From the NCBI RefSeq assembly GCF_001942465.1, contig NZ_MKJY01000333.1, forward strand, positions 56,471 to 120,470: a stretch of DNA of 64,000 bases, given 5' to 3'. This document shows, one piece after another, positions 1 to 64,000 of the stretch. The DNA is from Actinomadura sp. CNU-125 (lineage in GTDB: Bacteria; Actinomycetota; Actinomycetes; Streptosporangiales; Streptosporangiaceae). The notes beneath the pieces were generated by a model that worked only from the letters and a program-made list of their open reading frames with translations, made no database searches and was not told the origin of the DNA. Position numbers and translations under genes: made by a program. Each line of letters opens with the position of its first letter. Positions within the stretch are counted from its first letter, which is position 1.

Positions 1-285
1 GGTGGTGATGGTCTGGGTCCCGGTCGTGCCCTGGGTGACGTACCAGCCCTTGAAGTGGGTGATCGTCGGGGAGACTTCGACGCTCTTGATGATCGGGTGG
101 CGCTTGCCGAGATCGGCCGAGGTACAGGCCTGGCCGGGTTCGGCCACCTGTTGGGCGGCGGGCTCGGCCGGTGCGGCGGCGGCCGGTGAGACCGCCGGTC
201 CCATGGCGATGATCGCGCAGGTGGCCGAGGCGGCAACGGCGGTGAGTGTTCTGCCTGTGCGCCTGGTGGGTCTTGTGGAGCGCAT
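1..285 (-). CDS. Secreted protein of unknown function, N-terminal part
   Basis: Ninety-five codons are visible before the window edge. The start ATG at 285 follows a GGAAGG ribosome site. The first 40 or so residues form a signal peptide: an Arg-rich start (RSTRPTRRTGR), a hydrophobic stretch (LTAVAASATCAIIAM) and an Ala-rich cleavage region (SPAAAAPAEPAA). The mature part begins with a Cys (GQACTSADLGKRHP) and then a region (KGWYVTQGTTGTQTITT) that looks like beta-strand. I do not recognise the family. It diverges from the secreted NucA/NucB gene at 394, and the two may share the 108-bp region between them. Export by Sec or Tat is inferred; function is not. Confidence 0.6.
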   Translation of the reverse strand, partial: MRSTRPTRRTGRTLTAVAASATCAIIAMGPAVSPAAAAPAEPAAQQVAEPGQACTSADLGKRHPIIKSVEVSPTITHFKGWYVTQGTTGTQTITT

Positions 286-393
286 CGTCGTCCTTCCCTC
301 TTCTTACGGCTGGGCGGGCCCGGCCGGTGGTGGCAGCGGGGTCTGACAGACGATCATGTCTATATGACGCCGAAAAGAAAAGAGAGACCGCCC

Positions 394-1602
394 GTGAAAC
401 GCGTCAGACGCGTGCTGGCCGCGTTGGTTTCACTCGCCCTCGCCGGAGCCCTTCTCACCCTGGGCGCCTCGTCGGCCGCCGCCGCACCGGCCGAGAGCCG
501 GGTGACTCCTCGCGGCCACGGCACATGCGCGGTCACCGCTCCCGGCTCCAGACTCCAGCGCCAGGGCGCGGCCTGGACCTGCCTCAAGGTGGCAGGACCC
601 GACCCCGCCCCTGCCCGCGCCGCCGCCCCGGCGGACCTGTGCGCCGATCCCTCCGGTAACCGTGTCGTCTCCACGCGCCACGCGTACTGCACGCGGGAGA
701 GCGTCAGGTACGCGCTCCTCGACGACAAGGGGCAGGAGATCGGCCACGCCCTGGTCGCTATCGTGGCCCCGGCCGACCTCAAAGCCGTCGCGGGTGCTCA
801 GTGGCGCGAGGACATCAGCGTTTTCGTCGCCGATATGACGCCCAACATCCCCGGTGTGACGCTGGCCCTGAGTTCCACCTGCAGCGGTCAGTGCATCGCG
901 GGAGCACCGGCGTGGGGCGGCGCACCCGTGGTGCTGCGCGCCAACGAGAAAAAGGAAGGCACCCTCACTTACAGCTCCACCGTCGCCAACGGAGCCATCT
1001 CGTTCATCCAGCCCACCTACCAGGTGCAGGGGGAAATCCTCGGCGCGACGCCCATACATGTCAGCGGAAGCTGGTACGGCCCCGAGGTGCGTTGTGATGC
1101 GGCGGTCGGCAACGGCCCCGGGTGCATCGTCATGGGCCATCTGGCCAACGTGACCTTGCGCAAATCCCTCTACGGCGCCGCCGCCGTCGCCTACGAGTGG
1201 GCACAGAAGAACCTCACGGCCAACAACTTCGGCACCGCCGACAAACCGCTCCTACGTGACGCCAACAAAACGAACGCGGAAAACAGGCGTAAGCAGTCCT
1301 GCACGATGGGCCCGCTGCCCTTCAGACCCGATCCCACGGTCATAAACGACTCTTGCGACGAGTTCCCCTTCGCCAGCTCCACGCAGGGCGGCACGAACGG
1401 TTCCCTGTGCGCGGAGATCATTCCCCGGCAGGTCAACGGCGTATGGAGCGTCAAACTCGTACGGGGCACCCTGGGTGCGCCCTGTATACGGGCCCACGTC
1501 CCCCTGAACGAGAACACGGGTGCGGGAGGCGAACTCGGCCGTGCAGTCGTGTCCGACCGCATCATCGACCACGAGTGGTACCAAGTGATCATCGTTCCGT
1601 AA
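394..1602 (+). CDS. Secreted protein with C-terminal NucA/NucB-type deoxyribonuclease domain
   Basis: I chose GTG at 394 (KRVRRVLAALVSLALAGALL) because a clear Sec signal peptide starts there and an AGAGAG stretch precedes it; ATG at 364 has no ribosome site. The product is 402 residues. The last 100 or so residues carry the NucA/NucB signature: NRKQSC, then DSCDEFPFASSTQGG with the conserved Asp-Glu pair, then a further Asn-rich block (PLNENTGAGG). This family holds secreted or spore-associated non-specific DNases. The middle 250 residues contain paired cysteines and beta-rich sequence I cannot assign; an immunity or substrate-binding role is possible but unproven. The strong hairpin at 1736-1777 probably ends this transcript. 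Confidence 0.8.
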   Translation: MKRVRRVLAALVSLALAGALLTLGASSAAAAPAESRVTPRGHGTCAVTAPGSRLQRQGAAWTCLKVAGPDPAPARAAAPADLCADPSGNRVVSTRHAYCTRESVRYALLDDKGQEIGHALVAIVAPADLKAVAGAQWREDISVFVADMTPNIPGVTLALSSTCSGQCIAGAPAWGGAPVVLRANEKKEGTLTYSSTVANGAISFIQPTYQVQGEILGATPIHVSGSWYGPEVRCDAAVGNGPGCIVMGHLANVTLRKSLYGAAAVAYEWAQKNLTANNFGTADKPLLRDANKTNAENRRKQSCTMGPLPFRPDPTVINDSCDEFPFASSTQGGTNGSLCAEIIPRQVNGVWSVKLVRGTLGAPCIRAHVPLNENTGAGGELGRAVVSDRIIDHEWYQVIIVP

Positions 1603-1735
1603 CCGCGACGAGCCGCGAGTCCTGGAGGAACGCGACGGACCTGACGCTGCATTGGGACGTGGCCGGTGTTCGCGGAACGATGGGTGCCGAGGCCGCGGGC
1701 TTCGTCGACCTGCCGCCGGTCCGTTCGTAGTGCGA

Positions 1736-1777
1736 GTGGTCACGCGATCGGGCCTTCCTGCCCGACCGCGTGACCAC
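1736..1777. terminator. Strong hairpin downstream of the NucA/NucB gene
   Basis: The arms GTGGTCACGCG (1736-1746) and CGCGTGACCAC (1767-1777) pair perfectly. A second helix TCGGGC/GCCCGA stacks inside after one A/C mismatch, closing on a CTTCCT loop. There is no T run, which is usual for actinobacterial terminators. It could also stop minus-strand transcription from the decayed locus. The rest of the gap (1603-1895) shows no convincing gene. Confidence 0.7.
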
Positions 1778-1895
1778 GGAGGTCGGCCGGTGGCGGCGGT
1801 GAGGGCGGGCAGGTAGCCACCGGCAGCCGGGCGCGGGTGAAACACCCGCCGCCCCGTTCACGCGGTTCGGGAGAGTCGGTGCGTTCGTGGAGGGC

Positions 1896-2310
1896 TCAAC
1901 CCGCCCGGTACGCGCCGAACACGGACGGGACGAGAATGCCGGGATCGGCGGCGCACACTTCGCCGATGGCCCGGACGACCGGGCCGGCCACCGCGTACTG
2001 GATGGCCTTGGACTTCTCGGGCCGGCGACCGGGTCGAGGGCCTCCATGTTCAGCACCACCCGGGGAGCGCCCTCGATCTCGATCCGCCACCCGTCGTGGC
2101 CGCCGAACCCGGGCTGCTCGGGTCCGATTCGCCACAGGCACCGGACGGTGGCCAGCCGGGTGCCGTTCTCGTCGACCCCGCTCCACTGCCAGCGCACGGC
2201 GCACACGGTTCCCGCCGGGACGACCCCCGCGGGAACGGTGAGGTCGTCGGGCGTCGTGGCGACGGCGTGGTCGCTCACAACGGTCGCCACGGGCGGCCGG
2301 AGATCTTCCC
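1896..2310 (-). pseudogene. C-terminal remnant of a dihydrodipicolinate-reductase-like (diaminopentanoate dehydrogenase type) protein
   Basis: Two pieces in different frames join near 2025. The first reads AVRWQWSGVDENGTR ... GWRIEIEGAPRVVLNMEAL; the second reads EKSKAIQYAVAGPVVRAIGEV, CAADPGILVPSVFGAYRAG, then a stop. This matches the end of NAD(P)H-dependent DapB-N-like dehydrogenases, whose final segment normally has a xxA-x-PxV-AI-xxVCAAxPGI pattern. The Rossmann half of a normal protein of about 350 residues is absent: the reading frame begins just after the stop of the transporter at 2314. It is therefore both truncated and frameshifted, and the truncation is not explained by one sequencing error. 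Family assignment is from memory of the C-terminal motif, so moderate confidence. Confidence 0.5.
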
Positions 2311-2313
2311 TCG

Positions 2314-3663
2314 TCAGGCGGCCGGCCGGTGGGCGAGTCCGAGGTCGGCGCCTTTGGGTTCCTTGACCGCGCTGACGGCGGCCAGGGAGATCACGCAGAG
2401 CACCATGATGTACGCGCCGACGGAGTAGGCGCTTCCCGTGCTCTCCACCAGCGCCTTGGCGATGGTGGGGGCGAACGCCCCGCCGAGGATGGCGCCCAGG
2501 GCGTAGCCGATGGCGACGCCCGAGTAGCGCACCGAGGCGGGGAACATCTCGGCGTACATGGCCGACATGGGCCCGTACGACAGGCCGAGGCCGAAGGTCA
2601 GTACGACGATGGCGGTGGCGAAGAGCCAGATGTCGCGGGTCTCCATCAGCATGAAGAGGGGGATCATCCACACGAACACGGCGGCGTAGCCGATCTGGAA
2701 GGTGCGGACGCGGCCGATCCGGTCGGACAGCACCCCCGCGTACAGGGTGAAGGCCAGCCAGCCGAACGCGCCGGCGACGGTGCAGAGCAGGACCGACGGT
2801 CTGGAGTGGCCGAGCGACTCGGTGCCGTAGCCGATGAAGTAGGCGATGAGAAGGTAGCCCGCCGCGTTGTTGGCCACGAAGATCAGCGCGGTGAGCAGCA
2901 CGTTCTTGCTGTCGCTGCGGACGAGGTCGCGCAGCGGCGCCGAGGACGTCCTGGTGCGCTCGCGCAGTTCGTGGAAGACGGGGCTCTCGTCCACGGCCCG
3001 CCGCACCAGGTACCCGATGATGATCAGGATCAGGGAGAGCAGGAACGGCACTCGCCATCCCCACGACTGGAACTGCTCCTTGGTGGTGAGCGTGCTCATG
3101 ATCCACAGGACGCCGGTGGCGAGGATGAGGCCGATCGGCACGCCGATCTGCGGGAAAGAGCCGAACAGCCCGCGGCGGCCGCGCGGCGCGTGTTCCACCG
3201 ACAGCAGGGCGGCGCCGCCCCATTCGCCGCCCGCGGAGAAGCCCTGCACGATGCGCAGGAGGACGAGGGCGACGGGCGCCGCGACGCCGATGCCGACGTA
3301 GGTCGGCAGCAGGCCGACGGCCGTGGTGGCCGTGCCCATGAGGAGCAGCGTCAGGACGAGCATGCGCTTGCGGCCCAGCCGGTCGCCGAACCGGCCGGCG
3401 ATGATCGCGCCGAGCGGCCGGAAGAGGAAGCTGATGCCGATCGTGGACAGCGAGATGAGCGACGCCATGCCGGAGCCCTCTTCGTCCACCGGCGCGAAGA
3501 ACAACGGCCCGAACACCAGGCTCGCGGCCTGGGCGTAGATGAAGAAGTCGTACCACTCGATGGTGGTGCCGGCGAGCGTGCCGGCGAGGACCTTGCGGTC
3601 ATCACGCGTCATGGACCGGGCGTCGTGCGTCGCGGGTGGAGGTTGCGACAGTTCTTTCGTCAC
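2314..3663 (-). CDS. MFS transporter of the metabolite:H+ symporter (MHS/ShiA-like) family
   Basis: The product has 449 residues and about 12 membrane segments. It starts with the family's hallmark: AGTLAGTTIEWYDFFIYAQ before helix 1. GRFGDRLGRKRML lies in the loop between helices 2 and 3, and RIVQGFSAGGEWGGAALL follows in helices 4-5. These are typical of ProP/ShiA/KgtP-like symporters for small carboxylates or betaines. The GTG start at 3663 overlaps the stop of the dehydrogenase gene (GTGA), so the two are probably translated together. That pairing suggests uptake of a 2-hydroxy acid such as lactate, which the dehydrogenase then oxidises. No frameshift is seen in this gene. Confidence 0.85.
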   Translation of the reverse strand: MTKELSQPPPATHDARSMTRDDRKVLAGTLAGTTIEWYDFFIYAQAASLVFGPLFFAPVDEEGSGMASLISLSTIGISFLFRPLGAIIAGRFGDRLGRKRMLVLTLLLMGTATTAVGLLPTYVGIGVAAPVALVLLRIVQGFSAGGEWGGAALLSVEHAPRGRRGLFGSFPQIGVPIGLILATGVLWIMSTLTTKEQFQSWGWRVPFLLSLILIIIGYLVRRAVDESPVFHELRERTRTSSAPLRDLVRSDSKNVLLTALIFVANNAAGYLLIAYFIGYGTESLGHSRPSVLLCTVAGAFGWLAFTLYAGVLSDRIGRVRTFQIGYAAVFVWMIPLFMLMETRDIWLFATAIVVLTFGLGLSYGPMSAMYAEMFPASVRYSGVAIGYALGAILGGAFAPTIAKALVESTGSAYSVGAYIMVLCVISLAAVSAVKEPKGADLGLAHRPAA

Positions 3664-6325
3664 GGTGAACTCCGTTCCTTCTCCTCGGTTCTGGTGGCGC
3701 GTTCGAGCGCGACCAGAGCGGACTCGTAGGGGTGCCCGGTGGCGTGCTGGAGGCCGATCTCGCAGGGGCGGTTGCCGCTCAGGTAGGCGTCGGCCGTGAG
3801 CCGGGAGACCTCGGCGGCCTCCGCCCGGGTGGCGCTCTCGGTCAACTCGCGGTGCAGGAAGCCGCGGTCTCCGGCGAACCCGCAGCAGGTGGCGTTGATC
3901 GGCTCGACCGCCTCCGCCGCGAGCGCCGCCGCGACGGCGCGCAGGTCGCCGGTGTTGCCGAGGTGGTTCGTCGCGCAGGTCGGATGCAGGACGGCCCGTC
4001 CCAGACGGCGCGTGACGGTGAGCTTCGGCAGGAGGTCGGTGCGCGCCCAGGTGAGCGCGTCGACCACGGTCAGGGCCGCGTGCCGTGCACGGTTGCCGCC
4101 GGACAGCACGGCCGTCATCTCGCGAAGGACGCCCAGCGTGCAGGAACTGGAGTCCAGCACGACGGGCAGCCGCCCACCGTCGGTCCATCGCCACAGCCGT
4201 TCCACCAGGTCGTTGGCGGCGTAGGCGTGGGCGGCGCGGTGGCCCTTGCTGTTCCAGACGGTGCCGCAGCAGGTCCCGGCGACGCCGGGCGGCGTCCAGA
4301 GCACGACGCCCGCCCGTTCGGCGAGAGCGGGCAGCGCGGACGTCACGGTGGTGGCGTCCGCCGCGCCCGGTGGGGCGCCGAAGATCCGGTTGACGCAGGA
4401 GGGGACGTACACCGCCGCCGTTCCCGCCGGTCTCGGGCCGCGCCCGCGCCGCGCCGGCGCGGGGCCGGGCGTCGCGGCCAGCCATTCCGGGACCTGGGCC
4501 GTTCCCAGGACCCTGCGCGCCAGCAGGGTCGCCGCCCGGACGGACCGGTCGCCCGCGATGTCGGCCAGCGGCCGCGCCAGGCGCAGCAGGGTGCGCGTCA
4601 GCCGTTCCGCCGCGGACCAGTTCCGGGCGAGGGCCAGCGCGACCCGTTCGGCTCCGCCGCGGTGGCGCCGATGCCGCAGGTCCTTCATCGCCTGCCCGGT
4701 GTCGATGCCGACCGGGCACGCCGTGGCGCAGGACCCGTCGCCGGCGCAGGTCTCGACGGCCGCGTAGCCGTACTCCTTCTCCAGTTCGGCGTCCGAACCG
4801 CCCCGGCGGGCGATCTCCCGTTGCAGGACGATGCGCTGGCGCGGGGTAGTGGTCAGCTCCCGGCTCGGGCACACCGGCTCGCAGAAGCCGCATTCGATGC
4901 ACGCGTCCAGCAGGGGGTCCACGGTCGGGAGGACCTTGAGGTCGCGCAGGTGGGAGCGGGGGTCGTCGGAGAACAGCACGCCGTCGCCGAGGATGCCGAC
5001 GGGGTCGAAGGCGTGCTTGACCCGGCGCATCAGCGCGGTCAGCCGGGGGCCCCACTCGCGTTCGAGGAACGGGGCCATGTTGCGCCCCGTGCCGTGCTCG
5101 CCCTTGAGAGAGCCGTCGAACCGGTCCACCACGAGCGCGACGATCTCCTCCAGGCATCGGGCGTACCGGTCGACGTCGTCGGGCACGGCGGGGTCGAACA
5201 CCATGGTGAAGTGCAGGTTTCCCGCCGAGGCGTGCCCGGCGACCGAGGCGTCGAACCGGTGGGCGGCGAGGATGCCGCGCAGCGCGACGGCCGCCTCGGC
5301 GATGCGCGGCGGCGGCACGCAGACGTCCTCGCCGAGCAGGATCGTGCCCGCCGGGCGGTTCGCGCCCAGTGCGGTGAGGAGACCTTTGCGCACGGCCCAG
5401 TAACCGTTGGCGACGCGGCGGTCCCGGGTGAACCCGCCGTGCAGGACGGCGCCGTCGACGATCTCGCGGGCCGCGTGCTCGAAGCGGTCGAGCGCGGCCT
5501 GGTCGGAGGTGCGGAACTCCACCAGCAGCCCGGCGTCGTCCTCGCCGATGTCGTGCATCCAGTCGGGGGCCCCGCCGATGGATCGGGTGGAACGCAGCGA
5601 CAGGCCGTCCATCAGCTCCGCCGCTTTCGCGCCGAGGCCCATCAGCGCGGGCACGACCGCCGAAGCGGCGGCCAGGTCGGCGAAGTGGAGGAAGGCGGTC
5701 GTCTTCCAGCGCAGGTCGGGGACGGTACGGAAGCTGATCTCCTCCAGGAATCCCAGCGTCCCCTGGGAGCCGACGAGGAGCCCGCGGACGATCTGCGCCG
5801 GGGAGTCGCCGTCGAGGAAGGCGTCGAGCCGGTAGCCGTTGGTGTTCTTGATCGCGAACTTGCTCCGGATCCGCGCGGCGAGCTCCGGATCGGCGCGGAT
5901 CTCGTCGCGGATCGCGCGGAGCCGGTCGACCAGCTCGGGTTCGTCCCGGGCGAGGCTCCGGTCGCGTCCGGCGCCGCGGTGTCGACCCGGGTGCCCGAGG
6001 GGAGCACGACCCGCAGGGACTCGACCGTCCGGTACGCGTTGGCGTGGACGCCGCTGGTCATGCCGCTGGAGTTGTTGGCCACCACTCCGCCCACGCACGC
6101 CGCCGCGCCGCTGGCCGGGTCGGGGCCGAGGACGCGCCCGTACCGGGCGAGCCGTGCGTTCGCGCGGCTCAGGACGACGCCGGGCGCGCTCCGCAGGATC
6201 CGGCCGTCCTCCTCCACCCGCGCGCGGTCGAAGTGCCGGCGTACGTCGAGCAGGATGTCGTCGCCCTGCGCCTGGCCGTTGAGGCTGGTCCCGGCGGCGC
6301 GCATGACCACGCTCGCGCCGGGTGC
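3660..6325 (-). CDS. FAD-binding and 4Fe-4S D-2-hydroxyacid (lactate/glycolate-type) dehydrogenase, 5' end missing
   Basis: This is a fusion of a GlcD-type FAD-binding oxidase and a GlcF-type iron-sulfur part. The FAD domain shows RAAGTSLNGQAQGDDIL and GGVVANNSSGMTSG; the cap and C-terminal region show SVAGHASAGNLHF and GSLKGEHGTGRN. Two ferredoxin clusters follow (CIECGFCEPVCPS and CAGDGSCATACPVG) and two CCG-type motifs (GTCCGTVWNSKG, ATCCGFAGDRGF). About 888 residues remain, against roughly 930-1000 for the family: the first 70-80 residues are missing, and the homology stops at the junction with the PucR gene. A one-base frameshift lies near 5960, between SGTRVDTAAPDA and LARDEPELVDRLRAIRDE. 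Electrons would go to the quinone pool. Whether the gene works is doubtful because of the missing start. Confidence 0.75.
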
Positions 6326-7356
6326 CCGACCACGCCATGCCCCACCACCTCACCGACGAGCTCTGGCGCGGCGACTCGGTGCGGCTCATCCGGCGCGACG
6401 GCTACCTGCCCCGGCTCGCCGTCGTGATCCGCGCCGGCGACACCGCCCTCGGGTCGCTGTGGGCGGTCTTCCCGGACGAGAAGTCGATCGGCGACTGCGA
6501 GGCCGTGCTCGCCACCGCGGCCAAGCTCGCCGCGCTGCACCTGCTCACGGTCCGCCGGCACATGGACGCCGAGCAGGACGGCCGCAACACCGCGCTCCAG
6601 ACGGCCCTCCACCATCCCGGCCGCACCGACCACGCGCTGCCCCTGCCGGGGACGCTGCTCTGCCTGGCCGAGGCCGCGGACGCCGGCCACCGGCCCGACC
6701 ACCGCGCGAGCCTGCTGCGCGCCCTCGGCCTGCTGGAGACCGACGCCCGGTCCCTCGGCCACGAGCCCACCGTCAGCATGCTCAACGAGCGGTTGTACGT
6801 GCTGCTCTCGGCGACGCCAACCGGCTCGGTGACCGTCTCCGCCCTGTCGACCCACTTCCACCGGCGGGCGACCCGCCTCCTGCACACGAACCTGCTGATC
6901 GTCCGCAGCGGGCCCGTCGACGACGCCGACGGGCTGCGCCGGGCACGCGACGACCTGGACCACGCCATCGGCCACCTGCGCGACGCGGGCGCCCGCCCGG
7001 GAAGCTACGCGGCGCGCGAGTTGCACGGCGAGATCGTCCGGCAGCGGCTGTTCCACGCCGTGCGTGCCGACCCGGGGCTGCGGACGGAGTTCGGTCGGGC
7101 CGTCGTCGCGCACGACCTCGCGAACGGCACCGCCTACCGGGCCACCCTGCTCTCCTACCTCAGGAATTTCGGAGACGTGCGAGCGGCGGGCGCAGAGCTG
7201 ACGCTGCACGAGAACACCGTCCGCAAGCGGGTCGGGCGCGCGCAGAAACTGTTCGGCTTCTCCCTGCGGAACCCGACCCACCGCTTGCTGCTCGAACTGG
7301 AACTCGGAGCGGGGATTCCGAACACCGCACCCGGCGATCCGGAGGCGCCCGGCTGA
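6322..7356 (+). CDS. PucR-family transcriptional regulator, apparently lacking its N-terminal domain
   Basis: The 344 residues end in the PucR C-terminal helix-turn-helix: LLSYLRNFGDVRAAGAELTL, then HENTVRKRVGRAQKLFGFSL and RNPTHRLLLELEL. The first recognisable sequence (PHHLTDELWRGDSVRLIRRD, GYLPRLAVVIRAGDTALGSL) is from the middle of the sensor domain of such regulators, so 150 or more N-terminal residues appear to be missing. The GTG at 6322 has no ribosome site and seems to be a chance start. It lies head to head with the equally truncated dehydrogenase and was probably its activator. Read together, one deletion (or misassembly) seems to have removed both 5' ends and their shared promoter. 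Confidence 0.7.
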   Translation: MPDHAMPHHLTDELWRGDSVRLIRRDGYLPRLAVVIRAGDTALGSLWAVFPDEKSIGDCEAVLATAAKLAALHLLTVRRHMDAEQDGRNTALQTALHHPGRTDHALPLPGTLLCLAEAADAGHRPDHRASLLRALGLLETDARSLGHEPTVSMLNERLYVLLSATPTGSVTVSALSTHFHRRATRLLHTNLLIVRSGPVDDADGLRRARDDLDHAIGHLRDAGARPGSYAARELHGEIVRQRLFHAVRADPGLRTEFGRAVVAHDLANGTAYRATLLSYLRNFGDVRAAGAELTLHENTVRKRVGRAQKLFGFSLRNPTHRLLLELELGAGIPNTAPGDPEAPG

Positions 7357-7455
7357 CCGCGGGCGACCCTCCGCACCGGCGGGAACGGAATCCTCATGGC
7401 TTCGGCGCCGCCGTGCGGCCTAGGGCGGGGCGAGGCGTCTACGGGAAGTGGCCGT

Positions 7456-8346
7456 TCACAAGATGGACAGGCCCAGAGCGTGGTCGAGTTGCCAGGCGGT
7501 CGAGACCAGGACCGCGGTGCACAGGCCGGCGCCGGTGAGGACGACGGGGCCGGTGACGGTGTTCTTGGCGGGCGCGCTGCCGAGGAGGGCCTGGACGCGC
7601 TGGACGACGCCGGAGTCGGTGAACGCGGGGAGGGACGGGGCGGACGGGCCGGACGGGTCGGCCGGCGAGCGGGCCAGGGCGACCTGCGCGATGGTGCGGG
7701 CGACGAGTCCGCGATCGCCGACGGCTTCGGCGGCGTCCTCGTCGGCCCAGCGTTCCAGGGCGAAGCGCAGGCGCGCGTTGAGGCGCCGCAGGAACGGGAG
7801 GGTGCCCGCGGCCAGCGCGCCGACGGCGAGGTAGTGGTGGTGGCGGTGGCGCAGGTGGGACGCCTCGTGGTGGAACACCGCCTGCAACTGGGTCCGGTCG
7901 AGGGTGTTCAGCAGGCCGCGGGAGACCAGGACACCGCCGCCGCGCCCGGGGACGGCCAGGGCCAGCGGGACGTCGGAGCCGACGATCGACTCCGGGGTGC
8001 GTTTGACGCGGCGGAGTTCGGCGGTCCAGCGGGACACGATGCGGACGGCGGCGGAGGCGCACAGGACGGTGAGGAGGAGGGCGGGAACGCCCAGTGCGGC
8101 GTGCACCGGACGGTCGTCGCCGAACAGCGCCCATTCGGGCAGCCGGTCGGCGGCCCGGGGGAACAGGGTCGCGGCGTAGTTGAGGCCGATGAACAGCAGG
8201 GTCCCGATGACGGTGGTCGCGGACATGACCGCGGCCGTGGCGAGCAGCCGTGCCGTCCAGGCCGGGTGGAGCGGCAGCGGGACGGCGTTCAGTGCGGCGC
8301 CGAGCGCGAGCGCCAGCGTGGCGGGCAGGCACGTCAGCCAGATCAC
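7456..8346 (-). CDS. M56-family (BlaR1-like) membrane zinc metalloprotease
   Basis: The product is 296 residues with four predicted membrane segments. HEASH at VFHHEASHLRHRHHHY is the HExxH zinc motif of family M56, with ERWADEDAAEAVGDRGLVA as the downstream glutamate helix. There is no penicillin-binding sensor domain, so it is the short form common in actinobacteria, not a true BlaR1. The GTG start at 8346 overlaps the BlaI stop (GTGA). In this pairing the protease is thought to relieve repression by the BlaI-type protein in response to an unknown signal. Confidence 0.88.
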   Translation of the reverse strand: MIWLTCLPATLALALGAALNAVPLPLHPAWTARLLATAAVMSATTVIGTLLFIGLNYAATLFPRAADRLPEWALFGDDRPVHAALGVPALLLTVLCASAAVRIVSRWTAELRRVKRTPESIVGSDVPLALAVPGRGGGVLVSRGLLNTLDRTQLQAVFHHEASHLRHRHHHYLAVGALAAGTLPFLRRLNARLRFALERWADEDAAEAVGDRGLVARTIAQVALARSPADPSGPSAPSLPAFTDSGVVQRVQALLGSAPAKNTVTGPVVLTGAGLCTAVLVSTAWQLDHALGLSIL

Positions 8347-8717
8347 GTGGGGTCTCCGGGAGGGCGGCGCGGTTCGGCGAGGACGTCGCGCAGCGCCCGT
8401 TCCTCGTCGGGAGTGAGGTCTTGCACGAACCGGCCGAGGACGCTGGACGGGTCGTTGGCGTGGCGCAGGTGGTCGCGCATCCGGTCGGCGACCAGCCTGG
8501 ACTCGTCCACCGCCAGCCGGTAGCGGTAGTGCCGTCCGGCCCGCGCCCGCGTGACCATGTGTTTGGCGTGCAGCCGGAAAAGGATGGTGTTGACCGTGGT
8601 GTAGGCGGGGTCGCCGGGGATGCGGTCGCGTAGTTCGGCGGTGCTGACCGGGCCGTCCGCGGCGGCGAGCGCGGCCAGCACCTCGGCCTCCAGCCGTCCC
8701 AGCGGTCGTCGTGTCAC
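8343..8717 (-). CDS. BlaI/MecI/CopY-family transcriptional repressor
   Basis: The 124 residues are the normal length for the family. The N-terminal winged helix reads RRPLGRLEAEVLAALAAADG, then AYTTVNTILFRLHAKHMVTR, ending with the dimerising tail. I placed the start at GTG 8717 because GGGAGGTG precedes it at the right distance; longer versions have no ribosome site. The gene is translated together with the M56 protease. The candidate operator CAACTACAAGTGTAAT at 8817-8832 sits about 100 bp upstream, so autoregulation is likely, along with control of the divergent SpoOM gene. Confidence 0.9.
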   Translation of the reverse strand: MTRRPLGRLEAEVLAALAAADGPVSTAELRDRIPGDPAYTTVNTILFRLHAKHMVTRARAGRHYRYRLAVDESRLVADRMRDHLRHANDPSSVLGRFVQDLTPDEERALRDVLAEPRRPPGDPT

Positions 8718-8816
8718 CGGCCGCACCTCCCTCGTTGGCCGGGCGCCGTGCCCGTCCGGGAAGCCTATTCCCGCCCGGTCCCCGTGTGCGTCGTCGGCGC
8801 GCGCCCGCCACAGTCG

Positions 8817-8832
8817 CAACTACAAGTGTAAT
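8817..8832. promoter_or_regulatory. BlaI-type operator between blaI-like and SpoOM genes
   Basis: CAACTACAAGTGTAAT contains the palindrome TACA-AG-TGTA (8821-8830), the half-sites known for BlaI/MecI/CopY repressors. The following TAATAGTAT could be the -10 of the SpoOM promoter, so bound repressor would block it. A site with 15 of 16 identical bases lies at 9904-9919. Confidence 0.7.
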
Positions 8833-8895
8833 AGTATTGGGTGAGCGGAGAGCGCCGTCATCGATGTCGGCGTCGAGCGGACAAGGGAAGGCATC

Positions 8896-9869
8896 GTGGG
8901 GTTCAAGAAGATGATCGGGGCGTTCGGGGTGGGCGGCCCGAAGGTCGACACCGTGCTGACCGACCCTCGCCGCCGTCCCGGCGAAACGCTGGCGGGCGAG
9001 GTGCGCATCGCCGCGGCCGACTACGCCGTGGACGTCCAGAGGGTGACGCTGAGCCTGGTCGCCCGGGTCGAGATCGAGCACGGCGACGGCGAGGCGACCG
9101 GCGCGATGGAGTTCCACCGCGCGACGTGGCCGGCGCGTTCCGGCTCGAGGCCGAGGCCGACCGGACCGTCCCCTTCGAGCTGCCGGTGCCGTGGGAGGCC
9201 CCGATCACCGAGGTCTACGGGCGTCCGCTGCACGGCATGGCCGTGGGGGTGCGGACCGAGGTCGCCCTGGCGAAAGCCGTCGACAAGGGCGACCTCGACC
9301 CGATTGCGGTGCCGCCGCTGCCGTCGCAGGAGCGGGTCTTGGACGCCTTCGACCGGCTCGGCTTCGTCTTCAAGAGCGCCGACGTCGAGCACGGCCACAT
9401 CCACGGCGTCGCCCAGCGATTGCCGTTCTACCAGGAGATCGAGTTCTTCGCGCCGCCTGCGTACGGTGGCCGGATCGGCGAGGTGGAACTGACCTTCGTC
9501 GCGGGCCCGGACGGTATGGCGGTGGTGCTGGAGGCCGACACGCGCACCGGCATGTTCGGCTCGTCGGACCAGGTCTTCCGCCTTCAGATCGGCCACCGGG
9601 AGGCGATGGCCCTCGACTGGACGACCGAACTCGGCCGCTGGCTGGACGACCTGGCCGGCGGAACGGCCGGACATCACTTCGGGCACGGGACGGGCTCGCA
9701 CGAGTCCGGTCATGACGCGCACGGGCGTCACGGCGGTGGCGGCCCCGGGTGGGCGGGCGTCGCGGCCGGGGCGGCGGCGGGCGTCGCCGTCGGGGTGGCG
9801 GGCGGCATGATCGCCGACGAGGTCATCGAAGAGGTCTTCGAGGACGAGGACGAGGGCGACGAAGACTGA
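8896..9869 (+). CDS. SpoOM (Spo0M) family arrestin-like sporulation protein, frameshifted as read
   Basis: About 324 residues, start GTG 8896 after AAGGGAAGG. The family signatures are present: KMIGAFGVGGPKVDTVL at the start, GRPLHGMAVGVRTEVALAKA, VDKGDLDPIAVPPLPSQERV, RLPFYQEIEFFAPP, and GHREAMALDW near residue 235. The C-terminus adds a His/Gly-rich stretch, a hydrophobic Ala/Gly helix (AGVAAGAAAGVAVGVAGGMI) and an acidic tail (EEVFEDEDEGDED). One G is missing near 9130 (FHRAT, then VAGAFRLEAEADRTVPFE in the next frame); adding it restores one protein. SpoOM proteins have arrestin-like folds and affect sporulation or envelope control. A BlaI-type box overlaps its likely promoter. Confidence 0.85.
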
Positions 9870-9903
9870 CCGCCGGGCCGCTTCGCCCGCACGTCGTCCC
9901 GTC

Positions 9904-9919
9904 CAACTACACGTGTAAT
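9904..9919. promoter_or_regulatory. BlaI-type operator upstream of the CNNM/CorC gene
   Basis: CAACTACACGTGTAAT holds the palindrome TACACGTGTA (9908-9917) and differs from the site at 8817 at one base. It ends 45 bp before the ATG at 9965 and is followed by TTTAT, so it overlaps a possible -10 (TAATTTAT). This puts the CNNM gene in the same predicted regulon. Confidence 0.7.
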
Positions 9920-9964
9920 TTATCCGCCAGACGACACCGGCGAAGGTAGGTGGACAGGGGCGTC

Positions 9965-11301
9965 ATGGGCGATTACTGGTTGAACATCGCGCTGGTCGTG
10001 GTGCTGGTGCTGCTGAACGCGGTGTTCGCCGGCAGCGAGATCGCGCTGATCTCCCTGCGCGAGGGGCAGATACGGCAGCTGGAGCGCCGCGGCGGAGCGA
10101 CCGCACGAACGCTGGTGCGCCTGGCGCGCGACCCCAACCGCTTCCTCGCCACCATTCAGGTCGGGATCACCCTGGCGGGCTTTCTGGCGTCGGCGGCCGC
10201 GGCGGTGTCACTGGCCGAGCCGCTGGTGTCACCGCTGGGCTTCCTGGGCGGCGCCGCCGAACCGGTGGCGATCGCCCTGGTGACGGTGGTGCTGTCCTTC
10301 ATCACCCTGGTCTTCGGGGAACTGGCGCCCAAGCGGCTGGCGATGCAGTTCGCCGAGCGTTGGGCGCTGCTGGTCGCGCGGCCGCTGGACGTGCTGTCGC
10401 TGGTGTCGCGCCCCGCGATCTGGGCGCTCGGCGCGTCCACCGACCTCGTGGTCCGGACGCTGGGCGGCGACCCCCGCGCCGACAAGGAACAGCTCAGCCC
10501 GGAGGAACTGCGGGACCTGGTGGCGGGCCACCGCGGGCTGACCGCCGAGCAGCGGCTGATCATCTCCGGTGCGCTGGAGATCCACGAACGGACGCTGCGG
10601 GAGGTGCTCCGCCCGCGCCGGGAGGTGTTCACTCTGCCGGACGACCGGCCGGCCGGGCAGGCGCGCACCGCACTGGCCGAATCGGGGCACTCCCGCGCCC
10701 CGGTCATCACGGCCGGCGAGCTGGACGATGTCGTCGGCATCGCGAACCTGCGCGACCTGACGACCGGCGACCCGACCGTCCCGGTCGCGGAACTGGCCCG
10801 CCCGGCCGTCGTCTTCCCCGACTCGGTCCGGGTGTCGGACGCCCTGCGCCGCTTCAAGGCGGAGCACCAGCAGCTCGCGCTGGTCGTGGACGAGCACGGC
10901 GGCGTCGAGGGCATCGTCACCCTGGAGGACCTGCTGGAGGAGATCGTCGGCGAGATCTACGACGAGACCGACCGCGACGTCATGGCCGTGCGGACGGAAC
11001 CGGACGGGGCGCTGCTGGTCCCCGGAACCTTCCCTGTCCACGACCTCCCCGACCTCGGTGTGGACGTCGCCGAACCCCCGCCCGGCGACTACACCACCAT
11101 CGCCGGTCTCGTCCTGGCGATGCTGCGGCGCGTCCCCGAACGACCCGGCGACCGCGTCGACGTCCCCGGCTGGAGCATCGAGGTCACCGAGATCGACCGG
11201 CACGCCATCACCGGCGTGCGGATGCGCCCGCCGCCGGGCGGCCCGGACCGGCGGCCGGCAAGGAGGGGACCGCTCGGGACGAGGGCCACCGAGACCGGTA
11301 G
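9965..11301 (+). CDS. CNNM/CorC-type membrane protein (DUF21, CBS pair, CorC_HlyC domain)
   Basis: The order is classic: an N-terminal DUF21 transmembrane domain (VFAGSEIALISLREGQIRQL; ITLAGFLASAAAAVSLAEPL; LVFGELAPKRLAMQF), a CBS pair (residues about 215-345, with LALVVDEHGGVEGIVTLEDL and LEEIVGEIYDE), and a CorC/HlyC domain (GDYTTIAGLVLAMLRRVP). Such proteins move or sense Mg2+ or Co2+. ATG 9965 is preferred over GTG 9950 because AGGGG lies five bases before it. As read, the frame runs on without a stop into the next membrane protein to 12322. A shift near 11235 in the CCGCCGCCGGGCGG tract would end it at TAG 11299-11301 with a hydrophilic tail (GKEGTARDEGHRDR), which I think likelier than a true fusion. 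Confidence 0.8.
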
Positions 11302-11470
11302 GACAAGCTCGACGACCGGTGCGCCGAGAACTGCACGGCGGTTGGAGCCACGTCCGGGAGAAGCGTGTACATATTCGGTCGGTGGCGACGGGACGACCGT
11401 GGGGTGGCCGGTACCGGCCCGGATCGGCATCGAAGCGATTTCGCGAGTTTCGTGTGTGATACTCCGGCAG

Positions 11471-12322
11471 ATGAGTGATCGTTCCTATGCGGGAACGCAA
11501 ACCGGAAGTCCGTTTCCCGGAACCGCCCCGAGCCCGCGCGGTCGCGTCCTCGAAAGCGTCCTGTTCCTGAGCGCTCTTTTCTTCGCCGCGCGGTCGGTCG
11601 TCGCGGCGGTGGGCGGCGATCCGCGCGCGGTCGTCGCGGCGGCGGGGCTGACCTTGTCGTTGCTGCTGACCGGACTGGCCGTGCGCGGTCGGCAGGCCGC
11701 CCTTCGCGATCGGGCGGCGTGGGTCTTTCCCGCGACGCTGCTGTTCTCCGGCGTCGCCATGATCGTGGACACCGGCCGTGCGGGCGCGGATTACGGAGGA
11801 GTGTACGCCGAGCTTCTCGGCCCCGCCCTGGTCGCCGCGGGCCTCGCCGGCGGCGTCCTCTACCGGTATACGCTCGCGCGCATGCACGCGCCGTCCGGCG
11901 GGTGGGTGCGGACGAACAGCGATTTCGCCGGGCCCGAACCGTGGATGCGCGCCCTTGGGACCGTGCTGCTGCTGGGCGCGTCCCACTTCGCCGTGCAGCT
12001 GGTCGGCGCGGTGCCGGACGGCGACTGGCGGCGGGTGCTGGCCGCCGTCGGCTACGGCACGGCGCTGCTGCTGGGCGGCCTCGGCCTGAACGGGCGGCAG
12101 GTCGGCCTGAGCATCCGGCTCGTCTGGCTGTTCCCCGCGACGATGTCGGTCCTGGGCCTGGCCATGATCATGAATCCGGACTACGGAGATCCCACCTGGA
12201 GCGGTGCCGCCGCGATCGGTACGGTCGTGGTGCAGTTCGGCTCCGGGATGGTGATCGCGGGCGTCGTCGGGTGCGTCCTGTACGTGTCCGCGGTGACCGG
12301 AAGGGCGCCCCGCCGCCACTGA
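11471..12322 (+). CDS. Multi-pass membrane protein with internal duplication, unknown function
   Basis: From ATG 11471 there are 283 residues and about eight membrane segments. Residues 61-131 and 197-271 are clear repeats of each other: each has a hydrophobic helix, then GRQ, a basic residue, then W-x-FPAT and G-x-AMI (VRGRQ ... AAWVFPATLLFSGVAMIV and NGRQV ... VWLFPATMSVLGLAMIM). I do not know the family. No good ribosome site precedes this ATG, and the frame is open back into the CNNM gene, so it may be translated by coupling or be the C-terminal half of a fusion. Confidence 0.55.
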   Translation: MSDRSYAGTQTGSPFPGTAPSPRGRVLESVLFLSALFFAARSVVAAVGGDPRAVVAAAGLTLSLLLTGLAVRGRQAALRDRAAWVFPATLLFSGVAMIVDTGRAGADYGGVYAELLGPALVAAGLAGGVLYRYTLARMHAPSGGWVRTNSDFAGPEPWMRALGTVLLLGASHFAVQLVGAVPDGDWRRVLAAVGYGTALLLGGLGLNGRQVGLSIRLVWLFPATMSVLGLAMIMNPDYGDPTWSGAAAIGTVVVQFGSGMVIAGVVGCVLYVSAVTGRAPRRH

Positions 12323-12432
12323 GGAAACGGGGTCGCCTTCACGCACGCGATCACCGTCGATATCTCGCACCATGCCTTGCCGTTGGTCGCGCGGTGCAGT
12401 CGCCTTGGGCGACCCAATGCCTTCGAATGGAG

Positions 12433-12854
12433 TCAGCGTCGCCTTTGGTCGACGAAGATCTGCGGTACACCCGAGTGGATTTCGATCCATTCGGCGCCCT
12501 CGTCGCCGCGCGCCACGAGTAGAGCAGGTCGGGGGTGAAGAAGCCCATGTCCGGGCCGACGCGTCGCCTTCCGAAGACGAGTTCGCCGCGGAGGATGTAG
12601 TTCAGCTGGTAAGTGCCGTGGCGGTGGGGCTTGACGCGCTCGCCGGGCCGGGCCGTCTCGTGGAAGACGCAGAGCCGCGGAGAATGGACGAGCGTTCTGG
12701 TGACGAGATCCCGGCCGAGCAGGTCGAGGTAGCGTTCGGCGCCCGGGGCGTCCCCGAGCCGTTCGGCGTTGGTGTGTCCCGGTATTTCATTGACATCGAA
12801 GAAGAACTGTCGGGACGTATCGTGCTCGTTGCCGCCTGCGACGTCGTCGGTCAC
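12433..12854 (-). CDS. Small cupin-domain protein, frameshifted near its end
   Basis: About 140 residues, GTG start at 12854 after GGAAAGGAAG. The cupin metal motif is visible (ERVKPHRHGTYQLNYILRGE, with Glu and His ligands), followed by the second strand region (GPDMGFFTPDLLYSW). One missing G near 12515 shifts the frame; with it restored, the protein ends GAEWIEIHSGVPQIFVDQ plus three basic residues, a normal cupin C-terminus, at TGA 12433-12435. The N-terminal third (FFFDVNEIPGHTNAERLG) resembles other single-domain cupins acting on ring-bound or acyl substrates, but no substrate can be named. Confidence 0.65.
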
Positions 12855-12950
12855 CTGTCCGCTTCCTTTCCTGCACGGCGTTTCGGTGCTTTGCCTTGCT
12901 GGTTTGCCGCCTGCGGTTCGACCATGGAACCGGAGGTCGCCTAGAGGGGC

Positions 12951-13121
12951 CGGGGCAGCACCGGCGCGGAACTGGTCGAACTCGACCACGAGCTCGGCCG
13001 CCTGCGAGAGGGATACCTCGCCGACGTCATCGCCGTTCCCGGAGACCCGACCCGAGACATCACCGTCGCTCAGGACGTGCGGTTCGTCATGAAGGAGGGA
13101 CGCATCTACAAGGGCCCGTGA
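12951..13121 (+). pseudogene. C-terminal remnant of an amidohydrolase (imidazolonepropionase-like)
   Basis: An open stretch without any plausible start reads AELVELDHELGRLREGYLAD, VIAVPGDPTRDITVAQDV, then RFVMKEGRIYKGP and a stop at 13119-13121. This matches the last 55 or so residues of metal-dependent amidohydrolases (LGxLxPGxLADxIxVxGDPxxDI ... VMKxGxxxxG). Nothing upstream continues the homology: the cupin gene on the other strand begins at 12854. It is a gene fragment, probably left by an old deletion. Confidence 0.6.
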
Positions 13122-13267
13122 ACGCAAGGCCGCGCCGACCCGAAGAACCGGGTACCGGAGCGGCCGGACGCGGCACCCGGCCCCGCGCCGTCGAACGGGC
13201 CGGCGTCGTCCGGCGGGGACGGTGTTCTGCGGGGAACCGGGGGAGGACGGGGGCCGTCTGTTCGATC

Positions 13268-15468
13268 ATGAACATCCCGGACCTTCCCGAAGCCGCCGCC
13301 GATTCGCTGCCCCGCGTGCTCGTCGCGCCCGCCTGGACGCGCGCGTCCGAGAACTCCGGGCCCGTCATCGTGCCCGGCCTGACGGCCCCGCGCGAGGTCA
13401 CGATCCACTGGACGGACGGCGCGCACGCCGCGTGGGCCGAAGCCGACATCAAGAAGTGGAGCGGCAGCTACGGTGTCCAGCCGGACTGGGACCGGATCTG
13501 GCGTCCCGGCGACTGGCGCGACAGCGGGGTCGTTCTCCCCCTGGTGTTCGCGCAGGCTCCCCTGGACGTGGCGGAACCGCTGCTCGCCGAGTGGGAGACC
13601 GGCGACACGCTCCGGGTCGGCAACGCGGTCAAGCGGACGGTGGTCCGGTTCGGGACGCGGGTGTACCCGCTGCTGCTGTCGGGCGCCGAGACCCACCCCC
13701 GCGCGTGGGGCGAGTTCCTCCTGCCGTTCCGCAGTCCCGAGGTCGCCGCGATGATGGCGGACTGGTTCGCCCGGACCAAGGCCATGCGCGGGGTCGGGGC
13801 CGCGTGGCTGGAATGGCACGGCACCGGCGCCGCCCGGCTGCTGGTGCCGCGCGCTCGGCGGGCCGGGCCCGGCCCGGCAGGCGGCCGAGGCCGCGCTGCG
13901 GCACATCGCCGCCGTCCGCGACGGCGAGACGGTGCTCGCGGCCGTCCGCGAGTACAGGCGACCGGGCCGCCGCGCTGGAGAAGTTCCTGGCCACCGACCC
14001 GCTCGACGTCGTCCCGCCGACCGTGCCCGCGACGCCCGGCTGGCTGGAGGCCGCCGCGCTCCCGCCCGTCGAACTGCGCGACCGGAGCGCCCGCCTGCCG
14101 GACGGCTCGGTCGCGCACGTGCTCACGATCCTGGCCCTGTCGCCGCCCGGCACCCCGCACGCGGGCCTGCGGGTCGTCCGCGAGACCTGCGATCCGGCGT
14201 CGCTGGCCGCGTTCTCCCGGGCGGTGTTCCGGGCGTGGCTGGCGAACGGGATGCCGGCACCGGCGAACTGGGCGTTCACCCAGCTCGGCCTGCTCGGCGA
14301 CGACGAAGCCGCGCGCGAACTCACCCCCCTCCTGCGCAAGTGGCCGGGCGAGGGCGGGCACGCGCGCGCCGTCATCGGCCTGGACGTGCTCACCGCCATC
14401 GGTACCGACACCGCGCTGACCTGCCTCAACCAGATCGCGCAGCGGGTCCGGTACAAGGGGCTGAAGGCGCAGGCCCGGGAGCGGATCGACCGGATCGCCG
14501 AGCGGCGCGACCTCACCGCCGACCAGCTCGCCGACCGGCTCGTCCCCACGTTCGACCTGGACGGGGACGGCGCCCTCACCCTCGACTACGGGCCCCGGGC
14601 GTTCGCGGTCGTCTTCGACGAGACGCTCAGGCCGCAGGTCACCGACCAGGCGGGCAAGCTCCGCAAGGCGCTGCCCAAGCCCGGCGCGAAGGACGATCCC
14701 GAGCTGGCGCCCGCCGCGTACCAGCGGTTCTCGCGGCTGAAGAAGGACGTCCGCACCGTCGCGTCCGACCTGGTCCACCGGCTCGAACGCGCCATGGTCG
14801 ACCGGCGCCGGTGGAGCGCGGAGGAGTTCGCCGACCAGTTCGCCGGCCATCCGCTGACGCGGCACCTCGCCCGCCGGCTCGTCTGGCTGGCCGGCACCGG
14901 CGGGGACGCGCGCACGTTCCGGCTCGCCGAGGACGGCACTCTCGCGGACGCCGCCGACGACGCGTTCGTCCTCCCCGGCGACGCCCGGATCGGCGTCGCG
15001 CACCCCATCGACCTGGGCGACGAGACCGCGGCGTGGGGGCAGGTCTTCGCCGATTACGAGATCCTGCAGCCGTTCCCGCAGCTCGGCCGGGAGGTCCACC
15101 GACTCACCGACGCGCAGGCGAAGGGCTTCCGGCTCGAACGGTTCGAGGGCCTGACCGTCCCGACCGGGGCGATCCTCGGCCTGACGAACCGGGGGTGGGA
15201 GCGCGGCGAGCCGCAGGAGGCGGGCATCGAGCACGCCTTCGTGCGTCCCTTGCCGGGGGACCGGTACGTGCTGCTCAACCTCGATCCCGGTTTCGTCGCG
15301 GCCGATTCGCACGCGTTCGACGAGCACACGATCGTGTACGCGTCCGTGTCGGGCGACCGGTACGGGCCGTGGTCCGGCGGCGAGGTCCGGTTCGGTGACC
15401 TCGACGAGGTCACGGCGTCCGAACTGCTCCGCGACCTGACCGTCCTGGAAGACGCCGCCAAGTCCTGA
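13268..15468 (+). CDS. DUF4132-family protein, with two frameshifts as read
   Basis: About 733 residues if repaired. The N-terminal 190 residues read in one frame up to GTGAARLLVP near 13850. A short piece (ALRHIAAVRDGETVLAAVRE) reads in a second frame, and from 13957 the rest (GDRAAALEKFLATDPLDVVP to the stop) reads in the third. The C-terminal half has the DUF4132 pattern: KLRKALPKPGAKDDPELA, RFSRLKKDVRTVASDLVHRL, then a HPxD-like pair (GVAHPIDLGDETAAWGQVFA) and QPFPQLGREVHRLTD. DUF4132 proteins often carry WGR domains and armadillo-like repeats; the function is unknown. ATG 13268 has only a weak ribosome site. Confidence 0.7.
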
Positions 15469-15587
15469 AACGGCGGTACGAAACGAACACGGCCGCCGGC
15501 ACCCGCGCGTCCGCCGAAGCCGAACCGGCCTCCGGATCCCCGCCCGTTAATGATCTACATTGTAAAGGCCGCCGCCGCGGACGGACG

Positions 15588-16844
15588 TCAGCCGCGTAGC
15601 GAGACGTGCACGTCGCCGTCGCCCGGACGGACCGCGTCGAGCATCCCGCCCGGGATGCGGAACACCCGGCCGGGCGCCGCGGGCCAGGGCAGCCGCCGTT
15701 CGGCGAGGGTGCGGCCGTTCTGGGCGACCGTGACCCGGGGGAACGGCGCGTACTCGTCCGTCCAGGCCAGCAGGCGCCCGCGGGCCGGGCCGCGGTCGCC
15801 GGGACGGTACGCGGCGGGGGAGATCCAGCGCAGCGGTGCGGCGGCGACGATCCGTACTCCGTCGCCCGGGACGGTACGGCCCGCGAGGTGGTCGAGGACG
15901 GTGCGGGCCGCGTGGGCGCCGTCGAGGGCCGCGATGTCCGCGGTGTCCACGGGGTGCAGCATGTTGCCCGCCGCGAAGACCCCCGGACGGCTGGTGCGCA
16001 GCGCGCCGTCGACCGCGGGACCCAGGGTGCCGGGGGAGAGTTCGAGCCCGGCGGACCGGGCCAGTTCGTTGTCGGGGATCCAGTCCCCGGTGAACACGAC
16101 CGTGTCGCAGGGAACGTTCCAGCGGCGGCCGCTGACGGCGTCCTCGATCTGCACGGCCTCGACGCGGCCCTTGCCGATGATCCGGGTGACGCGGGTGCGG
16201 GTGCGCAGCGGTACCCGCAGCCCGGCCCGGCCCGCGAGGGGGAGCAGCGCGTACGCCTCGCCGCGGGGCCGTTCCGTGGTCATCAGGACGGTCCGGCAGC
16301 CGGCCTCGCGCAGCGTCAGCACGGCCGACCAGCTGACCAGCTCGCTGCCGACGACGACGGCGCGGCGGCCCGGCCTGCGGTGGTGCAGGTGGACGAGGTT
16401 CTGCAGGTGGCCGGTGGTGTAGACGCCGTCCGGGCGGTCGCCGGGGACCAGCCGCGCGGTCCTCGGCCGTTCGCGGGCTCCGGTCGCCAGCACCACGGCG
16501 TCCGCGTGCACCTCGAACAGGCCGTCCGGTGCGGTGACCTCCAGGCCGCCGTCGGGGGACCAGCCGGTCACCATCGCGCCGGTGCGGATCTCGGCTCCGG
16601 CCCGTTCGGCTCCGCGCACCATGCGCCGCGCGTACGCGGGGCCGGTCAGGACCCGGTGCAGGTCGCGGAGGCCGAAGCCGGTGTGGCCGCAGTGCCGCGG
16701 GATGCCGCCGGCCTCCTGCTCGCGTTCGAGCACGAGGGTCGGGCCGGGGACGGACCGGGCGAGTTCCGCGGCCGTCCGCAGCCCGGCGGGTCCGCCGCCG
16801 ACGATGGCCACCGCGGGCGTCAGCCGGGTGCGTGTCGTGCTCAT
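15588..16844 (-). CDS. NAD(P)/FAD-dependent oxidoreductase (GlpB-like partner of the GlpA-type enzyme)
   Basis: 418 residues, start ATG 16844 overlapping the previous gene's stop (ATGA). The N-terminus has the FAD-binding Rossmann motif AVAIVGGGPAGLRTAAELA, an EREQEAGGIPRHCGHTGFG segment, ATGARERPRTARLVPG, and a second nucleotide site (RRAVVVGSELVSWSAVLTL). GVFAAGNMLHPVDTAD is the late FAD motif. This class sits beside GlpA and GlpK in many glycerol operons that lack a classical GlpD and probably carries electrons away from it. It is the last gene of a five-gene minus-strand operon. Confidence 0.85.
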   Translation of the reverse strand: MSTTRTRLTPAVAIVGGGPAGLRTAAELARSVPGPTLVLEREQEAGGIPRHCGHTGFGLRDLHRVLTGPAYARRMVRGAERAGAEIRTGAMVTGWSPDGGLEVTAPDGLFEVHADAVVLATGARERPRTARLVPGDRPDGVYTTGHLQNLVHLHHRRPGRRAVVVGSELVSWSAVLTLREAGCRTVLMTTERPRGEAYALLPLAGRAGLRVPLRTRTRVTRIIGKGRVEAVQIEDAVSGRRWNVPCDTVVFTGDWIPDNELARSAGLELSPGTLGPAVDGALRTSRPGVFAAGNMLHPVDTADIAALDGAHAARTVLDHLAGRTVPGDGVRIVAAAPLRWISPAAYRPGDRGPARGRLLAWTDEYAPFPRVTVAQNGRTLAERRLPWPAAPGRVFRIPGGMLDAVRPGDGDVHVSLRG

Positions 16845-18256
16845 CGCTTGCCTTCCTCGTCGGCGGCCCGCAGGGCCCGCTCCAGCATCCCGGTGACGTT
16901 CGCGCCGCAGTAGAAGCCCTGGCAGCGCCCGTTCATCGCGCGGGTACGGCGGCGCAGCCCGTCCATGTCGCGCGGCGGGATCGTGCTCGCGAGCGCGTCG
17001 CGGATCTCGCCGCGGGTGACCCGTTCGCAGAAGCACGCGATGCTGCCGTACTCGGGGTCGGCGGCGATGCGTCCGGCGTCGGTGTACGGGCGCGGGAACG
17101 CCTCGCCGATGTTGGGCATGCGCGGCGGGTCGGGGAGGTCGGTGCGTTCGCGCAGTTCCAGGCCCGCCTCGCCCAGCAGCCCCAGCAGGTGCGCGGCCAC
17201 GGCCATGCCGGCCGTCAGGCCGGTGGACCGGATGCCGCCGGCGACCGCGTAGCGCTGCGCGGCGTCGACCTCGATCGTGTAGTCGGGGACGTCGGCGGCG
17301 GCGCGCAGTCCCGCGTACGTCGCGGTGACCTCCTCCCGGAGCAGGGACGGCATGATGCGCTCCCCGTGCCCGAGCAGGAACGCGTAGCCGTCCTCGGTGG
17401 TCGAGGTGTCGGTGCGGTCGGTCATGTCCTCGGCGGTGGGGCCGAGCATGACGTTGCCGTAGATGGTCGGGCTGATCAGGACGCCCTTGCCGAGCTTGGA
17501 CGGCACGGGGAGCACGATCCGGTCCACGAGCGGGCGGGCCTGCTTGTCGTAGACGAGCAGTTCGCCGCGCCGTGGGTGCAGGTGGAACCGGTCGTATCCG
17601 AACATGGCGTCCAGTACGTCGCCGCCGAGCCCGGCCGCGTTCACCACCCAGCGTGCGCGCACGTCGCCGCGGTCGGTGTGCAGGACGGTCGCGTCCGGTC
17701 CGGGGGTGACGGACTCGACGCGGTGCGAGCGCAGCAGGCGGGTGCCGCGCCGGACCGCTTCGGTGGCCAGCGCGAGGGTGGTGGTCCAGGTGCAGATGAT
17801 GGATTCGCCCGGGACCGTGAGGCCGCCGAGGGCGCCGGGGCCGAGCGTGGGCACCTGCCGGTACACCTCGTCCGGCCCGACGATCCCGGCGTCGGTGTAT
17901 CCGTTCTTCTCGGCTTTCTCCTTCAGGCCGGGGAGCGCGGCGAGCTGCTCGTCGTCCCAGGCCACCAGGAGCGCGCCGGTCGGCTCGTAGGGGATGCCGG
18001 TGCGGTCGGCGTAGTCCTTGAGCAGGTGGTATCCCTCGGCGACGAGGCGTGCCTCCAGGGTGCCGGGGGTCGCGTCGAAGCCGGTGTGCAGGATCGCGGT
18101 GTTGGCTTTGCTGGTGCCGTCGCCGACGTCGGCGCGGGCGTCCAGCAGGACGACGTCGAGCCGGTGGGCCGAAAGGGCCCGCGCGATGGCCGAGCCCACG
18201 ACCCCCGCGCCGATCACGGCGACGTCGGCGGCCGGTTCGGTTCGTGCTGTGGTCAC
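16841..18256 (-). CDS. GlpA-type FAD-dependent glycerol-3-phosphate dehydrogenase with BFD-like [2Fe-2S] domain
   Basis: 471 residues, GTG 18256 overlapping the kinase stop (GTGA). An N-terminal DAO fold carries VAVIGAGVVGSAIARALSA and SKANTAILHTGFDATPGTLE, the substrate-side region typical of GlpA. VVNAAGLGGDVLDAMFG and GGIRSTGLTAGMAVAAHLLG follow. The C-terminus has the four-Cys BFD cluster: CFCERVTRGEIRDAL ... GRCQGFYC. Together with the FGGY kinase and the second FAD enzyme it should oxidise glycerol 3-phosphate or a related polyol phosphate to the ketone. Confidence 0.85.
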   Translation of the reverse strand: MTTARTEPAADVAVIGAGVVGSAIARALSAHRLDVVLLDARADVGDGTSKANTAILHTGFDATPGTLEARLVAEGYHLLKDYADRTGIPYEPTGALLVAWDDEQLAALPGLKEKAEKNGYTDAGIVGPDEVYRQVPTLGPGALGGLTVPGESIICTWTTTLALATEAVRRGTRLLRSHRVESVTPGPDATVLHTDRGDVRARWVVNAAGLGGDVLDAMFGYDRFHLHPRRGELLVYDKQARPLVDRIVLPVPSKLGKGVLISPTIYGNVMLGPTAEDMTDRTDTSTTEDGYAFLLGHGERIMPSLLREEVTATYAGLRAAADVPDYTIEVDAAQRYAVAGGIRSTGLTAGMAVAAHLLGLLGEAGLELRERTDLPDPPRMPNIGEAFPRPYTDAGRIAADPEYGSIACFCERVTRGEIRDALASTIPPRDMDGLRRRTRAMNGRCQGFYCGANVTGMLERALRAADEEGKR

Positions 18257-19686
18257 TGTTTCTCCTTGCCGATCGCGGAGTTCTCGACGGCGGCGGTCCA
18301 CCGCGCCCGGAACGCGGCGGCCTCGTCGGCGCCGATCCGCGGGGTGTAGCCGGTGGCGGGCGTCCAGTCGACGATCGCGTCGGCGGGCGGCAGCGCCGGG
18401 TCGACGGCGCTACGGGCGAACGCGACGGCTCCGAGCGCGGTCGCGTGTTCGGACGGGTACACCTCGACACGGGCCTGGAGCAGGTCGGCGACGGCCTGCA
18501 TCAGGACCCGGCTGCGGGTGAGGCCGCCGTCGACGCGCAGCGTCGACAGTGCGATCCCCGTGTCGCGGGCCGTGCAGTCCGCCAGTTCGGCTACCTGGGC
18601 GGCGATGCCGTCCAGCACCGCCCTGACCAGGTGGCCGGAGGAGGTGGACAGCGTCATGCCGGTGAACGCGGCGGTGGCCTCCGGCGCCCACCACGGTGCC
18701 GACAGCCCGGCCAGCGCGGGTACGCACAGCACCCCGGCGGCGTCGGGCGCGGCGACCCGGTCGAGTTCCGGGGCGCCGTCCACCAGGCCGAGGTCCTGGA
18801 TCCAGCGCACGGCCGACGCGGCGGTGGGGACCTGGCCGTCCAGGCAGTAGGACGTCTCGCCGCGCGCCCGCCAGGCCACCGAGGACGCCAGGCCCGTGCC
18901 GGACCGCACCGGCTCGGTGCCCATGTTGGCGAGCAGGAACGCGCCGGTGCCGAAGGTGCATTTGGCCGAGCCGGGGGTCAGGCAGCGCTGGGCGAGCAGC
19001 GCCGCCTGCTGGTCCACGACGAGGCCGCCGACCGGGGCGGGCGCACCGAACGCGGTGGTCTCGCCCACGATCTCGTCGCAGGCGGCGATCCGCGGGAGCG
19101 CCTCGTCGGTGAGGCCGAACACCGCCAGCAGGTCGGGGCTCCACGCGCCGGTGTCCAGGTCGGTGATCAGTGACCGGGACGCCGTCGCCGCGTCGGTGAC
19201 GAACTCGCCGGTGAGCCGGTGCAGCAGCCAGCTGTCGGACGTGGTGACGACGCCGTCGCGGGTGAGCCGGTCCCGGATCCAGCGCATCTTCGGTGCGGAG
19301 AAGTACGGGTCCAGCACCAGGCCGGTGCGGTGGCGGACGGGTTCGGCCCATTCCGCGCGTTCGGCGCAGATCTGCGCGGATCTGCGGTCCTGCCACACGA
19401 TCGCGGGGGTGAGCGGTTCGCCGGACGCGGGATCCCAGGCGAGGACGGTCTCGCCCTGGTTGGCGAGCGTCACGCAGTCGATCGGGGCGCCGGCCTCGCG
19501 GACCGCGCGCCGTCCGGACTCCAGGACCGAGTCGAGGAGTTCGCGGGGGTCCTGCTCGACGCCGCCGCCCGGCAGGTAGCGGGGCCGGACCGGCAGTTCC
19601 GCCACGCCGAGGACCCGGTCGGAGCCGTCCACCACCATCGCCTTGGTGCCGGACGTTCCCTGGTCGATGGCCAGTACGGTCGTCAT
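18253..19686 (-). CDS. FGGY-family carbohydrate kinase, glycerol-kinase-like
   Basis: 477 residues, ATG 19686 overlapping the permease stop (ATGA). The phosphate-1 motif VLAIDQGTSGTKAMVVD opens the protein, followed by ANQGETVLAWDPASGEPL, the family block IVWQDRRSAQIC, and CTFGTGAFLLANMG in the second actin-like domain; LRVDGGLTRSRVLMQAVAD is the adenosine site. Length fits GlpK (about 500). Substrate choice between glycerol and another polyol cannot be read from the sequence; the operon with a GlpA-type dehydrogenase and a GlpR-type regulator favours glycerol. I leave the symbol blank because the transporter is not GlpF. Confidence 0.85.
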   Translation of the reverse strand: MTTVLAIDQGTSGTKAMVVDGSDRVLGVAELPVRPRYLPGGGVEQDPRELLDSVLESGRRAVREAGAPIDCVTLANQGETVLAWDPASGEPLTPAIVWQDRRSAQICAERAEWAEPVRHRTGLVLDPYFSAPKMRWIRDRLTRDGVVTTSDSWLLHRLTGEFVTDAATASRSLITDLDTGAWSPDLLAVFGLTDEALPRIAACDEIVGETTAFGAPAPVGGLVVDQQAALLAQRCLTPGSAKCTFGTGAFLLANMGTEPVRSGTGLASSVAWRARGETSYCLDGQVPTAASAVRWIQDLGLVDGAPELDRVAAPDAAGVLCVPALAGLSAPWWAPEATAAFTGMTLSTSSGHLVRAVLDGIAAQVAELADCTARDTGIALSTLRVDGGLTRSRVLMQAVADLLQARVEVYPSEHATALGAVAFARSAVDPALPPADAIVDWTPATGYTPRIGADEAAAFRARWTAAVENSAIGKEKQ

Positions 19687-21245
19687 GGCCGTTCCGCGGA
19701 GGTGTCGCCGGGACGCGCCGGCGCGTCGTCGTCCAGGACCTTGTCGATGTCGTGCAGGTCCGGCATGGTGAGCCCCTTGGTGCCGTGCCGAATCAGCAGG
19801 TACGCCAAGTAGACCGCACCGATCGCGGACATCACCGCGACGTACCGCCAAGGTTCGGCGAAGGACGCGTCACGGAAGATGAGCAGTTCGTAGACCAGCC
19901 AGATGACGGCCAGCACCAGTACCGGGACCTCCCAGCGGCCGAGCTGGAAGCCGCGGGAGGGCGGCAGGCTGCGGCGCTTGGCGATGTAGAGCGCGGTCGT
20001 CGCGGCGTAGATGATCGCCGGCAGCAGGGTCGCCGCCGAGAACAGCGAGAACAGCGCCTGGGTGGAGCGGGCGAACGTGGCGAGCAGGATCTGCGCGATC
20101 ACGAACACCAGGACGGCGGCGTTCATCGGGGTACCGGTCGTGCCGTTGATCCGGCGCAGCAGTTGCCAGCCGGGGAAGCGCTTGTCCCGCGACATCGCCC
20201 AGACCAGCCGGGTGCCGCTGAGCAGGATCACCAGGCCGCACGAGAAGATCGAGACGACCACGAGGACCAGCAGGCCCTTGCCGACGTACGAGCCGAGCAC
20301 CCGCGCGATCACGTCGGCGACCGGGGTGTCGGACCGCGCCAGCGCCGCGGGGTTCTCGGCGAGCGCGGTCACCGCGATCAGGAACAGCATGCCGAGGACG
20401 CCGAGGCCGACCACGGCCCGTGCCATCGCCCTGGGCACGACGCGCGCCGGGTCCTTGGTCTCCTCGGCCAGGTTCGCCGCGGACTCGAAACCGACGATGG
20501 TGAACGCGCCGAGCAGGAAGCCCATCGCCCACGGGCCCACCGAGGTCGCCCCGCCCAGGGAGAAGTAGCCTTCGGCCGGGACGTCGCCGCGGCTGAACAG
20601 CGTGCCGAAGTCCAGCTGGCCGGTGGCGGCGCCGACGGCGAACAGCAGCACGGTCAGCCCCACCATGCCGATCAGCTGGATGGTGACCGCGACGGTGTTG
20701 ACCCGCTGCGTCGCCCGGGTCGAGATGGCGACCAGGATCGCCTGCAGGAGCACGACGACGCCGGTGATCACCCAGGCGTTCTGGTTGGTGCCCTCGTACT
20801 GGAACAGCACCGGCAGGATCGTCGCGGCGATCGTGTAGTCGACGGCGACGACCACCACCGCGAGGAACATGAAGGAGACCCAGCCCATGATCCAGCCCAG
20901 TACCGGGTTGGCCAGCCGCGACGTCCACTGGTAGGCGTAGCCGCTGACCGGGATGCGGGCGGCGAGCGAGCCGAAGATCAGCGCGACGCACAGCTGGCCG
21001 ATCACCACCACCGGCCAGGTCCAGATGCCCATCGGTCCGGAGGACTGCAGCACCGAACCGTAGGCGGTGAAGATGCCGGTGGCGATCGACACGAATCCGA
21101 ACGCCACCGCGAACGAGGCGTACCAGCCCAGCTCGCGCTTGACCTCCTGCTCGTACCCGAATTCTGAGAGGCCCTCGCCGGACGGTCTCCCGCCGTGGGC
21201 CGGTCCCGCCGCCGCGCCGTGCGGCGACGTGGAAGAATCGGACAT
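19683..21245 (-). CDS. APC-superfamily (amino acid/polyamine-type) permease
   Basis: 520 residues with 12-13 membrane helices. The start ATG 21245 follows AAGGAG. The N-terminal block reads FGYEQEVKRELGWYASFAVA and FGFVSIATGIFTAYGSVL, as in amino-acid/choline transporter-like APC proteins. LGAFTIVGFESAANLAEETK is the conserved helix-6/loop motif and LSGTRLVWAMSRDKRFPGW the helix-8/9 loop. It is coupled to the kinase gene and sits 79 bp after the DeoR regulator, so it is presumably the uptake system of this operon. An APC carrier in place of GlpF or an ABC importer is unusual. Confidence 0.85.
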   Translation of the reverse strand: MSDSSTSPHGAAAGPAHGGRPSGEGLSEFGYEQEVKRELGWYASFAVAFGFVSIATGIFTAYGSVLQSSGPMGIWTWPVVVIGQLCVALIFGSLAARIPVSGYAYQWTSRLANPVLGWIMGWVSFMFLAVVVVAVDYTIAATILPVLFQYEGTNQNAWVITGVVVLLQAILVAISTRATQRVNTVAVTIQLIGMVGLTVLLFAVGAATGQLDFGTLFSRGDVPAEGYFSLGGATSVGPWAMGFLLGAFTIVGFESAANLAEETKDPARVVPRAMARAVVGLGVLGMLFLIAVTALAENPAALARSDTPVADVIARVLGSYVGKGLLVLVVVSIFSCGLVILLSGTRLVWAMSRDKRFPGWQLLRRINGTTGTPMNAAVLVFVIAQILLATFARSTQALFSLFSAATLLPAIIYAATTALYIAKRRSLPPSRGFQLGRWEVPVLVLAVIWLVYELLIFRDASFAEPWRYVAVMSAIGAVYLAYLLIRHGTKGLTMPDLHDIDKVLDDDAPARPGDTSAERP

Positions 21246-21324
21246 CGGTCGTCTCCTTGCGTGTTCCATGAGGGTCGGCGATCAGGCCGGGTGACGTGGC
21301 AGCGTCGCCCGGCCGTCCTTGAGT

Positions 21325-22092
21325 TCAGTCGGTCACGGTGACGAGGGCGCCGGACCCCTCCAGCGCTTCGCGCAGTGCCGGGGACGGGGCCGTGTCGGTG
21401 ATCAGCCCGTCGATCTCGTCCAGTCCGCAGACCCGGTGCGCCGCGACGCGGCCGAGCTTGCGGGAGTCGGCGAGGACGTACGAGCGCACCGTGTTCGCGA
21501 TCATGATGCGGCGGCTCGCGACCTCGTCCAGGTGGTAGTCGGTCAGTCCCGCGGCCGGGTCCACCCCGCCGGAGCCGAGGAAGGCCACGTCCGCGTTCAG
21601 GTCGGCGAAGAACCGCGTGGCGGGCTCGCCCGCGCAGGCCAGGTCGCCCGCGCGCACTCGGCCCCCCGATACCAGCACCTCGACGCCGGGTCTTCCTGCC
21701 AGTTCCGCGGCGGCCAGCAGGGAGCAGGTCGCGACGATGCCGTGGTGGTCCTGGGGCAGCGCCCGTGCGACCTCCAGCGCGGTGGTCCCCACATCGATGA
21801 TCAGGGTCTGCCCGGGCCGGACCAGCGCGGCGGCGGCGCGGCCGATGGCCGCCTTGGCCTCGTGGCCGGTGCCGGCCCGCTCGGCGAACGACGCTTCTTC
21901 GCCGGAGCCGCCGACGACGTCGGTCGCGCCGCCGTGCACCCGCACCAGCGAGCCGCGCCGTTCCAGCACGAGCAGGTCGCGGCGGACGGTCTCGGCAGAG
22001 ACCCCGAGCAGCCCGGCGAGCTCCTCGGTCCTGACCACGGAGCGGTCGCGGAGCGCGTCGCAGATGCGGCGGTGCCGCTCAGCCGCGAGCAC
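21325..22092 (-). CDS. DeoR/GlpR-family transcriptional repressor
   Basis: 255 residues, GTG 22092. The DeoR helix-turn-helix is clear (RTEELAGLLGVSAETVRRDL, LVLERRGSLVRVHGGAT), followed by the ISOCOT-type sugar-phosphate sensor domain (LIIDVGTTALEVARALPQ, DVAFLGSGGVDPAAGLTDY, LADSRKLGRVAAHRVC). GlpR relatives bind a phosphorylated substrate of the operon they control. Two 20-bp direct repeats just upstream (22099-22138) are the probable operator. It is the first gene of the operon it is likely to regulate. Confidence 0.9.
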   Translation of the reverse strand: MLAAERHRRICDALRDRSVVRTEELAGLLGVSAETVRRDLLVLERRGSLVRVHGGATDVVGGSGEEASFAERAGTGHEAKAAIGRAAAALVRPGQTLIIDVGTTALEVARALPQDHHGIVATCSLLAAAELAGRPGVEVLVSGGRVRAGDLACAGEPATRFFADLNADVAFLGSGGVDPAAGLTDYHLDEVASRRIMIANTVRSYVLADSRKLGRVAAHRVCGLDEIDGLITDTAPSPALREALEGSGALVTVTD

Positions 22093-22098
22093 GACGAC

Positions 22099-22138
22099 TG
22101 ACCGTTTTTGTGGAAGATTGACCGAACATGTGGGAAAG
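22099..22138. promoter_or_regulatory. Tandem 20-bp direct repeats upstream of the DeoR regulator
   Basis: TGACCGTTTTTGTGGAAGAT (22099-22118) is followed directly by TGACCGAACATGTGGGAAAG (22119-22138). Thirteen of the twenty positions agree, with TGACCG and TGTGG conserved in each. The 20-bp period is about two helical turns, as in many DeoR-family operators. The site begins seven bases before the regulator's start, so binding would block transcription or translation of the operon. Confidence 0.6.
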
Positions 22139-22268
22139 TCTGGAGAAGGTTCGGGCTCAAGTCAAGAGGCGTGCAGGTCAAATGCCTAAAATCTTCGGCG
22201 CGGCAAGCCTCGGGCCGTCACGGAAGCGGGCAGGGGCGCGGGAAGCGGGGGAGGGGCCCGTCCCCGGC

Positions 22269-22301
22269 CGCGGCGGCCGCGCGGGCCGCGCGGCCGCCGC
22301 G
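22269..22301. repeat. Perfect 14-bp GC hairpin in the region between the divergent regulator and membrane-protein genes
   Basis: CGCGGCGGCCGCGC (22269-22282) and GCGCGGCCGCCGCG (22288-22301) pair perfectly around a GGGCC loop. It has no T run. It lies 54 bp before the ATG at 22355 and could act as a leader hairpin or simply insulate the divergent units. Confidence 0.5.
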
Positions 22302-22354
22302 AGTGTGGACGATCTCCGCGCGGCGGGCGCCCCGCCATGCTCAAATAGACGACT

Positions 22355-23039
22355 ATGGCTGCTTCACTGCGACCCGACGAACCCGAACGGCCGGGACGGT
22401 ACGGGCCGACGGGCCGTCCCGGGGAGGAGCCGGAGTTCGGCCCCTTGCCCCACGGCCGGATCCCCCCACGGCCCCGGCGGGTTCGCCCGGCACCCGTCAG
22501 GCCCGCCGCCGCACCCGTACATGCCGGCCCCCGGGCCGCGGGCGAACGCCGCGGCGGCGATGATCGCCGGCGTCCTGGCGCTGCTCACCGCCGGCATGCT
22601 CGCCTGTTACGCGCTCGTCAACCTCGGCTACGCCGTCGACGGGCCGGCCGGTCGCTGGACCGGCCTGCTCCTGCAGAACGTGCTCGGCGGCCTCATCGGC
22701 GCCGGGGCGCTGCTGGTCGCGGCGGGATTCACGTTCGCCCGCAGGATTCCCGGCGCGTGGACGCTGTGCGGGCTCTGCCTGCTCTACCTGGTGGCGACGC
22801 TCTTCGTGGCGCCGCTGCTGCGGGGCACGCCCCTCGGTGCTCAACTCCGATACGTCTTCGGCTTCGACGGGGGCGACGGCATCGCCATCGCCCTGGTGGT
22901 CGTCTTCGGGTTCCCGACGGCGATCGCGGCGGCGATCGCCGGAAGCGTGAAGTCGTACGGCCCCGGCAGGCGGTCGGCCTCGGCCCTTCCCGGCGTGCAA
23001 GGACCCGACCGGTACCTGCCCGGTCACCGTCCCCGGTGA
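22355..23039 (+). CDS. Four-helix membrane protein with Pro-rich N-terminus, frameshifted as read
   Basis: About 228 residues if repaired. The N-terminal Pro/Gly-rich cytoplasmic stretch (MAASLRPDEPERPGRYGPTG) is followed, after a shift in the C6 run near 22460, by more Pro-rich sequence and PYMPAPGPRANAAAAM. Four hydrophobic helices follow (MIAGVLALLTAGMLACYALV; NVLGGLIGAGALLVAAGFTF; LCGLCLLYLVATLFVAPLL; GIAIALVVVFGFPTAIAAAI). This layout is common in uncharacterised actinobacterial membrane proteins. No function can be assigned. It converges on the SulP gene. Confidence 0.55.
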
Positions 23040-23063
23040 CCTGCCCGGGCACCGTTGAGACCG

Positions 23064-24524
23064 TCAGTGGCTTCCGGCGAGTTCGCCGGACAGGTCCCCG
23101 TGCATCTTGGCGCTCGGCTCGTTGAGGCCGATGATCTCGACGGTCTTGCCGCGCTGCTCGTACTTGGTGGTGACGGCGTCGAGGGCGGCGACGGTGGAGG
23201 CGTCCCAGATGTGGGCGTCGGTGAGGTCGACGGTGACGTGCTCGGGGTCGCCCGAATAGTCGAACCGGTGGACCAGGTCGTTGCTGGAGGCGAAGAACAG
23301 CTCGCCGGTGACCGCGTACACGACCCGTCCGCCGTCGGGGTCGGTGACGGACGAGACGTTGACCAGGTGCGCCACCCGCCGGGCGAAGATCACCATCGCG
23401 GTGATCGTGCCGACGACGACGCCGATGGCCAGGTTGTGGGTGGCCACGACGACCGCGACGGTGACGAGCATGACGAGGGTCTCGCCGATCGGCATGCGCT
23501 TGAGGGTGGCGGGCCGGATCGAGTGCCAGTCGAAGGTGCCGACCGACACCAGGATCATGACGGCGACGAGCGCGGCCATCGGGATGTCGGACACGACCGG
23601 GCCGAACACGATGCACAGCACCATCAGGAACGTTCCGGCCAGGAAGGTGGACAGCCGGGTGCGGGCGCCGTTCTTGACGTTGATCATCGTCTGGCCGATC
23701 ATCGCGCAGCCGCCCATGCCGCCGAAGAATCCGGTGACGATGTTGGCGATGCCCTGGCCGATCGACTCGCGGGTCTTGTTGGAGCGGGTGTCGGTGATGT
23801 CGTCGACGAGCTTGGCGGTCATCAGCGACTCCATCAGCCCGACGAGCGCGAACGCCAGCGCGTAGGGGGCGATGAGCGTGAGGGTGTCGAGCGTGAACGG
23901 GACGTCCGGTAGGCCGAGGCCGGGCAGCGACGACGGCAGTTCGCCCTTGTCGCCGACGGTCGGGACCGCGATCCCGGCGGCGACCGTGATGACGGTCAGG
24001 GCGACGATCGACACCAGCGGCGCCGGGACGGCCTTGGTGATGCGGGGGAACAGCACCATCAGGGCGAGCCCCGCGGCGGCCAGCGGGTAGACCGGCCACG
24101 GCACGTCCCGCAGTTCGGGGACCTGCGCCATGAAGATCAGGATGGCGAGGGCGTTGACGAACCCGACCATCACCGAGCGCGGCACGAACCGCATCAGGCG
24201 GGCCACGCCCAGGCTCCCCAGGATGATCTGGAAGACCCCGCCCAGGATGACGGCGGCGATGAGATACCCGAGGCCGTGCTGGATCGACAGCGGCGCGACC
24301 ACCAGGGCGATGGCGCCGGTCGCGGCGGAGATCATCGCGGGCCGCCCGCCGACGATCGCGATGGTGACGGCCATGGTGAACGAGGCGAACAACCCGATAC
24401 TGGGATCGACCCCGGCGATGATCGAGAACGAGATCGCCTCGGGGATCAGCGCCAGCGCCACCACCAGGCCCGACAGCACCTCGACGCGGAGAAGTTTCGC
24501 GGTGATCGGACGGCTCGGTTTCAT
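23064..24524 (-). CDS. SulP-family inorganic anion transporter with STAS domain
   Basis: 486 residues from ATG 24524; a longer version from GTG 24602 is open but has no family similarity at its start. The SulP transmembrane core is present (SGLVVALALIPEAISFSII, AGVDPSIGLFASFTMAVT, RFVPRSVMVGFVNALAILIF, FFGGMGGCAMIGQTMINVKN). The C-terminal STAS domain has DLTDAHIWDASTVAALDAVT. SulP proteins carry sulfate, bicarbonate or related anions; the short STAS and the GGMGGCAMIGQ motif resemble the bacterial low-affinity type. Confidence 0.85.
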   Translation of the reverse strand: MKPSRPITAKLLRVEVLSGLVVALALIPEAISFSIIAGVDPSIGLFASFTMAVTIAIVGGRPAMISAATGAIALVVAPLSIQHGLGYLIAAVILGGVFQIILGSLGVARLMRFVPRSVMVGFVNALAILIFMAQVPELRDVPWPVYPLAAAGLALMVLFPRITKAVPAPLVSIVALTVITVAAGIAVPTVGDKGELPSSLPGLGLPDVPFTLDTLTLIAPYALAFALVGLMESLMTAKLVDDITDTRSNKTRESIGQGIANIVTGFFGGMGGCAMIGQTMINVKNGARTRLSTFLAGTFLMVLCIVFGPVVSDIPMAALVAVMILVSVGTFDWHSIRPATLKRMPIGETLVMLVTVAVVVATHNLAIGVVVGTITAMVIFARRVAHLVNVSSVTDPDGGRVVYAVTGELFFASSNDLVHRFDYSGDPEHVTVDLTDAHIWDASTVAALDAVTTKYEQRGKTVEIIGLNEPSAKMHGDLSGELAGSH

Positions 24525-24978
24525 GCGGCTCGCCACGACGGCAGGCAGGGACAAAGCACTCCAGACACGATGTCGCGCGCACCGGTCACGGGTGCACGTC
24601 ACAGTGAACGAAAGGCGGGCACGGACGGACCGGCCACGCCGCCGGGAAGAAGACGCGGGGGATCGGCCGCTCGACGCGTCGGTGCGTCAGGGGGAACGCG
24701 GGCGCGGACGTCGCATCAGGTCTGCGGCGTGCGCCGGCGCATGGCTCCCCCGAATCTCGGCCGATCGAAGGACTCGACGCCAGGAGGACGACGGCCCGGA
24801 CGCGCGGAACTCTCCGCGCGCATCCCTACTCTAACGTCACAGAAGAGTCGTTGGTGCGGATCGAGACGGCGATCACAGTCGCGGCGGGCTCGTCTCAACG
24901 GGCGACGCCGGTCACGCCCGCGCCGGATCGGTGCGCGGCGGCCCCGATGCTTCGACGCCCCCGAGTACCCGTCCGGTG
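24525..24978. other. Gap of 454 bp between prfC and the SulP gene
   Basis: No convincing gene is seen on either strand. It holds TACTCTAACGT at 24827-24837, the reverse complement of ACGTTAGAGTA found at 26893-26903 on the other side of prfC. On the minus strand this reads GACGTTAGAGTAGGG and could be the -10 of the SulP promoter. Confidence 0.4.
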
Positions 24979-26587
24979 TCAGTCGGGGCCCCCGGCCGCG
25001 AGCATCGGCGTCACCGTGAGCCCGGGATGGTCGCGTTCGATGGCGCGGACGCGCCACTTGTCGGGGAACACCGCGACGAGCGCGCCGTCCAGGTCCCGGG
25101 TGAGCACCTCCACGCCGCGCTGGGCGGCCAGGACGGGCGCGGACTCCTTGTCGGTGAGCCGCGCGGTGGTGTAGTCGAGGCGCGTGAGGCCGACGGGCGC
25201 GCCGAACTCGTCGGCCATTCGGGCCGTGACGACCTCGAACTGCAGCGGCCCGACCGCGGCGAGCACCGGCGCGCCGTCCCCGCGCAGGTCGCTGCGCAGG
25301 ACCTGCACCACGCCCTCGTTGTCGAGCTGGTCGATGCCGCGGCGGAACTGCTTGGCGCGGCCGTTGTCGTCGACGCGCGCGACCATGAAGTGCTCGGGAG
25401 CGAACGCGGGGATCGGCGGGAACACCACGGGGCGCGCGCTGTAGAGGGTGTCGCCGACCTTGACGCCGGCGGCGTTCGGCAGCCCGATCACGTCGCCGGG
25501 GTAGGCGGCGTCGATGGTGGAGCGGTCGCGGCCGAAGACCGTCTGCGCGTGCTTGGTGGTCAGCGGGCGTCCGGTGGCGGCGTGGGTGAGGGTCGTGCCG
25601 CGCTCGAACCGGCCCGAGCACACCCGGACGAACGCGAGCCGGTCGCGGTGCGCGCGGTCCATGCCCGCCTGCACCTTGAACACCTGCCCCGCGAACGGCG
25701 CCTCGACCGGACGGTCGGTGCCGTGTTCGTCCGCGCGGGGCGTGGGCGCCGGGGCGAGGCGGCGCACGGTCTCCAGCAGCGCCTCCACGCCGAAGTTGGG
25801 CAGCGCGGCGCCGAACAGCACGGGGGTGCAGGTCCCGGCGGCGAACGCGTCCATGTCGAGGGTCGCGCCGATCTCGTCGAGCAGCGCGAGCTCCTCGGTC
25901 GCGGTCGTCCAGGCGTCGCCTTCCTCGGCGGCGGCCCGTCCGGCGGGGACGCGTTCGGCCACGGCCCGCGTCGCGCCGCCGGGGGCGCGAAGGAACCGGG
26001 TGTAGGACCCGCCGTCCCGGTCGAGGAGCCCGCGGAAGTCGCCCGCGACTCCGACGGGCCAGTTCAGCGGCGCCGGTCGCAGGCCGATCCGCTGCTCGAC
26101 CTCGTCCAGCAGTTCCAGGGGCTCGCGGCCCGGACGGTCCCACTTGTTCACGAACGTGATCACCGGGATCTTCCGGTGGCGGCAGACGTCGAACAGCTTC
26201 AGCGTCTGCGCCTCCAGGCCCTTGGCCGAGTCGAGCAGCATGATCGCGCCGTCGACGGCCGCCAGCACCCGGTAGGTGTCTTCGGAGAAGTCCGCGTGGC
26301 CCGGGGGTGTCGAGGAGGTTCAGCAGGGCTCCGCCGTACTCGAACCGCAGCACCGACGAGGTGATCGAGATGCCCCGCGAACGCTCCATGTCCATCCAGT
26401 CGGAGGTCACCCCGCGCCGTCCGGCCTTGCCGTGCACGGCCCCCGCCTGCCCGATCGCCGCCGCGTGCAGCGCGAGCGCCTCGGTGAGCGTCGACTTGCC
26501 CGCGTCCGGATGGCTGATCACCGCGAACGTCCGCCGCCGTGCCGCCTCCGCGATCACCTCGCCGCCTGAGCCCGTCCCCGTGCTCAC
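24979..26587 (-). CDS. prfC: Peptide chain release factor 3, frameshifted as read
   Basis: About 536 residues, near the family norm of 530. GTG 26587 follows GGGAAGG. The GTPase motifs are G1 [18 protein letters not shown], the switch I region [15 protein letters not shown]3 LLDTPG-H, and G4 FVNKWDRP. The frame breaks at G3: an extra G near 26303 turns [10 protein letters not shown] into [10 protein letters not shown]; removing it joins the two halves. The C-terminus has the RF3 domains ([58 protein letters not shown]). RF3 recycles RF1 and RF2 after termination. A lesion in the GTPase core would be inactivating, so a sequence error is likely. Confidence 0.9.
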
Positions 26588-27152
26588 CGCGGCGCCTTCC
26601 CGTGCGCCACCCGGCCCGCCCCCAGCCGGTGGCGTGCACCGCCGCCCGGCTCGTACGCGGCCCTGCGCGCCCCTGGGCGCGTCTCGTGCTGAAGCACCGC
26701 CGTCCCTCCGTTCCGTTTTCGCGGCCGGTACGCGATCGAGACCGGCCCTCCGGCGATCTGTGGCCGCTCGCACCCCGCCGCAAGCTCCTCGACCGGCGTC
26801 CTCGTCGGCTCGTCGGCCGTTCGGCGTCGGCCTCGGCGCAGGGGCGGAACGAGCCGGATGTTCGCGACGGCGCCCACCTCTAGTCTCACCCCACGTTAGA
26901 GTATCCTGGGCGTGGACCGGCCGGAGACACTTCGCCGATGACGGGCTGCGGCTCACCTCGGAGTCAATTCTGCCATTACGTTGGATCGGTGTTGTGCGGT
27001 GACCGCGCCTGCGGGCCCCGATACCCCGGACGACCCGCCGATCGACCGTAAGCGACCGCGGGGGGACACCGCGCCGACGTAATCTCCTTTAACGCGAGAG
27101 TACATTTCAGAGCCGGAGACGGCTTCTCCGACATCGCACGGGACGGATCGCA
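26588..27152. other. Gap of 565 bp between prfC and the spermidine-synthase-like gene
   Basis: No supported gene. It must hold the divergent promoters of prfC (minus) and the gene at 27153 (plus). ACGTTAGAGTA at 26893-26903 is the clearest AT-richer motif and may be a -10 region. Confidence 0.4.
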
Positions 27153-27899
27153 GTGGGCGCATTGTTCGAGGAACTCGACTGGCGGCCGACGCCCATGGGC
27201 GTCGTCAGCCTTCGGCGGCGGCGAGACCCCGCGCTGGGCGCGGAGGTCTACGAGATCAAGCTCGATGACGACTTCCTGATGTCGAGCCTGTGGACCGTCG
27301 GCGAGACCGAGCTCGCCCGTCTCGGCCTGGCGGCGTCTCCCGAGGCGGAGGACGGCGGCGGCCTCGACGTCCTCGTCGGGGGGCTGGGGCTCGGGCACAC
27401 CGCCCTCGCCGCCCTCGACGACGCCCGGGTGCGCTCGCTCGTGGTGGTGGAGGCGCTCGGCGAGGTGATCGAGTGGCACCGCGCCGGGCTGGTCCCGCTG
27501 GGGGAGCGGCTCGCCTCCGACGCCCGCTGCCGGCTGGTGCAGGGCGATTTCTTCGCCCTCGCCGAGGCCGGGCTGGATCCGCAGACGCCCGGAGCCCGCT
27601 TCCACGCCGTCCTGCTCGACATCGACCATTCGCCGAGCCACGTCCTCGCTCCCGCCAACGCGGCGTTCTACCGGCCGGGACCGCTGCGGCGCCTGGCCGG
27701 GCAGCTTCGTCCCGGCGGCGTCTTCGCCCTCTGGTCGAACGACCCGCCGGACGACGCGTTCACCGCCCTGCTCGGTGAGGTGTTCGCCGAGGTGACCCCG
27801 CACGTCGTCGAGTTCCCCAACCCCGTCCAGGGCGGCACCTCGGCCAACACCGTCTACGTCGCGCGCACACCCGCCGGAAGCCGAGCCCCCGGGGCGTGA
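27153..27899 (+). CDS. Spermidine-synthase-like methyltransferase-fold protein
   Basis: 248 residues, GTG start. The nucleotide-binding region reads LDVLVGGLGLGHTALAALDD, then SLVVVEALGEVIEWHRAG, as in polyamine aminopropyltransferases, with VLLDIDHSPSHVLAPANAAF at the position of the catalytic-loop Asp and ANTVYVARTP near the end. The typical N-terminal beta hairpin is short. True spermidine synthase keeps a conserved Asp pair and a gatekeeping loop that I cannot confirm, so it may be a relative with another substrate. Confidence 0.7.
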   Translation: MGALFEELDWRPTPMGVVSLRRRRDPALGAEVYEIKLDDDFLMSSLWTVGETELARLGLAASPEAEDGGGLDVLVGGLGLGHTALAALDDARVRSLVVVEALGEVIEWHRAGLVPLGERLASDARCRLVQGDFFALAEAGLDPQTPGARFHAVLLDIDHSPSHVLAPANAAFYRPGPLRRLAGQLRPGGVFALWSNDPPDDAFTALLGEVFAEVTPHVVEFPNPVQGGTSANTVYVARTPAGSRAPGA

Positions 27900-28029
27900 A
27901 GGTCCGCTCCCGCCCCGCCCACCTGTCCGAGGTGCCGACGGCACCATGCGCCGGGAGATGGGAAGCTTGACCCACGGTATGGATCACCCGTCCCCGGCCT
28001 GACGGGCCGGTGACGCGAGGAGGAACCCG

Positions 28030-28428
28030 ATGGACGGCAGGCACATGCAGATCGGCGAGGTCGCCGACCGGACCGGTTTGAGCCTGCGCACCATCCGCCA
28101 CTACGAGGACGTCGGCCTCGCGCTCCCCACCGCGCGCTCGCAGGGCGGCTTCCGCCTCTACACCGACGACGACGTCGCCCGCCTCCTGGTCATCAAGCGG
28201 ATGAAGCCCCTCGACTTCACCCTCGAAGAGATGCGCGACCTCCTCGAGATCATCGACGAACTCCAGTCGCCCGGCACCGACGAGGACACCAGAGCCGACC
28301 TCGCCAAGCGCCTCGGCGTCTACCGCACGCTTGTCGAAGAACGCTGCGCGAAGATCCGTGCGCGCCTGTCCGACGCCGAACAGTTCTCCGCCGAACTCTC
28401 GGCGGAGCTCCGCAAGCACCGGGCCTGA
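28030..28428 (+). CDS. MerR-family transcriptional regulator
   Basis: 132 residues after a strong GAGGAGGAA site. The MerR winged helix is typical: QIGEVADRTGLSLRTIRHYE, DVGLALPTARSQGGFRLYTD, DDVARLLVIKRMKPLDFTLE, then a coiled-coil dimerisation helix (VYRTLVEERCAKIRARLSD). No cysteines of a metal-sensing type are seen at the C-terminus apart from one in EERCAK, so the inducer is unknown. It converges on the MFS gene at 28519. Confidence 0.9.
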   Translation: MDGRHMQIGEVADRTGLSLRTIRHYEDVGLALPTARSQGGFRLYTDDDVARLLVIKRMKPLDFTLEEMRDLLEIIDELQSPGTDEDTRADLAKRLGVYRTLVEERCAKIRARLSDAEQFSAELSAELRKHRA

Positions 28429-28431
28429 CCC

Positions 28432-28478
28432 CGCGCCGAACTCCTCGCCGAACTCCGCGCCGAACCCCTCGCCCCCGA
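28432..28478. repeat. Short degenerate GCCGAACTCC repeats
   Basis: Three to four imperfect copies of a CGCCGAACTCC-like unit lie in the 90-bp gap between the MerR stop and the MFS gene's 3' end. They are probably low-complexity drift; no hairpin or operator is obvious. Confidence 0.35.
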
Positions 28479-28518
28479 GCGGACGGCGGCGCCGGAGGCA
28501 TCGGGCTCCCGCCCGGTT

Positions 28519-30027
28519 TCACGGGGTGACGGGGGTGATGCCCTGGGGGGACGCGGGGTCTTCGGTCTTTTCGGTCGTGCGGCGGGGGAGGGCCAGGGCG
28601 AGAAGGACGCCGGCGAGTCCGACGGCTCCGCAGATGACGAAGGCCGTGGTGATTCCCGTGTCGCTGTAATAGGTCGTGCCGTCCACGACCTTGGCGATGT
28701 GCGAATCGTTCAGGACGGCGAAGACCAGCACGGGCAGGATCGCGGGGAAGATGTTGCCGGAGGTGGAGGCGATTCCTCCGGCCGTCGCCTGGAGCCGGGC
28801 GGGGACCGACTCGATCAGCAGGTTGGGGGTCGCGGCGTAGCCGATGCCGCAGCCGAAGCTGATCAGCGTGGCGAAGAGGGCGACCGGCGCCAGCCCGGTG
28901 TGGAGGACGCCCATCAGCAGGCAGCCCGCGGACGCCAGCAGCATGCCGGTGACCATCATCGTCCTGGAGGTCGTCCGCCGCCGGACGAGCGAGCCGACGG
29001 CGTAGCCGCCGAGCAGCATCGACAGGCCCACCGGCACCTGGACGACGGCGTAGCCGACGGAACCGGCGCCGAGGCCGTACTCGAGGCCGAGGTCGTCGGG
29101 CGTCATGACCATCATCGGGGTCAGCACGCTGAACGTCGCGACCAGTGCCCAGCAGAGGCCGGAGCTCAGGGTGGTGAAGGCCACGGTGCGTTCCGCGAGG
29201 ACGCGCAGGTCGATGATCGGGTCCCGCACCAGCCGCGCGGAGACCAGCCACGCGACCGTCAGGCCCGCTCCGAGGATCGCGCAGCCGATCGTGCTGGCGG
29301 AGGACCAGCCCCATTCGGGGCCCAGGCTGACCGCGATGAGGATTCCGGCGAGGCCCGAGCCGAGGAGGACGGCGCCGAGAAGGTCGATCCGCGAAGTCAG
29401 CCGGACCGGCGACTCGTCGGTGGTGACGCGGATGAGTGCGGCCAGGACGACGAGGACGACCGCGCAGAACCAGAAGATGCCGCGGAAACCGAAGGCTTCG
29501 ATGAGCATCCCGCCGAGAACGGGGGCAGGGATGGTGACCAGTCCCATGCCGGTCGTCGAGATGCTCACGGCCATCGCGACGCTCCGCTCGGGGTAGACGT
29601 CCCGGATGAGCGAGTAGACCAGGAACAGGCAGGGGCTGAGCAGGCCCGCCAGCGCCCAGCCGAAGACGAGGACTCCGAATGCCGGTGCCAGGGCGGCGAC
29701 CAGGGAGCCGACCGCGGAGAGCGCCACGGACAGGACGAGGATCCGCCTTTTTCCGTGGGTATCGGCGAGCTTGCCCAGCAGCGGCGAGGCGACGGTCCCG
29801 ATGAGAAGGAAGGACGTCAGCACCCACACGCCCTGGTTGGTCGAAAAGTGCGATGAGATGTCCGGAAGGGCGATCGAAATCATGACGTAACTGCAGCTCA
29901 GCAGCTCCAGTGCCGCGACCATCGACAGGAACGAGCACCACAGCCGTGGCGTCCACTTCTCGCCCCGGTCGGTAACATGCTGTTCGGCGGATTCGTCGTC
30001 CGCGTTGCGGGCTGGGTGAAATTTCAT
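28519..30027 (-). CDS. MFS transporter, DHA2-like 14-helix type
   Basis: 502 residues with about 14 predicted helices. Motif A is GKLADTHGKRRILVLSVALS between helices 2 and 3; motif C-like GMGLVTIPAPVLGGMLIEA lies in helix 5. LLSCSYVMISIALPDISSHF and TNQGVWVLTSFLLIGTVASP match the DHA2 drug:H+ antiporters. It follows the RidA and FAD oxidase genes on the same strand, so it may import or export the substrate or product of that pathway. The N-terminal 25 residues are polar and cytoplasmic. No frameshift is seen. Confidence 0.85.
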   Translation of the reverse strand: MKFHPARNADDESAEQHVTDRGEKWTPRLWCSFLSMVAALELLSCSYVMISIALPDISSHFSTNQGVWVLTSFLLIGTVASPLLGKLADTHGKRRILVLSVALSAVGSLVAALAPAFGVLVFGWALAGLLSPCLFLVYSLIRDVYPERSVAMAVSISTTGMGLVTIPAPVLGGMLIEAFGFRGIFWFCAVVLVVLAALIRVTTDESPVRLTSRIDLLGAVLLGSGLAGILIAVSLGPEWGWSSASTIGCAILGAGLTVAWLVSARLVRDPIIDLRVLAERTVAFTTLSSGLCWALVATFSVLTPMMVMTPDDLGLEYGLGAGSVGYAVVQVPVGLSMLLGGYAVGSLVRRRTTSRTMMVTGMLLASAGCLLMGVLHTGLAPVALFATLISFGCGIGYAATPNLLIESVPARLQATAGGIASTSGNIFPAILPVLVFAVLNDSHIAKVVDGTTYYSDTGITTAFVICGAVGLAGVLLALALPRRTTEKTEDPASPQGITPVTP

Positions 30028-30195
30028 GGCACAGGGCCTTTCGCGAGGGCTTGCCGAACGAATCGATCTCGCCGCGCCGGACGCCGCCGTGCACCGGGGT
30101 GCGGCCGGCCGGCCATGTCCGGACGGCGCGGAGCGCCTGCCGCGCTCCGCACGGAGGTGGAACCTGTTGGCGCAGGTTCCACCCCCGGTGTCCAT

Positions 30196-30597
30196 CTAGG
30201 CGCCCAGGTACGCGGTCGCCTTGAGTTCGATGCGGGCTCCCGGCACGCGCCCGCGCCCAGCCGGGCGGCGCCGACGGCGGTCCAGGCCGGGTAGGGCGCG
30301 ACGACGTGCCGCTCCTTGACCGCGGTGAAGGCGGCGATGTCCGCGTCGAGGTCACGGTGGAAGGTGACCATGTCGACCACGTGCGGCATGTCGGCGCCGG
30401 CCGCGGCGAGCACCCGGCGCAGGTTCCGGAAGACCGCCTCGAACTGCTCGGCGGGGTCCGCCGGGATCGCGCCGTGCGCGTCGACGCCCAGCACCCCCGA
30501 GCAGAGGACGAAGTCCCCGGCCCGGACGGCGGGCGCGATGTGCCAGCCGTCGTACATCTCCCGCATCCCGTCCGGGACGATGGGCGTGTGGCTCATC
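30196..30597 (-). CDS. RidA-family enamine/imine deaminase, frameshifted near its end
   Basis: About 133 residues, ATG 30597. The RidA pattern is present: SHTPIVPDGMREMYDGWHIA, then AVRAGDFVLCSGVLGVDAHG, AEQFEAVFRNLRRVLAAAGA, VVDMVTFHRDLDADIAAFTA and PYPAWTAVGAARLGAG. One base is missing near 30250; restoring it gives ARVPGARIELKATAYLGA and a TAG at 30196-30198, the normal RidA end with the conserved Glu. RidA hydrolyses reactive imines, so pairing with the FAD amine oxidase upstream makes sense. Confidence 0.85.
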
Positions 30598-30607
30598 CGC
30601 TGCCTCT

Positions 30608-30653
30608 CCGTCGTGTCTCTCGGTCGTGTCTCGGTCGTGTCTCTCGGTCGTGC
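30608..30653. repeat. Tandem GGTCGTGTCTC repeats between RidA and the FAD oxidase
   Basis: Roughly four copies of a TCGTGTCTC(TC)GG unit lie in the short gap after the FAD oxidase stop, with 11- and 13-bp spacing. Such slippage-prone repeats sit just before the RidA start and could vary its translation. Confidence 0.5.
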
Positions 30654-30664
30654 GCCGGAGCCGG

Positions 30665-31909
30665 TCATCGCCGGGAGGCGAGCCATCCGGCGGTGTTCCA
30701 GCCCGGTTCGCCCCATTGGGCGCGGAACACCTCGTGGGGGATGCTGTCCTTCCACCGTCCGTGGACGGCGAGTTCGGCGGTCAGCCGCCCGATCTCGTCG
30801 GCGGCCATGGCTCCGCGCTCGCCCTCGACGGCGATGACGGTGCGTTCGTCCACGAGGTCGATGTAGGGGCGTTCGGTCGGGGTGGCCGAGACGAGGCAGG
30901 GCCGCGTCCGCGCGGGACCGAACTCCCGGCCGGGCATCAGGTCGCGCAGGACTGCGAGGGCCTCGCCGATGTCCTCTTGGCGGCCGCCGGTGCGGACCCA
31001 GGCGCCGATCTCCTCGGCGGTGTCCAGCGGGGTGTCCAGCAGGCTGCGGCCCGACACCTTCACGTACCACTCGCCGTCGGGATAGCGCAGCGGCGACATG
31101 ACGATGCCGCCGAAGACCGTGCGCGCGTCGCGCTGCTTGAGGTACATCATGGCGGGCATGTCGAGCGCGTCCGGCCCGTCCACCGCGACGAGGACGACGG
31201 TCGCCCCGAAGGTCGGCATCAGCAGCGGGCGGGGCAGCAGGCCGGTGGCGTTGCTCGCGGCGCCGGTGGCCAGCACGACCCGCCCGGCCGTCCAGGACGC
31301 CCCCGAACGGGCGGTGACCCGGACCCCGTCGTGCGCCCGCTCCGTGCGCACGACCTCGTCGCGCACCAGGTCCGCGCCCGCCGCCGAGGTCGCCGCGGCG
31401 AGTTCGGCCCGCACCAGGCGGCGGGGGTTGAGGATGGCGGCGTCGCGCTGCACCACGGCGACGTGCCCCGGCTCGAACGTCACGGACGGGTACGCCTCGC
31501 GCAGCTCCGCCGCGTCCAGTTCGGACACCTCGACGCCGAGGTCGCGGGCGTTGGCGACCAGGATCCCCCGGTCGAACCAGTCCGCGGACGAGCCGCCGGC
31601 CGGCGCCTCGGGCATGACCGACACCGAGTGGGTCGGGACGGTGAACGTGACGCCGGTGCGCTCGCGCAACTCCGCGAACCGGCGGATCGAGCGCATCGCG
31701 AGCAGGGACGTCACGAGCGGAACCTCCAGGACGTGCGCGAGCCGCCCCTCGTCGTAATAGCCCGCCCACACGCCCCGATGGTCCTCGAAACCGGACGGTT
31801 CGTCCGGGCCCACCACCAGGACCGAGCGCCCGCGATCGGCGAGGTGCCGAGCCGTGGCGGACCCGATCGGCCCGGCCCCCACCACGATGACGTCGTACTG
31901 GCCCTGCAT
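30665..31909 (-). CDS. FAD-dependent amine/amino-acid oxidoreductase (DAO family)
   Basis: 414 residues; ATG 31909 follows AGAGGAGAA. The FAD-binding motif DVIVVGAGPIGSATARHLAD is at the N-terminus; the DAO fold continues with RDAAILNPRRLVRAELAAAT, VVLATGAASNATGLL and a C-terminal FAD contact (VDERTVIAVEGERGAMAADE). It resembles sarcosine-oxidase-like enzymes that oxidise N-methyl or secondary amines to imines, passing the product to RidA. The divergent TetR gene at 32243 is the likely regulator. The exact substrate is unknown. Confidence 0.8.
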   Translation of the reverse strand: MQGQYDVIVVGAGPIGSATARHLADRGRSVLVVGPDEPSGFEDHRGVWAGYYDEGRLAHVLEVPLVTSLLAMRSIRRFAELRERTGVTFTVPTHSVSVMPEAPAGGSSADWFDRGILVANARDLGVEVSELDAAELREAYPSVTFEPGHVAVVQRDAAILNPRRLVRAELAAATSAAGADLVRDEVVRTERAHDGVRVTARSGASWTAGRVVLATGAASNATGLLPRPLLMPTFGATVVLVAVDGPDALDMPAMMYLKQRDARTVFGGIVMSPLRYPDGEWYVKVSGRSLLDTPLDTAEEIGAWVRTGGRQEDIGEALAVLRDLMPGREFGPARTRPCLVSATPTERPYIDLVDERTVIAVEGERGAMAADEIGRLTAELAVHGRWKDSIPHEVFRAQWGEPGWNTAGWLASRR

Positions 31910-32242
31910 GCTGTTCTCCTCTTTCGTGTCGGAGCGCCCGCCGCCCGTCCGGCGTCCGCGTCCGACCGCCGCGGGAGCGCCGGCCCTGGCGTTCGAAGCG
32001 GGCACCATGTGGCGTCGACGGACTTGGGGCGGTGCGCTCGGGAAGGCCGCGGCGGGTACCGCGCCCGGGGGCGGAGAGCGAGACGGAAACGCGCGCCGGT
32101 GTGCGGACGGCATCGGCCGCACCGGAACGGCCGTGGAACGCGCCGGGGTCCGGGGCCCTGCGGCTCGACCACCGCCGGGCGTAGATCATGATGGGACCAC
32201 GGCACCGCTAAAGTCAACAGCTAGACCCTTTTAGGGGAAGAG
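31910..32242. other. Divergent promoter region between the FAD oxidase and the TetR regulator
   Basis: 333 bp without a gene. CCCTTTTAGGG at 32227-32237 is an interrupted palindrome 5 bp before the TetR start and overlaps its AGGGGAAG ribosome site; it could be an autoregulatory operator. CTAAAGTCAACAGCTAG just upstream is the most AT-rich stretch and may hold the promoter. Confidence 0.4.
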
Positions 32243-32875
32243 ATGAGCGACGGCACCACCCGGCCCGCCGACCAGGAGCGCGCGACGCCGGTCGACGCCG
32301 CCGAGCCGCAACGCGAACGCGTCCGCACCGGCGGCCGCAGCGAACGGGTCCGGCACGCCGTCGCGCGGGCCGTCCTGGACCTGCTCGCCGAGCGCGTCGT
32401 CGACTTCGGCCCCAGCGAGGTCGCCGCCCGGGCGGACCTCAACCGCAAGACGATCTATCGCTGGTGGCCCACGTTCGCCGACCTGATCCGCGAGGGCCTC
32501 AACGCGCATTCGAGCGGCATCGAAGTCCCCGACACCGGCTCATGGGAGCGGGACCTCCACGAACTGGCGCACCGCCTCGCGCAGTTCTTCGCGAGCCCCG
32601 TCGAGGTCAGCACCAACGCGATCATCGCCTCGCGCCGCACACCCGAGCTGAGCACGCTCATCTTCGAGCACTTCGAACCGGTCCAGGAAGCCTGGCGCGC
32701 CGTCGTCGCCCGCGGCATCGCCCGCGGCGAGGTCCACCCGGACTGCACGCCGGAGGCGGTGATCAACATACTGGCGAGCCCGCTCATCCTCACCCCCCTC
32801 ACGCTCCACCGGGCCGCGACGCGCCGCGAGGTCGACGCCCTCGTGGACCTGGTCCTGCGCGCGACCCGTCCCTGA
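32243..32875 (+). CDS. TetR-family transcriptional regulator
   Basis: 210 residues; ATG 32243 after AGGGGAAG. The TetR helix-turn-helix spans residues about 32-78: RVRHAVARAVLDLLAERVVD, FGPSEVAARADLNRKTIYRW, WPTFADLIREGL. The C-terminal ligand domain (TetR_C with ASRRTPELSTLIFEHFEPVQ) is of the class that often controls MFS or oxidoreductase genes. It diverges from the FAD oxidase/RidA/MFS unit and probably represses it. Confidence 0.88.
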   Translation: MSDGTTRPADQERATPVDAAEPQRERVRTGGRSERVRHAVARAVLDLLAERVVDFGPSEVAARADLNRKTIYRWWPTFADLIREGLNAHSSGIEVPDTGSWERDLHELAHRLAQFFASPVEVSTNAIIASRRTPELSTLIFEHFEPVQEAWRAVVARGIARGEVHPDCTPEAVINILASPLILTPLTLHRAATRREVDALVDLVLRATRP

Positions 32876-32902
32876 GCCGCCGGGCCGGTCCCCGGACGCG
32901 AC

Positions 32903-32934
32903 GCGGCCCCCGACCTCGCGAGGTCGGGGGCCGC
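32903..32934. terminator. Perfect 16-bp-arm palindromic terminator
   Basis: GCGGCCCCCGACCTCG (32903-32918) is followed at once by its exact reverse complement. It lies between the converging TetR and subtilase genes and can stop transcription from both sides. Confidence 0.85.
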
Positions 32935-32958
32935 GTGCGCGAGAACGAACGGAGGCGA

Positions 32959-34683
32959 TTAGCGCCTGACGGCGGCGAACGCGTCGACGATGCCGCTGCC
33001 GTAGAACCCGTTGTCGCGCTTGGAGCCCTCGCAGGAGTGGGTGGCCACGACCTTCTCGAACGACCCGTCGGCCTGCTCGACGTACCGGGTGTAGGTGTAG
33101 GAGCCGCCGCGCGGGCACTTGGTCGCGTCCGCGGTGCCGGTCAGGATCGACCGGACGGCCGACGGGGCCATGGTGAGCCCCCCGTTCGCCCGGTCGCGCT
33201 CGCCGTACCGGCTGACGATCAGTGCCGCGACGCCCGCCGCGTGCGGCGAGGCCATCGAGGTGCCCTGGATCGACTGGTAGTACGCGCAGGTGCCGTCCTT
33301 GCAGCTGCGCACCACCCGCGGGGTGTTGGGCGTGCCGTCGGCGTTCAGCTCGCCCCGCTCGCGGGCGATCGACTCGGGGTAGGCGGCCCAGATGCCGGCC
33401 TTGTCGTCGAGCTTCCCGTCGGCGGTGTCGTACTTGTCGCCACCGGGCGCCGCGACCGCGGTGTAGCCCTTTCCGAAGCTGGAGTAGTACGCCTTGCGCT
33501 CGCTGATCCCGGTCGAGGAGACCGGGATGACGTGGTCGCCTTCCCCGGGGAGGGAGAGGCAGCTCGCCGGGATCGTGCGCTCGTAGGGCTGCTCGCCGGG
33601 CTCCGAGGCGAAGTCCGGGCTGGTCGCGTCGGTGTTGGTCTCGGTGTAGTCGATCGCCTCGTTGCCCGCGGCGGCGACGAGGGTGACGCCGTGCCGGTGC
33701 GCGAAGTTCAGCGCCCGGTTCGCCGCCTTGATGATCGTCTGCTGCTCGGCCTGGTCGGCCGGGGAGTCCGCGGGGTTGTTCGCGCAGTTGAACAGCCACG
33801 GGTCGATGTAGTAGCTCATGTTGACCACGTCGATGCCGTGCTTGCCCGCGTAGGTGAGCGCGTCCACCGTGGGCTGCAGGAAGAAGTAGCCGGAGTCCTG
33901 GCCCGCGCGCAGGTTGACGAGCGACACGTCGGGCGCGACGCCGGCCATGCCGAGACCGTTGCGGGGCGAGGCGATCGTCGACGCGACGTGGGTGCCGTGC
34001 TCGTTCTCGTCCACGTCCGCCGGGTCGTTGCAGGACTTGTCCGGCTCCTCGGCGCAGGGGCCGTCGACCTCGGCGCCGTTGGCGTCGACCGGGACATCGG
34101 TGGTGAAGTTGCGGCTCAGCGCCCGGTTGAAGTTGGGCGCGATGTCCGGGTGGGAGCCGTCGATGCCGGTGTCGATGACGCCGACCGTGACCCGTCGGTC
34201 ACCGGGTTCGACCCGGTACGAGCCCTTGGCCGTGGCGCGGATCTGCTTCATGTCCCACTGCAGGTCCGCGAGGGGCTCCTCGCCCTTCTTCGCGCCCTTG
34301 ACGGTGGTGGTGCCGGTGGTCTGGCCCCGGCCCTCCTTCTCGACGGCGAACTGCTCGGTGGCCTTCCCGGTCTTGGGGGCCCGGCCGATCACCCGGTTGG
34401 CGGCCGCGCCGTCCAGGGCGCTCTGCCGCCGGACCCGCGCCGCGAATCCGGTGTCGGCGGACCGGACGGTCGCCACGCCGACGTCGGTGTTCTCGCGGAC
34501 GATCGTGCCTCCGGCCGCCTCGACGGCGGCGCGGGCATCGGGGAGCGAGACGCCGTCCTTGTAGAGGACCACGTACTCGGAGGCTTGGCCGGGAGCCCGG
34601 TCGGGCACGGCCGAAGCTGGGACCGCCAGCGCGGTCGTCATGGTGACGACGGCGCAGGCGGCGGTGAACAAGGTACGCCGCAA
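32959..34683 (-). CDS. Secreted S8 (subtilisin-family) serine protease
   Basis: 574 residues. I chose TTG 34683 because AGGAGG lies seven bases upstream and a signal peptide follows (RRTLFTAACAVVTMTTALAV, PASA). An I9-like propeptide (EYVVLYKDGVSLPDARAAVE) precedes the catalytic domain. The triad is visible: Asp in GVIDTGIDGSHPDIAP, His in DENEHGTHVASTIAS, Ser in IQGTSMASPHAAGVAALIV, with the oxyanion Asn in TLVAAAGNEAIDY. Paired cysteines (CAEEPDKSC, CANN ... ) suggest disulfides outside the cell. It has no C-terminal add-on domain, so it is a plain extracellular protease. A perfect palindromic terminator follows it. Confidence 0.92.
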   Translation of the reverse strand: MRRTLFTAACAVVTMTTALAVPASAVPDRAPGQASEYVVLYKDGVSLPDARAAVEAAGGTIVRENTDVGVATVRSADTGFAARVRRQSALDGAAANRVIGRAPKTGKATEQFAVEKEGRGQTTGTTTVKGAKKGEEPLADLQWDMKQIRATAKGSYRVEPGDRRVTVGVIDTGIDGSHPDIAPNFNRALSRNFTTDVPVDANGAEVDGPCAEEPDKSCNDPADVDENEHGTHVASTIASPRNGLGMAGVAPDVSLVNLRAGQDSGYFFLQPTVDALTYAGKHGIDVVNMSYYIDPWLFNCANNPADSPADQAEQQTIIKAANRALNFAHRHGVTLVAAAGNEAIDYTETNTDATSPDFASEPGEQPYERTIPASCLSLPGEGDHVIPVSSTGISERKAYYSSFGKGYTAVAAPGGDKYDTADGKLDDKAGIWAAYPESIARERGELNADGTPNTPRVVRSCKDGTCAYYQSIQGTSMASPHAAGVAALIVSRYGERDRANGGLTMAPSAVRSILTGTADATKCPRGGSYTYTRYVEQADGSFEKVVATHSCEGSKRDNGFYGSGIVDAFAAVRR

Positions 34684-35079
34684 CGCACAACCTCCTGGCA
34701 AAAGATGGCGATTCGCCCGAAATGCGAGCGAGCCAGGAGACGTTACGGCGGTGACTGTTGAGGCTTGCGTACGACTTTGTAACAAAACGGGGCAATTTCG
34801 GTTCGGGAGGTGGGGGCCGCGATTTTTCGCCCGTGCGGGCCGCAGGGCCCTTAACGGACTTTTCGCAGTTGAGAGCACAAAACCGGGAATGCGGAGCCGC
34901 CGGACGGCCGGACGCGAACCGTCGGAAGGCGCGGGCGTCGTGGGCCTGGCGGCATTGCCGGTGACTCCCGAGTCGGTTAGCTTCCGCCTAGAACCGCCCG
35001 TGGCGGCCCCGCCAGCATCGCCGTGAGGACCCATGACTCCCGACAGTCCCGTCCCGCCCCGCACCGGCGGGCGCCCGCG
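34684..35079. other. Divergent region between the subtilase and the DHA2 exporter
   Basis: 396 bp without a supported gene. It holds an AT-richer stretch (34755-34800, with TTGTAACAAAACG), probably the subtilase promoter. The small palindrome GACTC-CC-GAGTC (34963-34974), followed by GGTTAGCTTCCGCCTAGAAC, is a candidate operator/promoter for the exporter. Confidence 0.35.
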
Positions 35080-36540
35080 ATGACGCGCATCCCCCATCGG
35101 GCCCGCGCCCGCAAGCGCGCCGCGCCCGCCTCGGAAGGCGGTACGGGGGGACGGGACGGCGGCGCGCCGGGCGGGCGCCTCGCGCTCGCGCTCCTCGCCA
35201 CCTGCCAGCTCACGCTCGTGGTGGACGCCTCGATCGTGAACGTCGCGCTGCCGAGCATCCGGAGCGGCCTGGGATTCGGCGACGCGGGGCTGTCCTGGGT
35301 GGTCAACGCCTACACCCTCGCGTTCGGCGGGCTGCTCCTGCTCGGCGGACGCGCGGGGGACCTGCTCGGGCACCGGCGGGTGTTCATGGCGGGCGTCGGC
35401 CTGTTCACCGTCGCGTCCCTGGCCGGCGGGCTCGCCGCCACGCCGGGGCAGCTGCTGGCGGCGCGGGCGGCGCAGGGCGCCGGAGCCGCCCTCGCCGGGC
35501 CCGGAGCGCTCGCGCTCATCGCCACGACGTTCGAGGACGGGCCGCGCCGGAGCCGGGCGCTGGCCGTGTCCGCGATCGTCGGGAGCGCGGGCATGGTGGT
35601 CGGGCTCGTCCTCGGCGGGGTGCTGACGGCCTGGGCGTCCTGGCGCGCCGTCCTGTTCGTCAACGTTCCGGTCGGGGCCGCGATCGTCCTGCTCGCACCG
35701 CGCGCCGTCCGCGAGTCCCCGCGCCGGGAGGGCCGCTTCGATCTGGCCGGCGCGTTCGCCTGCACCGCCGGTTCGGCGCTCCTGGTGTACGGCTTCATCC
35801 GCGCCGCCGAGGGCGGCTGGTCCGCGGGCTGGACGCCGGGCGCCTTCGGCGTCGCCGTGCTGCTGCTCGCGCTGTTCCCGGTGATCGAGGCGCGGGCCCG
35901 GCAGCCCATCATGCCGCTGCGGCTGCTGCGCGACCGGGACCGGGTGGGCGCGCTCCTCATGCGGCTGCTGCTCACAGCGGCCATGGGCGGCATGCTGTTC
36001 TTCCTCACCCTCTACGTCCAGGGGGTGCTCGGGTACGGGCCGCTGGCGACCGGGTTCGGCTTCCTGCCGACGACGATCGCGCTCATCGCCGCCAGCCGGG
36101 CGGTGCCCCCGCTGCTGCCCCGGTACGGCCCGCGGCCGATCATGACGGCGGGCGCGGTGCTGTGCCTGGCGGGGATGGTGTGGCTGACGCAGGCCGCGCA
36201 GGGCAGCTCCTACGTCACGATGATCCTCGGCCCGGTGCTGCTGTTCGGCGCCGGCACCGGGCTGGTGTCGGTGGCGGCGACGTTCGTGGCGCTGGCGTCG
36301 GTGCCGCCGGGCGAGACCGGCGCCACGTCGGCGCTGCTGCAGAGCATGCAGCAGATCGGCGGCTCGCTCGGGCTCGCTGTCCTGGTCAGCGTGCACGACG
36401 CCGCCGCGGGCGGGGCCACCGGGCTGGACGGCATGCGCGGCGCGTTCACCGCGGGGGCGGTGTTCACCGCCGGGATGCTCCTGACGGCGCTGCTCGCCTT
36501 CCGCCGCCGCCCCGCGGGCCCCGCGCCCGGCTCACAGTGA
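35080..36540 (+). CDS. DHA2-family MFS drug exporter at the edge of the biosynthetic cluster
   Basis: 486 residues from ATG 35080 (GTG 35023 is also possible; neither has a strong ribosome site). Fourteen helices are predicted. LTLVVDASIVNVALPSIRSG is helix 1 with motif D1, GGRAGDLLGHRRVFMAGVGL is motif A, and RAAQGAGAALAGPGALALIA with GSAGMVVGLVLGGVLTAWAS are helices 4-5 with motif C. This is the EmrB/QacA drug:H+ antiporter class. It converges on the first cluster gene and overlaps its 3' end by nine bases. Export of the cluster's product, or self-resistance, is a reasonable inference. Confidence 0.85.
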   Translation: MTRIPHRARARKRAAPASEGGTGGRDGGAPGGRLALALLATCQLTLVVDASIVNVALPSIRSGLGFGDAGLSWVVNAYTLAFGGLLLLGGRAGDLLGHRRVFMAGVGLFTVASLAGGLAATPGQLLAARAAQGAGAALAGPGALALIATTFEDGPRRSRALAVSAIVGSAGMVVGLVLGGVLTAWASWRAVLFVNVPVGAAIVLLAPRAVRESPRREGRFDLAGAFACTAGSALLVYGFIRAAEGGWSAGWTPGAFGVAVLLLALFPVIEARARQPIMPLRLLRDRDRVGALLMRLLLTAAMGGMLFFLTLYVQGVLGYGPLATGFGFLPTTIALIAASRAVPPLLPRYGPRPIMTAGAVLCLAGMVWLTQAAQGSSYVTMILGPVLLFGAGTGLVSVAATFVALASVPPGETGATSALLQSMQQIGGSLGLAVLVSVHDAAAGGATGLDGMRGAFTAGAVFTAGMLLTALLAFRRRPAGPAPGSQ

Positions 36541-37885
36541 CTCGATGAGGCGCAGGGACGCCTTGATCTCCTCGTCGGTGGGGGCGATGTCGACGGTCTC
36601 CCCGGCGAGGTGGCTCTCGTAGGCGCCGAGGTCCAGCAGTCCGTGGCCGCTCAGCCCGGCCAGGACGACCCGTTCCGTCCGCTCCTCGCGGGCGCGGACC
36701 GCCTCGTCGATCGCGGCGGCCACGGCGTGGGCGGATTCGGGCGCGGGAACGATCCCCTCGGCCTTGGCGAACGCGGCGCCGCTCTCGAAGACGCGGGTCT
36801 GCGGGTACGAGGTCGCCTCCACCATGCCTTCGTGGTACATCGCGCTGACGATCGGGGCGGCGCCGTGGTACCGCAGTCCTCCGGCGTGGATGTGGTAGGC
36901 CGTGAACGTGTGCCCCAGGGTGTACATCTTCACGGCGGGGGTGACGCCGGAGTAGTCGGTGTAATCCATCATGTAGCCGCCCCGGGTCATCTTGGGGCAG
37001 GCGTCGGGCTCGACGGCCAGGAAGCGCGTGCCGGTCTTCTCCGTCAGCGACGCCCGGTAGAAGGGGGAAGGTCAGCCCGGCGAAGTTGCTGCCCGCCCCC
37101 ATCGCCCCGATGACGACGTCGGGGAACTCGCCGGCCATCCCCATCTGGAGCAGCGCCTCCTCACCGATGACCGTCTGGTGCATGAGGACGTGGTTCTCCC
37201 CGCTGCCGATCGAGAACCGCGCTTCGGCCCGCGCGTTGGCGTACTCGATCGCCTCGGCGTTCGCGATCCCCAGGGTGCCGGGCGAGTCCGGCGCGGCGCG
37301 CAGCGCGGCCCTGCCGACCTCCGTCCTCGTGCTGGGACTCGGGACGACCTCGGCGCCGTTCAACCGCATCAGCGTGCCCCGGTAGGGCTTCTGCTCGTAG
37401 CTGGACCGCACCATGAAGACGGTGCAATCCATGCCGTACGGGTGGCAGGCCATCGCGAGCGCGGTTCCCCACTGGCCGGCGCCCGTCCCCGTCACCATCT
37501 CCCGGACGCCCGACCTGCCGTAGTAATACGCCTGCGCCAGCGCGGTGTTTATCTTGTGGCTCCCGGAAGGGCTGGTGCCTTCGTACTTGAAATAGATGTG
37601 CGCGGGGGTGTCGAGCGCCTTTTCCAGCCTGCACGCGCGGAAGAGCGGGGTCGGACGCCAGCGCCGGTATTCCTCCCGGACGGGCGCCGGAATCTCGATG
37701 AAGCGCTCGCGGCTGGTGCTCTGCCGGTACATCGAGAGGGGAAGCTGCGGGCGCAGCGGTGCTTCATCATGGCCGTTTCGCGATGGCTTCGGCCGCGCCG
37801 CGGGAACGTCGATCGGCAGATCCGCGAGGATGTTGTACCAATGCGTGGGCACCCGGTCCCGGTCGAGTTCGAAATTGTCGGGCAT
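36532..37885 (-). CDS. TrpB-like (TrpB2-type) PLP-dependent beta-replacement enzyme, frameshifted as read
   Basis: About 451 residues, the length of TrpB2 rather than TrpB1. The PLP lysine is in GTSPSGSHKINTALAQAYYY; the phosphate loop follows later (VIGAMGAGSNFAGLTFP). An extra C near 37070 shifts the frame at LTFP-FYRASL; the second half (KMTRGGYMMDYTDYSGVTPA, TLGHTFTAYHIHAGGLRYHG, FESGAAFAKAEGIVPAPESA, VVLAGLSGHGLLDL) is intact. TrpB2 enzymes join indole with serine, but relatives inside biosynthetic clusters make or modify unusual amino acids. It starts two bases after the carrier-protein stop, so the two are an operon. Confidence 0.88.
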
Positions 37886-37886
37886 G

Positions 37887-38171
37887 TTACGCTCCGCCGC
37901 CCTCCGCGTCGACGATCCCGCTGATCATGTCCACGAGGCTGCCCACGTTGCGCAGTTCCGCGAGCATGACGTCCTCGTCGTCGATCTCGATGTCGAATTC
38001 TTTCTCGATCTCCACGAGGGTGTGCAGCAGGCTGAGCGAGTCCATGCCCACGGTCGGCGAGTAGAGCGAGACCTTATCGTCGAGTCGTTCGGGCGCGATT
38101 TTCAGATCGAGAACGCGGATCATAATGCTTTTGATCTGCGCCGCCAGGTCGATTTCGTTGGCACGATCCAT
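37887..38171 (-). CDS. Free-standing acyl/peptidyl carrier protein
   Basis: 94 residues, ATG 38171 with GAGG upstream. The 4'-phosphopantetheine site is the Ser of VGMDSLSLLHTLVEIEKEFD. The acidic helix III (IEIDDEDVMLAELRNVGSLV) is typical. It diverges from an acyl-CoA dehydrogenase and a free-standing adenylation protein: those three activities together resemble the PltL/PltE/PltF (RedO/RedW/RedM) set, in which proline is loaded on a carrier and oxidised to pyrrole. Its sequence does not show which residue it carries. Confidence 0.88.
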   Translation of the reverse strand: MDRANEIDLAAQIKSIMIRVLDLKIAPERLDDKVSLYSPTVGMDSLSLLHTLVEIEKEFDIEIDDEDVMLAELRNVGSLVDMISGIVDAEGGGA

Positions 38172-38534
38172 GGCATGCACCTCGTTCACGGCGTCGGCCG
38201 GAGAGAAAAGTCGGCGGGAGTCGGCTCGGCAGTAATCGGCACCTGCGGAGATTTGGAGATCCGGCGGAGGCCCATGACCGGGGCGTTTACCGCGTCGATT
38301 GGTTGACGGTCCGTACCGTACGACAGGCGCCCGATGGGCGCAAGAGGACGTACGGAGTCGCGCACCGATCCCATTTGGCAAAAGTTGTCCTTCTCAAGAT
38401 CGCCGCACGCGTGCACAATGGGCAACGTTCGGTGCGGCGCGGCGGGTTTGCCGTGGTCGGGCCATGTGGACCGGAGGTGACCGGCCGGCGATTCGGTATG
38501 TGGCGTGACATCCCGCTTGGGGGATTGGAGAGCC
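38172..38534. other. Divergent promoter region inside the cluster
   Basis: 363 bp without a gene, between the carrier protein (minus) and the acyl-CoA dehydrogenase (plus). It is noticeably less GC-rich than the surroundings. TTGACG (38303) is followed by the odd palindrome CGTAC-C-GTACG (38312-38322), a possible operator beside a -35 box. No regulator gene adjoins it, so a regulator elsewhere would be needed. Confidence 0.4.
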
Positions 38535-39712
38535 ATGCGCTTCGAATGGGACGATGGCCAGGAGGAGTTGTACCGCGATTTCCGCAGGTTCGGTGAAGAA
38601 GCGCTGAGCAGGGATGTGGCCGAACGCGACGCGGCCGGAAAGTTCGGTCACGACGATTGGGCGCGGTGCGCCGAACGCGGCGTGCTCGGCCTGGTCCTGC
38701 CCCCCGAATACGGGGGAGCCGGGCACGATCTCGGCGGCTATGCGAGCGCGATGGAGGGACTCGGCCACGGCTGCCTCGACAACGGGCTCCTGATGGCGAT
38801 GGGCGCTCACGTCCTGGCCGTCGAGCTGCCGGTCTGGAAGTTCGGCGACGAAGGCCAGCGCCGCAGGTACCTGCCCGGCCTCGCCGCCGGTCGGCTCATC
38901 GGCGCCAACGCGATGACCGAGCCGGCGAGCGGATCGGACGCGCTGTCGCTCGCGACCACCGCGGAGCGCGACGGCGGCTCCTACGTGCTGACCGGGCGCA
39001 AGCGCTACGTCACGAACGCCCCCCTCGCCGACGTGTTCGTCGTGTACGCGACCGTCGATCCGGAACTCGGATTCACCGGGGTGACCGCCTTCCTGGTGGA
39101 GCGGGGCGACGACGGCGTGTCGGTGAAGGAACAAGCGGAGAAGATGGGGCTGCGCACCGCCCGCTGGGGGGAGGTCGAACTGGACGCCTGCCGGATTCCC
39201 GCCTCGCGGAGACTCGGCGCCGAGCGGCAGGGGGCCGCGATATTCGCGCGGTCGATGGCCTGGGAACGGGCCCTTCTCCTGGCGCCGTGGCTCGGCGTGA
39301 TGCGGCGCGAGATCGACGAATGCACGCGGTTCTCCCGGCGGCGCCGCCAGTTCGGCAAGCACATCGGGCATTTCCAGTCGATCTCCAACCGGATCGTCGA
39401 CATGCGGATTCGCTGGGAGGTCTCCCGCATGCTCCTCCACCGCGCGCGGCCGAACTCGACGGCCCGGAAGCGACCATCTTTCCCGAGGTCGGCAAGCTGT
39501 ACGTGAGCGAAGCCGCGGCGGAGATCTTCACCAGCGCGATGCAGGTGTACGGGGCCCTCGGCTACACCACCGGCGGACGCACCGAACGGAATCTCCGGGA
39601 CGCCCTGGGCATGACGATCTCCTCGGGCACGTCCGACATGCAGCGCGTCATCATTTCCGGAAAGCTCGGCCTCGCCTGGCCGGACACCGAGGCGATCGGG
39701 GAGACGAGGTGA
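38535..39712 (+). CDS. Acyl-CoA dehydrogenase-family flavoenzyme (PltE/RedW-like), frameshifted as read
   Basis: About 392 residues, ATG 38535 after TTGGGGGATTGGAG. Motifs: LVLPPEYGGAGHDLGGYASA, NAMTEPASGSDALSLATTAE, YVLTGRKRYVTNAPLADVFV, RRRRQFGKHIGHFQSISNRI and QVYGALGYTTGGRTERNLRD. One base is missing near 39446 (SRMLLHRA, then ELDGPEATIFPEVGKLYVSE). Its stop overlaps the adenylation gene (GTGA). With the carrier protein and the adenylation enzyme it probably desaturates a carrier-bound amino acid; oxidation of proline to pyrrole is the best-known case. The catalytic Glu position cannot be confirmed by eye. Confidence 0.85.
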
Positions 39713-41352
39713 ACGTACTCGGTGACCGGCTGAGCCGGTGGGCCGAAGAACGGCCGGACGCGTCCGCGGTGGAGTTCGGGAACGAGACGCTGACCTACGG
39801 TGAACTGGACCGGCACAGTTCGGCCCTGGCCCGCACACTGCGCGACAACGGAGTCGTCGCCGGTGACAGGGTCGGCCTCTGGCTCCACAAGTCGATCGAG
39901 TCGGTCATCGCCGTGCACGGCGTGCTGAAAACCGGCGCGGCGTACGTTCCCATCGACCCGAGCGCCCCCTTCAAAAGGGCGGCCCATATCCTCGCCCATT
40001 GCGAAGTCGCGTGCGTGATCGCCCAGGACGACCGGGTCGAATGGTTGCGGAGCAATTCGTCGTGCCCGATCGTCCGCGTGGGTCCGGCGTCGTCCGGAGG
40101 TCCCCCGGCGGACGCGTCCGTCATCGGCTGGGAGCGGGCGCTCGCCGCCGTTCCGCTGGAGGGCGCGCGCGGACCGGCCGCCGACCCCGACGGCCCGGCC
40201 TTCATCCTGCACACTTCGGGATCGAAGGGAGTCCCCAAAGGGGTCGTGCTGTCCCATGGCAACGCCGGGGCGTTCGTGGAATGGGCGGTCGGCGAATTCG
40301 GCCTGGGACCGGCCGACCGGGTCGCGAGCCATGCGCCCTTTCATTTCGACCTGTCCGTCCTGGACCTGTTCGCGACCTGCGCGGCGGGCGGCTGCGTGGT
40401 CCTGGTGCCGGAGAGCCACGTCGGGCTCGGCGGCGCCCTCAACAAGTTCGTCGCCGAGCGGCGCATCACCGTGTGGTACTCCGTCCCGGGCGCGCTGACC
40501 CGGATGCTCGCCGCGAAGAACAGCGGGCTGCCGGCCGGATCGTCGCTGCGGGCCGTCCTGTTCGCGGGCGAGCCGTTCCCGATCGCGCGGCTCCGGGAGC
40601 TGCACGCGCTCCTTCCGGGCGTGGAGCTCTACAACCTCTACGGCCCGACCGAGACGAACGTCTGCGTCTACCACCGCGTCCGGGAACCGGACGTCGCGGA
40701 GGGGCGTCGGGCGCCCGTCCCGATCGGGCGGGCCTGCCCGTACGCGACGACGTTCGTGGTCGACGGGGACGGGCGCCCGCTGCGGCACGCGCCGGGAGCG
40801 TACGGCGAGCTGTGCGTCGCCGGAGATTCGGTGATGCTCGGCTACTGGCGGGACGACGGGCTCACGGCGGCGAAGACGGCGCGGATCCCCCGGGACGGTG
40901 CCGAGCCGCTGGACGCGTACCGGACCGGTGACCTGGTGCGGGTCGACGACGACCTGAACTACGTGTTCTGCGGACGCGCGGACGACATGGTGAAGATCCG
41001 CGGGCACCGTGTCGAGATCGGCGAGATCGAGGCGGTCCTGGCGGCCGCGGACGGTGTCCGGGAGGCCGCCTGCGTCGCGGTCGACGACGGTTCCGGGGAG
41101 CGGATCCTCGAAGCGTACGTGGTGCCGGACGAGCGGCCGCTCGACGTCCCCGGGATACGCAGGCACTGCCTGAGCGAGGTCCCGCGCTACATGGTCCCGG
41201 CGCGGTTCCATGTCAGGACGGCGCTCCCGGTCACCGGCACCGGGAAGATCGACCGGAAGCGGCTGGGCGCGTCGCGCGCGGACGCGCGGGCGGATCCGCG
41301 CGAGGACGTGCGCGAGGACGTGCGCGAGGACGTGCGGGCGGATCCGCGATGA
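39709..41352 (+). CDS. Free-standing amino-acid adenylation enzyme (prolyl-AMP ligase PltF/RedM-like)
   Basis: 547 residues, GTG 39709. It is an NRPS-type A domain without a carrier domain: A3 ILHTSGSKGVPKGVVLSHGN, A4 region APFHFDLSVLDL, A5 LYNLYGPTETNVCVYH, A7 DAYRTGDLVRVDDD, A8 GRADDMVKIRGHRVEIGEIE and A10 TGTGKIDRKRLG. The SHGNAGAFVEWAVGEFGL stretch resembles prolyl-AMP ligases. After A10 comes an odd tail with three EDVR repeats encoded by 12-bp DNA repeats. It should load the free carrier protein at 37887. The substrate is inferred from the gene trio only. Confidence 0.85.
   Translation: MNVLGDRLSRWAEERPDASAVEFGNETLTYGELDRHSSALARTLRDNGVVAGDRVGLWLHKSIESVIAVHGVLKTGAAYVPIDPSAPFKRAAHILAHCEVACVIAQDDRVEWLRSNSSCPIVRVGPASSGGPPADASVIGWERALAAVPLEGARGPAADPDGPAFILHTSGSKGVPKGVVLSHGNAGAFVEWAVGEFGLGPADRVASHAPFHFDLSVLDLFATCAAGGCVVLVPESHVGLGGALNKFVAERRITVWYSVPGALTRMLAAKNSGLPAGSSLRAVLFAGEPFPIARLRELHALLPGVELYNLYGPTETNVCVYHRVREPDVAEGRRAPVPIGRACPYATTFVVDGDGRPLRHAPGAYGELCVAGDSVMLGYWRDDGLTAAKTARIPRDGAEPLDAYRTGDLVRVDDDLNYVFCGRADDMVKIRGHRVEIGEIEAVLAAADGVREAACVAVDDGSGERILEAYVVPDERPLDVPGIRRHCLSEVPRYMVPARFHVRTALPVTGTGKIDRKRLGASRADARADPREDVREDVREDVRADPR
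41299..41334 (+). repeat. Three 12-bp tandem repeats in the adenylation gene's 3' end
   Basis: Three exact copies of CGCGAGGACGTG, flanked on both sides by CGGATCCGCG, encode the EDVR repeats of the C-terminal tail. They are in frame, so changes in copy number would only lengthen or shorten the tail. Confidence 0.85.
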
Positions 41353-42146
41353 AAGTCCTGACGGAAACCTGGTGGAGCGCGTCGATCGGCCGGGAGAAGT
41401 CGGTGAACGTCGTCCTGCCGTCCAGGTATTCGGCGGTCGGCCGCGCGTTCCCGGTGCTGTACCTGCTGCACGGATTCGGCGGCAACCGGAACACCTGGCT
41501 GCGGTGCGAGGACCTCGCGACGGTCGTGGAATCGGCCGGGCTGATCGTGGTCCTTCCCGAGTCCGGGCGGTCGTGGTTCATCAACGACGCGCGGGGCAGG
41601 CGCTACGAGGAGTACCTCGTGCGCGAGGTCGTCGGCCGTGTCGACGGCGCGTACAACACCGCGGCGGGCCGGGACGGGCGGGGCATCGGCGGGTTCTCCA
41701 TGGGCGGGGCCGCGGCCCTCTACCAGGCGTTGCGGCACGGTGAACTGTTCTCGGTCGTGTGCAGCAACGCCGGCGCCTTCGAGGCCCCCCTGCGGGACGG
41801 CGACCCGTACCGCCGGCTGCGGGAGGACCGGCGGCTGGCGATCCCCACCACCAGGGACCACGAGCGCGTGTGGGGCCCGCCCGGCAGCGGCACCCGGCAC
41901 GAGTACGACCCGTACCGCGCGATCCGCGACCGGAACGAGAAGTACCCGATCGAGGTGCATTTCGATGTCGGCCTGGACGACTACCCCCGGATGATCGGCA
42001 TGAACCGGAGAATGCGGGACGCGCTTTCGGCGCGTTCCGTCCCCCATCGGTACCGGGAGCGGCCCGGCGGCCACGACTGGGCGTTCGTGAACGCGGGTCT
42101 CCCCGAGCTCTTCGCGTTCGCGCGGAGCCGCCTCCTCTCCGCCTGA
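41349..42146 (+). CDS. Alpha/beta-hydrolase esterase (esterase D / PF00756 type)
   Basis: 265 residues, ATG 41349 overlapping the previous stop (ATGA). The oxyanion loop is YLLHGFGGNRNTWLR; the nucleophile Ser is in GIGGFSMGGAAALYQAL; the His is in RPGGHDWAFVNAG; an Asp near VGLDDYPRM may complete the triad. This family includes S-formylglutathione hydrolase, tributyrin esterases and mycolyl transferases. In a cluster it may remove a protecting acyl group or act as a thioesterase on the carrier protein. Confidence 0.82.
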   Translation: MKVLTETWWSASIGREKSVNVVLPSRYSAVGRAFPVLYLLHGFGGNRNTWLRCEDLATVVESAGLIVVLPESGRSWFINDARGRRYEEYLVREVVGRVDGAYNTAAGRDGRGIGGFSMGGAAALYQALRHGELFSVVCSNAGAFEAPLRDGDPYRRLREDRRLAIPTTRDHERVWGPPGSGTRHEYDPYRAIRDRNEKYPIEVHFDVGLDDYPRMIGMNRRMRDALSARSVPHRYRERPGGHDWAFVNAGLPELFAFARSRLLSA

Positions 42147-42185
42147 CCCAGGCGCACCACGAAGAAGACAACGGAAGGAGCGCCC

Positions 42186-44039
42186 GTGTGCGGCATCACC
42201 GGATGGGTCGACTGGACGCTGGATCTGCGGGGGCAGGGCCCCGTCATCACGGGCATGACGCGGACGCAGGCGCCGCGGGGGCCCGACGACGAGGGAACGT
42301 GGCTGTCGCGGCACGCCGCGTTCGGGCACCGGCGGCTCGCCGTGATCGACGTCGAGGGAGGGCGGCAGCCGATGACCCGGAACGGGCCCGGCGGCCGTCC
42401 GGTCGTCATCACGTTCAGCGGCGAGATCTACAACTTCCGGGAGCTGCGCGCGGAGCTGCGCTCGGCGGGCTGGTCGTTCGGCACCCGCTCGGACACTGAG
42501 GTGCTGCTGACGGCCTACCTGCAGTGGGGCCCGGACCTCGTCACACGGCTCAACGGGATGTACGCGTTCGCCGTGTGGGACGAGCAGGCCCGGCGACTGC
42601 TGCTGGTGCGGGACCGGCTCGGCATCAAGCCGCTCTACTACGCGCGGGTCGGCGACGGGATCGTCTTCGGCTCGGAGCCCAAGGCGCTGCTCGCCCATCC
42701 GCGGCTGAAGGCCGAGGTGGACCTCGAAGGGCTCGCCGAGCTGCTCGCCGTTCCGCGCGCGAGGACGCCCGGCCACGCCGTCTACCGGGGAATGCGGGAG
42801 CTGAAGCCGGGCTGCCTCCTCGTCGCCGACGCCTCCGGATGCCGCGAGAGCCGGTACTGGCAGGTGGAGGCGCGCCCCCACACCAAGGACTTCCGCACGA
42901 CGACGGCGGAGATCCGCTCCCTGCTCACCGACATCGTCGACCGCCAGATCGTCGCCGACGTGCCGGTCGGCACGCTGCTGTCCGGAGGGATCGACTCCAG
43001 CGCCATCACGGCCATGGCCGCCGGGAAGTTCACGGGGAAGCTGGCGAGCTACTCGGTGAGCGTCCCCGCGCCCGCCCGGCCGGGAAGCGACCTGTGGCGG
43101 CCGAGCCCGGACGAGCCGTACGCGCGGCTGGTCGCCGAACGGCTCGGCATCGAGCACTCGGTGGTCGAGGTCGGCACCGACGGGCTCGTCGAGGACATCG
43201 ACCGCGGACTGCGCGCGCGCGACCTGCCCGGCTGGGGCGACCTCGACGTCTCGATGTACCACCTGTTCCGGGGCGTCCGCGCGAACTGCACGGTGGCGCT
43301 GTCGGGGGAGTCCGCCGACGAGATGTTCGGGGGCTACACCTGGCAGACGGACGAGCGGTACGTGCGGCACACGTCGTTCCCGTGGATGTACGGGCGCCGT
43401 CAGCCGGAGGTCCTCCTCCGCGAGGAGGTGCGGCGCGCGATCCGCCCGGAGGTCTACGAGGCCGACCGCTACCGGGAGGCGCTGGCGGAGGTGCCGCGCC
43501 TCGAAGGCGAGGACCGCGCCGGACGCAGGCAGCGGGAGGTGTTCCATCTCGGCCTCACCCGGTGGCTGGGCGCGCTGCTGGACCGCAAGGACCGGATGAG
43601 CATGGCCGTCGGCCTCGAAGTGCGGGTGCCCTTCGCCGACCACCGGCTCGCCGAGTACCTGTTCAACGTCCCCGCGGACCTGAAAACCGGCGCCGGGACG
43701 GGGAGCGGGGGGACCGGAGGCGGCGGGATGGAGAAGGCGCTGCTGCGCCGGGCGTGCGGGGACCTCCTGCCGGACGAGATCGTCAACAGGCCCAAGAGCG
43801 CCTATCCGGCGAGTCGGGACCCTGGATACGTCGAGACGTTGAAGGAACTCGTCATCGAGACGATCGACGACCCGAACGCGCCCCTGTTCGACCTCATGGA
43901 CCGCGACAGGGTCCGCGAGGCGGTCACGTCCGGGCTGGACGCGCTGCCCGGCCCGATCACCGCCCGGACGTCCGCCATCGGGCTGTCCTACCTGCTCGAA
44001 CTGGACCGGTGGCTTTCCCGGGTCCGGGTCGTGGCGTGA
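42186..44039 (+). CDS. Asparagine synthase (glutamine-hydrolysing) family protein
   Basis: 617 residues, GTG 42186 after GAAGGAG. Cys2 (MCGITGWVDW) is the glutaminase nucleophile; GHRRLAVIDVEGGRQPM, ITFSGEIYNFRELRAEL and RDRLGIKPLYYARVGDG follow. The synthase domain has the PP-loop LLSGGIDSSAITAMAAGK, then VALSGESADEMFGGYTWQTD and DRKDRMSMAVGLEVRVPFAD. A Gly-rich insert (GAGTGSGGTGGGG, about residue 500) is unusual. In biosynthetic clusters such enzymes make amides, lactams or N-N bonds from carboxylates; with the ArgG-like gene it hints at amidation of an aspartyl or related group. Confidence 0.9.
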   Translation: MCGITGWVDWTLDLRGQGPVITGMTRTQAPRGPDDEGTWLSRHAAFGHRRLAVIDVEGGRQPMTRNGPGGRPVVITFSGEIYNFRELRAELRSAGWSFGTRSDTEVLLTAYLQWGPDLVTRLNGMYAFAVWDEQARRLLLVRDRLGIKPLYYARVGDGIVFGSEPKALLAHPRLKAEVDLEGLAELLAVPRARTPGHAVYRGMRELKPGCLLVADASGCRESRYWQVEARPHTKDFRTTTAEIRSLLTDIVDRQIVADVPVGTLLSGGIDSSAITAMAAGKFTGKLASYSVSVPAPARPGSDLWRPSPDEPYARLVAERLGIEHSVVEVGTDGLVEDIDRGLRARDLPGWGDLDVSMYHLFRGVRANCTVALSGESADEMFGGYTWQTDERYVRHTSFPWMYGRRQPEVLLREEVRRAIRPEVYEADRYREALAEVPRLEGEDRAGRRQREVFHLGLTRWLGALLDRKDRMSMAVGLEVRVPFADHRLAEYLFNVPADLKTGAGTGSGGTGGGGMEKALLRRACGDLLPDEIVNRPKSAYPASRDPGYVETLKELVIETIDDPNAPLFDLMDRDRVREAVTSGLDALPGPITARTSAIGLSYLLELDRWLSRVRVVA

Positions 44040-44044
44040 CGCCC

Positions 44045-44098
44045 CCGGCCACGCTCCCGTCCCCGGCCGCGCTCGCGCCCACGGCCGCGCTCCCGCCC
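44045..44098. repeat. Three imperfect 18-bp tandem repeats between converging genes
   Basis: Units start at 44045, 44063 and 44081, with consensus ccGGCCGCGCTCCCGCCC; each differs from it at one to four positions. They fill the gap between AsnB and the acyl-CoA ligase 3' ends, where a terminator would be expected, but form no clear stem. Confidence 0.6.
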
Positions 44099-44113
44099 AC
44101 GCCGCCGCCTCCG

Positions 44114-45751
44114 TCACTCCCGGGGGCGCCGCGCCGCTCGCGCGTAGCGCAGGCGCAGTTCCTCCTTGCGGGTCTTGCCCGTCGCGGTCGTCGGCAGGCC
44201 GTCGAGGAGTTCGAGGCGGCGAGGCCAGTACGCCTTGGTCATCCCGGCCTCGTCCAGCGCGCGCTGCAGTTCTTCGAGCGTGACGGGCGAGGCCCCGGCG
44301 ACCGGCGTCACCACCGCGCAGATCGTCTCGTCCTCGTGCTCGTCCGGGAGCCCGATGACCGCGACGTCGCGCACCCCGGGATGCCGGCCGATGATCGACT
44401 CCAGGTCGGTGACCGGCGCGATGTTCGCGTTGCGCAGGATCATGTCCTTGGCCCGGCCGGTGATCCGGATGCCGCCGCGGCCGTCGGGCCGGGCCAGGTC
44501 GCCGGTGTCGAACCATCCGTCCTCGTCGAGGTCGGCGGCGTACAGCTCGTCGCGCCGGTAGTAGCCGAGGCACTGCGTCGGCCCCTTCACCCACAGCACG
44601 CCCTCGTCCCCGGTCTCCTCCGACACGGGGTCGATGCGCAGCCGCATGTCGGAGATGGGGCTCCCGTCGCTGTGCGCGGCCCAGTCCGCCGGGTCGTCCG
44701 GACGGGTGATCGTCACGGGCCCGTTCTCCGTCATCCCCCACAGCGAGTACAGCCGGAGACCGAAGACGTCTGCGGTCTCGTCGATGAAGTACGGCGGGAT
44801 CGGCGCCGACCCGCTGACCAGCCAGGACAGGGCGGGCAGCGCGCGCGGCGCGGACCGCTGCTCGCGGATCAGGCTCAGCAGGTAGAAGGGCGCGCAGTAG
44901 AAGAACGTGACCCCGTGGGCGGCCATGAAGTCCAGGGCGTCGGCGGGTTCCTTGGCGTCCTGGAACGCCATGGTGGCGCCCAGTGCCAGCGGCATCAGCA
45001 TTCCCTGCACGACGCCGGTGTAGTGCGTGTACAGCGCGGTGGTGTACATGACGAGCGTCTCGTCGAGTCCGAACGTCCCGGCCTCGCCCCGAACGGCGGC
45101 GTACAGGGTGTTCTGGCTGTGCAGGACGCCCTTGGGGTCGCTGGTCGTGCCCGAGGTGAACAGCACGAGGTACGGGTCGTCGGGGCCGAGCTCCCGCGCG
45201 TCGAGCAGGTGTCCGTGCCGCTCCTCCCAGGCCGTCCCGAAGAAGAACGACTCGAACTCGCCGGTGCCCTCCGGGCCCGGGCCGTCGGCGACGAACACGC
45301 GCTCCAGGGACGGCAGCTCCGCGGCGAACTCGGCGCCGAGCTCGCCCAGCCGGTCGCCGTTGTCCTCGGCCATGGTGACGAGGACGCGCGCCTCGGTGAC
45401 GCGCAGCATGACGTCGAGCTCGCGGCGCCGGTAGGTCTTCATGAGCGGGCAGTACACGACCCCGGCCCGGATGCAGCCGAGGGTGAGCGCGGCGAGCTCC
45501 CACCTGTCGGTGAGCTGGGCCGCGAACACGTCCCCGGGGCGCAGCCCGAGTTCGACCAGCGCGCCCGCGCACCGGTCGGCCGCCGCGGCGAGCCGCTCGT
45601 AGTCGAGCCTGTGCTCCCGTCCGTCCGCCCGCCGCCGGGTGATCACCGCCGTTTTCCGCGGGGTGTCGCGCACATGCCGCCGGAGATCGTCGAGGAACGT
45701 CTCGTCCCGCCACCAGCCGCGCTCGCGGTGGCTCGCAGAGGTCGTGGTCAT
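44114..45751 (-). CDS. Acyl-CoA ligase / AMP-forming synthetase (cyclohexanecarboxylate-CoA-ligase-like)
   Basis: 545 residues, ATG 45751 after TGGAG. The AMP-binding core is LVLFTSGTTSDPKGVLHSQN, LYSLWGMTENGPVTITRPDD, DGWFDTGDLARPDGRGGIRI and the catalytic Lys region TTATGKTRKEELRLRYA. It starts with RERGWWRDETFLDDLRRHVR, which is shared almost exactly by the ligase at 58569. The two are paralogues in one cluster, on opposite strands. It probably activates an unusual acid as AMP ester or CoA thioester; no carrier domain is attached. Confidence 0.88.
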   Translation of the reverse strand: MTTTSASHRERGWWRDETFLDDLRRHVRDTPRKTAVITRRRADGREHRLDYERLAAAADRCAGALVELGLRPGDVFAAQLTDRWELAALTLGCIRAGVVYCPLMKTYRRRELDVMLRVTEARVLVTMAEDNGDRLGELGAEFAAELPSLERVFVADGPGPEGTGEFESFFFGTAWEERHGHLLDARELGPDDPYLVLFTSGTTSDPKGVLHSQNTLYAAVRGEAGTFGLDETLVMYTTALYTHYTGVVQGMLMPLALGATMAFQDAKEPADALDFMAAHGVTFFYCAPFYLLSLIREQRSAPRALPALSWLVSGSAPIPPYFIDETADVFGLRLYSLWGMTENGPVTITRPDDPADWAAHSDGSPISDMRLRIDPVSEETGDEGVLWVKGPTQCLGYYRRDELYAADLDEDGWFDTGDLARPDGRGGIRITGRAKDMILRNANIAPVTDLESIIGRHPGVRDVAVIGLPDEHEDETICAVVTPVAGASPVTLEELQRALDEAGMTKAYWPRRLELLDGLPTTATGKTRKEELRLRYARAARRPRE

Positions 45752-46060
45752 GGCTGCACTCCAGTTCTGCTCCGGCGGCGGGACGCGGTCGGCGGCGGAA
45801 TCGGCGCGTGCCCGCCCGTCCTTCCGGAAACGTGTCGCGATCAGTTTCGTGCGCTTCGATAACTGCGGGCCGGACCGCACGGAATTCGCTCGACAGGAGG
45901 GGCGCGTCTCCTGGAGCGGCCGTTGTGGACCGGGTAACGATAACTCAGAAGTGTCCGGTCGCCCACCGCGGCCTCCTGCCGATGCGGGAAACGATTCTGA
46001 CTGCGACGGAGATCAACATAACGTGTAACTCTTGGAACGTCACCACCTTCGGAGGTTCGA
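45752..46060. other. Divergent promoter region between the acyl-CoA ligase and the KAS III-like gene
   Basis: 309 bp without a gene. AT-richer stretches near 45835-45865 and 46010-46030 (ATCAACATAACGTGTAAC) may be the two promoters. No clear operator. Confidence 0.4.
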
Positions 46061-47115
46061 ATGCGTTGCGGTGATCTATTTCTTTCCGGCCTCGCGTACC
46101 GGCTGCCGCCCGCCGTGGACGTGGACGCCGCGGTCGCGGCCGGCCGGTACGACCCGGACGACCGGCGGGCGGACGCGTACGCCTCCGTCACCGTCGCCGC
46201 GGCGGACGAGGCCCCGCCGGAGATGGCCGCCGCCGCGGGCCGCCTGGCGCTCCGCCGGTCCGGGACGCCGCCGTCCGGCGTGGCCCTCCTCCTGCACGCT
46301 TCGGCGTGGTTCCAGGGCATCGACTACTGGCCGGCCGCCGCGTACGTCCACCGCGAGGTCCTGGGCGACGAGGGCCGCCGCGCGCCGCGCTGGACGTCCG
46401 GCAGATGTGCGCGGGCGCGCTGGGGGCGATGGAACTGGCCGCCTCCTACCTCGCCGCCGACGCCTCCCGCGGCTCCGCCCTGGTCACGACCGCCGACCGC
46501 TACGCCGACCCCGGGTTCGACCGGTGGCGCGGCGACGTGCGCGGCATCGTGTACGGCGACGGAGGGGCCGCCGCGGTGCTCGGCCGGACGGGGTTCGCGC
46601 GGCTGCTGGCCGTCTCGACGGTCGTGGACACCGGGCTCGAAGGCATGTACCGCGGCGGGGAGGAGTTCGCCGCGGCGCCCGGCCGTCCGGTGGACGTGCG
46701 CGCCCGCCGCGCGGCGTTCGCCGCGGGCCGGGCGGACCGGCCGGCGGGCTCGGGCGGCCGGTCCGTGGGAGAGCGGACGGCCGCCGGTCTCGCCGACGCC
46801 GTCGGCGGGACGCTGGAGGAGGCGGGCCTCAAGCTCGACGACATCGACAGGTTCGTCTTCCCCAACGTCGGCCTGCACGTGCTGCGGACGCGGTACGCCG
46901 AGCCGCTCGGACTGGACGTCGAGCGCACCGCCTGGGACTGGGGCCGCCGCACCGGGCACGTCGGGGCGGCCGACCAGCTCACCGGACTGACGCACCTGGT
47001 GGAGACCGGACGCGCGGCGCCGGGGGACCGCGTCCTGCTCGCCGGGATCGGCGCGGGATTCGCCTGGTCGTGCGCCGTGGTCGAGATCATCGGCCGCCCC
47101 TCCTGGACCGCCTGA
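46061..47115 (+). CDS. KAS III-like condensing/acyltransferase enzyme with altered active site, frameshifted as read
   Basis: About 351 residues, ATG 46061 after GGAGG. The thiolase fold is clear: LDVRQMCAGALGAMELAASY carries the nucleophile Cys, then VYGDGGAAAVLGRTGFARLL and DRVLLAGIGAGFAWSCAVVE. The usual HQAN and GNTSAA motifs are replaced: FVFPNVGLHVLR lacks the His at its normal place, and RRTGHVGAADQLTG has His for Asn. This pattern occurs in KAS III relatives that transfer an acyl group to O or N rather than form C-C bonds. One base is missing or added near 46388. Its partner could be one of the acyl-CoA ligases. Confidence 0.78.
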
Positions 47116-47160
47116 CACCGCGACCGGCCGACCGGGCGTTTATGGCACAACGTCACAACA

Positions 47161-47198
47161 AGTGGAACCAATCATGTTCTTAACTTGATGATTCCACT
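47161..47198. promoter_or_regulatory. Inverted repeat upstream of the core operon
   Basis: AGTGGAACCAATCAT (47161-47175) and ATGATTCCACT (47188-47198) are inverted arms (AGTGGAA ... ATCAT) around GTTCTTAACTTG. The region is far less GC-rich than its surroundings and sits 70 bp before the sulfotransferase GTG, so it is a candidate operator/promoter for the whole sulfotransferase-to-LysK operon. Confidence 0.5.
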
Positions 47199-47267
47199 CC
47201 GCGCAAGATCATGTTTCCATGTTCGAGATCGATGCGCACCCGTCCCCTCGGAGGGTTGTGATCGCCA

Positions 47268-48170
47268 GTGAAAGTGCTTTACATCACCGGTTGGTGCCGT
47301 AGTGGCAGCACGATGCTGGGCAATGTCCTGGCAGAGGTTCCAGGCATCGTTCATGTGGGCGAGTTACGATTCCTCTGGCGCAATGGAGTGCTCGGCACGG
47401 GAAGCAACCGGCAGTGCGGCTGCGGCGCCGATCACCGCGACTGCCCCTTCTGGTCCGAAGTGCTGGAAGAGGTCCGGCCGGCCGGACGGTCCCTCGAACG
47501 GCACGCGGCCGACGTGGTGGCCTGGCAGGACGAGTGCCGCACCCGGCACACCTGGCGGGTGCTGCGCGCCGCGCCGCGCAACGGGTGGCCGGGGACGCTC
47601 GCCGCGACGTACCGCGCCATCGCCCGCGTCTCCGGCGCGGAAGTCATCGTCGACAGTTCCAAGTTCGCCTCCGACGCCGCGCTGCTGTCCAGGCTGCCGG
47701 GCGTCGAGGGACGTTACGTCCACCTCATCCGCGATCCGCGCGCGGTCGCCTGGTCGTGGGCACGGCCCAAGGCGTACACCGGGCACCGCTCCCCGCTGAA
47801 CAGCACGCTGCACTGGACCGGGTTCAACCTGGCCGCCGAGGCCGTCGGGCGGGCGCACCGGGAGGACTCGCTGCACATGCCGTACGAGGCCATGGCCGCC
47901 GGCCCGCGCGCCGCCGTGGACGCCGTTCTGGCGCTGCTCGGGCACGCCGGGCCCAACCCCGTCGGCGCGGACAAGACGGTCGAACTCGGCGGCAACCACA
48001 CGGTCACCGGGAACCCGAACCGGTTCGCCCGCGGCCGGACCGTCATCGAGGAGGACCGCCGGTGGCGGGCCGGGCCGCCCGGCCCGCGGCACGCCGCGGC
48101 CACGCTCCTCTCGCTTCCGCTGCTCCACCGCTACGGCTACCCGAAGGAAACGACTTGGACCTGGGACTGA
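47268..48170 (+). CDS. PAPS-dependent sulfotransferase-family protein
   Basis: 300 residues, GTG 47268 (the first start after an in-frame stop; GGAGGG lies 12 bases upstream). The 5'-phosphosulfate loop is LYITGWCRSGSTMLGNVLAE; the 3'-phosphate site is IVDSSKFASDAALL plus YVHLIRDPRAVAWSWARP; NHTVTGNPNRFARG is near the C-terminus. It is the first gene of the core operon, followed with 16-bp overlap by an SDR and then the shell protein. In azinomycin-type pathways sulfation makes a hydroxyl a leaving group for aziridine formation; that role here is inference from context. Confidence 0.85.
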   Translation: MKVLYITGWCRSGSTMLGNVLAEVPGIVHVGELRFLWRNGVLGTGSNRQCGCGADHRDCPFWSEVLEEVRPAGRSLERHAADVVAWQDECRTRHTWRVLRAAPRNGWPGTLAATYRAIARVSGAEVIVDSSKFASDAALLSRLPGVEGRYVHLIRDPRAVAWSWARPKAYTGHRSPLNSTLHWTGFNLAAEAVGRAHREDSLHMPYEAMAAGPRAAVDAVLALLGHAGPNPVGADKTVELGGNHTVTGNPNRFARGRTVIEEDRRWRAGPPGPRHAAATLLSLPLLHRYGYPKETTWTWD

Positions 48171-48940
48171 ACGGAAAGGTGGCCCTGGTCGCGGGAGGCT
48201 CCGCGGGCATCGGTCTCGCGATCGCCCGTGACCTGGTCCGCGAGGGCGCCACGGTGTCGATCGCGGGCCGCGACCCCGGCCGCCTGGCCAAGGCCCGTGA
48301 CGAACTCCTCGCCGAGCCGGACGCCGGTCCGGGGGCCGGGGTCGGCACCCGCGTACTGGACGTGCGCGACACCGCGGCGACGCGCGCCTGGGTCGACGAC
48401 GTCGCCGCCGAGCACGGCGCGGTGCACATCGTGGTCGCCAACGCGGGCGGGCCGCCCGCCGGGCCCACCGGCGCGTTCGGCCCGGACGAGTACCGCGCCG
48501 CGGTCGAACTGGGCATGATCGCCCACATCGCGTTCGTCCAGGCCGCGCTGCCGCACCTGCGCCGGGCCGGCTGGGGACGGATCCTCCTGGTCACCAGCGA
48601 GACGATCCGCGAGATCATCCCGAAGTTCGCGCTGTCGGGCATCGTCCGGCCGGGACTGATCGGCTACGCCAAGACGCTCGTGCACGAGCTGGGCCCCGGG
48701 GACGTCACCGTGAACGTGCTCGCCCCCGGGTACACCGCGACGGACGCCCTGCTCGCCGACCTGACCGGCGACCCCGAGGCGGAGACCGCCCGGGTCGCCG
48801 CCGAGGCCGGCATCCCGCTCGGCCGGGTGGCCCGCCCCGAGGAGGTCGCCGCCGCGGGAACGTTCCTGCTGAGCGCCCGCGCGAGCTTCGTCACCGGAAC
48901 CGTCCAGGTCGTCGACGGCGGCCGCTCCCTGGGGATGTGA
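48155..48940 (+). CDS. Short-chain dehydrogenase/reductase
   Basis: 261 residues, TTG start at 48155 with GAAGGAA upstream, overlapping the sulfotransferase end. The cofactor loop is VALVAGGSAGIGLAIARDL; VVANAGGPPAGP is the NAG motif; LLVTSETIREIIPKFALSG holds the Ser; NVLAPGYTATDALL and GTVQVVDGGRSLGM close the fold. The canonical YxxxK is not seen: the helix reads SGIVRPGLIGYAKTLVHEL, as in the subgroup with Asn/Arg in place of the Tyr. It may reduce or epimerise the ketone made by the transketolase step. The next gene, the shell protein, starts three bases after its stop. Confidence 0.85.
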   Translation: MDLGLNGKVALVAGGSAGIGLAIARDLVREGATVSIAGRDPGRLAKARDELLAEPDAGPGAGVGTRVLDVRDTAATRAWVDDVAAEHGAVHIVVANAGGPPAGPTGAFGPDEYRAAVELGMIAHIAFVQAALPHLRRAGWGRILLVTSETIREIIPKFALSGIVRPGLIGYAKTLVHELGPGDVTVNVLAPGYTATDALLADLTGDPEAETARVAAEAGIPLGRVARPEEVAAAGTFLLSARASFVTGTVQVVDGGRSLGM

Positions 48941-48943
48941 TCC

Positions 48944-49783
48944 ATGTCGGACGTGCACATGCTGCTGGACGACCCCGAACTGACGCGGCGCAGCCCGGGG
49001 GAGGAGTTCGCCCTCGCCCACGCCCGGCACGGACCGGACGCGCGGGTCGAGCTGCGCGCGTCCATCAGCGACCTGTTCCCGCCCGCGAAGCGCCGCCCCC
49101 GCCTCACCGTCCGGCACCTGCTCCGCAAGGCCGTGGTGGACGCCGACGAGGTCGTCGTCTTCACCGAGCGGGCCGAGAACACCAAGCCGGACGACGCCGC
49201 CCCCGAGTGGGAGTTCGAGGTGGGCGCCGCGACGGTGCGGACGCAGCGGATCAGCGCGTCCGTCCCGGTGCCGGAGGAGATCCTCGCCGACCCGGCGGCG
49301 CTGGCCGCGTTCGTCGACTACCGCCTGCTCGTCCGGCTCGGCACGGCGGAGAACGACGTGCTGCTCAACGGGACCGGCCCGATCCGCGGCCTGCTCCGGA
49401 ACCCGGGGCTGCGGCACCGCCCGTCCGAGCCGGGGGACGGCGGGTCGCCCGCCCGCGCGCTGCTGGCGACGGCGGCGCTGTGCGAGTGGTACGGCGGGTC
49501 GGCCGACGGGATCGTCGTGCACCCGGACGACTGGTGGCCGCTGATCGAGGACGGCGCGTTCCTCGAACGGCTCGCCGTCCAGGGCGTCAAGGTGAGCCGC
49601 ACCCGCATGGTGCCGCCGGGCACGGCGCTCGTCGGCGACTTCACCGCCGCCGCGACGCTGCTGGACCGCCGCTCGTCGGTGCTCCGGCTGGACGGCGGCG
49701 CGCTGGTCGCCGAGATCCACGAGGGACTCGCCGTCCACCTGCCGGGGCACTTCGTGCTCGCCGCGCTGCCGGGCGGAGCCTGA
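48944..49783 (+). CDS. HK97-fold shell protein, encapsulin-like (natural-product encapsulin type)
   Basis: 279 residues. The HK97 gp5 landmarks run in order. The E-loop region is at 72-97 (VVFTERAENTKPDDAAPEWE). The spine and A-domain strands follow at 98-112 (TVRTQRISASVPVPEEI), then the spine helix with LADPAALAAFVDYRLLVRLG (114-133), TAENDVLLNGTGPIRGLLRN (134-153), DGIVVHPDDWWPLIED (188-203), and VSRTRMVPPGTALVGDFTAA with a late strand (217-248). These match phage major capsid proteins and encapsulins. No portal, terminase, protease or tail gene is near; both neighbours are biosynthetic enzymes on the same transcript (3-bp gap to the SDR stop, TGATG overlap with transketolase). It therefore probably builds a nanocompartment enclosing one or more cluster enzymes. 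The shell size and cargo are unknown, and no recognised cargo tag was seen. Confidence 0.88.
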   Translation: MSDVHMLLDDPELTRRSPGEEFALAHARHGPDARVELRASISDLFPPAKRRPRLTVRHLLRKAVVDADEVVVFTERAENTKPDDAAPEWEFEVGAATVRTQRISASVPVPEEILADPAALAAFVDYRLLVRLGTAENDVLLNGTGPIRGLLRNPGLRHRPSEPGDGGSPARALLATAALCEWYGGSADGIVVHPDDWWPLIEDGAFLERLAVQGVKVSRTRMVPPGTALVGDFTAAATLLDRRSSVLRLDGGALVAEIHEGLAVHLPGHFVLAALPGGA

Positions 49784-50633
49784 TGGGGGCGCCCGCGCCG
49801 GTGGACCTGGCGGCGACGGCCCACCGGGTCCGCGAGCACATCGTCGGGATGTGCGGCGGGCCGGAGGGCGGCCATCTCGGCGGGTCGATGTCGCTGGTGG
49901 AGATCCTCACCGTCCTCTACTTCGAGGTCATGCGGATCGACCCGCGCCGTCCCGCCGCGGCGGACCGGGACGTCCTCGTCCTCGGCAAGGGGCACGGCGC
50001 CATGTGCCTGTACGGGGTGCTGGCCGAGCGCGGCTTCTTCCCCGTCGCGGAGCTGGCCGAGTACGCCCGGCCGGGCAGCAGGCTGATGGGCCATCCGGTC
50101 CGCGCCGTCCCGGGGGTGGAGATGCCCACCGGGTCGCTTGGGCACGGGCTCGCGCTCGCCAACGGGTTCGCGCTCGCCGACCGGGGCCGCCGCTGCTTCG
50201 CCGTCCTCGGCGACGGCGAGCTGCAGGAGGGCTCGGTGTGGGAGGCGGCCATGGCCTCCGCCGCGCTCGGGCTCGGCAACCTGACGGCCGTCATCGACCG
50301 GAACCGCCTGCAGATCACCGGCCCCACCGAGGACGCGATCGGCCTGGAGCCGCTCGCGGACCGTTGGCGGAGTTTCGGCTGGACGGTGCGGGAGGCGGAC
50401 GGCCACGACTTCGCCGCCCTGCGCGAGGCGCTCGCCCGCGACGCGTCCGGGACGAACGGGAGCGCCGCGCGCCGCGGCGGGGCCCCGGTGGCCGTCATCG
50501 CCCACACGGTGAAGGGGCGCGGGCTCCCGTCGGTCGAGGCGAAGACCCGCAGTCACTACGCGAAGCTGAGCGGCCGCCAGGCCGACCGGTCCCTGGCCGT
50601 GCTGCGCACCGGCGCCGGAGGGAGGCCCCGTGA
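49783..50633 (+). CDS. Transketolase N-terminal subunit (thiamine-diphosphate domain)
   Basis: About 283 residues, ATG 49783 overlapping the shell-protein stop (TGATG). The start is typical (VREHIVGMCGGPEGGHLGGS). GHGAMCLYGVLAERGFF, then LMGHPVRAVPGVEMPTGSLG with GHGLALANGFALADRG, and the ThDP/Mg motif GDGELQEGSVWEAAMASA with NRNRLQITG-type Asn (IDRNRLQITG) follow. As read the frame misses its stop and runs on; adding one C to the CCCC at 50625-50628 gives a stop at 50631-50633 that overlaps the next GTG, matching the other junctions. Split transketolases in carrier-protein pathways add a two-carbon unit to the semialdehyde on the carrier. Confidence 0.9.
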
Positions 50634-51721
50634 CCGCCGACGCGACGGGACGTGCGGACCGCGCGAACGGTGCACGCGGCGCCCGTCCGGACGAGCGCCC
50701 GGGCGAGGGCCGGGCACCGGCCGTCCGGCCGCGGTCGGCGCGGGAGGCGTACCGCGACCTGCTGCCCGGGCTGATGCTCGCCGACGAGCGGCTCTACTGC
50801 CTCGACAGCGACACCGGGCTGTTCGACCGGGACGCCTTCGCCGCCGTGTCCGGCCGGTACCTCAACCTCGGCATCGCCGAGCACAACCTGATGGGGACGG
50901 CCGCGGGGCTCGCCGCGAGCGGCCGGATGCCGTTCGTCACCACGATGGCCACCTTCGCGGCCACCCGCGCGCTCGAATTCATCAAGATCGACATCGCGTA
51001 CAACGCGCTGCCCGTCCGCATCGTGGCCACCCACGGCGGGCTGGCCGCCGGGCACCTGGGACCGACCCACCACGCGCTGGAGGACCTCGGCATCATGCGG
51101 ATGCTGCCGGGCTTCACCGTGGTCGTCCCGGCCGACGCGCGGCAGGCGGAGGAGGCGGTCCGGCAGAGCCTGGCGCTGCCCGGGCCCGTCTACATCCGGC
51201 TCGGCCGCGGCGCCACCCCGGACCTGGACGGCGGACGGCCCGCGGCCGCCCCGTTCGAGATCGCCCCGTTCGAGATCGGCCGGGCCCAGTGGCTGCGGCC
51301 GCCCGGCGACGTGGCGATCATCGCGTGCGGGCCGCATCCGGTGCTGGCCGCGCTGCGCGCCGCGGACCTGCTGGACGCGCGCGGCGTGCGGGCGGCCGTG
51401 CTCAACGTGCACACGCCGCACCCGCTCGACGCGGACGCGGTCCTGGCGGCGGCCGCGGGCACCCGGGGCGTCGTCACCGTCGAGGAGCACTGGCGCACGG
51501 GCGGGCTCGGCGGCGCCGTCGCCGAGACGCTGGCCGAGCGCGCGCCCGTCCGGGTGGCGCGTATCGGCATGCCCGCCACGTTCGCCGAGCGGGCGGGCGA
51601 CCAGGAGCACCTGCTCGACCGGTACGGCATCACGGCCGACGCGGCCGTCGCCGCGGCACTGAAGCTGTTCGGCGGAACCCATGGAGGTGGTACGGATGAC
51701 CCTTGCCTGTCCCGAGTGTGA
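50630..51721 (+). CDS. Transketolase C-terminal subunit
   Basis: 363 residues, GTG 50630. The pyrimidine-binding domain has RYLNLGIAEHNLMGTAAGLA with the catalytic Glu in GIAEHN, TTMATFAATRALEFIKIDIA and THGGLAAGHLGPTHHALEDL; the C-terminal domain has VAIIACGPHPVLAALRAADL and VVTVEEHWRTGGLGGAVAET. An N-terminal extension of about 40 residues is Ala/Arg-rich. Together with the preceding subunit it forms the complete enzyme. Its last 26 bases overlap the carrier-protein gene. Confidence 0.9.
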   Translation: MTADATGRADRANGARGARPDERPGEGRAPAVRPRSAREAYRDLLPGLMLADERLYCLDSDTGLFDRDAFAAVSGRYLNLGIAEHNLMGTAAGLAASGRMPFVTTMATFAATRALEFIKIDIAYNALPVRIVATHGGLAAGHLGPTHHALEDLGIMRMLPGFTVVVPADARQAEEAVRQSLALPGPVYIRLGRGATPDLDGGRPAAAPFEIAPFEIGRAQWLRPPGDVAIIACGPHPVLAALRAADLLDARGVRAAVLNVHTPHPLDADAVLAAAAGTRGVVTVEEHWRTGGLGGAVAETLAERAPVRVARIGMPATFAERAGDQEHLLDRYGITADAAVAAALKLFGGTHGGGTDDPCLSRV

Positions 51722-51863
51722 GGGCCCGGTGCGGCTCGCCGAGCCGGTCCGGATGAGCGAGATCGCCCAGTGCGCGGACTGCTCCAGCGAACTAGAGGTG
51801 ATCGGCCTGGATCCGGTGACGCTCGAACTCGCCCCCGAGATCGAGGAGGACTGGGGAGAGTGA
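51696..51863 (+). CDS. lysW: LysW-type amino-group carrier protein (AmCP)
   Basis: 55 residues from ATG 51696, chosen over ATG 51681 because GGAGGTGG sits five bases before it. A zinc ribbon is formed by Cys5/Cys8 (CPEC) and Cys26/Cys29 (CADC). The C-terminus is EIEEDWGE: the EDWGE motif ends in the Glu whose gamma-carboxyl holds the amino group of the substrate in lysine/arginine biosynthesis and in some specialised metabolites. Its neighbours, LysX, ArgC-like, ArgB-like and LysK, are the exact enzymes that act on such a carrier. The gene is easily missed because it is so short. Confidence 0.95.
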   Translation: MTLACPECEGPVRLAEPVRMSEIAQCADCSSELEVIGLDPVTLELAPEIEEDWGE

Positions 51864-52815
51864 GGCCGGTGGCCGTGCTCGCCTCCCGCGTCCGGTACGA
51901 GGAGAAACGCATCTTCGCCGCCCTGGAGCGCCGCGGGGTCGCCTACGCGCACGTCGACACCCGCCGGTTCTGCGACGAACTCGGCGCCGAACCGGGCGGC
52001 GAACCGGGCGCCGGGCCGGCCGTGGGCGGCGGTTCCGGGTACGCGGCGGCGCTGAACCGGGAGATCTCCCACAGCCGCGCCCTGTACGCGTCGCTGCTGC
52101 TTGAGGCCCGCGGCGTCCCGACCGTCAACACCTCCGAGACCATCACCGTTTGCGGCGACAAGCTGCGGACCTCGCTGCTGCTGCGGCGCGCCGGGGTGCC
52201 CGTCCCGCGCACCGCGGTCGCGCTCGCCCCGGAGGCGGGCGCCGACGCCGCCGAACGGCTGGGCTTCCCGGTCGTGGTCAAGCCGCTGGCGGGTTCCTGG
52301 GGACGGCTGGTCGCGGCCGTCCACGACCGGGACCAGGCGGAGACCGTCCTGGAGCATCGGGCCGCCCTGCCGACGCCGCAGCAGCACATCGTCTACCTGC
52401 AGGAACTCGTCGACAAGCCGGGCCGTGACGTCCGGGTGATCGTGGCCGGGGACGAGGCGGTCGGCGCGACCTACCGCTACTCGGACGGCTGGCGGACCAA
52501 CGCCGCCCGGGGCGCGCGGTCGGTGCCGTGCCCGCTCACCCCGGACCTGGCCGGGCCGGCGCGCGCGGCCGCCCGCGCCGTGGGCGGCGGCGTGCTGGGC
52601 GCGACCTGGTCGAAAGCCCCGGCGGGCCGCTCGTCCTGGAGGTGAACCACGCCGTCGAGTTCCGGGGGTTCCAGGACGCGCACGGCGACGCCGTCGACGT
52701 GGCCGACGCGATCGTCGCGCACCTACTGGACGCGGCGTCCCGCGACGGCGCGGGCCCCGAGCCGCCGACCGCGGCCGGGGCGACGGCGGGCGCGCGGCGC
52801 GGGGAGGCGACGTGA
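51860..52815 (+). CDS. LysX-like ATP-grasp ligase loading the carrier protein, frameshifted as read
   Basis: About 318 residues, GTG 51860 overlapping the carrier stop (GTGA). RimK-type ATP-grasp motifs: VNTSETITVCGDKLRTSLLL, RAGVPVPRTAVAL, PVVVKPLAGSWGRLVAAVHD, YLQELVDKPGRDVRVIVAGD, and LVLEVNHAVEFRGFQDAHG for metal binding. A missing base near 52607 breaks VLG-VDLVESPGGPLVLEVN. The enzyme forms an amide between the carrier's terminal Glu and the alpha-amino group of glutamate, aminoadipate or a related amino acid. Which one cannot be told here. A C-terminal Ala/Gly-rich tail is longer than in LysX. Confidence 0.88.
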
Positions 52816-53819
52816 TCCGCGTCGGCGTCATGGGCGCCGCCGGATACCTGGGCGGCGAACTGCTGCGGCTGCTGCTGGGGCACCCCGGGGCGACGGTCGC
52901 GCAGGCCGTCTCCACCCGCTTCCCGGGCCGCCGCGCCGACTCCGTCCACCCCAACCTGCGCGGCCAGACCGACCTGGTGTTCACGGCGCCGGACGAGCTG
53001 GACACCTGCGACGTGCTGCTGACCGCCACGCCGCACCGGGCCGCCATGACGCTGCTGCCCGAGGTGCGGGGACGGGCGGGCACGGTCATCGACCTCTCCG
53101 GGGACTTCCGGAACCCCGACCCCGCGGTGTACGAGCGGTACTACGGCGTCCCGCACGCCGCTCCCGAACTGCTCGGCGCGTTCGTCCCCGGCATCCCCGA
53201 GCTGTACCGCGCCGAGCTGGCCGGGGCCGACCTCATCAGCGTGCCGGGGTGCGCGGCCACCGCCGCGACCCTCGCCCTGCTCCCGCTGGCCGGGCTGGTC
53301 CGGCCGGACGTGCAGATCGACGCGCGCACGGGATCGAGCGGCTCCGGGGCGCGCGCCGGAGCCGCCAACCTGCACGCCGAGCGCAGCGGGGCGATGCGGG
53401 TGTTCGCCCCGGTGCGGCACCGGCACGAGGCGGAGGTGTCCCGGCTGACCGGACTGGACGCCCGGATGACAGCCACCGGGATCGAGGCCGTGCGCGGGGT
53501 GCAGGTCGTGTGCCACGCCACGGGGACGTCCGACGAGAAGACGCTCCGCCGCGCCTACCGCGAACGCTACGCGGACGAGCCGTTCGTCCGGGTCGTCGCC
53601 CACCGGACGGGCGCGCACCGGCTGCCCGATCCGAAGCTGCTGTCCGGGTCGAACTTCTGCGACGTCGGCTTCGCGGTGGACGGCGACCGGATCACCGCGA
53701 TCGCGGCCCTGGACAACCTCGTGAAGGGTGGTGCGGGCGCCGCCGTGCAGTGCCTCAACATCCGCGCGGGCGAGCCCGAGACCCTGGGCCTGGGGTTCCC
53801 CGGCCTGCATCCCGTCTGA
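52812..53819 (+). CDS. LysY/ArgC-like carrier-bound acyl-phosphate reductase
   Basis: 335 residues, GTG 52812 (GTGA overlap). The NADP motif is RVGVMGAAGYLGGELLRLLL; the nucleophile Cys is in LISVPGCAATAATLALLPLA; GTSDEKTLRRAYRERYADEP and LLSGSNFCDVGFAVDGDRIT with LDNLVKGGAGAAVQCLN complete the ArgC fold. It should reduce the phosphorylated side chain to the semialdehyde, the substrate for the transketolase. No frameshift. Confidence 0.92.
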   Translation: MIRVGVMGAAGYLGGELLRLLLGHPGATVAQAVSTRFPGRRADSVHPNLRGQTDLVFTAPDELDTCDVLLTATPHRAAMTLLPEVRGRAGTVIDLSGDFRNPDPAVYERYYGVPHAAPELLGAFVPGIPELYRAELAGADLISVPGCAATAATLALLPLAGLVRPDVQIDARTGSSGSGARAGAANLHAERSGAMRVFAPVRHRHEAEVSRLTGLDARMTATGIEAVRGVQVVCHATGTSDEKTLRRAYRERYADEPFVRVVAHRTGAHRLPDPKLLSGSNFCDVGFAVDGDRITAIAALDNLVKGGAGAAVQCLNIRAGEPETLGLGFPGLHPV

Positions 53820-54619
53820 TGGGCGTCACGGTGGTGAAGTGCGGCGGCGCGGTGCCGCCCGGGCCGGTGTGCGCGGACCTCGCCGGTCTCGCGGGCCGGG
53901 TCGTCCTCGTCCACGGCGGCGGCCCGGAGGTCGACGCGCTGGCGGGGGAGCTGGGCGTGCCCGCCCGCACCCTCGTGTCGCCGAGCGGCGTGACCAGCCG
54001 CCACACCGACCCCGCCATGCTGGAGGTGGTCACCCTCGCCCTCGCGGGACGGGTCAAGCCGCGGCTGCTGCGCGCCCTCGCGGCGTCCGGCGTCCCGGCG
54101 GCCGGGCTGACCGGCCTCGACGGCGGGCTGCTGCGGGCGCGGCGCAAACCCGCGCAGCGCACCGTCCGGGACGGCCGCACCGTGCTCGTCCGGGACGACC
54201 ACAGCGGGCGCCTCACCGGCGTGCGGCCCCGGGTGCTGCGGGTGCTGCTCGACGCCGGGTTCGTCCCGGTGGTGTCGCCGCCCGCCCTGGGCGAGGACGG
54301 CTTGCCGGTGAACGTGGACGCCGACCGGGTCGCGGCGGCGGTGGCGGGCGCGCTCGGCGCCGAGCGGCTGGTCCTGCTGACCTGCGCCCCCGGCCTGCTG
54401 CGCGACGCGGCCGACGAGGCCACCGTGCTGGACCGCTGCGCGCTGGCCCCGGACGGTCCGGTGCCGTACGCGGCGAGCGGCGGAATGCACCGCAAGCTCA
54501 TCGCCTCCCGCGAGGCCCTGCTCGCCGGCGTCCCCCGGGTCTCGGTCTGCGACGGGCGCGCGCCCCGTCCGGTCACCGCGGCCCTGGACGGCGCCGGCAC
54601 GACCCTGGAGATCACATGA
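53819..54619 (+). CDS. LysZ/ArgB-like carrier-bound amino-acid kinase
   Basis: 266 residues, ATG 53819 (TGATG overlap). The kinase fold shows VVKCGGAVPPGPV, then VVLVHGGGPEVDALAGELGV, SGVTSRHTDPAMLEVV, and VNVDADRVAAAVAGALGAE with ASGGMHRKLIASREALLAGV. It phosphorylates the side-chain carboxylate of the carrier-bound amino acid. The first lysine-rich loop (normally xKxGG) reads VVKCGG, so the catalytic Lys is present. Confidence 0.92.
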   Translation: MGVTVVKCGGAVPPGPVCADLAGLAGRVVLVHGGGPEVDALAGELGVPARTLVSPSGVTSRHTDPAMLEVVTLALAGRVKPRLLRALAASGVPAAGLTGLDGGLLRARRKPAQRTVRDGRTVLVRDDHSGRLTGVRPRVLRVLLDAGFVPVVSPPALGEDGLPVNVDADRVAAAVAGALGAERLVLLTCAPGLLRDAADEATVLDRCALAPDGPVPYAASGGMHRKLIASREALLAGVPRVSVCDGRAPRPVTAALDGAGTTLEIT

Positions 54620-55657
54620 TCACGCCCGTCGATCTGCTGCACGCCATGCTGGACATCCCGTCGCCGTCCGGCCGCGAGGACGAGCTGGCGCGCTTCCTCG
54701 AGAAGACGATGAACGACCTCGGCATGGCCGCGTACCGCGACGAGGCCGGCAACGTGATCGGCGACATCGGCACCGGGAGGGGGCCGGTGGTGATGCTGCT
54801 GAGCCACCTCGACACCGTCGACCGGCCGCTCCCGGCGCGCCGCGACGGCGACCGGCTGGTGGGCCGGGGCGCCGCGGACGCCAAGGGCCCGCTCGCGGCG
54901 ATGATCAGCGCGGCGGCGGCGAGGCCGCGCCCCCGGCACGATCCGGGTCGCCGGGGCGGTCGAGGAGGAGCGGCTCTCGCGGGGCGGCGAGCACCTGGCG
55001 CGCACCGTCGCGCCGCCCGACGCGCTGCTGGTGGGGGAGCCGAGCGGCTGGTCGCGGGTCGTGCTGGGCTACAAGGGCAAGATCGACATCGGGTACCGGG
55101 TGACGCGCCCCGCGACGCACTCCACCAATCCCGTGCCGAAGGCCACCGAGGTCGCGGCGGGATTCTGGCGCGACCTGCTGGACGAGCTCGGCCCCGAAGC
55201 GGGCCACGGCGCGGGCCACGGCGCGTTCGGGACGCCCGCGGCGACCCTGCGCGGCGTCCGCGGCGACCTCACCGAGGCCGTGCTCGACATCGACTGCCGG
55301 GTCCCTCCCGGGTTCGACGTCGACGACCTGGTCGCGCGGCTGCGCGCGTGCGCGAACGGCGGCGAGATCACCGTCGTCCGGTACATCCCCGCCGTGCGCC
55401 GCGACCGGTCCGACCCGGTCGTCCGCGCGGTCACGACGGCGATCCGGCGGCACGGCGGCAGGCCGCGGCCGACCCTCAAGACCGGCACGTCCGACATGAA
55501 CACCGTGGCCCCCCACTGGAACGTGCCGATGGCGACGTACGGCCCCGGCGACAGTTCCCTGGACCACGCCGACGACGAGCACATCGAGATCGGCGAGTAC
55601 CTGCGGGGCGTCGACGTGCTCACCGCGACCCTCGACGAACTCGCCGCCGCGCTGTGA
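54616..55657 (+). CDS. LysK-like M20 peptidase releasing the product from the carrier, frameshifted as read
   Basis: About 347 residues, ATG 54616 (ATGA overlap). M20 metal sites: VVMLLSHLDTVDRPL (His-x-Asp), LVGRGAADAKGPLAAM (Asp), and a Glu pair (VAGAVEEERLSRGGEHLA). The first frame ends near 54930 in a CCCCC run; the rest (IRVAGAVEEE, LLVGEPSGWSRVVLGYKGKI, TLKTGTSDMNTVAPHWNVPM) is in another. LysK cleaves the amide between the product's amino group and the carrier's terminal Glu. It is the last gene of the tightly overlapping block. Confidence 0.9.
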
Positions 55658-55724
55658 TCCCGGACGGACGGCGCGATCCCGGCCGACGGGCCCTGCCCGG
55701 CCCGTCCGCTACTCGGAGGACACC

Positions 55725-57269
55725 ATGCACCTGACCCACATCGTTCATCGGGCCCTGCAGCTCGCCCCGGACGAGCCGGTCACGGCCTACGGCGACCGGT
55801 TCCGCACGGCGCGCGAGCAGGCCGACCGGGTGGCCCGCCTCGCCGGAGCGCTGCGGGAGCGCGGGGTGCGCGACGGCGAACACGTGGGGATGCTCGCCCT
55901 CGGCTCGGACCGCTACATCGAGTTCTTCCTGGCCGTGGCGTGGGCGAACGGGGTGTTCCACCCGGTCAATCCCGCGTGGAGCACGGGAGAGATGATCTAC
56001 GCGCTGGCCGAGTCCCGGACGGAGATCCTCTTCGTCGACGACGCGTTCCTCGATCGGCTGGCGGAGATCAGGGCGGCGTGCCCCGATCTGCGCGAGGTCG
56101 TCCACGTCGGCGACGGGCCGCCGCCGTCCGGAATGCCCGGATTCGAGGGGCTGATCGCGGGCACGGAACCGGTCGAGGACGCCCGCCGGGGCGGCGAGGC
56201 CCCGGCCGGCGTCGTCTACACCAGCGGGACGACCGGACGCGCCAAGGGCGTCGTGGTAAGCCACGCCGGGCTCGTCCACCAGGCGCTGATCCTCCCGGCG
56301 AGGGTCCCGTGCCACGGGAAAACCGGCGGGCGCATCCTGATCACGTCGAACTTCTCCTCCATCTCCATGCTGGTCACCTGGCTGATCCAGGGGATGTGGG
56401 GCGGGCTCACCGTCGTCCCGCGGACGACCGCCGTCGACGGGCTCGTCGACGCCATCGAACGCCACGGGGTCACCCACGCGCCGTTCGCGCCCGGCACGAT
56501 GCAGCAGATCGTCGACCGTCCGGACATCGCGGCGCGCGACCTGTCCAGCGTGCTGAGCATCGCCTACGGCGCGGCGCCCATCACCGAGGCGCTGCTGACC
56601 AGGGTGATGAAGGCGTTCCCCAACGCCGCCTTCCACCAGTGGTACGGCATGAACGAGTTCGGTCTCGCCACGCTGCTGCCGCCGGAGGACCACCGCGCGG
56701 GCCGCAAGCTGCGGTCGGCCGGGCGGCCCGCGCTCGGCGCCGAGGTACGGCTCGTCGACGACGCGGGCGCGGACGTGCCGCGCGGCGGGGTCGGGGAGAT
56801 CATCGTCCGCACCGGCGCGATGATGCTCGGCTACCTGAACAAGCCCGAGGAGACCGCGCGGACCGTCCGGGACGGGTGGGTCCGCACCGGCGACGGCGGA
56901 TACCTGGACGACGACGGCTACGTCTTCATCGTCGACCGGATCAAGGACGTGATCAACGTGGACGGCTGGAACGTCTACTCCACCGAGGTGGAGCAGGCGA
57001 TCGCGGCCCATCCCGCCGTGGCCGCCGTCGCGGTGATCGGCGTCCCCGACGACAAGCCGGGCGAGAAGGTGCACGCGGTCATCGTGCTCAAGCACGGCCG
57101 TACCGCGAGCGAGGAGGACATCCGGCGGCACTGCGAGCCGTTGATCGCCTGGAAGACTCCCACCAGTTGCGAGTTCGTCGACGCCCTCCCCCTGTCGACC
57201 ACCGGGAAGGTCCTCAAACGCGAACTCCGCGAGCCGCACTGGGCGGGAATGGACCGCCAGGTCAACTGA
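55725..57269 (+). CDS. Acyl-CoA ligase / AMP-forming synthetase
   Basis: 514 residues, ATG 55725 with CGGAGGA. Motifs: GVVYTSGTTGRAKGVVVSHA, YGMNEFGLATLLPP, DGWVRTGDGGYLDDDGYVFI, DRIKDVINVDGWNVYSTEVE, and the catalytic Lys TTGKVLKRELREPHWAG. It differs from the paired ligases at 44114 and 58569 and is nearer to medium-chain or long-chain acyl-CoA ligases. It may activate a fatty or aromatic side chain that is attached to the amino-acid core. Confidence 0.85.
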   Translation: MHLTHIVHRALQLAPDEPVTAYGDRFRTAREQADRVARLAGALRERGVRDGEHVGMLALGSDRYIEFFLAVAWANGVFHPVNPAWSTGEMIYALAESRTEILFVDDAFLDRLAEIRAACPDLREVVHVGDGPPPSGMPGFEGLIAGTEPVEDARRGGEAPAGVVYTSGTTGRAKGVVVSHAGLVHQALILPARVPCHGKTGGRILITSNFSSISMLVTWLIQGMWGGLTVVPRTTAVDGLVDAIERHGVTHAPFAPGTMQQIVDRPDIAARDLSSVLSIAYGAAPITEALLTRVMKAFPNAAFHQWYGMNEFGLATLLPPEDHRAGRKLRSAGRPALGAEVRLVDDAGADVPRGGVGEIIVRTGAMMLGYLNKPEETARTVRDGWVRTGDGGYLDDDGYVFIVDRIKDVINVDGWNVYSTEVEQAIAAHPAVAAVAVIGVPDDKPGEKVHAVIVLKHGRTASEEDIRRHCEPLIAWKTPTSCEFVDALPLSTTGKVLKRELREPHWAGMDRQVN

Positions 57270-57328
57270 CCGCACCCCCAGGTCGTCCCCGGCAAGTACA
57301 TCGGAACGTCCCGCTCCGGAGGTTTGAT

Positions 57329-58512
57329 GTGTGGACCAAGAAATGCGTCCGCGAATTCGATCACATTGAGGCGGTGGCCCGGAACGGCGGGCGGGTCGTG
57401 ACGCTGTTCAGCGGCGGGCTGGACAGTTTCTATCTGCTGTGGCGGCTCAGCCGCCACCCCGACCTGGAGGTGTACGCGCTGTCGGTCGGCCTGGGCGGCG
57501 ACGCCGAGTACACCGACGGCGCCGCCGGGGCGGCGCGGCTCGGAGCCCGGCACGTGCTCGCCGACCACGCGACGGTCTTCGCCGACGAATTCGTGGCGCC
57601 CGCCATAGCCGCGCAGGCGTCCTATCTCGGCATGCACCCCGTCAGTTCCTCGCTGAGCCGCCCGCTGCTCGCGCGCGCGGCGGTGGAACTCGCCGGAGAG
57701 ATCGGCGCGCGGGTCGTGCTGCACACCGCGAACAGGTCGCAGAACAGCCTGCGGAGGTTGAACACCTCGATCGCCGCGCTCGGCTTCGACGGGTATTTCG
57801 GCAGCCCGTACGAACTCGAGCGATCGGCCGCGACGACAAACGGGCCGCGCTGAAGGAGGCCGGCTTCCCGCATTTCGCGGACCGCTCGCACAGCGGGGAT
57901 TCCAACCTGTGGTGCAGGGAGTTCGAGTCCGGCCTCCTGGACGACCCCGAATGGTTCCCGGTCCCCGAAGACCTCTACACCTGGACGTCCGCCGCGCCGC
58001 CGGAACGTCCGGAGAAGGTGGTGATCGACTTCGCGGGCGGCCGGCCGGTCGCCCTGGACGGGAAGCCGGCCGGGCTGTGCGAGCTGATCGGGGCGCTCAA
58101 CCTCCGGGCGGGCCGCTACGGCCTCGGCCGCTATTCGGGCCTGGAGCACATCGACAGCGGCGAGAAGGTCCTGGAGGTCCGGGAGATGCCCGCCGCCTGC
58201 CTGCTGCTCCACGCCTACCGGCAACTGGAGAGCGCCACCGTGCCCGCCGAGACCATGCGGGAGAAGCTGTCACTGGAGCAGGCGTGGACCAGGGAGGCGA
58301 TCGAGGGCCGCTGGTTCGGCTCCCTCCGGGCGGCCGCCCAGGCGTTCGTCATGAGCGTCGCCGAGCGGGTGACCGGCCGGATCACCTACCGGCTCGACCG
58401 GACCGGGATGACGGTGCTGTCGGTGGAGGCCCGCGACCCCCTCTACATCCGCGACCGCGACGCGTGGGAGCGCGACACGGCCCGGTCGTCCTGCCACTTC
58501 TCCACGGCCTGA
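57329..58512 (+). CDS. Argininosuccinate-synthase-like ligase (ArgG family), frameshifted as read
   Basis: About 394 residues, GTG 57329 with GGAGG six bases upstream. The N-type ATP-pyrophosphatase loop is VVTLFSGGLDSFYLLWRL; VSSSLSRPLLARAAVELAGE, SGDSNLWCREFESGLLDDPE, ELIGALNLRAGRYGLGRYSG, EVREMPAACLLLHAYRQLES and EGRWFGSLRAAAQAFV all match ArgG. A shift near 57828 separates PYELERSA from GRDDKRAALKEAGFPHFADR. ArgG joins citrulline and aspartate; here, outside any arginine operon, it probably forms an amidine- or C-N-type bond on a pathway intermediate. Several ArgG positions differ (FSGGLDSF for YSGGLDTS), which may reflect a new substrate. Confidence 0.85.
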
Positions 58513-58568
58513 TGCCGCGGGGCGCGGCGACCGAATCCGACGTTCGAGGCGAACCATGGAGGTACGGG

Positions 58569-60173
58569 ATGTCCGAGGAGTACCGGCGGCGCGGCTGGTG
58601 GCGGGACGAGACCTTCCTCGACGACCTGCGGCGGCACACGCGGGAACACCCGGGCAAGGCCGCGGTCGTCGCCCGCCGTACCGGCGCGGGGGACCGCACG
58701 CTCGACTACGCCGAGCTCGGCCTGCTGACCGACCGCTGCGCCGGGGCCCTGATCGAACTGGGCGTGCGCCCCGGCGACACCGTCGCCGTCCAGCTCACCA
58801 ACGGCTGGGAACTGGCCGTGCTCGCGCTGGGCTGCCTGCGCGCCGGGGCGCGGATCTGCCCGCTCCTCCCGGTCTACCGGGAACGGGAGTTGGCGGCCTA
58901 CCTCCGCCTGACGGAATCGCGGGTCTTCGTCACCCTCGCCGAGTTCGGCGGGGAGGCGCCGGGCGCGCTCGGCCTGCGGCTCGCCGCCGAACTGCCGTCG
59001 CTGGAACACGTCGTGGTGTCGGGCGAACGGAAAACCCCGGGCGTCCACGACCTGCACGAGTTCTTCTTCGACACCCCGTGGGAGAAGACGCGCGAGGCGG
59101 ATCTCCGAGGCCGGGAACTCGGCCCGGACGAGCCGTACCTGATCCTCTTCACCTCGGGTACCACCGGTGAACCCAAGGGCGTCCTGCACAGCCAGAACAC
59201 CCTGTACGCGCCGATCCGCGGCGAGGCCGAGGTCTTCGACCTGGACGGCACGGACATCGTGACCATGGTCGCGTCCTACACCCACTACACCGGGTTCGTG
59301 CGCGGGATGCTGCTGCCGCTCGCGCTCGGCGGCACCGCGGTCTTCCAGGACTCCACCGACGGCGCCGCCATGGCGGACCTCGTCGCGGATCACGAGGTCA
59401 CCTACCTGTACGCCCCGCCGCACTTCCTGCGCCCCCTCGTGGACGCCCAGCGCGCCGAGCCGCGCGACCTCGGCGCGCTGCGCCGGGTGGTCGGCGGGTC
59501 CGCGCCGATCCCGGCACCGCTCGTCCGGGAGGCCGGCGAGGCGTTCGGGCGGCCGCTGTTCTCGCTGTGGGGCATGTCCGAGAACGGCGCGGTCACGATC
59601 AGCCGCCCGGACGACCCGGCGGACTGGGCGGCGCACAGCGACGGCAGCCCCATCGCCGACATGGAGTTCCGCATCGACCCGCTCCCCGGCCGGGAGGAGA
59701 CCGGCGTGCTGTGGGTGCGCGGCCCCGCCCAATGCCTGGGCTACCTGCGGCGGGAGGAACTGTACGCGTCGTTCTGCGACGAGGACGGCTGGTTCGACAC
59801 CGGCGATCTGGCCCGCCACGACGGGCGCGGCGGCATCCGCATCACCGGCCGCGCCAAGGACACCGTCTTCCGGAACGGGTTCTTCGTGCCGACCACCGAG
59901 ATGGAGGAGATCCTCGCCCGGCACCCCGCCGTCGACGAGGCCGCGGTGATCGGGCTCCCGGTCCTCGGCGGCGCCGACCAGACGATCTGCGCGGTCGTCC
60001 GTCCCGCCCCGGCGGACGACCGGATCGGGCTGCGGGACGTACGGGCGCTGCTCCGCGACGCCGGGATGACCGCGTTCTTCTGGCCGGAACGGCTCGAATT
60101 CGTCGATGCCCTCCCCAGAGCGGCCGCCACCGGCAAGGTGCGCAAGGTGGAACTCCGAGAGAGATTCGTCTGA
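58569..60173 (+). CDS. Acyl-CoA ligase / AMP-forming synthetase, paralogue of the gene at 44114
   Basis: 534 residues, ATG 58569 with GGAGG. It begins RRRGWWRDETFLDDLRRHTR, and the key motifs LILFTSGTTGEPKGVLHSQN, LFSLWGMSENGAVTISRPDD, DGWFDTGDLARHDGRGGIRI, TGRAKDTVFRNGFFVPTTEM and AATGKVRKVELRERFV are nearly those of the 44114 ligase. By eye more than half the residues are identical. Two such copies imply either two similar acids or a duplicated activation step. Confidence 0.88.
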   Translation: MSEEYRRRGWWRDETFLDDLRRHTREHPGKAAVVARRTGAGDRTLDYAELGLLTDRCAGALIELGVRPGDTVAVQLTNGWELAVLALGCLRAGARICPLLPVYRERELAAYLRLTESRVFVTLAEFGGEAPGALGLRLAAELPSLEHVVVSGERKTPGVHDLHEFFFDTPWEKTREADLRGRELGPDEPYLILFTSGTTGEPKGVLHSQNTLYAPIRGEAEVFDLDGTDIVTMVASYTHYTGFVRGMLLPLALGGTAVFQDSTDGAAMADLVADHEVTYLYAPPHFLRPLVDAQRAEPRDLGALRRVVGGSAPIPAPLVREAGEAFGRPLFSLWGMSENGAVTISRPDDPADWAAHSDGSPIADMEFRIDPLPGREETGVLWVRGPAQCLGYLRREELYASFCDEDGWFDTGDLARHDGRGGIRITGRAKDTVFRNGFFVPTTEMEEILARHPAVDEAAVIGLPVLGGADQTICAVVRPAPADDRIGLRDVRALLRDAGMTAFFWPERLEFVDALPRAAATGKVRKVELRERFV

Positions 60174-60279
60174 CCGGGCCACGGTCCGCTCGTCGCCGCA
60201 CGCGACCCAGGTCGGGAACGGAGCCCCGGAGGACTTCTGGGCACCGGTCCGTGAAGCGGCGAGGCCGCCGCGACTCGTC

Positions 60280-61851
60280 TCAGGCGGATCCGGCCTGCTC
60301 GCGCAGCGTGTTCTTGAGGACCATGCCGGACGCGTTGCGGGGGAGGGCTTCGACGATGCGCAGCCCGGTCGGCAGCTTGTACTTCGCCAGCGAGGCCGAC
60401 GCCCACTCGCGGAGGTCGGCGATGTCGAGGGAGGCGGCGGTGTCGCGGAGGACGGCGAAGGCGATCGGCGTCTCGCCCCAGACGGGATCGGGACTGCCGA
60501 CGAGCGCGACCTCGGCGACGTCGGGGTGGTCGGCGAGGACGTTCTCGACCTCGGCGCAGTAGATGTTCTCCCCGCCCGAAATGATCATGTCCTTGGCCCG
60601 GTCGACGATGGAGACGAATCCCTCCTCGTCCACGCGGACGAGGTCGCCGGAGTGGAACCAGCCGCCCCGGAATGCCTCGGCCGTCGCTTCCGGGTCGTTC
60701 CAGTAGCCGAGCATCATTCCGGGACCGCGGTAGACGATCTCGCCGACCTCCCCCGGCGCCACGTCCGCCATGTCCGCGTCGACCACGCGGACCGTGACGG
60801 TGGCGACGGGGCGGCCGACCGAGCCGAGCTTGCGGATCGCGTCCTTGCCGTGCAGGACGCAGGTGATCGGCGACATCTCGGTCTGGCCGAAGAACGCGAC
60901 GTTCATCGCGGCGGGGAAGGTGTCGGCCATCCGGCGCAGCAGGACGTCGGTCGCGGGCGCGGCGCCCCAGCCGAGGACGCGCAGCCGTCCGAGGTCGCGG
61001 TCGGCGACGCCGGGCTCGCCGCACAGCGCCTGCCACTGGGTGGGGACGAGGAAGACGCTGGTGACGGCTTCGCTTTCGAGCACGTCCAAGATCTCGCCCG
61101 CGACGAACGGCCGGGTCGGATGGATCACGATGGTGCCGCCGACGAAGAGCAGGGGGGCGATCGTCCCGACCGCGGCGATGTGGAACAGCGGCGAGGCGAT
61201 CAGGCCGACCTCGTCCTCGTCGACGTACTGGAAGCTGCGCATCAGCGTCAGCGCCTGCGCCTGCAGGTTGAGGTGGGTCAGTACCGCGCCCTTGGGACTT
61301 CCGGTGGTTCCGGACGTGTACATGATGAGTGCCGGAGCGTCCTCCGGGACGTCCGGCATCGGGGCGGCGGGCCGGGTCTCGCCGAGCAATGCGGAATAGG
61401 GTTCGAAGCCCTCGCAGCGGGCTCCGATGGCGACCGTCAGGGGGGCTTCGCCGCTCTCCTTCAAGGCGGCGGCGATGATCGGTGCCCCCAGTTCGTCCCC
61501 GACGGCGATCTTCGCGCCGGAGTCGGCGAGGATGTAGGCCGCCTCGGGACCGGTGAGACGGAAGTTGATCGGCACCGCGATCGCGCCGAGCAGGTTCGCG
61601 GCGAGGACGATCTCGACGAACTCGGGCCGGTTCCCCGTGACGAGCGCGACCCGGTCGCCGAACCCGACGCCGCGGGCCGAGAGCCCCTGCGCCAGCGCGT
61701 GGACGCGGTCCCGCAGCTGCACCCACGTCGTGGTCGACCCGTCGAACCGGATCGCCGCGCGGTCGCCGAGGGTCGCGGCGTGCCGCTCCAGATGGTTCGT
61801 CCAGTGCGATCGCCGGGCGAGATGGGGCTGGTCGGTGCGCTTGGTGTCCAC
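60280..61851 (-). CDS. FadD-like acyl-CoA synthetase
   Basis: 523 residues, GTG 61851 with AAAGGCG upstream. Motifs: LIMYTSGTTGSPKGAVLTHL, AFFGQTEMSPITCVLHGKD, GGWFHSGDLVRVDEEGFVSI, DRAKDMIISGGENIYCAEVE and the catalytic Lys NASGMVLKNTLREQAG. It resembles actinobacterial FadD enzymes for steroid or aromatic side chains. It is on the opposite strand to its neighbour and may lie outside the cluster proper. The adjacent TetR fragment was probably its regulator. Confidence 0.85.
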   Translation of the reverse strand: MDTKRTDQPHLARRSHWTNHLERHAATLGDRAAIRFDGSTTTWVQLRDRVHALAQGLSARGVGFGDRVALVTGNRPEFVEIVLAANLLGAIAVPINFRLTGPEAAYILADSGAKIAVGDELGAPIIAAALKESGEAPLTVAIGARCEGFEPYSALLGETRPAAPMPDVPEDAPALIMYTSGTTGSPKGAVLTHLNLQAQALTLMRSFQYVDEDEVGLIASPLFHIAAVGTIAPLLFVGGTIVIHPTRPFVAGEILDVLESEAVTSVFLVPTQWQALCGEPGVADRDLGRLRVLGWGAAPATDVLLRRMADTFPAAMNVAFFGQTEMSPITCVLHGKDAIRKLGSVGRPVATVTVRVVDADMADVAPGEVGEIVYRGPGMMLGYWNDPEATAEAFRGGWFHSGDLVRVDEEGFVSIVDRAKDMIISGGENIYCAEVENVLADHPDVAEVALVGSPDPVWGETPIAFAVLRDTAASLDIADLREWASASLAKYKLPTGLRIVEALPRNASGMVLKNTLREQAGSA

Positions 61852-61901
61852 GTGGAATGTCGCCTTTCGGGTGCGCTCCGGTCGTTCCTATCAGACGTTG
61901 C

Positions 61902-62125
61902 TCAGCGATCGACATGCGCCGTGACGACGGACATGGCGTGGTCGAACAGGGCGGCCAGCACGGCCTGCTTGTTCTCGTAGTGGTGGGAGCGCGGGCACCG
62001 TCACCCCGACCTCGCGCGCGATCGTCCGGACGCTGGTCGCGTCGAATCCGTGCTCGACGATGTGCGCGAGCGTCACCCGCAGGATCGGCGGCAGCGCCAG
62101 GGACGGGTAATGCCTCCAGCCGGTC
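61902..62125 (-). pseudogene. Truncated TetR-family regulator (DNA-binding domain only)
   Basis: The helix-turn-helix is clear: ILRVTLAHIVEHGFDATSVR, TIAREVGVTVPALYHHYENK, QAVLAALFDHAMSVVTAHVD, then a stop. One base must be removed near 61988 to join the helix to YHHYENK. The ligand domain of about 120 residues is absent and the 5' end has no clear start (a GTG in VTLAHI is possible). This looks like real decay rather than one sequence error. Confidence 0.6.
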
Positions 62126-62235
62126 TCGCCCGACGGCGTCGCCGCGACCGCATCCGCCGCGCGAAGGCACCGGGACGGCGAACGCGGCGATCATCAGGAC
62201 GATCCGAAGGGCCGGGCCGCGCGTCGGCGGGTCAT
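62126..62235 (-). pseudogene. Start of a lost secreted or membrane protein, fused to the TetR fragment
   Basis: ATG 62235 overlaps the ABC permease stop (ATGA) and begins a basic stretch (MTRRRAARP) followed, with one shift, by LRIVLMIAAFAVPVPSRGG, a signal-peptide-like sequence. The reading then runs into the TetR fragment. It may be the start of another gene of the ABC operon, cut short by a deletion. Evidence is slight. Confidence 0.3.
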
Positions 62236-64000
62236 TCGGCCTCGGCCGCTTCCAGCACGGGGACGGAGGACGCTCGTCGGGCGGGCAGGGCGGAGGTGGT
62301 CAGGGTCACGGCCGCGGCGCCCGCGGTGATCAGGGCGTAGACCCACCAGGGCGCGTCGGGCCGGATGAACGAGCTGCCGGTGGCCAGGTGGATCAGGCCG
62401 ACGGTGCCCACGGCGACGCCGAGGCCGAGCAGGGTGCCCAGGACGACGACGGTCGTGGCCTCCCAGCGCACGATGGCGCGGATCTGCCGGCCGGTGGTGC
62501 CGACGGCGCCGAGCAGCCCGAACTCGCGCCTGCGTTCGGTGACGCTCATCGACACGGTGGTGGCCGTGCCGAACAGGGCGAGGAGGAGCGTCATGGCGAT
62601 GAACCCGTAGATGACGGTGGTGCCCTCGGCGAACGTCGCGGATGCCAGGCGCGCGTAACCCGTGCGGTCCAGCACCTCCGCGCCGGGAATGCCCGCGACG
62701 GCCCGTTCGCAGGCCCTGGTCGGCGAACAGGTGGGAGGGGTCGTGGTACGCGCCGGCGATGGTGAGCGTGATGTCGCCGTGCCTGCCGCGCACGACGATC
62801 CGCCCGCCGGGCTTGAGGCCGTGGGCCTCCATCACGGCGGAGGGCAGGCCGATCTCACCGGGCGCGAGCGCCGGGAGGCCGCCGCCCAGCTCCAGCACCT
62901 CGGGGAGGGTGTGCTGGTCGGCCCCCGTGACGGCCAGGTGCAGGGGGCCGGGCTTTTGGTCGGGGGTGCGGGGGCGCGGCGGCGGCGACACCAGCCTGAC
63001 GTCGGTCGTGGTGAGGGCGGACGCCCGTGTCACGCCGGGGACGGGGGCGATTCTCCCGGCGAGGTCGCGGGGCAGCGGGCGTAGCCCGTCGGGGGTGCGG
63101 TCGGTGGTGGTCACCGCGTGGTCGGCTCGCATGACCTGCGTGCTCGCCTCGTCGAAGCGGTCGTTGGCCGAGATCGTGATGATGACGGCGGTGGCGGCCA
63201 GGGCGACGCCGAGCATCAGCGAGGAGGCGGCCGCCGACACCCGCTGCGGGCTGCGGGTGATGGTGGCCCGCGCGAGCCGTCCGGCCTCGCCGTTCAGCAG
63301 CGTTCCGAGACTTCCGACGAGCGCGCCGGCCGGATCAGGATGTCGGCGACCGTGCCGCTCAGCACCGCCCCGCCGAGCGAGGCGGGCAGGCCCAGCGCCA
63401 GGGCTTCCAGCCTGATCAGCGCTTTGATCTGCGCGGGCGTGGCGCCGATCGCGCCAAGCAGGGCGAGGCGGCGGGTGCGTTGGCGGAGCAGCCCGCCGAA
63501 GGCGCCGGCGACCACGAACAGCCCGACGAACGTCGCGACGCCGGTGAGCATGCCGATGCCGCCGCCGATCTCCGCGCCCCGTCCCGCCGGTCCGGCGGCC
63601 TGGGCGTCGCGGACCTCGCCCGCTACGCGGACGGTGGCGGCGCCGCCGAGGGTCCGTTCCAGTTCGTCGCGGAGCCGGTCGGCCGGGACGCCCGGCCGTG
63701 CCTTCACCCAGACGCTCTGCCACGTGCCGGCGGGGAGCCCGGCGGCGCGGCGCACCGTCTCGGGCGCCGCGAGCAGCAGGTCGCCCGAGGCGACGCGCCG
63801 CGCCCCCGCACGCTCACCACGCCCACGATCTTCATCGTCCGGGTGTGCCGCGGCAGCCCGACGGTGACGGTGTCGCCGGCATCGAGGCGTCCGGCCTCGG
63901 CGAGGTGCCGGGTGACGGCGACCTCGCCGTCGGCGGCGGCGCCGCCCGGACTCGGTCCGGTAGGGGCTCAAGCCGGGGGCGGCGACCCAGGGCCGCAGCA
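62232..64000 (-). CDS. FtsX/MacB-type ABC transporter permease, partial and frameshifted
   Basis: The gene enters from the right edge and ends at TGA 62232-62234. Three or more frame changes are needed (near 62705, 63325 and 63805). Typical segments: VGLFVVAGAFGGLLRQRTRR with LALLGAIGATPAQIKALIRL (first FtsX core), SSLMLGVALAATAVIITISA (periplasmic half start), and VSMSVTERRREFGLLGAVGT with TGRQIRAIVRWEATTVVVLG (second FtsX core), then a closing helix and ARRASSVPVLEAAEAE. This is the actinobacterial type with two FtsX domains, exporting lipids, peptides or antibiotics. Its ATPase is presumably beyond the window. Confidence 0.78.

What the first reader, a model, noticed from the sequence alone, without database searches (positions are those of the whole stretch)
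48944..49783. HK97-fold encapsulin-like shell gene inside a carrier-protein biosynthetic operon
The 279-residue protein has, in order, the E-loop, A-domain strands, spine helix and P-domain patterns of HK97 capsid proteins (TVRTQRISASVPVPEEI, NDVLLNGTGPIRGLLRN, MVPPGTALVGDFTAA), yet no other phage gene is nearby. It is locked in an operon with a sulfotransferase, SDR, transketolase and an amino-group carrier protein. Natural-product (family 3) encapsulins have been described bioinformatically, from memory of the literature; their cargo and chemistry are largely untested. This locus would be a distinct example in which a reactive or toxic intermediate may be made inside a protein shell.
Basis: partly seen in the sequence, partly recalled or inferred. 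Interest (0 to 1): 0.95.

Follow-up and report, generated by a model that had tools for sequence, protein, structure and literature searches.

The report
Capsid-like shell protein in biosynthesis operon
Inside a gene cluster for an unknown natural product, this actinomycete carries a gene for a virus-capsid-like shell protein of an already described family; in the genomes compared it sits beside the same kind of sulfotransferase and nearly always the same unusual dehydrogenase-like enzyme, so a sulfate-activated ring-forming step likely takes place with or inside a protein shell.

Summary
ORF 48944-49783 (+) encodes a 279-aa predicted HK97-fold protein scoring 295 bits (cut-off 180) for NCBI's family 3 encapsulin model; no phage gene adjoins it. 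The kind is known: Andreas & Giessen (2021) described 132 family 3 encapsulins in clusters with sulfotransferases, SDRs and carrier proteins, and proposed reaction vessels. The window is a new member.

Added here: the shell gene, one sulfotransferase clade and one SDR clade behave as a portable unit. Of 63 GTDB loci, 63 have the sulfotransferase and 60 the SDR, while upstream modules change (carrier/transketolase 33, DegT aminotransferase 19, never both). Carrier/transketolase and, in another class, a GriI-type aldolase would each build a seven-carbon 2-amino-6-oxo acid, the frame of the pipecolate in chloromyxamide, the one family 3 product known in 2021. The 'SDR' has Ser/Arg for the catalytic Tyr/Lys in 61 of 61 sequences. 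I infer that the unit sulfates and cyclises such a C7 amino acid and that a shell confines this step.

Untested: assembly, cargo (apparent targeting tags look like gene-overlap artefacts), chemistry, product. DegT-type clusters (19 of 63) stay unexplained.

The parts
48944..49783 (+). family 3 encapsulin shell-type protein, 279 aa
   Evidence: NF041188 295 bits, PF05065 35 bits; HK97-fold model pLDDT 90.1
47268..48170 (+). sulfotransferase of the clade linked to the shell gene
   Evidence: PF13469 35.3 bits against 27; model pLDDT 91.0, best PDB folds olefin synthase and curacin sulfotransferase domains; present at 63 of 63 loci
48155..48940 (+). atypical SDR-family protein (Ser/Arg in place of catalytic Tyr/Lys)
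   Evidence: PF13561 145 bits; Ser-Ser-Arg in 61 of 61 sequences: 57 by script, 4 read by eye from its printout; present at 60 of 63 loci
49783..50640 (+). transketolase N-half (end uncertain: this frame runs on to 51699 in the draft sequence)
   Evidence: PF00456 129.5 bits
50630..51721 (+). transketolase C-half
   Evidence: PF02779, PF02780; split transketolase 6yaj best in PDB
51681..51866 (+). LysW-type amino-group carrier protein, ends EDWGE
   Evidence: TIGR01206 57.1 bits against 53.2; sequence
51864..52816 (+). LysX-type ATP-grasp ligase, split across two frames in this draft
   Evidence: TIGR00768 192 bits in the first piece, TIGR00768/TIGR02144 weak match in the second
52812..53819 (+). 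LysY/ArgC-type reductase
   Evidence: TIGR01850 310 bits
53816..54619 (+). LysZ-type kinase
   Evidence: NF010659 [LysW]-aminoadipate kinase 228.6 bits against 223
54616..55657 (+). LysK-type [LysW] hydrolase, split across two frames in this draft
   Evidence: NF003367 194 bits (below its cut-off) for the C-terminal piece; N-terminal piece seen only
55725..60173 (+). AMP-dependent ligase, ArgG-related protein (split across frames), second AMP-dependent ligase
38505..47115 (.). upstream cluster genes: PigA/RedW-like acyl-CoA-dehydrogenase-type protein, AMP-dependent ligase, esterase, AsnB, reverse-strand ligase, KAS III (split across frames)

Best explanation
The gene encodes a family 3 (natural-product) encapsulin shell-type protein with a predicted HK97 fold that is kept together with one kind of sulfotransferase and one atypical SDR, and the three likely form a unit in which a seven-carbon amino acid would be sulfated and then cyclised with or inside a predicted protein shell. 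Shown here: family membership, the linkage of the three genes, invariant nucleotide-binding motifs in the sulfotransferase alignment, and loss of the SDR Tyr/Lys pair. Inferred, in order: (1) LysX/Z/Y-type enzymes make Glu semialdehyde on the carrier protein; (2) the split transketolase adds two carbons, giving a 2-amino-5,7-dihydroxy-6-oxoheptanoyl chain; (3) no aminotransferase was seen among the cluster genes annotated, so after release by the LysK-type hydrolase the alpha-amine itself would close on C6 to a piperidine (pipecolate) ring; (4) the sulfotransferase puts sulfate, as a leaving group, on C7 (or C5), and the SDR, lacking the usual catalytic residues, acts at C6 or in the ring-forming displacement; (5) the shell keeps this electrophile away from the cell until a ligase takes the product on.
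For: Membership. Linkage: sulfotransferase 63 of 63 and SDR 60 of 63 GTDB loci, while the carrier/transketolase module is at 33 and DegT at 19, never both; in 65 genomes of the genus 31 of 32 shell loci have the close sulfotransferase within about 6 kb; in 394 genomes of the class all 8 close sulfotransferases lie within 4 kb of a shell gene; module type changes at least 10 times on the shell tree. Two genomes with carrier/transketolase genes but no shell also lack this sulfotransferase and SDR. Sulfate supply genes CysD/CysN/CysC lie at 21/20/15 of 63 loci. Nearest folds of the sulfotransferase are the olefin synthase and curacin domains, recalled to use sulfate as a leaving group. C7 frame: transketolase adds C2 to Glu semialdehyde in azinomycin, where a sulfate is displaced to an aziridine (PMC9570651, passages); GriI joins C4 and C3 (PMC8697445, passages), and GriI-type aldolase with aspartate kinase replaces the carrier module in another class; chloromyxamide holds 6-chloromethyl-5-methoxypipecolate. 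The shell gene is under purifying selection (dN/dS 0.21-0.47, 5 comparisons).
Against: No evidence of assembly or of any cargo; no shared targeting tag was found. The SDR lacks Tyr/Lys, so the published idea of plain ketone reduction, and part of step 4, is weakened. One genome has a close relative of the SDR (78% identical) with no shell or sulfotransferase within 9 kb. L029 and L057 lack a detected SDR and were not followed up. DegT-type clusters, 19 of 63, are not explained by the C7 scheme. Tyrosylprotein sulfotransferases match the sulfotransferase model almost as well as the leaving-group ones. The product is unknown; the Myxococcus chloromyxamide cluster was not examined. The GTDB scan used two motifs of this clade, so the sample is biased.
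Confidence: 0.42

Rival explanations
1. The shell stores or shields the finished reactive product and hosts no enzyme; sulfotransferase and SDR are simply the steps that make that kind of product.
For: No cargo tag was found on any partner; linkage to the chemistry fits equally well.
Against: Encapsulins as defined in PMC8346489 (abstract) load enzymes; nothing here bears directly on product storage.
Confidence: 0.2
2. The protein keeps the HK97 fold but no longer forms a closed shell; it is a scaffold or a partner subunit of the sulfotransferase or SDR.
For: Assembly cannot be read from a monomer model; strict one-to-one linkage with two enzymes would suit an obligate complex; conserved N-terminal and HLPxHF stretches in the 28-sequence alignment could be contacts.
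Against: Full-length fold with E-loop-like strands and long helix, aligned over most of HK97 and encapsulin subunits.
Confidence: 0.2
3. The shell encloses the transketolase / carrier-protein steps and confines the aldehyde or ketone made there, as proposed in 2021.
For: The transketolase start overlaps the shell stop in the window; PMC8346489 section 9 suggests aldehyde or ketone sequestration.
Against: 30 of 63 loci lack the carrier/transketolase module, and two genomes have the module without shell.
Confidence: 0.1
4. It is a capsid gene left over from a prophage, a passenger without function in the cluster.
For: PF05065 and phrog_10 major head protein matches.
Against: No phage head, packaging or tail gene among the neighbours searched; 104 phage records match, all under 60% identity and none covering 80% of the query in one place; no relative in a motif scan of viral contigs; conserved company and purifying selection.
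Confidence: 0.02

Closest known systems
Family 3 'natural product' encapsulins (Andreas & Giessen 2021, PMC8346489; NCBIfam NF041188)
   Same: Sequence model, PF05065 match, place in a cluster with sulfotransferase, SDR and amino-group carrier protein
   Different: Nothing in the shell protein itself; the carrier/transketolase class is covered by the paper's AmCP clusters. New here are the linkage counts, the SDR active-site change and the shared C7 frame
HK97 gp5 major capsid protein
   Different: About 21% identity; 279 aa against 385 for the gp5 precursor; no packaging genes
Azinomycin / vazabitide carrier-protein pathways
   Same: Carrier protein (vazabitide), kinase, reductase, transketolase; sulfation before ring closure (PMC9570651 passages)
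   Different: No aminotransferase seen among the annotated window genes; a shell gene and this SDR clade are present. AziU2/U3-type ring-forming enzymes (recalled) could not be searched for
GriI/BagB-type aldolase pathways
   Same: Used in another family 3 class in place of the carrier module
   Different: Not in the window; GriH partner (PF01959) found in only 2 of 5 genomes of that class, outside the fetched loci

Membership tests
Family 3 encapsulin | passes the curated sequence model NF041188 | tested here: met
   295 bits against 180, positions 1-266 of 266
Family 3 encapsulin | HK97 fold | tested here: met
Family 3 encapsulin | lies in a biosynthetic cluster (sulfotransferase, SDR, AmCP), not in a prophage | tested here: met
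Family 3 encapsulin | self-assembles into an icosahedral shell | not testable with these tools
   monomer model only
Family 3 encapsulin | dedicated cargo loading | tested here: inconclusive
   no shared terminal tag on ST, SDR, ligase, ACAD, DegT, LysX or transketolase; candidates look like gene-overlap artefacts
Azinomycin/vazabitide-type DADH pathway | carrier protein or N-acetyl Glu, kinase, reductase, transketolase | tested here: met
Azinomycin/vazabitide-type DADH pathway | aminotransferase that makes the second amine | tested here: inconclusive
   none among the annotated genes of 38505-60173; DegT type absent from all 33 carrier-module loci; other aminotransferase classes were not searched for
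Classical SDR oxidoreductase | catalytic Ser-Tyr-Lys (YxxxK) | tested here: not met
   Ser-Ser-Arg in 61 of 61; the 5 nearest PDB relatives printed share Ser/Arg
Prophage major capsid | phage head, packaging or tail genes adjoining | tested here: not met
   none among 10 neighbours in PHROGs or among those in Pfam/NCBIfam

The most novel reading that the evidence does not exclude
The encapsulin/sulfotransferase/SDR unit is a sulfate-displacement nanocompartment: the atypical SDR, with an invariant Glu beside its Ser and an Arg where Lys should be, has become a non-redox cyclase that expels sulfate, and it works inside the HK97 shell to make a strained 1-azabicyclo[4.1.0]heptane (an aziridine fused to pipecolate), of which the chloromethyl group of chloromyxamide is the chloride-opened trace.
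Probability: 0.1. Interest if true: 0.92.

Novelty: new member of a known kind. Interest (0 to 1): 0.52.

Why it matters
What family 3 encapsulins do is open. The linkage data name two near-constant partners (sulfotransferase, SDR), set aside carrier protein and transketolase as constant ones, and point to one substrate frame (a C7 2-amino-6-oxo acid), so the role of a virus-like shell in natural product chemistry becomes testable with three genes. If true, this would be a protein shell built around a sulfate-activated cyclisation of the kind that makes DNA-alkylating warheads.

Tried and rejected
Cargo tags. (a) The transketolase C-half ends in a conserved GGGTDDPDLSRV-like stretch in the Actinomadura clade; it overlaps the carrier-protein start and its ribosome site, so its conservation needs no tag. 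(b) Sulfotransferase ends WTWD/WTSD coincide with the SDR start (MDLGL) read in another frame; I checked this on the window's DNA and infer it for the others. (c) LWPGE(L/V/F)(R/W)-like ends in 4 Streptomyces sulfotransferases (L045, L050, L053, L055) may partly reflect the SDR's ribosome site; their DNA was not checked, and the window clade lacks them. No other shared extension caught my eye in the termini printed for ligase, ACAD, DegT, LysX, transketolase and shell; this was by eye, without a statistic.

Prophage reading: see rivals; phage and plasmid records hold only distant capsids (104 phage records, 1 plasmid record).

AlkZ-type self-resistance (PF06224): 8 matches on 6 other contigs of the genome, none on the window's contig.

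GriH (PF01959) in 5 genomes of the aldolase class: none in 3, one match each in 2, outside the fetched loci.

Searches of the open-licence library for work on family 3 encapsulins (listings) gave PMC8346489, one 2021 review (PMC8229669, listing only) and papers in passing; chloromyxamide search listed 9 papers, of which only PMC8346489 was opened. Subscription papers and preprints are mostly not held, so absence there shows little.

Full report

SURROUNDINGS. The window lies on contig C333 of a 603-contig draft genome, 88% complete; its nearest named protein relatives are from Actinomadura. Gene order around the ORF: KAS III, sulfotransferase, SDR, shell, split transketolase, LysW-type carrier, LysX, LysY, LysZ and LysK types, AMP-dependent ligase, ArgG-related protein, AMP-dependent ligase; upstream AsnB, esterase and further ligases. 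Sulfotransferase, SDR, shell and transketolase genes overlap or lie 3 nt apart, so they are probably translated together. None of 10 neighbours matched a phage head, packaging or tail family. In phage records 104 match, all under 60% identity and none covering 80% of the query in one place; a two-motif scan of viral contigs gave no relative.

ALREADY KNOWN. Andreas & Giessen 2021 (PMC8346489; outline, passages and the whole of section 9 seen) describe 132 family 3 encapsulins in six cluster classes, name sulfotransferases, SDRs and AmCPs as common neighbours, and propose that shells sequester reactive aldehydes or ketones. The closest protein, 94% identical, from A. rifamycini, is already named family 3 encapsulin. 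In the genus 28 of 65 genomes carry the family over its cut-off, at 32 loci; in an even draw from the class 9 of 394 do, the window's own genome among them. The window is a new member of a known kind.

WHAT THE SHELL TRAVELS WITH. A scan of GTDB genomes with the 28-sequence alignment A1 gave 64 loci; I dropped one weak Chloroflexi match (L065) and used 63. The scan used two motifs of this clade, and some loci are cut by contig ends, so it is neither an even nor a complete sample. In these 63, within up to 10 kb, the sulfotransferase is found in 63, the SDR in 60 (missing in L029, L057 and L064; L064 ends near a contig edge, the other two were not followed up), the carrier/LysY module in 33, a DegT aminotransferase in 19; the last two never occur together, and 11 loci have neither. 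On the shell tree the module type needs at least 10 changes (quick tree, 20 of 60 inner branches weak, long branches flagged).

CONTROLS. In 65 genomes of the genus, 31 of 32 shell loci have a close sulfotransferase (E 1e-68 or better) within about 6 kb on the same contig; the 32nd (G032:C10) begins 398 bases from a contig end. Of 34 such sulfotransferases, 31 are the same pairs; G013 and G030 are cut by contig ends where the shell gene would lie, and G032:C20 is probably the other half of the G032:C10 pair, which I did not check. In 394 genomes of the class, the 8 sulfotransferases above 230 bits all sit within 4 kb of a shell gene; the next best (192 bits) is in a genome without one; the ninth shell gene lies 792 bases from a contig end. 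That search scored only six candidates per genome. Of 31 SDR-clade hits in the genus (E 1e-45 or better), 27 lie near a shell gene on the same contig, G013, G030 and G041 lie at contig ends, and one (G063:C9) stands alone, with no shell or sulfotransferase within 9 kb; only 40 candidates per genome were scored, so second copies are undercounted. Two genomes (G014, G025) carry carrier and transketolase genes without shell, this sulfotransferase or this SDR. The near-constant partners are the sulfotransferase and the SDR.

THE TWO PARTNERS. In 28 aligned sulfotransferases the GxxRxGxT and RDxR motifs are invariant (their role in PAPS binding is recalled). The model (pLDDT 91.0) matches best the sulfotransferase domains of olefin synthase and of curacin biosynthesis (E 1.1e-6 each), which I recall to use sulfate as a leaving group; human tyrosylprotein sulfotransferase follows closely (4.5e-6), so this is a lead, not a proof. 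The SDR has Ser at the Tyr position and Arg at the Lys position in 61 of 61 sequences (60 loci and the window): 57 by pattern, four read by eye from the script's printout. The five nearest PDB relatives printed share Ser/Arg but not the Glu that follows the first Ser here. So the module's SDR may not be an ordinary reductase, which also weakens the simple ketone-reduction step.

CHEMISTRY, INFERRED. In azinomycin biosynthesis a transketolase adds two carbons to a protected Glu semialdehyde, an aminotransferase follows, and a sulfate is displaced to close an aziridine; the carrier-protein version is known from vazabitide (PMC9570651, passages). The window has the first part on a carrier protein and no aminotransferase among the genes annotated. 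In another class of family 3 loci aspartate kinase (5 loci) and a GriI-type aldolase (4 loci called; that of L062 scores 301 bits, cut-off 241, for the hept-6-ulosonate synthase subfamily) lie directly upstream of the shell gene instead. GriI joins aspartate semialdehyde (C4) to dihydroxyacetone phosphate (C3) (PMC8697445, passages; PMC6692506, passages); the structure of its C7 product is recalled. Both modules would give a 2-amino-6-oxoheptanoate with oxygen at C5 and C7. Chloromyxamide, the only studied product of a family 3 cluster in 2021, contains 6-chloromethyl-5-methoxypipecolate: nitrogen on C6, oxygen on C5, a substituent on C7. Three lines thus point to one frame. I infer that the unit sulfates C7 (or C5) and that ring closure or displacement follows. 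DegT-type clusters, 19 of 63, are not explained by this.

ROLE OF THE SHELL. No tag for cargo loading was found; the tempting ones look like products of overlapping genes. Purifying selection (dN/dS 0.21-0.47 in five comparisons, simple counting method) shows a working gene. That the shell confines the sulfated or cyclising intermediate is the reading I hold most likely, at about 0.42 for the whole chain; membership in family 3 I hold at about 0.97.

Noticed in passing
L028 6936-9641 (-) and the six other loci of its class (L029, L035, L041, L047, L056, L058): A LanM-type lanthipeptide synthetase (TIGR03897, 436 bits, for L028) lies next to the shell gene, with DegT aminotransferase and sulfotransferase nearby: 7 of 63 loci, all Actinomadura.
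   Followed up: partly
window 46061-47115, 49783-51699, 51864-52816, 54616-55657, 57300-58512: Several cluster genes (KAS III, transketolase N-half end, LysX, LysK, ArgG-related) change frame within the gene in this draft genome; single longer frames exist for KAS III and LysX in A. rifamycini (L002), so sequencing or assembly error is likely. The shell gene is intact.
   Followed up: partly
window 38505-39506: A PigA/RedW-like acyl-CoA-dehydrogenase-type protein (332 bits, below the model's cut-off of 500) begins the cluster region, hinting at a prolyl- or aminoacyl-carrier oxidation.
   Followed up: no
L084, L085 (genomes G014, G025): Carrier-protein/transketolase clusters without shell gene carry instead a different sulfotransferase-like ORF (named by eye), a very long AMP-binding ORF and two acyl-CoA-dehydrogenase-like ORFs.
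   Followed up: no
L094 8961-9737 (genome G063): A lone relative of the shell-linked SDR, 78% identical to the window's, without shell or sulfotransferase gene within 9 kb.
   Followed up: partly
L031, L033, L060 (Dyella): Compact operon DegT, shell, sulfotransferase, SDR, methyltransferase-like gene, then a large AMP-binding (NRPS-like) ORF; a possible source of a methoxy group as in chloromyxamide.
   Followed up: partly
genomes G005, G032, G042, G064: Four genomes of the genus carry two family 3 shell loci each above the cut-off.
   Followed up: no
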